In this document: one piece after another, positions 1 through 25,886 of the stretch | Numbering within the stretch: the stretch's first letter is position 1 | Layout of the letters: every line of letters starts with the position of its first letter | IMG/VR virus record: IMGVR_UViG_3300009149_000238 | Coordinates: 1 to 25,886 of that record | Direction: 5' to 3' (one strand) | Source: a virus | Length of the DNA stretch: 25,886 nucleotides | Notes under the pieces: generated by a model | Databases searched by the model: none | What the model saw: the letters and a program-made list of their open reading frames with translations, nothing else | What the model was told of the DNA's origin: nothing | Position numbers and translations under genes: made by a program

Positions 1-2887
1 TATTCAAACACTTCTTATACGGCTTAAAAACCAAGAAAGACGTACTGGTAAAGAAGAACAGGCCAGAGCAACTAGAAATACTATAGGTAAAATTAAAGCG
101 GCTCTTATACAGAAGCAAGCAGTGGCTGGTGTTGGTTATTTTATTGACCACGCTACTTTAGAAGCAGAAAAACTAATGGCAACTATTCATGCTTTTAGTA
201 CTAACTCTGAAAATTTAGCACTCTCCTCTAATATTCTTAAAGACATACATGATTTTAATACTATGTACGCGTCTACTTTAAATAAGGAACTTATTCCTTT
301 CTTTTCTTTTGACCCAGAGTTTAAAAATGATGAAGACGCTGTAGCAGTTATGGCAGCAGCAAAAGAACTACAAGGAGCTATAGAATATATTCAAAATTTT
401 TATGACCATAGTAAAAATCAAGCAGTTAAAAGTATTATAGATGTAGAGGCAAAAGGAACAAAAGAAAGTAGAGAAAAATTAGCAGAAGAAGTACTTTCTA
501 CTACTGATACAGACACTTCTTATTTTAGACGTCATTTATTAAGCTTAAAACACGCGTCTGATGAAATATTAAGAGTAGTTTATAATATGATGGAAGTTGC
601 TAAAAATAAAGCTGATAGAGCGACTTTAAATATAGGAAAACAACTTACTAATTTACACGTAGCTTTAGAAGATACAGGTTTTAAAGATTTTAACAAGTTT
701 TATGAAAAATATACTACAGGAAAAAATAAAGGAAAGAAAACAGGTAATCTTATTAGTAAATATAATATAGGAGAGTTTAACAAAAAAAAGAATGAAACTA
801 GAGACGCTATTGCTAACGCAGTAGGAGTAGAAGAATACAGTGATGTTCATTATGACTCTTTATCCTTAGAAAATAAACAAGTATTTAAAAAAGAATGGCA
901 CAGTTTTAATCAAAAATATATAAACAATAAGACAAATGAACCAACTAGCGCTTTTCTTAACAGCGACTATGTTACTATGGGCACTGCTGAAAAAGCATAC
1001 TATAATAAACTAGTAGAGGTTAAGGAAGAAGCTATGAGCTTATTACCTGTCTCACATCAAAAAGGTAAAAATCTTATGCCTCAGATGCGTAAAGACGTTC
1101 TTGATAGACTTAAAAGTAAAGAGCAGTCTCTTTTGCAAAATGTTAAAGAATTAGTAAAAGAGAGTGTAGTTGTTTTAGAAGATGAAACTGATTTTGGAGA
1201 TAAAGACTCTTTTTTTAACCCTATTACAGGTAAAGAAACACAACTAGTTCCAGTGCATTATACTAGAAGATTAGATAATATGGATAACTTGTCTGACGAT
1301 ATTACTAGTATGTACGTAGGATTTTACAGTATGGCAGCTACTTTCCATGAAAAAACAGAAATTGCAGATGATTTAATGCTGCTTAAAGAAGTTGTAGGAG
1401 AAAGAGTATTCCATAAAGGCAAAAAAACAAAAGAAGCTGGAAAGACTAATACTTATGATGCTTTAAAAACCTTTTTAGATACTCATCTGTATGGTGAAAA
1501 ATCACAAAGAGAAGAGCCTTTAAAAATATTTGGTAAAGAGATGAAAAATAAAAAAGGAGAACCTGTTTATCTTTCTAAAGTACTAGATTCTTTTAACTCT
1601 TATGTTCGTAGAAATAACCTTGCTTTTAACCCTTTTACTCACGGAGCAAATGCTTTAATGGGTACTGCTTATAATCATATAGAAGCTATTTCAGGTAAAT
1701 ATTTTACCTCTAAAAATAAACTATGGGCTGAAGGAGAGATTGACAGAAACTTACCTGCTATTGTATCTCAAATGGGTAAAAGAAAGAAAACTAATAAAAT
1801 TGCCTTATTATTTGAATATAACAATATCACTAAAAGTACTGCTAATCATTTTAAAGATATGAATGCTAAAACAGCAATGGGCAGAGTATTATTTGATTCT
1901 GGTGTTTATGGTACTTATGAGCTAGTAGACTATAAAATAAAAGGAAAAGTAATGTTAGCTATGTACGATAGTTACAGATTTATAGACGGTGAGTTTATTA
2001 CTGAAAAAGATTTAAAACATAAAATAGAAGATAAAGCTAAAGCCAAACAAATATGGTCAGAAGCAAAAGATAAAAGTCTGTATAATGCTTATGAAGTACA
2101 TGACGGTATACTTAGAGTAAAAAAAGACTTTAAAAACCACATCTCTATTAATCTTGAAAATAGAATTAAAAATACTACTAATCAAATTAATAACCAAATA
2201 GACGGTAAATTAACAGACCTTGATAGAAGCTCTCTACATAGAAATGCTTGGGGAAGGTTGATACTTACTCACAGGGGATGGTTATTATCAGGAGCCGAGG
2301 CTAGATGGAAAACTGAAGGGTATAATTACTCTACTGACAGATTAGAAGAAGGTTATCATAGAACTTTTCTTAATAAGACTTTAAAAAATATTGTAAGAAA
2401 TAAAGGAAACTTTAAACAAGCTATTCTTGATAATAAAAATATGAAACCCCATGAAAGAGAAAACATGAGAAAAGCTTGGGCAGATATTGTGTTTATTGCA
2501 GGTACTTTAATAGTAGCAGGGTTCTTAAATGGTTTAGCAGACGATGATGATAAAAAAGACGACTGGGGATGGCAATTTTCCGCATATATGGGGACAAGAA
2601 TGGAACTTGAAGCATTTGCATTCACTAACCCTTTTGAGGTAATAGATATTTTAGAGTCTCCTGCTGCAGGTATTAATCAAGTAGAGAGTATTATGGACGG
2701 AATTAAAATGTTTTTAACATGGGATGACGAAGGTACTTTAGGTGCTTTTCAAAAAGTGGAAAGAGGAGGATATAAAGATTATACTAAAATACAAAAACTT
2801 TTAATTAAGCGTAGTTATGCTAAAAATCTTTTTGAATTTGGAGACCCTAGAGCTAAAAACACATTCCTTAGACAAAAAGTACTATAG
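1..2887 (+). CDS. Very large phage protein, probably virion-associated; 5' end outside window
   Basis: The reading frame is open from base 2 without a stop, so the gene begins before the window; the GTG at 122 is only an internal codon. About 961 residues are visible. The visible part is lysine- and glutamate-rich and mostly helical-looking, with long charged stretches suggesting coiled coil in the first third. Near the C-terminus one hydrophobic segment (bases about 2480-2540, ADIVFIAGTLIVAGFLNGLA) is followed at once by an acid-rich run (DDDDKKDD). It is the only plus-strand gene and ends 51 bases before a hairpin terminator, so it is probably the last gene of a late, structural operon. Very large proteins at this place in phages are often internal virion/ejection proteins or polyvalent proteins; I recognise no catalytic domain in this portion. 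Existence of the CDS is certain, the role is inferred. Confidence 0.85.
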   Translation, partial: IQTLLIRLKNQERRTGKEEQARATRNTIGKIKAALIQKQAVAGVGYFIDHATLEAEKLMATIHAFSTNSENLALSSNILKDIHDFNTMYASTLNKELIPFFSFDPEFKNDEDAVAVMAAAKELQGAIEYIQNFYDHSKNQAVKSIIDVEAKGTKESREKLAEEVLSTTDTDTSYFRRHLLSLKHASDEILRVVYNMMEVAKNKADRATLNIGKQLTNLHVALEDTGFKDFNKFYEKYTTGKNKGKKTGNLISKYNIGEFNKKKNETRDAIANAVGVEEYSDVHYDSLSLENKQVFKKEWHSFNQKYINNKTNEPTSAFLNSDYVTMGTAEKAYYNKLVEVKEEAMSLLPVSHQKGKNLMPQMRKDVLDRLKSKEQSLLQNVKELVKESVVVLEDETDFGDKDSFFNPITGKETQLVPVHYTRRLDNMDNLSDDITSMYVGFYSMAATFHEKTEIADDLMLLKEVVGERVFHKGKKTKEAGKTNTYDALKTFLDTHLYGEKSQREEPLKIFGKEMKNKKGEPVYLSKVLDSFNSYVRRNNLAFNPFTHGANALMGTAYNHIEAISGKYFTSKNKLWAEGEIDRNLPAIVSQMGKRKKTNKIALLFEYNNITKSTANHFKDMNAKTAMGRVLFDSGVYGTYELVDYKIKGKVMLAMYDSYRFIDGEFITEKDLKHKIEDKAKAKQIWSEAKDKSLYNAYEVHDGILRVKKDFKNHISINLENRIKNTTNQINNQIDGKLTDLDRSSLHRNAWGRLILTHRGWLLSGAEARWKTEGYNYSTDRLEEGYHRTFLNKTLKNIVRNKGNFKQAILDNKNMKPHERENMRKAWADIVFIAGTLIVAGFLNGLADDDDKKDDWGWQFSAYMGTRMELEAFAFTNPFEVIDILESPAAGINQVESIMDGIKMFLTWDDEGTLGAFQKVERGGYKDYTKIQKLLIKRSYAKNLFEFGDPRAKNTFLRQKVL

Positions 2888-2933
2888 ATAAGAGCTCACT
2901 AACGAGTAAAAAAAACTTAAAGAAAGAAAGAAA

Positions 2934-2964
2934 AACATAGCCCCAATTAAGGGGCTTTTGTTTT
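2934..2964. terminator. Intrinsic terminator at the convergent junction
   Basis: The 6-bp stem AGCCCC (2939-2944) / GGGGCT (2951-2956) encloses the loop AATTAA and is followed on the plus strand by TTTGTTTT. On the minus strand the stem is followed by ATGTTTTTCTTT, a weaker but usable T tract. It lies between the stop of the large plus-strand gene (2887) and the stop of the last minus-strand gene (2968), so it probably ends both transcripts. Confidence 0.8.
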
Positions 2965-2967
2965 AAC

Positions 2968-3534
2968 TTAAATTTCATTTAATACTCTTCTTGTTGTAAC
3001 ACTACTAAAAAAGTCATAAATATACTCTATATCATTAGCTTTCTTAAAGCCTTCTAATGATTTTAATCTAAGTTTGTAACGTATACTATAACCAAACGCA
3101 TGCCCAACTCCTGTGTACCTTCCTAGAACATAATTAGTGTTATAAGCTTTTATAAACCTTTTAATAGGGTCTTTTACTTTTTTTAAATCAAATAATAAAG
3201 TGGTAAAAAATAAGTCTAAATTTATATCATTTTCTTCCCAAAGCATTCTTACCATACTGCAAATAGCTAAGTCTTTAGCTCTGTTACCTGTAGTGTTAAA
3301 AGTAACAGTATTTCTTTTTAATACAATAGGGTGTATCTCATTAATAAAACTTATATAGTCTTTTGTAAAATGGGAAGTATGTTTACATAAAATATTACTT
3401 ATTAATATTTTTTTATAACTTTTATTGTTAGGAAGGTTGCTAAAACAAGCGTCTCCTTTATACTCTCTTTTTTTTTCGTTGTCTTCATAAAATACTTTAT
3501 AAAATACTTTATTAGTTTCGTAATTTTTTCTCAT
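2968..3534 (-). CDS. Uncharacterised 188-aa phage protein
   Basis: ATG start at 3534, preceded by the A/T-rich leader AACATTATAAA. I do not recognise a family. The protein is basic, rich in aromatic residues and lysine, with no signal peptide or membrane segment. Its predicted start is 1 base from the stop of the upstream gene (3536), so the two are probably translated from one message. It is the last gene of the long minus-strand series and stops 4 bases past the junction terminator. Composition and spacing match the neighbours, so it is very likely a real gene. Confidence 0.7.
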   Translation of the reverse strand: MRKNYETNKVFYKVFYEDNEKKREYKGDACFSNLPNNKSYKKILISNILCKHTSHFTKDYISFINEIHPIVLKRNTVTFNTTGNRAKDLAICSMVRMLWEENDINLDLFFTTLLFDLKKVKDPIKRFIKAYNTNYVLGRYTGVGHAFGYSIRYKLRLKSLEGFKKANDIEYIYDFFSSVTTRRVLNEI

Positions 3535-3535
3535 T

Positions 3536-3973
3536 TTATAATGTTATTGTGTAAATTCTTTGTGTATACTTTCCGTCTTCTCCGTGTCTGTAATTACTAA
3601 ACTCTAAAATACACTTAAAACCTGTGTCTATAAGAGCTTTTTCAAAAACCTCGTCATAAAATTGATTTCCCACAGTACACTGTATAGCTCCTACTCCGTT
3701 TTCGTTAGCACCTCTTTCTTTTATACTCTTAATTACTTTTTTAAGAAAAGTTTTTACATTTATTTCTGAAATATCTTTTCCAGCAACTTTCCTATTTAAG
3801 CCACCGCTGCACCAACCATGCATAATTACTAGTCCACAACCTGTAAAAGAATCACATACGTTTACAGAGTAGGTTCTTTTATCTGTTATATACTTAAATT
3901 TATCATTTATGTGCCAACACTTATAGCCTATTTCATAATTGTCTGACTTTATTTTATTAATTGTTAATTTCAT
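3536..3973 (-). CDS. Uncharacterised 145-aa phage protein
   Basis: ATG at 3973, preceded by AACAAACAAACA, the same leader type seen before the amidotransferase gene at 17404. No family is recognised. The C-terminal third (QFYDEVFEKALIDTGFKCIL, then a polar beta-like ending) loosely recalls the last strand-helix-strand of GNAT acetyltransferases, but the acetyl-CoA-binding Q/RxxGxG/A motif is not visible, so I do not call it one. It has several cysteines (CGLVIMHGWCSGG region) without clear CxxC pairs. It sits between a DUF3310-type gene and the last gene of the operon. Confidence 0.7.
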   Translation of the reverse strand: MKLTINKIKSDNYEIGYKCWHINDKFKYITDKRTYSVNVCDSFTGCGLVIMHGWCSGGLNRKVAGKDISEINVKTFLKKVIKSIKERGANENGVGAIQCTVGNQFYDEVFEKALIDTGFKCILEFSNYRHGEDGKYTQRIYTITL

Positions 3974-3991
3974 TGTTTGTTTGTTATATTT

Positions 3992-4222
3992 TTATTTTAA
4001 ATCTTTTACGTCTATATATTTTACTGAACCCTGCTCTTTAATATATAAGTCTATTAAAAACATAGTTTTTTCTAAATCTTCTTTAAATTTACCTTTTTTT
4101 CTACATCTAATAACTCTTTTTAAAATATCAAATTCATAAGAATTAAGTCCCATTTGTTCACAAAACTTGTATAAACTTCCGTTTTCATTATTATAATAAT
4201 TAGGTCCTTTCATAATTTCCAT
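3992..4222 (-). CDS. DUF3310-family small phage protein
   Basis: A 76-residue protein with the DUF3310 pattern: P-x-Y-Y near the N-terminus (GPNYYNNENGSLYKFCEQMG), then a helical stretch ending in a basic R-x-x-x-K-G-K element (RVIRCRKKGKFKEDLEKT) and a helix with LIDLYIKE. DUF3310 proteins are common in phages, usually near nucleotide-metabolism and replication genes. They are sometimes labelled nucleotide kinase-like, but the function is not well established and no P-loop is present here. The ATG at 4222 overlaps the end of the preceding 56-aa gene by 23 bases; a second ATG lies at 4213. Confidence 0.65.
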   Translation of the reverse strand: MEIMKGPNYYNNENGSLYKFCEQMGLNSYEFDILKRVIRCRKKGKFKEDLEKTMFLIDLYIKEQGSVKYIDVKDLK

Positions 4223-4370
4223 TTACTTTAAAGTCATAACTAGCAGCCACTTCATAAATATTTTCTTGTATAGCAATAAAGCCATCATCTGACCTGTCCC
4301 ACACATCATCTAATGCCATTTGACAGTCTGTTAGTATCTGTGATAATAACGCCTCTATATCTTCTTTCAT
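4200..4370 (-). CDS. Small acidic 56-aa protein
   Basis: An uninterrupted minus-strand frame from ATG (4370) to TAA (4200) fills the otherwise empty gap between the DUF3310 gene and the 90-aa gene. The product begins MKEDIEALLSQILTDCQMAL and ends in NGNYERT. It is acidic, has one Cys and one Trp, and has no membrane segment. It starts 2 bases after the stop of the upstream gene (4373) and overlaps the next gene by 23 bases, the spacing normal for this operon. Function unknown. The filled gap and tight spacing are the main evidence for it. Confidence 0.6.
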   Translation of the reverse strand: MKEDIEALLSQILTDCQMALDDVWDRSDDGFIAIQENIYEVAASYDFKVNGNYERT

Positions 4371-4372
4371 AC

Positions 4373-4645
4373 TTATTTTTTTTTATTTATTCTATTATCC
4401 CAATCAGGCTCAAAACCATTTTCCGTAAATACCTCTATAGTAGGTTCAGATGAATTCTCTTTTACTGTCATTTGCATTGATGTATCATCTAACATTTCAT
4501 AATCACCATCAAAGCCTTCTATAAAATTAAATAAATCATTAGAAGACTCTAATTCTTTGGACTTAATTCTCTCTAGCACTTCTTTTTCTTTTTCAGAAGG
4601 TATCATTATTCTTTCCCAAACTGTTATTTTAAAATCTATATACAT
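4373..4645 (-). CDS. Uncharacterised acidic 90-aa protein
   Basis: ATG at 4645 (a second in-frame ATG is at 4606, giving MIPSEKEKEVLER). The product is acidic, with a charged helical N-terminal half and a C-terminal half that looks beta-like (MQMTVKENSSEPTIEVFTEN) before a basic tail. No family is recognised. It is the first gene after the terminator at about 4653-4680, so it may be read through from upstream or have its own promoter; no clear promoter is visible in the short gap. Confidence 0.6.
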   Translation of the reverse strand: MYIDFKITVWERIMIPSEKEKEVLERIKSKELESSNDLFNFIEGFDGDYEMLDDTSMQMTVKENSSEPTIEVFTENGFEPDWDNRINKKK

Positions 4646-4652
4646 AATTATA

Positions 4653-4680
4653 TTAAAAATAGGGGGAATTTCACCCCCTT
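4653..4680 (-). terminator. Intrinsic terminator after the 101-aa gene
   Basis: Read on the minus strand, the stem AGGGGG/CCCCCT (bases 4674-4679 with 4661-4666; 7-base loop) is followed directly by ATTTTTAATATAA. The stem begins 6 bases past the stop of the gene at 4685. GC-rich stem plus T tract is a classical factor-independent terminator. Confidence 0.85.
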
Positions 4681-4684
4681 ATTA

Positions 4685-4990
4685 TTATTTTACTCCTTCT
4701 ATTTCGTCTTTATACGCTTTTTTAGTACTTTCTACTTGTCCTTCTGTAGGCGTATGTTGTGAAATTTGTAATTTTAATAAGAATAATTGTTGTGCATTTC
4801 TTGATGCATTTTCAAAATATTCCCACATATCATAAAACATAGCTTTATGATGCTCATCTGTTAATTCATTCTCTTTAAGAACTATTTCTTCTGTAGCTTC
4901 TGTTTTATCATCGTATATAGCAAATCTATATTCTTTCTCCACTTTTGTAGTCTCTAATACTACTTTTTCTTTCTTCTCTTTTGTTGCCAT
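4685..4990 (-). CDS. Uncharacterised acidic 101-aa protein
   Basis: ATG at 4990 follows the leader AAATAATAAATAATA. The product begins MATKEKKEKVVLETTKVEKE and has high Lys and Glu content, with a central helix containing several aromatics (KAMFYDMWEYFENASRNAQQ) and a Gln-rich stretch. No family recognised, no membrane segment. It is the last gene before the terminator at 4653-4680 and follows nrdJ by 13 bases, so it is co-transcribed with it. Nothing links it biochemically to NrdJ; it is too long and lacks the Cys motif for a glutaredoxin/NrdH-type reductant. Confidence 0.7.
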   Translation of the reverse strand: MATKEKKEKVVLETTKVEKEYRFAIYDDKTEATEEIVLKENELTDEHHKAMFYDMWEYFENASRNAQQLFLLKLQISQHTPTEGQVESTKKAYKDEIEGVK

Positions 4991-5003
4991 TATTATTTAT
5001 TAT

Positions 5004-6857
5004 TTATAATATTTCGCATGAATTTCCAGCGCAAGCTAGATTTTCCATCCTATTTGTATTATCTACTTCTTCTTTAATTGTAGACAAATCTACGTTTTTT
5101 ACTAATTTTAATTTTTCCTCGTATACCTCTTTAGTGCATTCAGTAAAAGGTGCGTCTTTATACACCCCACCATCAAAAGGTAATACAGAAAGACCATTAA
5201 AAGAATTTTTGTGTTCCCACATCCATTTTTTAACTCCTTCCCATTCTTCGTCTTTTATGTTAATAGTAGCAGATACATTATTAGTATTATCTCCGCTTAC
5301 ATGCCCTGTTTTTACCCACTCTGTGTTAAACTTTTCTACCCTGTCTAAAAACTGCAAAGCACTTTCTTCGTCTCTTAATATAGAGCCTTCAGGAGCTTTA
5401 ATAGGAAATCCTATAACTGCTGAAGTAGGGTCTTGGTCCATAATTTTTATTAATTCTGGGTGAGTACTTGTAAAATAATTATACACATCATCACCTACCA
5501 TACATTGAACATTTCTAATATAATATTTAGAGTGCCAAGCGTGTATACCAGAACTTGTTCCTAATATAGTACTAGTAGTACCACTAGGCTTAACAGTGCT
5601 TACTCTTGCACTTGGGTTTATACCTATTATATCAGCTATTACAGTATTAGTTACTCTAGCTTGCTCAACTGCTTCCTTTAAGTTTAAACCTAAAGTTGCT
5701 CCTGAACATATACCAGTCATTCCTACTCCTGTTAAAGCTTCTTTTTCAGTAGTTCTTTTCCATATAGGTCTTAAGTAATGAAAATCAGTAAAACTTGCTT
5801 GTAAAGTTCCAAAGAATGATGCTGCATCTGCTCTACTATTTAAATCAGCTTGGTCTCTAATATTAGAACCATTTATTTCAGTTAAATTACAAAACTGAAA
5901 CGGTCTTAAAGCTATTTCACAACAAGGGTTAGTTCCCCATTCTTTATCGTTAGTAAAATAAATACCAGGTTCCCCTGTTTTATTTTCTTCAACCATTGTA
6001 AATATCTTATTAAAGAATTCCTTAGTTACTCTGTGCCTTAGCACTACTGCTGAGTTATTTGCCCTACTTCTTTGTGGATTTAAATTCCAATACTCTCCTT
6101 TTTTATAAGTAAGCATTTCATTATCTCCAGCAGAAAATAACGCAATAAGCGCAGCTCTACGTATGCCTCCTGCTAATACAGCATTAGCTATAAAACATAC
6201 TATATCGTGTACTTCTAAAGTTGTTAAATGTTCTCCATTTTTTTTTCTATCTAATATAGTAGTTATATTAAATAGGCAAGTTTTTAAAGGTTCTGGCCCA
6301 GGAGCTTTACCTCCTGCTGTTACTAGTCTTTCTCCTTTTAATCTAATAGCTGAAAAATCAAATCTAGGTGCAGTTTCTCTTTTGCCAAAATAAGCTTTCA
6401 TTAAATGCTTTATTGAGTCTGCCCATCCTTCAATAGAATCTGCTACTATGTATTTTTGAGAGGAAGTAGGTTTCTTTATTTCAGGTAACTTAGTTACGTG
6501 ATGTTTTTGAACACTATATCCCACTCCTGTTCCTCCTAATAATAAAAACATAACCTCTGAAAATGCTCTATAATCATCTATTGGTAAATAAGAACAGTTG
6601 TATATTCTTGATTCATTTTTTAATATTGCCTTTCCCGCAAACTGCATAGCTCGCATAGAGGGTAATACTTTTCTTTCATATATAAAAGACGAATGACTCT
6701 CAATATCTCCTATAAGTTTAGGATAATTGTCTTTCATCATCTGTATGTATCTATCTACATTTTCTTCATAACTTTCTCTTCTTTTTTCTTCTGCTATATA
6801 TTTAGCATATTTATTAAAATGTACTACCTCGCTTAAGGCCTTTGCTCCACTATCCAT
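5004..6857 (-). CDS. nrdJ: Class II (B12-dependent) ribonucleoside-triphosphate reductase
   Basis: A 617-aa monomeric class II ribonucleotide reductase, which reduces NTPs to dNTPs using adenosylcobalamin. Key residues are all present: C88 (in YNCSYLP), then N310, C312, E314 and C323 in TNPCCEIALRPFQFCN. The spacing of this block equals that of N406, C408, E410 and C419 in the Lactobacillus leichmannii enzyme, so C312 is the thiyl-radical cysteine and C88/C323 the redox pair. The C-terminal shuttle cysteines C609 and C614 (CAGNSC) also have the same spacing. GGTGVGYSVQ and the PSGTTS motif fit the fold. It is shorter than the bacterial enzyme (about 740 aa). The ATG at 6857 overlaps the upstream gene by 8 bases. 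It needs no oxygen but needs cobalamin from the host or medium, and a thioredoxin-type reductant is not seen nearby. Confidence 0.95.
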   Translation of the reverse strand: MDSGAKALSEVVHFNKYAKYIAEEKRRESYEENVDRYIQMMKDNYPKLIGDIESHSSFIYERKVLPSMRAMQFAGKAILKNESRIYNCSYLPIDDYRAFSEVMFLLLGGTGVGYSVQKHHVTKLPEIKKPTSSQKYIVADSIEGWADSIKHLMKAYFGKRETAPRFDFSAIRLKGERLVTAGGKAPGPEPLKTCLFNITTILDRKKNGEHLTTLEVHDIVCFIANAVLAGGIRRAALIALFSAGDNEMLTYKKGEYWNLNPQRSRANNSAVVLRHRVTKEFFNKIFTMVEENKTGEPGIYFTNDKEWGTNPCCEIALRPFQFCNLTEINGSNIRDQADLNSRADAASFFGTLQASFTDFHYLRPIWKRTTEKEALTGVGMTGICSGATLGLNLKEAVEQARVTNTVIADIIGINPSARVSTVKPSGTTSTILGTSSGIHAWHSKYYIRNVQCMVGDDVYNYFTSTHPELIKIMDQDPTSAVIGFPIKAPEGSILRDEESALQFLDRVEKFNTEWVKTGHVSGDNTNNVSATINIKDEEWEGVKKWMWEHKNSFNGLSVLPFDGGVYKDAPFTECTKEVYEEKLKLVKNVDLSTIKEEVDNTNRMENLACAGNSCEIL

Positions 6858-7407
6858 TATCCTCTTTTTTTTTAAATATTTTCATTTCTTCGTTATACAC
6901 CTCTTCGTATTTATTAGGCATATTACCTATTTCTTGCCCTCTGTCAATCTTTTGACCTACAAGCTTTTCCATCTCCACATATTTATCTTCTGCTCTATAA
7001 AGTACTTTACCTACTTCACTTCTCATTCCTAAATTATGAAATGCTAATACATGTCTTTTGTATTTATCTGTAAACTGTGAATATTTTCCTGTTTTAAAAC
7101 TAAAATAATTTTCTTTATTAAAAATAGGCAAATTAAACACATACATAGTATGTACATCGTCACATTTATAGTGATAATGATATAATTCATTACTTTGTAA
7201 TGTCTTTTCATATGCTTCTACCCATTCATTTTCTTTATTTAATTCATATAAAGCAAATATTTTATCTTTTAAATTGGGTTTACTGCTATCCCCTACAAAG
7301 CATTGCTTTAAAAATTTAAATTGGTCTTGAATTTCCCCTAACATAGGGAGTATATATGTAAATGACCTATTCTTATCTCTCTCTATATCAAACTTCTCTT
7401 TAGTCAT
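6850..7407 (-). CDS. Uncharacterised 185-aa phage protein
   Basis: ATG at 7407. No recognised family. The product is charged (many Lys, Glu, Asp) with aromatic-rich central strands (MYVFNLPIFNKENYFSFK) and a helical C-terminus (EKLVGQKIDRGQEIG, YEEVYNEEMKIFKKKED). No signal or membrane segment. It lies between the RecE/RecB-type nuclease gene (6-base gap) and nrdJ (8-base overlap), so it is translationally tied to nrdJ. A role in DNA or nucleotide metabolism is only suggested by position. Confidence 0.7.
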   Translation of the reverse strand: MTKEKFDIERDKNRSFTYILPMLGEIQDQFKFLKQCFVGDSSKPNLKDKIFALYELNKENEWVEAYEKTLQSNELYHYHYKCDDVHTMYVFNLPIFNKENYFSFKTGKYSQFTDKYKRHVLAFHNLGMRSEVGKVLYRAEDKYVEMEKLVGQKIDRGQEIGNMPNKYEEVYNEEMKIFKKKEDNG

Positions 7408-7413
7408 TTTCTA

Positions 7414-8379
7414 TTATATTTGTATAATAGCTCCGTTTTCTTGGTACTCTACAGGTAAATTCCAACTATTACTTTCTGTATGCCATACCCACCTATCAAC
7501 TAAGTCGTCAATTTCTTGTTTTCCTGTTTTTATCCATTTTTTATCAAATTTATAAACAGCACAATCATTAGGTGTAATTGTTTCTATTGCTATTATTATA
7601 TGTTGTACTTCTATATTATCTATATTATATTTTTCTTTTACAAAATATTGTATAGCTTCTTCATAATATGCTTGTTGTCTATAATAACCATAAGATATGT
7701 ATGAAGCCATAAAGCCTCTAAATATATAATTCTTTAAAACATTATCAGTTTCTCCTATTTTCAAAGGTAATTTAAATACATTTTTAGAACTTGTTTTAAC
7801 GTCTATATTATATGCAATTTTATTTTCTACGTCTACAATTAGCCTATCTATTTTTCCTTTTCTTTTAATTTTGTCTTCCCAAAAGATTTCTAACTCAGAA
7901 AATGAGTTTTCTTTTTTTTGTAACAAATTAAAGGCTTCAGGATTATTTGTAACCGCATTCACACATTTATCAACAGTGTATTTAGTAGGTTTATCTAAAT
8001 AAATAGCATCAGGATTATTTTGGCGTTCTTGCACATAAGGTAATCCCTCTTTATTAAATTTTAACTGTATAGTTTCTTTTTTAATCTTATAACCTGATAG
8101 TATATAAGCTTCTTCAAATCTAGCATCAACGTCTTCTAATTTAGACTGTAAATATTTATCACAAAGAAGTCCCATTAAACCACTAGGTTTATCTATTTCA
8201 GAAACAACAAATAATTCAGGCTCTAATAATGCCATATGCACCATAGTTCCTAGTTCCATAGAGGGAGTACTTTCTCCCGCAAATTCCATTTTATGTTTAT
8301 AGTATGCGGGTGACTTTGAAAGCCATCCTAACATACTGTTAGATATATAATCTATTCTCTTGAAGTATTCTTCCATCAT
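7414..8379 (-). CDS. PD-(D/E)XK nuclease, RecE/RecB-like (putative exodeoxyribonuclease VIII-type)
   Basis: A 321-aa protein with the full RecB-type nuclease signature: the N-terminal ELGTMVHMALLEP element (H48), E164 in SELEIFW, D178 in GKIDRLIVD, D193-x-K195 in NIDVKTSS, and the late Q-x3-Y motif (Q235/Y239 in RQQAYYEEA). This is the arrangement of phage RecE-like/DUF3799 exonucleases, which resect double-strand ends to leave 3' single strands for annealing. Two Met codons start the frame at 8379 and 8376; the gene overlaps the preceding 102-aa gene by 41 bases. With the Sak4-like ATPase and SSB-like protein upstream it could form a phage recombination module. Catalytic class is confident; exact substrate is inferred. 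Confidence 0.88.
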   Translation of the reverse strand: MMEEYFKRIDYISNSMLGWLSKSPAYYKHKMEFAGESTPSMELGTMVHMALLEPELFVVSEIDKPSGLMGLLCDKYLQSKLEDVDARFEEAYILSGYKIKKETIQLKFNKEGLPYVQERQNNPDAIYLDKPTKYTVDKCVNAVTNNPEAFNLLQKKENSFSELEIFWEDKIKRKGKIDRLIVDVENKIAYNIDVKTSSKNVFKLPLKIGETDNVLKNYIFRGFMASYISYGYYRQQAYYEEAIQYFVKEKYNIDNIEVQHIIIAIETITPNDCAVYKFDKKWIKTGKQEIDDLVDRWVWHTESNSWNLPVEYQENGAIIQI

Positions 8380-8647
8380 CTAAGTATTGTGTATACATTT
8401 CCATAAACTCAGAGTATAAATTAACTCTACTTGTGTATGCATACTTTTTATTTTCCCTCACTTCTTTGACAACTACATGATTTTCCATGTGTTCTTTATA
8501 TAGTAGGTCGTCGTCTACTAAATCCTCTAACATTAATCTAACAGAGTTATACTCGTTTTCCTCTAATGCTTTCATTATTTTTGCATAAATAGGTATAAAT
8601 CTAGTGACTTTAAAGACTTTTCTTTTAAAATCATTTGTATATTTCAT
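8339..8647 (-). CDS. Uncharacterised 102-aa protein
   Basis: ATG at 8647, sharing its border with the glucosaminidase-like gene, which stops at 8648. No family recognised. Composition: basic N-terminus (MKYTNDFKRKVFKVTRF), a helical acidic middle (LMLEDLVDDDLLYKEHMENH), and a C-terminal Tyr/Met-rich stretch. The end overlaps the start of the nuclease gene by 41 bases. It may be a small partner or regulator of one of its neighbours, but nothing in the sequence shows this. Confidence 0.6.
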   Translation of the reverse strand: MKYTNDFKRKVFKVTRFIPIYAKIMKALEENEYNSVRLMLEDLVDDDLLYKEHMENHVVVKEVRENKKYAYTSRVNLYSEFMEMYTQYLDDGRILQENRLYI

Positions 8648-9073
8648 TTATATTTTTATATTTTGTAATTTTTCTATATACAAAGAATCAGAAGCATACT
8701 TTTTACATTCTCCGTCATTTCCTTTATATATACACTCTAAAAAAGCATAATAATCGCCTGTAATATACCATTTTTCTTGCCATACCTTATAATAAGATAC
8801 ACCTTCTTGCCAGGTATTAAACTTTTTATATGCTTTATTCCACCAAAATCCAAATAAATTATTATTATCAAGCGCACAATTTGTGCAGTTTAACCACCCT
8901 GTTTCTAGGATAATCTGTTTAATTACTATGTCTGGGTGTTTTATGTTTTGTTTTAATAATTCTTTCTTTATAGTATTTATACTATACTCTTGAGAATAGG
9001 TTTTACCTATTAAGGCTACTATAAGAACAAAAATTAAAACTATTTCAAACCAATATTTCTTTATTTTTTTCAT
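8648..9073 (-). CDS. Membrane-anchored glucosaminidase-domain protein (putative peptidoglycan hydrolase)
   Basis: A 141-aa protein with a short basic N-terminus and one hydrophobic segment (about residues 9-23, IVLIFVLIVALIGK), then a compact domain resembling the GH73 / FlgJ-type glucosaminidase core: IILETGW (E57 would be the catalytic acid), NNLFGFWW, and a C-terminal YYKVWQEKW...YYAFLECI region. GH73 enzymes cleave the beta-1,4 bond after N-acetylglucosamine in peptidoglycan. The single hydrophobic segment could be a signal anchor or a signal-arrest-release segment. Four cysteines (63, 66, 114, 123) are unusual for the family and could form disulfides in the periplasm. It sits among replication genes rather than with lysis genes. 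It is shorter than most GH73 domains, so it may be a minimal or degenerate member. Confidence 0.72.
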   Translation of the reverse strand: MKKIKKYWFEIVLIFVLIVALIGKTYSQEYSINTIKKELLKQNIKHPDIVIKQIILETGWLNCTNCALDNNNLFGFWWNKAYKKFNTWQEGVSYYKVWQEKWYITGDYYAFLECIYKGNDGECKKYASDSLYIEKLQNIKI

Positions 9074-9539
9074 ATTTTTTTTCCATTTTTATTAACTCCA
9101 CTGTCTCTCTAACTTGCTTTTCAGTACTTGGTAAATACAAGGTATACCCCTGTATCTCTGCTAATGCTTTAAACATTTTCCATTTTAAAGGAAAAACATC
9201 ATTAGCGAACCCTTTAACTTCTATCACCCATTTATCTTCTGTATTTACAAAATCAGGCGTATAAGTAATTGCTCTAATGTTATTTGACACTTCTCTAAAA
9301 GCTTTAATCCCTTTTACTTTATGTGGCTCATAAATTGTACCTTCAAAAACATTTTTATCAAGTAAATTATATCTATGCACCTCATAATCAGAATCTATAC
9401 CCTCTTCACTAAGTCTTCTATAGGTATAGGCCTCTAATTTAGACCTAAATTTAATACCATCAACCGTTAAAGCAGTTGCATTTTTTATTTTCTGTTTAGG
9501 GTTAGGAGCTATTATATCACTCTTTTTTTTCCAACTCAT
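9045..9539 (-). CDS. DUF1064-type PD-(D/E)XK endonuclease (possible Holliday-junction resolvase)
   Basis: A 164-aa protein with the DUF1064 pattern: FRSKLEAYTYRRL (E36), YTPDFV (D96), and WVIEVKGFA (E107-x-K109), followed by a helical KWKMFKALAEIQGY region. E/D/ExK is the catalytic triad of PD-(D/E)XK nucleases. Members of this family in phages are often annotated as endonucleases, possibly acting on branched DNA like T7 endonuclease I. ATG at 9539; its end overlaps the glucosaminidase gene by 29 bases and its start is 7 bases from the primase stop. The Ala/Lys-rich N-terminus may contact DNA. Confidence 0.78.
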   Translation of the reverse strand: MSWKKKSDIIAPNPKQKIKNATALTVDGIKFRSKLEAYTYRRLSEEGIDSDYEVHRYNLLDKNVFEGTIYEPHKVKGIKAFREVSNNIRAITYTPDFVNTEDKWVIEVKGFANDVFPLKWKMFKALAEIQGYTLYLPSTEKQVRETVELIKMEKKYEKNKEILV

Positions 9540-9546
9540 TTTTTTA

Positions 9547-10539
9547 TCATAGAACGCTATCTATTAAAATTTTTGTTCTTTCTTTTTTATATTTTTTATA
9601 AAAATCTGTTATATCTTTTTCAGGATACTCTTCAGGCACGTAAGTATATTGTAAAGCATATTTAGCCGCATATTTAGCCGCACTTGTTATACCTGGACTA
9701 TCGTTATCAAAGAATATTAAAACTTCTTTAAAACGCCTCTTAAGCTCCTCTAGTTTATCTTCAGGAATAAATCCCATTTCTGACCCTGGAGCACATGCTG
9801 CATACCCATAAGTATAAAACAGCATTACGTCTTTAAGGGAAGAAGTTATTATACATAAATCACCTATTAAAGGCAGTTGATTCCACCCTTGTATTACATT
9901 TTTATTTGCATTTGTAATCCATTTAAAATCACTATGTGGTTGAAGTATTTTATACTTATAATTTCCATAACAATATGCAAAGGCTGTAGTAGTTTTACTA
10001 ATTTTTATGTATTTTCTAGTACCTTCTTTAGACAGAAAATATCCTTCAAGTGCTTTTACCTTATAAAAGTCTAGTACAGGCTTATATATGCCTTGTTCTG
10101 CATAATAAACTAAGTGTTTATTTTTAAAAGGCGTAGACACTATTTTTAATTCTGTTTCTGAAAATTCTAACTTTTCAATTTCTTCTCTATTATGTATAAT
10201 AGGAACTTCTTTTGTTTTAAACATAGGAGCAGCTCCTAAGTTTAATCTAAAATCATTATTTATTTTTCTTAATGCGTCACCATAACCAATAACATATTTA
10301 GCCATTACATATCCAATAGGACTAAAAGTATGCTCTTCAAAACTAAAGTCTTTATATAGCCAATTACCTTTATTTTGCCTTATTCTAACTCCTGGATGTT
10401 TATCAGCTCTTAGTTCACTACAAAAACTTACATCAAGTTTTTTAAAATTAGTTACATAATATTTAAATATATCAAAGCCTGTGATTTTAATGAATATATT
10501 TTCAGCATTAAGTTCTTTAAACTCACTAGTACTTATCAT
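9547..10539 (-). CDS. DNA primase-like Toprim protein
   Basis: A 330-aa protein. Residues 38-65 (SFCSELRADKHPGVRI, then GNWLYKDFS) resemble the end of a CHC2 zinc-binding domain, but the zinc ligands are mostly lost (only C40 remains). Residues about 226-310 form a Toprim domain: ITSSLKDVMLF, then a Gly-rich loop (APGSEMG), then FFDND (D278, D280) and the D310-region. The usual Glu in the first Toprim motif (E-G in DnaG) is Ser-Ser here, seen in some phage variants. Expected role: RNA primer synthesis on the lagging strand with the DnaB-type helicase. ATG at 10539 with the leader CTTAAAAATT. First gene after the terminator at about 10550-10582. Confidence 0.8.
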   Translation of the reverse strand: MISTSEFKELNAENIFIKITGFDIFKYYVTNFKKLDVSFCSELRADKHPGVRIRQNKGNWLYKDFSFEEHTFSPIGYVMAKYVIGYGDALRKINNDFRLNLGAAPMFKTKEVPIIHNREEIEKLEFSETELKIVSTPFKNKHLVYYAEQGIYKPVLDFYKVKALEGYFLSKEGTRKYIKISKTTTAFAYCYGNYKYKILQPHSDFKWITNANKNVIQGWNQLPLIGDLCIITSSLKDVMLFYTYGYAACAPGSEMGFIPEDKLEELKRRFKEVLIFFDNDSPGITSAAKYAAKYALQYTYVPEEYPEKDITDFYKKYKKERTKILIDSVL

Positions 10540-10549
10540 AATTTTTAAG

Positions 10550-10582
10550 TAAAAAAGGCTGAGGTATTATCCCCAGCCTTGT
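10550..10582 (-). terminator. Intrinsic terminator after the SSB-like gene
   Basis: On the minus strand AAGGCTGGGG (10580-10571) pairs with CCTCAGCCTT (10564-10555) around a 6-base loop, giving a 10-bp stem with one G-T pair, followed by TTTTTTACTTAAAAA. It lies 9 bases beyond the stop at 10592 and just before the primase start, so it separates two transcription units or attenuates downstream genes. Confidence 0.88.
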
Positions 10583-10591
10583 TATTATATA

Positions 10592-11161
10592 TTAAAAAGG
10601 TAAATTATTTATTTCTGCAATAGGCGAATTTACCATATCATCCATGTCATGTTTTGGTAACTTAACCATATCATACTCATTATTAACATCGTATGTTAAT
10701 TTAGAATTTTCTGTTGGTATTGTTAACCCTTCTACAAAACTTCTAAATGTCACTTCAGCTTTCCACCAATTACCTTTATTACCAGCAATCTCTTTGCCAA
10801 TAAACTTCATTCTAAAGAATTTATTACCTACAATAGGCATAATTGCTTTAGCGTATTCTGTATAATCAGGCGCCTTAATTCCGTCTAATTGTTCACGCAC
10901 ATCTAATGCTGTCGCAAAAGCTACTAACTTTTGTAACGCATACTTTTTACCTGCTTCAGAAAACCATAATGTAGTTTCTGCTGTTCGTGGGTCATTATCT
11001 AACTCTTTTATAGGGTGTGAGTTAAATACTATTTTAATTCCTTCTGTTCCTTTTTGAGAGGTTGTATACTCCATTGAAGCAATTTTACACTCACTAATAC
11101 CAGGTTCAATAAATTTTGATACTCTACCTTTCTCTTCTTCTGTTCCTTCTGTTGTAATCAT
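10592..11161 (-). CDS. Putative single-stranded DNA-binding protein
   Basis: A 189-aa protein with a beta-rich body (GISECKIASMEYTTSQKGTE; IKIVFNSHPI; KFFRMKFIGKEIAGNKGNWW; AEVTFRSFVEGL) and a C-terminal acidic tail that ends HDMDDMVNSPIAEINNLPF. An OB-like body with an acidic tail tipped by a hydrophobic Pro-Phe end is the mark of SSB-type proteins, whose tail docks replication partners. It follows the Sak4-like ATPase, a usual pairing in phages. No standard SSB sequence motif is clear, so the call rests on architecture, tail and context. ATG at 11161 with the leader AGATAAAAATT. Confidence 0.7.
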   Translation of the reverse strand: MITTEGTEEEKGRVSKFIEPGISECKIASMEYTTSQKGTEGIKIVFNSHPIKELDNDPRTAETTLWFSEAGKKYALQKLVAFATALDVREQLDGIKAPDYTEYAKAIMPIVGNKFFRMKFIGKEIAGNKGNWWKAEVTFRSFVEGLTIPTENSKLTYDVNNEYDMVKLPKHDMDDMVNSPIAEINNLPF

Positions 11162-11187
11162 AATTTTTATCTAATTTTTATTTTTTA

Positions 11188-11892
11188 TTAATCTACGTAA
11201 ATTTTTTTCCAGTCAAACTCAAAGTCTGTTCCTTTAAGATGCTCACATCTACTTCCACAGATAAGCTCTTCTTTGGCTTGGAAATTAACCATTAATTTAT
11301 CATCTTCTCTATACAAATACCCAATAGCATCTGCATTTGCACTAACCATATTTCTTATTTGACCAGTTAGTGCTAAATCTTTAGCGGAAACCTCTTTTCC
11401 ACCTTTACTAATCATCTTATCTTTAAGATGCGCTACAAATATTAAATGCTCTACTAAAGTTTTTGTATATTCTAACATAGCCTGAAAAGCTAATCTTAGG
11501 TGTAAATATCCTGCACCGTTAGGTAATTCCAATACCGATTTACCTGCAAAATTTTTACCCATATTACTAGCTTTATATTTAGCTGTAGCTGCCGCCTCTG
11601 CCCAATGTTCTAATTGGGTTATAGTATCTATTGCTAAATACTTGTACGGCTTTCCTTTTTCTTTTACTTTCTCACCTAGTGCATAAAGTTCTTTAATAGT
11701 GTTAACTTTGTATTTAACAGCGTCAACAAACTCACTTCCATTTTCTAAATCTACAAGTAAACACTCGTCTAATTCTGATATAAGTGTTGTTTTTCCCATT
11801 TTTGGTTGGGAATACAGTACAAATGTTCGTGGGTTTCTATTTTTAACTTTAATTTTTTTGCTAGGTAGAATTATTTCTAAATTTTCACTCAA
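11188..11892 (-). CDS. Sak4-like RecA-fold recombination ATPase (AAA_24)
   Basis: A 234-aa single-domain P-loop ATPase. Walker A is SQPKMGKTTL (about residues 28-37), preceded by the strand RTFVLY; Walker B is YKYLAIDT (about 84-90). ILVEHLIFVAHLKDK and the SANADAIGYLY region fit the later strands of the fold. Phage Sak4 proteins are RecA-like and promote single-strand annealing or strand exchange together with an SSB; the adjacent SSB-like gene supports this. The start must be TTG at 11892: no in-frame ATG exists before the Walker A methionine, and the preceding sequence AAGAAAAA-TTG resembles the local start leaders. The gap to the helicase stop is 13 bases. Confidence 0.85.
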   Translation of the reverse strand: MSENLEIILPSKKIKVKNRNPRTFVLYSQPKMGKTTLISELDECLLVDLENGSEFVDAVKYKVNTIKELYALGEKVKEKGKPYKYLAIDTITQLEHWAEAAATAKYKASNMGKNFAGKSVLELPNGAGYLHLRLAFQAMLEYTKTLVEHLIFVAHLKDKMISKGGKEVSAKDLALTGQIRNMVSANADAIGYLYREDDKLMVNFQAKEELICGSRCEHLKGTDFEFDWKKIYVD

Positions 11893-11905
11893 TTTTTCTT
11901 TTTTT

Positions 11906-12979
11906 TTATTTTAATAACCCTCCCACACTTCTTACATTCTCATAATAAGCGTCAGTCATTTCCTCAGCTTTTGGTAATTCATGAAACATACCTACTTCGC
12001 CAATAAAACCATAACCATATCGCACATCATCTACACCGTAAGAATTTTTTAACGCACTAATAGACCTAAATCTGTTATAACCCTTATTATTAACAAATTT
12101 ATCTATTTGATAATCCATGTGGTCATACACTTTGTATTTATAAGGATTAAACAGTGCTAAAGCAACATCACAATCTTCATATAAGTTACCAGAATCTTTA
12201 AAGTCGTCAGGGTCAGGAGTTATCTCCTTATTTCTTGCTCTTTGTGAATCTGATAAACTCCTATTAAACTGTGAAACTACTATAGGCGAAAACTTATAAA
12301 GGTCTCTAGATATTCCAAGGTACTCAGATATTTTATCTATAGTTTCTTTTTTACTAAATCCCCTTTCTTTTTTTACTTTACCTATATGGTCTAGTACAAC
12401 TAAAGTAATTTTCTTATCATTATTAGCTTTATAAGTTCTATCAAACTCATTAATAATTAAAGTTCCATTATCTTTAGCGGTCTGCTCTAATTGCTTAAAA
12501 ACCCCTGTAGGATTTTCAGCACCGTCTATTATTTTAACTACGTCTGACATTTCGTCAAAGTAATCTAATGTTTTTACTATTTTTTCATATATCTCTTGTG
12601 ATACGTGGTTCTTTTTAACTCCCCACCCAAAAATAGTAGGCACATCCATTAATATACCATAGTCTTGAAAAAGCTTCATACACAGCCATTTCCCTATTTT
12701 ATAAGCACGGGGTCTTTCCATTGACCTATAAATTATTTCTAAGTCCATATCAGTTTCTCCCTTTTCTTTTTGTTCTTTAAACCATTTATAAGCTTGTAAA
12801 ACATATGTATAATCAGTAAAACTAGTCTTTCCTGACCCCGCACTTCCACCTAATAAAGTATACATGCCCTGATTTATATTTATATGTTCGCCTAACTTTT
12901 TATGCGCTATAGGAATACAAGTTACATCTCCATTGATGCCTCTATCAATTTCTTTTTTTACTTCTTCTGAATAGCTCAT
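11906..12979 (-). CDS. DnaB-type replicative helicase (ATPase domain only)
   Basis: A 357-aa RecA-fold helicase. Walker A is GGSAGSGKTS (residues 44-53), a SMERPRAYK segment stands where DnaB has its catalytic-glutamate region, Walker B is LVVLDHIGK (D197, H198), the sensor element is SPIVVSQFNR (Q237), and DFKDSGNLYEDCDVAL matches the DnaB RxSG...D-ADV C-terminal motif. It would form a hexamer that unwinds the fork and interact with the primase. The N-terminal helical domain of bacterial DnaB (about 100-150 aa) is missing, a shortened form common in phages. ATG at 12979 directly abuts the stop of the upstream 200-aa gene. Confidence 0.88.
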   Translation of the reverse strand: MSYSEEVKKEIDRGINGDVTCIPIAHKKLGEHININQGMYTLLGGSAGSGKTSFTDYTYVLQAYKWFKEQKEKGETDMDLEIIYRSMERPRAYKIGKWLCMKLFQDYGILMDVPTIFGWGVKKNHVSQEIYEKIVKTLDYFDEMSDVVKIIDGAENPTGVFKQLEQTAKDNGTLIINEFDRTYKANNDKKITLVVLDHIGKVKKERGFSKKETIDKISEYLGISRDLYKFSPIVVSQFNRSLSDSQRARNKEITPDPDDFKDSGNLYEDCDVALALFNPYKYKVYDHMDYQIDKFVNNKGYNRFRSISALKNSYGVDDVRYGYGFIGEVGMFHELPKAEEMTDAYYENVRSVGGLLK

Positions 12980-13581
12980 TATAAATTAATTATGTTTCTT
13001 TTTTCATCTTTTAGAGTACCTTCTTTAAGCTGTTCACAGTAACTTGCTAACGTACTCATGTCATTTTTCCAAATGAATCTATCAGCCATTGATACATAAG
13101 CATAATTATCCTTTTTCTTTTGTTCTAAATAACACGTAGTTGCTTTTAATATTAATTCTTTATTATTAAACTCAGGATAATTATATAAAAACTTAGCCAT
13201 ATTATTAGTACATCCTTTTTTATCTCCTTTAAAAGGATAACCATTAGGATTCATACCTTTAGGAAATAAATCCCTATACTCTTTAATCCATTTAGCTACT
13301 CCTGATTTCATATGAGCTATAGTAGGTTTTAAATAAAACTCTTTTAAGCTTTTAACAACCTCTATTTCTTCTATCTTAATATAGGTACTAATACTAGTAG
13401 ATGTTTTAATAAGTCCTTTTTCTTTAAGTTTAATTAAAGCTTCTAAATAATAATAATCTATTATAAGAGAATTAAACAACTCTTTTTCTTTGTTGTTTAT
13501 AAGGTTTAACAATAATAATTCATCAGGTCTTTGTTTTTTTAATACTAAGCTTTTTTCTGTCATCTTCACTACTACTTCCAT
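12979..13581 (-). CDS. Uncharacterised 200-aa protein next to the helicase (possible loader)
   Basis: I choose the ATG at 13581; a GTG lies at 13587 and another ATG (MTEKSL) at 13563. The C-terminal two thirds (KWIKEYRDLFPKGMNP, GDKKGCTNNMAKFLYNYPEF, YAYVSMADRFIWKNDMSTLA) has a conserved-looking style familiar from hypothetical proteins beside phage helicases. No P-loop is present, so it is not a DnaC-type ATPase, but a non-ATPase helicase loader or adaptor would fit its position. The start overlaps the 57-aa zinc-ribbon gene. Its stop and the helicase start share a base (TAATG-type junction), indicating coupled translation. Function inferred only from context. Confidence 0.68.
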   Translation of the reverse strand: MEVVVKMTEKSLVLKKQRPDELLLLNLINNKEKELFNSLIIDYYYLEALIKLKEKGLIKTSTSISTYIKIEEIEVVKSLKEFYLKPTIAHMKSGVAKWIKEYRDLFPKGMNPNGYPFKGDKKGCTNNMAKFLYNYPEFNNKELILKATTCYLEQKKKDNYAYVSMADRFIWKNDMSTLASYCEQLKEGTLKDEKRNIINL

Positions 13582-13696
13582 CTTCACTTTTTTTTATTAT
13601 ATCCCCTGCTTCACAATTACATATTTTCATAGTCTTGCCATTAAAATATACGCCTGTATTAAAGCAGTTTATACATGTTTCTTCTATATCTTCCAT
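13523..13696 (-). CDS. 57-aa zinc-ribbon-like microprotein
   Basis: Frame from ATG (13696) to TGA (13523). The product begins MEDIEETCINCFNTGVYFNG; it has C8-x2-C11 and then C26-x-C28 (KICNCEAG), a four-cysteine arrangement fitting a small zinc-binding ribbon, followed by an acidic Ser-rich linker and a basic tail (DRKKLSIKKTKT). It fills the gap between the 110-aa gene (whose stop it touches at 13696) and the 200-aa gene, whose start it overlaps in another frame. Composition matches phage small regulators that bind nucleic acid or a host protein, but this is inference. The overlap with a second coding frame is the main doubt. Confidence 0.55.
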   Translation of the reverse strand: MEDIEETCINCFNTGVYFNGKTMKICNCEAGDIIKKSEDGSSSEDDRKKLSIKKTKT

Positions 13697-14028
13697 TATT
13701 CTAAACAGTGTTTATATATATTTCTAATTTCTTCTTCTTCTGGTTCCATAATATACTTTCTAGATTCCTTTACTTGCTCCTCTGTGCATTCACAGTCAAA
13801 TTCATGAGTAATTAAGTAAGAAGTTGCTTTATTATTTTCAAATTTAAAAGCAGGATAAAGTTCTTTAAGCATTTCTATAGCTACAGGTATATTTTCTGTG
13901 TTAATTTTAGTAAACTCTTTAAAAACATTCACACTAGGAAGAGCGTATTTACCCTCCCTAGCATGCATTTCTTTTCTTGTCTCTATCTCTTTAACTACAG
14001 ACTTTTTAGTTTTATATTTTGAAAACAT
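13696..14028 (-). CDS. Uncharacterised 110-aa protein
   Basis: ATG at 14028. The product starts basic (MFSKYKTKKSVVKEIETRKE) and ends acidic (a Pro-Glu-Glu-Glu-Glu stretch and a final HCLE). The stretch CECTEEQVKESRKYIMEPEE includes two close cysteines. No family recognised, no membrane segment. It lies one base from the stop of the class II amidotransferase gene (14030) and touches the zinc-ribbon gene, so it bridges the amidoligase island and the replication block; either assignment is possible. Confidence 0.65.
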   Translation of the reverse strand: MFSKYKTKKSVVKEIETRKEMHAREGKYALPSVNVFKEFTKINTENIPVAIEMLKELYPAFKFENNKATSYLITHEFDCECTEEQVKESRKYIMEPEEEEIRNIYKHCLE

Positions 14029-14029
14029 A

Positions 14030-14692
14030 TTATACTAGTTTATGTTCTGAGCGTTTTTCTAATACATATCCGTTATGAGGCTGTATGTGATAATAATTAG
14101 AGTATATTAATGACTCTTTTTTTCTCATATTCCAATAACCAAAAGTATCCATATCTAAATTAATATCTGGATGCATTACACAAATTTTATTATTTCCCAT
14201 TAGTCTATACATTTGATAATAAGAAGCGTATTCTATGTTTCTCATAGACGCTAATACATTTTCTTCGCTTAAATAATCTTTAATGTAATGTACAGTGTCT
14301 GAATACTTAGAGTCTTTAACTGCATAATAATCAAAAGTACCATTATGAGACATTACTGCATTATTTGTAATAACCGCTTCATCTATTAAAATGTCTTTAA
14401 AATTGTCAGCAACTACATAAGGATGGCAATTTTCTATACCTATTTCTCCTGCTGTTGCGTACCTCATATGAAACATAATTTCATCCCCTTTTTGTATATT
14501 CATTTTTTCTAGCGCCTCTAAAGCAAGTTCATAATACTTATAACCTTTAGAGAGAATTATATTTGCACTGTTTTCTCTTTTAACAGCAAAACCAGTTCCA
14601 TGACAATTATGAAGAGAGGCAGTTTTAGTTGCATCTTTTAATTCTTGTAAATCTAGCTCTATGCCTGCTTTTTTAGCAATTATTATACACAT
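14030..14692 (-). CDS. Class II glutamine amidotransferase-like protein (Ntn hydrolase)
   Basis: A 220-aa stand-alone class II glutaminase domain. Cys2 follows the start Met (MCIIIAKKAG), so Met removal exposes the nucleophile. Supporting motifs are HGTGFA (glutamine loop), FHMRYATAG (R77), CHPY (H90), SHNGTF (N117-G118, oxyanion hole) and SDTVH (D132). Such domains release ammonia from glutamine for a partner synthase; free-standing ones may also act as amidohydrolases on gamma-glutamyl compounds. It overlaps the end of the larger amidoligase gene by 10 bases, so the two may act together, the amidoligase or another ligase using the ammonia. The C-terminal 60 residues are not part of a known synthase domain. 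Confidence 0.88.
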   Translation of the reverse strand: MCIIIAKKAGIELDLQELKDATKTASLHNCHGTGFAVKRENSANIILSKGYKYYELALEALEKMNIQKGDEIMFHMRYATAGEIGIENCHPYVVADNFKDILIDEAVITNNAVMSHNGTFDYYAVKDSKYSDTVHYIKDYLSEENVLASMRNIEYASYYQMYRLMGNNKICVMHPDINLDMDTFGYWNMRKKESLIYSNYYHIQPHNGYVLEKRSEHKLV

Positions 14693-16149
14693 AATATTTC
14701 TTTTTTAGTTTTAAGTATTATTTGTTTATCACTTGATTCTAATAAATTAGGTTCATTACTAAATAACTTTTGTCTCATTTTTACATAACTCAATAAAGGA
14801 GCTACATTTTTTTTATACGTAGCTTTTATAATATCTTCTAAAGTAATTACATCTTTAGAAAGTATATCATTTTCATTATTTTCTATATAATTTACAAACG
14901 CCATACAAATAAGAGTAAAGTTTTTAATCTTAGTATAATTTAATGTTCCTGAATGAAATCTAAACTCTATAGTATCTGCATCTTTATTATACCCATTTTT
15001 AGGATGATGAAAGTTTCTAACATTAAAATTACATGGAATTAAATTTACCCATTTATATCTAAAATTATCTTCATCATTTATTCCATTATACTTTCCGCAA
15101 TATCTACCATGATAATGATTATACTTTTTATTAGTACGGCTGTCTAATTTACGGCCATAGGTCATGTTTTCATACAGTGCTTTATAAGCAACTTCTACAC
15201 CATAACTAGCTCCATATTTACTAATAATATCTTCTAAATTAAGTTTTATAACATCACCACAATAAGAATTACCTCTTCTACTTTTAGATACTATAGTAAA
15301 CATAGAATCTTGTATTTTTTCACTTAATATATGTGCATACACAGAAAAAGCTTTATTAAAATTAGCTCCTCCTATATGCACATGCATACCGCAAGCCTTA
15401 TCCACTTTGTTCTGCTTATTAAGAACGGTAGCAGTACGATATAGCTGATTAAAACCAGAATCTCCTTTAAGAACTCCTGTAACATACTCAGCTCCTTTTA
15501 CAGAACCATCTCTTATAGAACTTAAATTAAGACTGTTAATAAAATAGTCTTGTAAAGCTAGAAGTCCTTGAGAAGTTTCTAATTCTACTCCAAAAGAGTA
15601 CTTAAGGCCTTCGGATGCTATATATGTTTTAGAATCTATTCCTAATATATCTCCCCATTCTTTTATAGTTTTAAAAGGAACCTTTTTAATATGAACTTCT
15701 TCAGTCAGATTAGTAAGTGTAAATTGTCGTCCTAAATTATTCTTACAAGCTTTATTTTTAAAATCATAAGTTCTCAGTACATTACGTTTAAACTTATAAC
15801 AGCTATTTTGATTACTTAACTCTAAAAGGTTAATAACTTCTTTATCAATAAAATAAACTGTTGTTCCTATTTCACTTGCTGATATGTGAGGCAAAAAATC
15901 AGAAAAGCAATAATATCTTAAATAAAAATTTAATAACAAATTATTTTTAGAAATATCTAATAAAAAGTTTTTTAAATTACTTTGTTTTATAAAAAAAGAT
16001 GTGGCAAACGTACCTTCATTTTTATAAATAAGCCCTATAGTATCTGTAATAGGTGTTAAAATACCATTTTCTGTTAATACTCTTTCTATTTTAAGCTCTT
16101 TATTTATATTTAAAAGTTTTTCTATTTTATTTTTCATATTCTTTTTCAT
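14683..16149 (-). CDS. Amidoligase (Amidoligase_2, glutamine-synthetase-fold COOH-NH2 ligase)
   Basis: A 488-aa protein. Residues about 184-410 carry the Amidoligase_2 motifs: YSFGVELET (E189, E191), a following D/E pair (RDGSVKGAEYV), GMHVHIGG (H256, H258) and IEFRFHSGTLN (E395, R397). In the glutamine-synthetase fold these bind metal and ATP, activating a carboxylate as an acyl phosphate for attack by an amine or ammonia. The first 180 residues are a separate, unrecognised N-terminal region. A basic and Tyr/His-rich insert (about 333-352, including HYHGRYCGKYN) precedes the last motif. ATG at 16149 (another at 16137) overlaps the upstream amidotransferase gene by 23 bases. The substrate is unknown. 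Confidence 0.88.
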   Translation of the reverse strand: MKKNMKNKIEKLLNINKELKIERVLTENGILTPITDTIGLIYKNEGTFATSFFIKQSNLKNFLLDISKNNLLLNFYLRYYCFSDFLPHISASEIGTTVYFIDKEVINLLELSNQNSCYKFKRNVLRTYDFKNKACKNNLGRQFTLTNLTEEVHIKKVPFKTIKEWGDILGIDSKTYIASEGLKYSFGVELETSQGLLALQDYFINSLNLSSIRDGSVKGAEYVTGVLKGDSGFNQLYRTATVLNKQNKVDKACGMHVHIGGANFNKAFSVYAHILSEKIQDSMFTIVSKSRRGNSYCGDVIKLNLEDIISKYGASYGVEVAYKALYENMTYGRKLDSRTNKKYNHYHGRYCGKYNGINDEDNFRYKWVNLIPCNFNVRNFHHPKNGYNKDADTIEFRFHSGTLNYTKIKNFTLICMAFVNYIENNENDILSKDVITLEDIIKATYKKNVAPLLSYVKMRQKLFSNEPNLLESSDKQIILKTKKEILCV

Positions 16150-17404
16150 TTAATTCTCCTACTTCTGACAATGTCGCTATAAATTTACTAACATTAAGTA
16201 TAGCATTATCTAATCCTTCTATATCTTCTTCTTTAACTCCTTTATCTTCAAGGGCTATACTTAATTCAATTCTAGCTTCATCTAATACAGCATATAATTC
16301 AGACATATAATCCATAACATCTTCTATTGCTATTGTTCCTTCTTCTGAATACGAAACTAAGCTATTATCATAGTAACTATCATCACTTACTAAAACTTCT
16401 TCAAAACCACCGTCATTCATATATCTTACATGTACAGTAATTGCTCTAACAGGGTCATAAACTAATTCTTCTCTTATACATTTTTTTTGCCCTAAAAAAG
16501 AATCAAAACTTACTATTACAGTTTCATCAGTAAAAACAGTAGTTGTTTTATTTTTTTGTGAGTACATAGTTCTACGTTCTCTACAAGGAAGTAAAATACT
16601 TTCAGGTAATCTTTTTACTTCGTTTTTAATAGGATTATTTCTAGCTATAGTCATTCTTTCTACTATTACACCATTTTTAATACTATGTAAAACATCTAAA
16701 TCAAAAGATTTTATATCTGCACAACCAATAGTTTCTAAAGAATCTTCAATTGAAGATATATACATACCTATTTTTTTGTCTTTTTTAATAATCCCATAAA
16801 ATAAAGGTCTTTCTTTATCATGATAAGCATAGAGTGTATTATTTTTTTTAACACTAGTATTAGCCCATAATAAAGCTGCTGCACCTTCATAATGATTAAG
16901 TATTTTAAAGTTTTCATTTTTATCCATAGAAGCTGGAAATATTTTACTATCTATGTCAATAGTTTTTTCATCCATTTCATACTCTCTTAATAAACCTGTA
17001 GTATTAGTTAAAGTTCCGTTATGCGCTCCTACCCATTTTCCAAAAAGAAAAGGATGAGCATTATTTGCAAAAGAACGACCAGTACCAGTAGTTGCTGCTC
17101 TTGTGTGCCCTATAAATAAATTAGAAGGTTTATTTAATTTTTCAGGTAATAAACTTAAAGACACTTTTCCACTTTGTTTATTTATTCTTTCTTCAGATTT
17201 AATCTTTATTTTATGGTCATAATAACCACAAGAATCTTCTCCTCTTGTTTGGTTATACATAAAAAGTAAAGAAAGTTTGTCTTTATCTGCTTCATATTCT
17301 CCTGAAAATCCTAATAACCCACATCCTAATACCATAGAGCGTTTCTTTGTTATTATTGCTTTAATAAAATGCACTAATATTAGTGCTATAATAAAATTTA
17401 TCAT
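16127..17404 (-). CDS. Class II glutamine amidotransferase-like protein with N-terminal hydrophobic leader
   Basis: The catalytic domain starts at C28 (CGLLGFSGEY) with RGEDSCGYYD, IGHTRAATTGTG (R102), AHPF (H117), GAHNGTL (N129-G130) and IDIDSK (D152), so it is a full class II glutaminase domain. The residues after about 230 match no synthase domain I know and end in an acidic helix. I take the ATG at 17404, preceded by AAAAAAACAAACAA; a TTG at 17431 is less likely, and an ATG at 17335 is possible. From 17404 the Cys is preceded by 27 residues with a hydrophobic stretch (MINFIIALILVHFI) and KKRSMVLG; from 17335 only MVLG precedes it. Either way a leader must be cut off to free the nucleophile, as happens with PurF and glutamate synthase propeptides. 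Confidence 0.82.
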   Translation of the reverse strand: MINFIIALILVHFIKAIITKKRSMVLGCGLLGFSGEYEADKDKLSLLFMYNQTRGEDSCGYYDHKIKIKSEERINKQSGKVSLSLLPEKLNKPSNLFIGHTRAATTGTGRSFANNAHPFLFGKWVGAHNGTLTNTTGLLREYEMDEKTIDIDSKIFPASMDKNENFKILNHYEGAAALLWANTSVKKNNTLYAYHDKERPLFYGIIKKDKKIGMYISSIEDSLETIGCADIKSFDLDVLHSIKNGVIVERMTIARNNPIKNEVKRLPESILLPCRERRTMYSQKNKTTTVFTDETVIVSFDSFLGQKKCIREELVYDPVRAITVHVRYMNDGGFEEVLVSDDSYYDNSLVSYSEEGTIAIEDVMDYMSELYAVLDEARIELSIALEDKGVKEEDIEGLDNAILNVSKFIATLSEVGELNEKEYEK

Positions 17405-17424
17405 TTGTTTGTTTTTTTTAATAA

Positions 17425-17784
17425 TTACCAATTACCTGTTTTTACCACAGCTAATTCATCTACTTTTTTGTTAAAAATGTAAATACTTGCTTTACCATAC
17501 TTTGTGTTTATTTCTTTTTTAAGATAAAAAGAGTGTTGAGGAATTTCTTCACGATATCCTTCTAAACATTCTATTTCTCTATCTTCTTCTTCTGTTACTT
17601 CGTATACCTCTAAATGAATAGCTGTATCACCATTTTCAATTACCCCTGGAAATCCTCCTAAACTATACATAGTATACCTAGGCTCTGTTATAGTTTTACC
17701 TACATACTTAGCTCTTCCTAAGAACATATCATGGTTACTATAACCTTTTTTTAAACTTCCGTATACAGCGCATAGTTTTTTCAT
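17425..17784 (-). CDS. Gamma-glutamylcyclotransferase-like protein (GGCT/AIG2 fold)
   Basis: A 119-aa protein with the family fold markers: AVYGSLKKGYSNH at residues 6-18 (YGSL substrate loop), GGFPGVIE, and IHLEVYEV, whose E59 is the likely catalytic acid/base, followed by the E-x-x-E-C-LEGY stretch. Family members cleave gamma-glutamyl bonds with release of 5-oxoproline (GGCT), or cleave gamma-glutamylamines (GGACT, BtrG-type). Here it would trim or unprotect a gamma-glutamyl intermediate made by the neighbouring ligases. Its gene is 20 bases upstream of the larger amidotransferase gene. Length is typical. Which member of the family it is cannot be told from sequence alone. Confidence 0.85.
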   Translation of the reverse strand: MKKLCAVYGSLKKGYSNHDMFLGRAKYVGKTITEPRYTMYSLGGFPGVIENGDTAIHLEVYEVTEEEDREIECLEGYREEIPQHSFYLKKEINTKYGKASIYIFNKKVDELAVVKTGNW

Positions 17785-17796
17785 AATGTTATTTTT

Positions 17797-18195
17797 TTAA
17801 TTTATTACTAATTGTTTTCTTATATCACAAAAAATATTAAACTCTTTTTTCATTTTGTCTGTTATAGGCAATGCATAAGTATCTCTAGATGGAGGGCGTA
17901 AAACATAATAAGACCAGTGTTCTGTGTTAACATTTTCAAATACTACTTTTTTTACGCCCCTACAGTATAAAGCGCCTATTCTTCTGTCATTTAACATATT
18001 AAATAAAGTATATATAACTAAATTTTTTCTATATTTATACTTTATAAGGTATTTCATAATGTAAACCATACCAACGCCTGTATAGAAAACAGGTGAACCC
18101 ATTTCTCTATTATCTAGAGAAAGTAATTTATGACTTATTGGGTCACAAAAATAATCACTAAGTAGTTTTTCTATTTTTTTTATTTTATTTTCCAT
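17797..18195 (-). CDS. Uncharacterised 132-aa protein in the amidoligase island
   Basis: ATG at 18195, overlapping the ATP-grasp gene by 11 bases. No known family. Charged helical start (KIKKIEKLLSDYF), then a mixed region with GSPVFYTGVGMVYIMKYLIKYK and RRIGALYCRGVKKVVFENVN, which looks like alternating helix and strand; a later VLRPPSRDTYALP loop is polar. No membrane segment. Three cysteines. It sits between ATP-grasp and GGCT, so it probably belongs to the same pathway, perhaps as a small accessory or binding protein. Confidence 0.65.
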   Translation of the reverse strand: MENKIKKIEKLLSDYFCDPISHKLLSLDNREMGSPVFYTGVGMVYIMKYLIKYKYRKNLVIYTLFNMLNDRRIGALYCRGVKKVVFENVNTEHWSYYVLRPPSRDTYALPITDKMKKEFNIFCDIRKQLVIN

Positions 18196-18988
18196 ATTTT
18201 TGTTCTAACATTAAAGGTATTTCTTTAAGATAAGCTTCCATAGTTCCTTCTCCAAAGGAGGGCGCACTATTAATTTCTATTACAATAAATTTAGGGTTAT
18301 TTCTTTTTTTACCTTCTTTATTAGTAGCACTTTGTACTCTAACATCACAAGCTCCAAAATCAAGCCCTACAGCTTTCATTGCTTTTACACATTCATTAAC
18401 TATTGCCTCCCAATTAACTGGTTTATCAAACTGTTCATTATCCTCTATAAACCATACAGAGTTAGAATCATTTCTAAACCATCTTTTACCATCAGGAATA
18501 TCACTCTTTAGCATTTTTCTACAAGTATAAAAACAGCCATCAGAATTAACATGTAAACGATATTCACGAGAGAAGTTATGAAACTCTTCATAGATATAGC
18601 CTTTAAAATTATTATTCACAAGAAATACATCTAGTTGGTCTTGGTTATCTATTTTAACCATTCCCAGCCCTCTAGACCCATATTTTTTCTTAGCTATAAT
18701 AGGAAAAGGAATTTCTTCCTCTTCTAATAAAGTTTGCATACTATTCCACCAAAAAGCTGTCTTAACATCCTCAGCATTAAAACACCCTTTCATAATTTCC
18801 TTGTTAGAACTATTTCCAATAGCTTCAGGAGAGTTAAGAAACTTATTACTTTTATTCCATATAGTCTTACTTCCAAATCTTACACATGCTAATAAATGAG
18901 CTGGAACCATTATTTTATCTCTTATTCCGTTATGTGAAGGATGTCTAGAAAATATCCGTACACTCCTCTTTAACCATTGTTTTTTCAT
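18185..18988 (-). CDS. ATP-grasp ligase (RimK/YheC-like)
   Basis: A 267-aa ATP-grasp protein. Residues 96-109 (PIIAKKKYGSRGLG) contain the ATP-binding Lys and the Gly-rich loop; YIYEEFHNFSREYRLHV (E134-E135, R144) is the usual hinge; FGACDVRV holds D215; and FIVIEINSAPSF (E238, N240) is the metal-binding pair. ATP-grasp enzymes couple a carboxylate to an amino or other nucleophile through an acyl phosphate. The first 90 residues are a small N-terminal domain with a histidine/arginine-rich start (RIFSRHPSHNGIRDK). ATG at 18988. It is flanked by unknown genes and lies in the island; RimK-type chain building with glutamate is one possible activity, not shown. Confidence 0.88.
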   Translation of the reverse strand: MKKQWLKRSVRIFSRHPSHNGIRDKIMVPAHLLACVRFGSKTIWNKSNKFLNSPEAIGNSSNKEIMKGCFNAEDVKTAFWWNSMQTLLEEEEIPFPIIAKKKYGSRGLGMVKIDNQDQLDVFLVNNNFKGYIYEEFHNFSREYRLHVNSDGCFYTCRKMLKSDIPDGKRWFRNDSNSVWFIEDNEQFDKPVNWEAIVNECVKAMKAVGLDFGACDVRVQSATNKEGKKRNNPKFIVIEINSAPSFGEGTMEAYLKEIPLMLEQKYGK

Positions 18989-19796
18989 TTATTTTTTTTA
19001 TTTTTATAATTTTACATTGTTTTTGATTAACGTATATCATACCTTTATCAGTCTTTAAACCTAATATAGTTTTACTTGACATATCTAGTACGTCTTCAAC
19101 TTTATAAGTGTTTCCTACAATAAGAGATTGTCTACCTTTTTTAAAAATAACTGTACTACCTTTTGTTACTTTTTCATCTTTTTTCCCTTCTTCTAAAATT
19201 ATAATCATTTCCGTAGGAATATAAAAAGTATTAGCATGTTTTTTTAAAGTTGCAAAAGTACCTTCCTCAAAAATTTTATTAATAGTAACATATTTTTCTT
19301 CTTCTAATTTTAGATAAAGTCTATGTAATTCTTTTTTAGAAGTAGCACATCTTCCCATATAATAATAATCTCCATCTAAATATTTTTGAACAGACTGTAA
19401 AGAAACTAAATTTATTTTGTCGTTAACAAAAAGTTTTTGAAAAATCACGGTAAACGTGTCTGTTAATACATTAATAAATATATTATCTTCTCCGCCTCCA
19501 TTATAACTTAAATGAATTTTATCTTCAATTTGCTCTATAACAGTCCAATTAGCACCATTATATTTTATTTTATCTCCTTTACGAAATATTCTTTTTTTTT
19601 TTAAAATAAGAGGTTCAAAATAATGATTAAAAAACTTTATAGGAGTACCATCTTCTTTAATATGTTCTTTAAATCCAATAACATTTTCTCCTATAAAATT
19701 AATTGTAAGTATTTTTCTTTTTTCTAATAAAGTTCCTTCATATCCATGAAGGTTTACACAAATTACTTTTTGTTCTAATATAAATTTATTTTCCAT
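18945..19796 (-). CDS. Uncharacterised 283-aa protein with SH3-like beta repeats
   Basis: I choose the ATG at 19796 (leader AAAAATAATAAT); a TTG at 19829 would extend into the upstream gene. The protein is beta-rich and lysine-rich. Two or three short segments have the look of SH3-like barrels starting with a K-G-x-x-V/I turn: about residues 9-47 (QKVICVNLHGYEG), 71-110 (FRKGDKIKYNGANWTVIEQI) and 210-262 (VTKGSTVIFKKGRQSLIVGN). These are inferred from pattern only. Overlaps the ATP-grasp gene by 44 bases. It might bind nucleic acid, peptide or cell-wall material for the neighbouring ligases. No enzyme motif seen. Confidence 0.65.
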   Translation of the reverse strand: MENKFILEQKVICVNLHGYEGTLLEKRKILTINFIGENVIGFKEHIKEDGTPIKFFNHYFEPLILKKKRIFRKGDKIKYNGANWTVIEQIEDKIHLSYNGGGEDNIFINVLTDTFTVIFQKLFVNDKINLVSLQSVQKYLDGDYYYMGRCATSKKELHRLYLKLEEEKYVTINKIFEEGTFATLKKHANTFYIPTEMIIILEEGKKDEKVTKGSTVIFKKGRQSLIVGNTYKVEDVLDMSSKTILGLKTDKGMIYVNQKQCKIIKIKKINEKTMVKEECTDIF

Positions 19797-19818
19797 ATTA
19801 TTATTTTTTATTTTTAAT

Positions 19819-20640
19819 TTATGAAACAAATGTAAGTTTATTTATATTTATATTTGTTTTAATGTAAGGAATTTTAAATTTAGAAATTAATTTAATAGCT
19901 AATTTTTCGTCATAGTTATTAATACATTTTTGAATATCTTTAGCATCTTTTGCACTTATTTCTAAATTATCATTAACTTTACTTACAGCTAATTGAGTAT
20001 TATTAAAAGCCCATGTAATAAGATTGTCAGAAGTAATCCAAAAATTAGATAAAGTTCTATATTCGCAGCCATAATTTTTAATTCTAAATGCACCTGCTTT
20101 TCCGTACATTTTTCTTCTGTCCCTATCTTCGTCCATAAGGACACTAGGAACACCTAAAAACAAATCCATCATTTTAATGAGTTTTTCTGTTACAGGAATT
20201 CTAGGCTTTTCATAGCCTACATGTATATGTCCAGCACTAACTCTTACATTAGTATTTGCAGAAGGAGCTGTATTAGGCTTTCTAGCCCATACATCTAAAT
20301 CTGGTTCACACCCAAAAGCTTTTGCTTGTTTAGACTGTAAATACTTTTCATCAAGAGTAGTTGATGCTACTATATAAGGCTCAAGATTATTAGGAATATT
20401 TTCTTTTATATAATCTATGCAAATATTAATATCTCTAATAAAACTTTCAGAATCTATTACAGGATTAAATCCAAATTCTACTGCTACGTTATCTTCTTGT
20501 ACATTATGCCCTAAGTCACTAATAGCTTTTGGCTCTTGCTTAGTTCCTCCTATTAACCCCTCAGAAGAAACTATTTCTCCTGTTATCTTATCTTTTAAAA
20601 AGAATTCTGGGTCTGCTCCAATTGTTACATTTTTTATCAT
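19819..20640 (-). CDS. phiEco32-type COOH-NH2 ligase (glutamine-synthetase fold amidoligase)
   Basis: A 273-aa protein that starts with the family hallmark IGADPEFFL (residues 7-15; D10, E12), then GHNVQEDNVAVEFGFNP (residues 44-60; E55), SAGHIHVGY (H138, H140), RDRRKMYGKAGAFRI, and GCEYRTLSNFW (E193, R195). These are the metal- and ATP-binding positions of the phage COOH-NH2_lig family first described from phiEco32, distinct from the Amidoligase_2 family present at 14683-16149. Expected reaction: ATP-dependent amide bond formation. ATG at 20640; 2 bases separate it from the class I amidotransferase stop (20643). Confidence 0.9.
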   Translation of the reverse strand: MIKNVTIGADPEFFLKDKITGEIVSSEGLIGGTKQEPKAISDLGHNVQEDNVAVEFGFNPVIDSESFIRDINICIDYIKENIPNNLEPYIVASTTLDEKYLQSKQAKAFGCEPDLDVWARKPNTAPSANTNVRVSAGHIHVGYEKPRIPVTEKLIKMMDLFLGVPSVLMDEDRDRRKMYGKAGAFRIKNYGCEYRTLSNFWITSDNLITWAFNNTQLAVSKVNDNLEISAKDAKDIQKCINNYDEKLAIKLISKFKIPYIKTNININKLTFVS

Positions 20641-20642
20641 AC

Positions 20643-21371
20643 TTATGCTATTTTTTCTATTAATTTAAAATCTTTTATAAAAAATTGTTCTACTACTTTT
20701 TTAATTTTTTTAACTCCACTATGTTGCCTATCTAAAAATTCAGGGTGCCCTTGTATAGCAATTGCATCAATTTTTAAATAAACAACTACTTCTGGTTCTA
20801 CAAAATTTTTAGGAACTTTTATAGGTTCATTATCTCCATTTAAATAAATATCACTTTTTTTAGATAAAGAATATGCTCCTAATATATAATCCTCTTCAGG
20901 TAGATTAAAAGGATATTGCATTTGATGGTGAGTACTTGTTATACTACTGTCATCTCCTGACTGCCATTTAATCTCATGAGTGCCAGATATACCGTGTCCT
21001 GTACAATGTTGTATTAATTTACCTCCTGCCATTACACACGTTAATTGACTTCCTCTACAAATACCTATAATCTTTTTATTTAAAGAAATAGCTTTTTTAT
21101 AAAGTTCTACTTCTATTTTATCTCTATCAGGATTAATTGAAGTATACATACCTATATTTTCACCATAATAAACAGGGTCAACGTCTGCTCCTCCTGTAAA
21201 CATAACTAAATCAGCGTCTTCTACATTATCTACATGGTTCATTTCATATAACCAGTTTGCATAATTTTTATCTCCTCCTACTACATAAATATTTTTATTT
21301 TCTAAAGGATAATAATTAAAAAACCTTGAATTACTATTTTTTTTATTTTGTTTTTTTGATTTTTTTTTCAT
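20643..21371 (-). CDS. Class I glutamine amidotransferase/peptidase C26-like protein
   Basis: The ATG at 21371 gives 242 aa; a TTG at 21416 is less likely. The basic Lys-rich N-terminus is followed by a class I glutaminase fold: TGGADVDPVYYGE (oxyanion element typical of PuuD-type gamma-glutamyl hydrolases), IIGICRGSQL with nucleophile C105, the STHHQMQYP loop, and IAIQGHPEF with H209 and E211. Peptidase C26 members hydrolyse gamma-glutamyl bonds (PuuD, folate gamma-glutamyl hydrolase), so hydrolysis of a gamma-glutamyl compound is as likely as ammonia supply. It follows the polymerase gene by 7 bases and is the first gene of the island. Confidence 0.88.
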   Translation of the reverse strand: MKKKSKKQNKKNSNSRFFNYYPLENKNIYVVGGDKNYANWLYEMNHVDNVEDADLVMFTGGADVDPVYYGENIGMYTSINPDRDKIEVELYKKAISLNKKIIGICRGSQLTCVMAGGKLIQHCTGHGISGTHEIKWQSGDDSSITSTHHQMQYPFNLPEEDYILGAYSLSKKSDIYLNGDNEPIKVPKNFVEPEVVVYLKIDAIAIQGHPEFLDRQHSGVKKIKKVVEQFFIKDFKLIEKIA

Positions 21372-21378
21372 AATAATG

Positions 21379-23337
21379 TTAATGTGACCAATATTCAGAA
21401 ACAACCGCTTCTGCAACCATTGGAATTGTTTTACAAAATACTTTTCCTGCGTCTTCCATACATTTTGTTAATAATTTTGAAGCTATTTCTATGTACGCAT
21501 CGCTTGTTTCTATTACTATTTCGTCGTGAACAAGATTTACTATCCATACTTTATTGTATAAGTTTTTTTCTTGTAATTCTTTTTTTAACAGAATAGCCGC
21601 AAGTTTAGTCATAGAACCACTTGTTCCTTGTATTGGGGCATTTCTAGATAGTCTAGATATTTTACCCTTTAATTTAAAGTAAGAGCTCCAAGGAAAATTA
21701 TTTTTTAATGAAGGATTACTAGTAGATTTATCTAATCTTTTTTGCAACACCTTTAATTCATCAAAATCTTTAGTAAATAATTTTCTTTTTGTTATAGAGT
21801 CTATTAAAATATAACCATTTTCCATAGTTTCTTTTAATTTTCTATCAAAATAGTCTTTTTTACCAGGGAAAGCTTCTTCTAATGCGTCAATAAAAACTTG
21901 AGCTTCTTTTTCTGATTTAACTTTTAAATCATCCTTAACAGTAAATGCAGAACCGCCATAATCTAATTTAAGATTAAGCACTTTTCCTATTTGTCTTCTA
22001 GGGTCTCCTTTAGTTATTTTAACCTCTTTACCTTCTATTACAGAAAATAATCTGCTACTTACCATAGAATGGGTATCTCCGTCTCCATTTAAATAAAACT
22101 CTATTAAAGCAGGGTCTTTACATACATCAGCAGTAACACGAGGCTCCTGTTGACTGTAATCTGCTACAATGAGGGTATTATCACCTGAACCTCTAAAACA
22201 CTCTCTAAAAGGTTGAGAGCCTGTCTCGTTTTCCCTTGCTGGTATGTTTTGTAAATTAGGATGATTACTGCTTATTCTTCCTGTAGATACTATTTGCCAA
22301 AAACTTGAATGCACTCTTCCTGTAACAGGATTAATATGCTCTAAAAATTCTATGCCGTAAGTACTTACTTCTTTAGCTACTGCTTTATAATTAAAATATA
22401 ATTTTAAAAAAGGAAATTTATTTTTATATTTTCCTATTGCTTTTTCTTCACAAGTGTCTTTATCTTTACCCGTACTTCTGTCTCTTGTAAGAGTTCTTAT
22501 TCCTAAGTACTTAAGAAAAGGTATTACTTGTTTAGGTGAATCCCAATTAATATTGCATTTAAAATCTTCAGCAAATAAATTATACTGAGTATCAATAAAT
22601 AAATGTATATTATTACTTAATATATAATTATCTAACGCTTTTCTAGAGTTTACAAGCTTATCTTTGTTGCTAATTTCTAATTTAGACCACATTTTTCTGT
22701 CTAAATAAAAGCCATTATACTCTATATCAGCTAAAACACTCATAAACTTATTTTCAAGTCTTAAACAAGGCTCTAAATCATATTTTTTAATCTCTTTAAG
22801 CTGTTCTTTTCTTATACCTAATAAATACTCTACATCTTTAGCGCCATACACAATTTGTTTATAAGTAAAAGGCTGTCCTTTCATTCCTATAAATTGATTA
22901 CGCACACTCTTATCTAAGAATATATTTAAATATTTATTAGTAATAAAACCTAAATTAACTTCATTAGTATCAGGGCCTGCAGTAAGTATCATTTCAGCTA
23001 ATTGTGTATCCCACACATTAACCAACATTATTTTATACATTCTAAAGAATTTATAATCAAATGCAGCATTTTGTAATACTTTAATAATATTAGGGTTTTC
23101 TAGTATCTCTTTTAAAGGGTTTATATCTGTTGTTCTTACGTCTATTACAAACTGAGTATCTTCATCTCCTATTTGTAACATAATTATTACATTACTATGG
23201 TTAAATAACCCACTAGTTTCAGTATCTAAACCTAGTATTTTTTTATTTTTACAATAGTTAATTACGTCTTCAATCGAGGTATAAACTATCTGTTCCTGTA
23301 GTTCCTCTGCTATAATCCCAACGATTTCTTTCGTCAT
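21379..23337 (-). CDS. polA: Family A DNA polymerase with 3'-5' exonuclease
   Basis: I choose the ATG at 23337 (652 aa); another lies at 23373, and a TTG at 23391. Exonuclease motifs: GLDTET (D38, E40), NAAFDYKF (N90, D94), YGAKDVEY (Y164, D168), so proofreading is intact. Polymerase: motif A DYSQQEPR (393-400), O-helix/motif B RRQIGKVLNLKLDYGG (R448, K452, Y460), motif C VHDEIV (603-608). At the O-helix site equal to E. coli Phe762 this enzyme has Leu456, a known viral variant. It lacks a 5'-3' exonuclease domain. It is the replicative polymerase of this phage. Its start overlaps the preceding gene by 68 bases. Confidence 0.95.
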   Translation of the reverse strand: MTKEIVGIIAEELQEQIVYTSIEDVINYCKNKKILGLDTETSGLFNHSNVIIMLQIGDEDTQFVIDVRTTDINPLKEILENPNIIKVLQNAAFDYKFFRMYKIMLVNVWDTQLAEMILTAGPDTNEVNLGFITNKYLNIFLDKSVRNQFIGMKGQPFTYKQIVYGAKDVEYLLGIRKEQLKEIKKYDLEPCLRLENKFMSVLADIEYNGFYLDRKMWSKLEISNKDKLVNSRKALDNYILSNNIHLFIDTQYNLFAEDFKCNINWDSPKQVIPFLKYLGIRTLTRDRSTGKDKDTCEEKAIGKYKNKFPFLKLYFNYKAVAKEVSTYGIEFLEHINPVTGRVHSSFWQIVSTGRISSNHPNLQNIPARENETGSQPFRECFRGSGDNTLIVADYSQQEPRVTADVCKDPALIEFYLNGDGDTHSMVSSRLFSVIEGKEVKITKGDPRRQIGKVLNLKLDYGGSAFTVKDDLKVKSEKEAQVFIDALEEAFPGKKDYFDRKLKETMENGYILIDSITKRKLFTKDFDELKVLQKRLDKSTSNPSLKNNFPWSSYFKLKGKISRLSRNAPIQGTSGSMTKLAAILLKKELQEKNLYNKVWIVNLVHDEIVIETSDAYIEIASKLLTKCMEDAGKVFCKTIPMVAEAVVSEYWSH

Positions 23338-23743
23338 CTTCAAACTTTCCTGCCCTGTCACATATTTTATCATACTCTTCTTTTGTATCAAATATTAATT
23401 TTTGATAGTTAGTTAAATTTTGTTTTATAGTAGCATCTATAGGTATAAGATGTTCTCCTATTTGAATATACTTACTAGTAAGAGTATCTATATGTACAAT
23501 ATTTACCGCTATATTTTTACCCACTATCATAAGCTTAATATCCTTTTCTGCATATTTAAAAAACTCATTAACAGTTATATTTGTTACTTTATAGTAATAA
23601 TTAAAAAAATCTTTAATAATAATACCTTTACCATGTTTTTGTACAAATACTACGTCTTGTATATCTGAAACAAAAGAACTAAAAGTATTTTCATAACAAA
23701 TATAAGGATTGCAATTTTCGTATAAATTTATTTTTTTTTTCAT
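23270..23743 (-). CDS. Uncharacterised 157-aa protein upstream of polA
   Basis: ATG at 23743 with an A/T-rich leader (ATATAAAAAAATAA). Beta-rich N-terminal two thirds (DVVFVQKHGKGIIIKDFF; NYYYKVTNITVNEFF; MIVGKNIAVNIVHIDTLT), then a charged C-terminal helix (KEEYDKICDRAGKFEDDERN) and a Ser/Gly/Thr tail. No recognised family. The end overlaps the polymerase start by about 68 bases, so its 3' end encodes two proteins in different frames; the two are probably made together. It is the first gene after the hairpin and repeats at 23756-23808. Confidence 0.68.
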   Translation of the reverse strand: MKKKINLYENCNPYICYENTFSSFVSDIQDVVFVQKHGKGIIIKDFFNYYYKVTNITVNEFFKYAEKDIKLMIVGKNIAVNIVHIDTLTSKYIQIGEHLIPIDATIKQNLTNYQKLIFDTKEEYDKICDRAGKFEDDERNRWDYSRGTTGTDSLYLD

Positions 23744-23755
23744 TTATTTTTTTAT

Positions 23756-23790
23756 ATAGTAGGAGATGCAACTTAATACATCTCCTATAT
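23756..23790 (-). promoter_or_regulatory. 9-bp hairpin upstream of the polA operon
   Basis: TAGGAGATG (23760-23768) pairs with CATCTCCTA (23779-23787) around a 10-base loop. It lies between the stop at 23826 and the start at 23743. On the minus strand it is followed by CTATATAAAAAAATAA, an A-run instead of a T tract, so it is not a standard terminator for the minus-strand genes; it may be an mRNA processing or stability element, or an operator. Confidence 0.55.
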
Positions 23791-23808
23791 TTAACAATTA
23801 TATTTAAC
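23786..23808. repeat. Two 10-bp direct repeats, TATATTTAAC
   Basis: TATATTTAAC occurs at 23786-23795 and again at 23799-23808, 13 bases apart, in the non-coding gap ahead of the polA operon and next to the hairpin. Spacing and location resemble a regulator binding site, but the sequence is A/T-rich and chance cannot be excluded. Confidence 0.4.
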
Positions 23809-23825
23809 TTTCAAACAAACAAAAA

Positions 23826-24143
23826 TTATTTTCTTAACTCTTTAATTTTAAAAGAATCTTCTAATACTCTAACAGTTTTTGCTAAAGCTTCTTCTTCTTT
23901 TATATTTTTTGAATTAACTACTATTAATTCCAAAGTTTCCTTTGTCATTGCCTTAATTTTGGCCAAGCAGTGTGGACTATTTTTAAAAAATCCACATTTT
24001 TCTAATTGTTTGTCTTTGTAGTCTCCTATATTATAACTTGCATTGAGAAAAGCACTATTTGATATGCCTGTGTCCATAAGCAAAGTAATAGTTTTTACTA
24101 TACTCTCTTTTATGTAGTCAGTAACTTCTTCATATTTATCCAT
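23826..24143 (-). CDS. Uncharacterised 105-aa protein
   Basis: I choose the ATG at 24143 (MDKYEEVTDYIKESIVKTIT); a TTG at 24161 would extend it by six residues. It is helical-looking, with two cysteines (KCGFFKNSPHCLAKIKAM) that might form a small turn, and a charged C-terminal helix ending FKIKELRK. No known family. The start overlaps the stop of the preceding 70-aa gene by 8 bases. It is the last gene of the small-gene cluster before the polA operon. Confidence 0.65.
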   Translation of the reverse strand: MDKYEEVTDYIKESIVKTITLLMDTGISNSAFLNASYNIGDYKDKQLEKCGFFKNSPHCLAKIKAMTKETLELIVVNSKNIKEEEALAKTVRVLEDSFKIKELRK

Positions 24144-24348
24144 TACAGTGTGTTTTAACAAGTGTGGTCATTTTATTTTTATTATTCTGTAGTTTTTTAA
24201 CTTTTTTAAGAGTTTCTATTTCTTTATGAGATTTTTTAAGTCTTTCTAAAGGTGTAACCATTTTATATCTAAGACCTGCTTTAATTAAATAATCATTATC
24301 ACCTAATTCTCTCTTTTTGTTTTTATTGAATATAAATTTCTTTCCCAT
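24136..24348 (-). CDS. Small basic 70-aa protein
   Basis: ATG at 24348, leader CTATTAATT. The product is strongly basic (MGKKFIFNKNKKRELGDND start, then repeated Lys-rich stretches) and helical in its second half (LERLKKSHKEIETLKKVKKL), so it could bind nucleic acid. No family recognised. Same strand and spacing as its neighbours. Confidence 0.6.
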   Translation of the reverse strand: MGKKFIFNKNKKRELGDNDYLIKAGLRYKMVTPLERLKKSHKEIETLKKVKKLQNNKNKMTTLVKTHCNG

Positions 24349-24378
24349 AATTAATAGTTTAATTTTACATGTTAAATT

Positions 24379-24618
24379 TTATTTATTAATACTTGCTTTA
24401 GCTTTAAAAGCTATTACAGTCTCTAAAGCAACTAAATAACTGCCTTTTATAGTTCCTGTATTGTGTAAATCAAGTAATTCTTGGTCACTTAGCTTACTAT
24501 ACTCTTCTTGCTTATCAAAATAAGCAGTTCTTCTTCTAAGATTATCTTTCTTAGTTATTTTTACTGCTTTTCCTGATACTTTTTTTCCGTTTTTTCTTTT
24601 ACTATTGCTTTTTGACAT
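24379..24618 (-). CDS. Small 79-aa protein with Lys/Arg-rich N-terminus
   Basis: ATG at 24618, next to the stop of the preceding gene (24619). The first 32 residues are rich in Lys, Arg and Ser (SKSNSKRKNGKKVSGK, DNLRRRT), while the remainder is a helical region (EEYSKLSDQELLDLHNTGTI, then YLVALETVIAFKAKA). This looks like a disordered nucleic-acid-binding tail joined to a small helical domain. No family recognised. Confidence 0.6.
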   Translation of the reverse strand: MSKSNSKRKNGKKVSGKAVKITKKDNLRRRTAYFDKQEEYSKLSDQELLDLHNTGTIKGSYLVALETVIAFKAKASINK

Positions 24619-24837
24619 TTATTTAAATTTTAAATCTTCTAATGCGTATATATTTCTTTTTTTACTTTTTACAATAATGTCTACACAACAGATAGACATA
24701 GAAGATAAAATTGTTGATTGCTTTCCTTGATAGTTATATACTTTAAAAATATCTTTTATTTCAATTAATTCTTTACCTCCATGTTTACTATAGTAATATA
24801 CTTTATCTCCTTTTTTAGCGGTTAAAATATCCTTCAT
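24619..24837 (-). CDS. Small 72-aa protein, possible SH3-like barrel
   Basis: ATG at 24837 after the leader ACTTAAATT. A beta-rich protein with the pattern AKKGDKVYYYSKHGGKELIE, then IKDIFKVYNYQGKQSTILSS and a CCVDIIVKSKKR stretch. The K-G-D-x-V-Y-Y start resembles small SH3-like domains, as in the 283-aa protein of the island, but homology is not shown. The start lies within the end of the 69-aa gene (23-base overlap). Confidence 0.58.
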   Translation of the reverse strand: MKDILTAKKGDKVYYYSKHGGKELIEIKDIFKVYNYQGKQSTILSSMSICCVDIIVKSKKRNIYALEDLKFK

Positions 24838-25024
24838 AATTTAAGTTAATATAGCCTATATTTGTACGCAGGCCGTGTTTTCTATTAGGTATAAACTCTA
24901 TTGACTTACTATACAGGTCTCTTAAAGGCTCTGTATAAGCTGTTGCTGTGTCTTCTATTAACACTACTTCAAATTCTTTTTTCATGTCAGCTTTAGCTGC
25001 TTCTTCTGCTGTTAATTTTTTCAT
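24815..25024 (-). CDS. Small 69-aa protein
   Basis: ATG at 25024 with the leader TTAAAAAAAATAATT. Charged alanine-rich N-terminus (MKKLTAEEAAKADMKKEFEV), then a beta-like region with LIEDTATAYTEPLRDLYSKS and a polar C-terminus (GLRTNIGYINLNYEG). No family recognised. It is the first gene after the terminator at 25053-25082 and overlaps the next gene by 23 bases. Confidence 0.58.
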   Translation of the reverse strand: MKKLTAEEAAKADMKKEFEVVLIEDTATAYTEPLRDLYSKSIEFIPNRKHGLRTNIGYINLNYEGYFNR

Positions 25025-25052
25025 AATTATTTTTTTTAAGATTTATACTTGT

Positions 25053-25082
25053 TAAAAATAGGGGACCACCACAGCCCCCTAT
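25053..25082 (-). terminator. Intrinsic terminator after the 117-aa gene
   Basis: Read on the minus strand, AGGGG (25080-25076) pairs with CCCCT (25064-25060), an 11-base loop (GCTGTGGTGGT) between, followed by ATTTTTAACAAG. It is about 28 bases beyond the stop at 25111. The stem is short but GC-only and has a T tract. Confidence 0.72.
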
Positions 25083-25110
25083 AAACTATATAACTAACTA
25101 CTATTGTTTA

Positions 25111-25464
25111 CTAACAACTAGTTTTTTTCTTGCTCTTACGTTTCAATAACATTTCTCCATAATTTTTAGGACTTATATAATGTAAAAAATCGTAATGAGC
25201 TAATGCTTTTTGTTTTATCTCTCCACCACCTGCGTAGGTAGAACCACCTTTTTCTGAATATTCATCAGCAAATGATTCCAACACATCTTCATCAATATCT
25301 AGTTCTTCACTTGCCAACTCTACCATTTCAGAAGTATTGTACTCCCCTCTATCAAGCCAAAATGTAGGGTCGTTTTTTTCTTGTTTCGACCAATATTCAA
25401 ATGCTTTTTGTTTTCCATTAGGTCTTTTACCTAAATAGGTTAATTTTCTTTTAGTTAGTTTCAT
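25111..25464 (-). CDS. Uncharacterised acidic 117-aa protein
   Basis: ATG at 25464. The central part is acidic (EYNTSEMVELASEELDIDED, then VLESFADEYSEK), followed by a Gly-rich GGSTYAGGGEIKQ patch and a basic tail (LLKRKSKKKTSC). The YAGGGE-type patch recalls Gly-rich segments seen in some phage proteins of Bacteroidota, but I cannot assign a family. It is the last gene before the terminator at 25053-25082. No membrane segment. Confidence 0.62.
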   Translation of the reverse strand: MKLTKRKLTYLGKRPNGKQKAFEYWSKQEKNDPTFWLDRGEYNTSEMVELASEELDIDEDVLESFADEYSEKGGSTYAGGGEIKQKALAHYDFLHYISPKNYGEMLLKRKSKKKTSC

Positions 25465-25478
25465 AATAAGCAGGTTAG

Positions 25479-25688
25479 TTAATTAGTTTCTTTTATTGGT
25501 TCTACGCTAGGAATAATTTCTTCTCGTTTGCATAAATAATAAGCTTTAATAGTAGTAGTTATTTTAAAGTTATTATTTGTATTTTTTATAAAAGTTTCAA
25601 TAGCCTCTTTTGAAGAAAACGCAGTAATATATCTTGTTTTTTTTGCATATTCCTTGTCGCTAGTTTCAGTTACTGTGTATAAATTCAT
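25479..25688 (-). CDS. Small 69-aa protein
   Basis: I choose the ATG at 25688 (MNLYTVTETSDKEYAKKT); a TTG at 25709 is less likely. The protein looks like a compact beta-alpha-beta fold: TRYITAFSSKEAIETFIKNT, then FKITTTIKAYYLCK, and a polar Glu/Pro tail. No family recognised. The upstream gene stops 4 bases before, so they are co-transcribed. Confidence 0.58.
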   Translation of the reverse strand: MNLYTVTETSDKEYAKKTRYITAFSSKEAIETFIKNTNNNFKITTTIKAYYLCKREEIIPSVEPIKETN

Positions 25689-25692
25689 AATA

Positions 25693-25886
25693 TTAGTATA
25701 AATAATCAATATAAGGACTTTCTCCTGCTGATTTTAGTTTTTTTATTTCGCTGTCTTTATCTTTAATCATCTCTGCTAGCATTTTGTTCTGTGCTATTAC
25801 ATCATCTGCTATAGCACAATTAGCTTTAAGACTTTCTAGTACTTCTACTTGTCTTGCAGTTGCTCCGTGAAATATCACATGTCCAA
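25693..25886 (-). CDS. Coiled-coil protein fragment, 5' end outside window
   Basis: The minus-strand frame is open to the right edge of the window, so the true start may lie outside; a GTG at 25878 is an internal candidate. The visible product has heptad-like hydrophobic spacing (VEVLESLKANCAIADDVIAQ, then NKMLAEMIKDKDSEIKKLKS), indicating a coiled coil, and a short tail ESPYIDYLY. No family can be assigned. Confidence 0.5.
   Translation of the reverse strand, partial: GHVIFHGATARQVEVLESLKANCAIADDVIAQNKMLAEMIKDKDSEIKKLKSAGESPYIDYLY

Follow-up and report, generated by a model that had tools for sequence, protein, structure and literature searches.

A nine-gene island in a virus genome fragment, seven of whose genes encode enzymes of amide and peptide-bond families, belongs to a cassette that is widespread across crAss-like phages, with cultured Cellulophaga phage phi14:2 carrying one version. 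One of its class II glutamine amidotransferases, GAT2b, looks like a protein with a membrane-tethered propeptide, judging from its N-terminal sequence. The enzyme set is of a known kind, corresponding to the "peptidoglycan modification" cassette described in podoviruses like LUZ24, RIO-1 and phiEco32; new here are the spread of the cassette in crAss-like phages and the recurrence of the putative membrane leader. The leader is a clue to the site of the chemistry, and it points first to membrane-linked precursors.

The window, by which we mean the whole 25.9 kb stretch of virus DNA analysed, has a GC content of 28.6% and no tRNAs. The island lies entirely on the minus strand, running from 21416 to 14030 between the genes for a family A DNA polymerase (polA, 21379–23391, minus strand), upstream, and a DnaB-type helicase (11906–12979, minus strand), downstream. 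In the order of transcription, it comprises a class I glutaminase-type protein (Peptidase_C26, 20643–21416; Pfam E-value 2.7e-18) with GICRG and GHPE motifs, whose start is probably the ATG at 21371, the boundary given by a first-pass annotation; a COOH-NH2 ligase type 2, of the predicted glutamine synthetase/glutamate-cysteine ligase (GS/GCL) fold (19819–20640; Pfam PF14395, 8.8e-15; PHROG 3815, 4e-76); an uncharacterised protein of 294 residues (18945–19829); an ATP-grasp ligase resembling RimK and D-Ala-D-Ala ligases (18185–18988; PHROG 2599, 4e-32; Pfam RimK only 0.06); an uncharacterised protein of 132 residues (17797–18195) with no Pfam or PHROGs match; a gamma-glutamylcyclotransferase-like enzyme (GGACT/YtfP, 17425–17784; Pfam GGACT, 1.7e-16); GAT2b with its leader (GATase_6, PurF-like, 16127–17404; 8e-8; PHROG, 2e-23); an Amidoligase_2 protein, also of predicted GS fold (14683–16149; Pfam, 1.3e-10), which overlaps GAT2b by 23 nt; and GAT2a, a second class II glutaminase-type protein (14030–14692; GATase_4, 1.3e-4) with a Met-Cys start. 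A 110-residue and a 202-residue ORF separate the island from the helicase gene. Elsewhere on the minus strand are a glucosaminidase with an N-terminal hydrophobic segment (8648–9073), which sits in the replication block rather than among late genes, and a short (617-residue) B12-dependent class II ribonucleotide reductase (5004–6857). The first-pass annotation had described seven enzymes in one co-directional run among replication genes, and all seven are there, on one strand.

Profile searches against Pfam and PHROGs place each of the seven in the family that the annotation had named, and six of these assignments are firm. The weakest is GAT2a, whose GATase_4 score falls just under the Pfam cut-off, yet the Met-Cys start and the HNG motif are kept. 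The catalytic motifs are intact, as the annotation had said, and alignments with relatives show residues of catalytic type that are invariant. In GAT2b, Cys37, Asn138, Gly139 and Asp161 are invariant in 28 aligned sequences and correspond to the Cys nucleophile, HNG and D motifs of class II enzymes. Among the aligned relatives, the invariant residues are Asp10, Glu12, His138, Arg186, Glu193 and Arg195 in the COOH-NH2 ligase, and Glu189, Glu191, His256, His258, Glu395 and Arg397 in Amidoligase_2. No solved structure is related in sequence to either amidoligase. The AlphaFold model of the COOH-NH2 ligase (pLDDT 93) is nearest, by TM-score in Foldseek, to YbdK and plant glutamate-cysteine ligase, and also matches glutamine synthetase; that of Amidoligase_2 (pLDDT 79) is nearest to YbdK and glutamine synthetase, with low TM-scores. 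The predicted structures agree with two amidoligases of different families that share the glutamine-synthetase/gamma-glutamylcysteine-ligase fold.

The two nearest relatives of the window carry all nine genes in the same order, with the seven enzymes 62–85% identical and the two uncharacterised proteins 44–51% identical (44–48% for the 132-residue protein and 45–51% for the fast-evolving 294-residue one). To survey the cassette more widely, loci were gathered by two scans with the ATP-grasp protein; 56 of the distinct loci had flanks of 6 kb or more on both sides. ATP-grasp is present in 56/56 by construction, as it was the search handle, which does not hold for the counts of the other genes: GAT2b and Amidoligase_2 are found in 56/56 each, the COOH-NH2 ligase in 54, C26 in 48 and GGACT in 47. 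A core of six enzymes is complete in 42 of the 56 loci, GAT2a occurs in 14, and all seven enzymes occur together in eight, the window included. Given the order kept in the relatives and the recurrence of the core, the association of these enzymes is far beyond chance. In all 69 pairs measured, the Amidoligase_2 gene comes directly after that of GAT2b (spacing −56 to +26 nt), and because of this constant adjacency the two probably form an ammonia-donor/ligase pair. When the ATP-grasp profile was run as a pattern scan over species genomes of bacteria and archaea, about 85,000 in all, it found a single relative locus, from which the module appears nearly confined to phages. Scanning with Amidoligase_2 found no relatives, and alignments A2 and A6 had conserved stretches insufficient for use. 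Megablast of window positions 9000–25886 against phages gave no match, and the PADLOC defence models gave nothing apart from a weak, out-of-context Csm2 hit.

Several further proteins accompany these enzymes. In many crAss-like cassettes, C26 has as its neighbour a member of an uncharacterised family of about 210–330 residues (examples at L077:7356-8891, L080:11530-13038 and L086:10755-12656), and in two cases the two are fused; gp029 and gp030 of gut phage cr108_1 are members by profile comparison. The window has no member, and comparison gave no support for kinship of its 132- or 294-residue proteins with this family. Window-type islands tend to have a fast-evolving protein of 220–310 residues just upstream of the ATP-grasp gene (the 294-residue protein in the window; families c34 and c78 in L016, L021, L044 and L047), which can hardly be aligned across loci. 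Where the genes follow the phi14:2-type order, the place directly after Amidoligase_2 is commonly taken by a uracil-DNA glycosylase gene (L026, L018 and about 30 other loci), which the window type lacks there.

The best annotated matches to the ATP-grasp protein are in phi14:2 and cr108_1, both Crassvirales, and relatives of the phi14:2 terminase and major capsid protein occur in four of ten cassette-bearing records. The crAss-like terminase, portal and major capsid proteins are present in records G005–G008, three of which share the island type of the window; these hallmark proteins are absent from the window and from its 41-kb nearest relative. Record G008 has its portal, terminase and capsid proteins in common with phi14:2; its giant late proteins, replication block and cassette are those that the window or the window's nearest relative also has. 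On these links the window phage is probably crAss-like, although the fragment itself has none of the hallmark genes. The window itself holds the C-terminal part of one giant late protein (122–2887, plus strand), which is 1495 residues long in the nearest relative, G001, and 2056 residues in G008, and which matches no family. A review of the Crassvirales does not mention the cassette enzymes, and no paper in one open-access library links crAss-like phages with an amidoligase, which is not proof of novelty.

Class II glutaminases use an N-terminal cysteine as the nucleophile. In the window, the listed GAT2b ORF (16127–17431) opens at a TTG at 17431, and the leader begins at an ATG at 17404, 20 nt past the upstream stop codon. 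The hydrophobic leader, MINFIIALILVHFIKAIITKKRSMVLG (17324–17404, minus strand), directly adjoins the codon of the nucleophile (17321–17323). This feature had been overlooked in the first-pass annotation, as had the frequency of the cassette in crAss-like phages. Of the 77 distinct GAT2b proteins, 35, the window's among them, have a hydrophobic leader of 22–48 residues before the cysteine and the other 42 start with Met-Cys, with no intermediates. The division was seen in a first set of 56 proteins (26 with a leader, hydrophobic without exception, and 30 with Met-Cys) and again, without intermediates, in 21 from loci fetched later (9 and 12). An N-terminus resembling the leader is found in only one of 588 proteins of thirteen other families from the same phages, and 2.9% of random segments are as hydrophobic as even the weakest leader. 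Leucine occupies position −2 in 30/35 leaders, and in all 26 leaders of the first set lysine or arginine follows the hydrophobic core.

The leader start is the natural start of the gene, because the stop codon upstream lies far from the cysteine in the leader types (median 93 nt) and near it in the Met-Cys types (about 10 nt). An artefact of ORF calling was rejected on three grounds: most leader types have no methionine beside the cysteine, the distance from the preceding stop codon to the start is a normal one, and phi14:2 is publicly annotated with this same start. A lipoprotein or Sec signal peptide was rejected on the basic residues that follow the core (26/26), the variable residue at −1 (often Asn, Tyr or Phe, unlike a lipobox or AXA site) and the missing basic N-terminal flank (23/26). 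Nor was the leader seen as a separate small ORF in the ten upstream regions of Met-Cys types inspected. The charge pattern predicts insertion with the N-terminus out and the C-terminus in. A single origin was rejected (p-AU 2.7e-6 on a quick tree), and about 20 state changes, at least 12 of them forced, occur on the tree, even between near-identical enzymes; recombination at the 5' end of the gene could contribute to this alternation. In the window trio, with few sites and five of seven pairs computed, dN/dS is about 0.4–0.6 for the leader versus 0.13–0.18 for the catalytic domain. Weaker constraint is expected if hydrophobicity rather than sequence matters, and plain weak constraint would look identical. 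Since 42/77 homologues, like the proteobacterial podoviruses examined, do without the leader, the putative membrane placement would not be essential to the pathway.

From the families, predicted folds, gene order and catalytic residues, we infer the following chemistry. GAT2b would split glutamine and pass the ammonia to the coupled Amidoligase_2, which would amidate a carboxylate; the COOH-NH2 ligase (GCL/YbdK-like) and the ATP-grasp ligase would each add one residue to a peptide carboxylate; and C26, GGACT and GAT2a might strip gamma-glutamyl or amide groups off unmodified or recycled material. A membrane-tethered ammonia donor would suit a substrate that is itself membrane-linked, which favours the peptide of membrane-linked peptidoglycan precursors as the target. 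By analogy and position this target is the most likely one, and that the cassette remodels such precursors early in infection is a proposal to which we give slightly less than an even chance. The leader form of GAT2b, which the window phage has in common with about half of its relatives, would sit at the inner membrane face, and only with the leader cut off before the cysteine could it work as an ordinary class II glutaminase. A bolder version, which we consider doubtful, has GAT2b as a membrane-tethered, self-cleaving zymogen that delivers ammonia to the GS-fold ligase at the inner membrane face, so that lipid-linked precursors would be amidated where they are made, with the tether gained and lost repeatedly between close phages, as though it were being adjusted to each host. 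An early role, suggested in the first-pass annotation from the location among replication genes, is consistent with Pseudoalteromonas phage HP1, in which transcriptomics found predicted peptidoglycan modification genes transcribed immediately on infection (PMC7082346).

The main rival is a soluble gamma-glutamyl peptide or amide, made by a logic like that of glutathione, ergothioneine or butirosin, in which the GCL-like ligase and ATP-grasp would build the product and GGACT, C26 and the class II enzymes would remove gamma-glutamyl protection. The structural proximity of the COOH-NH2 ligase to YbdK and glutamate-cysteine ligases agrees with such a product, as do the presence of the GGACT family, a weak EgtC match of GAT2b, and the curated models nearest to C26, which are gamma-glutamyl hydrolases (PuuD-type and gamma-glutamyl-CDP-amidate hydrolase, every score below cut-off). 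However, the cassettes showed no recurring carrier protein, transporter or tailoring enzyme, and the membrane leader would be left without a reason; we regard a soluble product as somewhat unlikely. Tagging of host or phage proteins with amino acids, in the manner of RimK or CDC123, is suggested by two labels of the ATP-grasp protein, ribosomal protein S6 glutaminyl transferase in PHROGs and rimK_fam as the best NCBIfam model, but the protein scores below the RimK cut-offs, and two GS-fold ligases with three glutaminase-type enzymes are more than tagging needs, which makes it distinctly unlikely. Nitrogen salvage, or recycling of glutamate or glutathione as auxiliary metabolism, was proposed for phage ZRK32, where phage plus ammonium raised growth, though its genes were not singly tested (PMC10945688); a unit kept across unrelated phages is more specific than salvage requires, and we think this role very improbable. 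Hypermodified phage DNA, for which only the position among replication genes speaks, is hardly credible, as the window genes that were scanned hit no base-modification family and HaeIII cuts the DNA of phage tf, a carrier of the amidoligase and glutamine amidotransferase of the cassette (PMC3517423). The interpretation in the first-pass annotation is partly supported: of the three roles it listed, modified DNA gains no support, a small peptide metabolite is still a candidate, and envelope alteration is the one already in the literature (PMC5498523, PMC10580990, PMC11945000).

Known systems outside this cassette offer partial parallels. The GAT2b profile alignment fits mature PurF, which begins at the nucleophile cysteine, as in PurF-type enzymes with a short propeptide; GAT2b lacks the phosphoribosyl domain. 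The known PurF-type propeptides are short and are not known to be membrane helices. Peptidoglycan amidation of the LtsA/AsnB type follows a similar stem-peptide logic with a ligase of another family than the window's. Likewise, MurT-GatD combines a glutaminase with an ATP-dependent ligase to amidate the stem peptide (PMC3267633), the logic proposed here, with different ligase families and no membership by sequence claimed.

Phage cassettes of this kind, credited to Iyer et al. and Hardies et al. 2013 (in PMC5498523, PMC11945000 and PMC3890496), were proposed years ago, and the literature we found shows no product or substrate for any of them, in line with the first-pass annotation, which had likened the set of ligases, amidotransferases and hydrolases to that of phiEco32. 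In RIO1-like podoviruses, a seven-gene peptidoglycan modification cassette was hypothesised to block superinfection (PMC5498523); a peptidoglycan modification module is also named in PMC11945000, which adds preparation for lysis as a role. LUZ24-like UFV-P2 carries the same enzymes (PMC3890496), PaP3, RIO-1 and CW02 also have this enzyme set, and the Zobellviridae phages CW02 and PA11 have a C26-type protein too. The RIO-1- and LUZ24-like cassettes share with the window the COOH-NH2 ligase, Amidoligase_2, ATP-grasp, a class II amidotransferase and the gamma-glutamylcyclotransferase near primase or helicase genes, whereas the window has the extra class II protein GAT2a, GAT2b followed directly by Amidoligase_2, and the GAT2b leader; the podovirus GAT2b homologues examined start at Cys2, uncertain start calls aside. 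Among the annotated phages checked, only phi14:2 (Crassvirales, Steigviridae) has the leader. Its genes g037–g041 encode the gamma-glutamylcyclotransferase, ATP-grasp, COOH-NH2 ligase, leader-bearing amidotransferase (YP_008242264.1) and amidoligase in one run, which differs from the window in the absence of C26 and GAT2a and in the length of the amidotransferase (638 residues versus about 425), and which places the cassette in a tractable host-phage pair.
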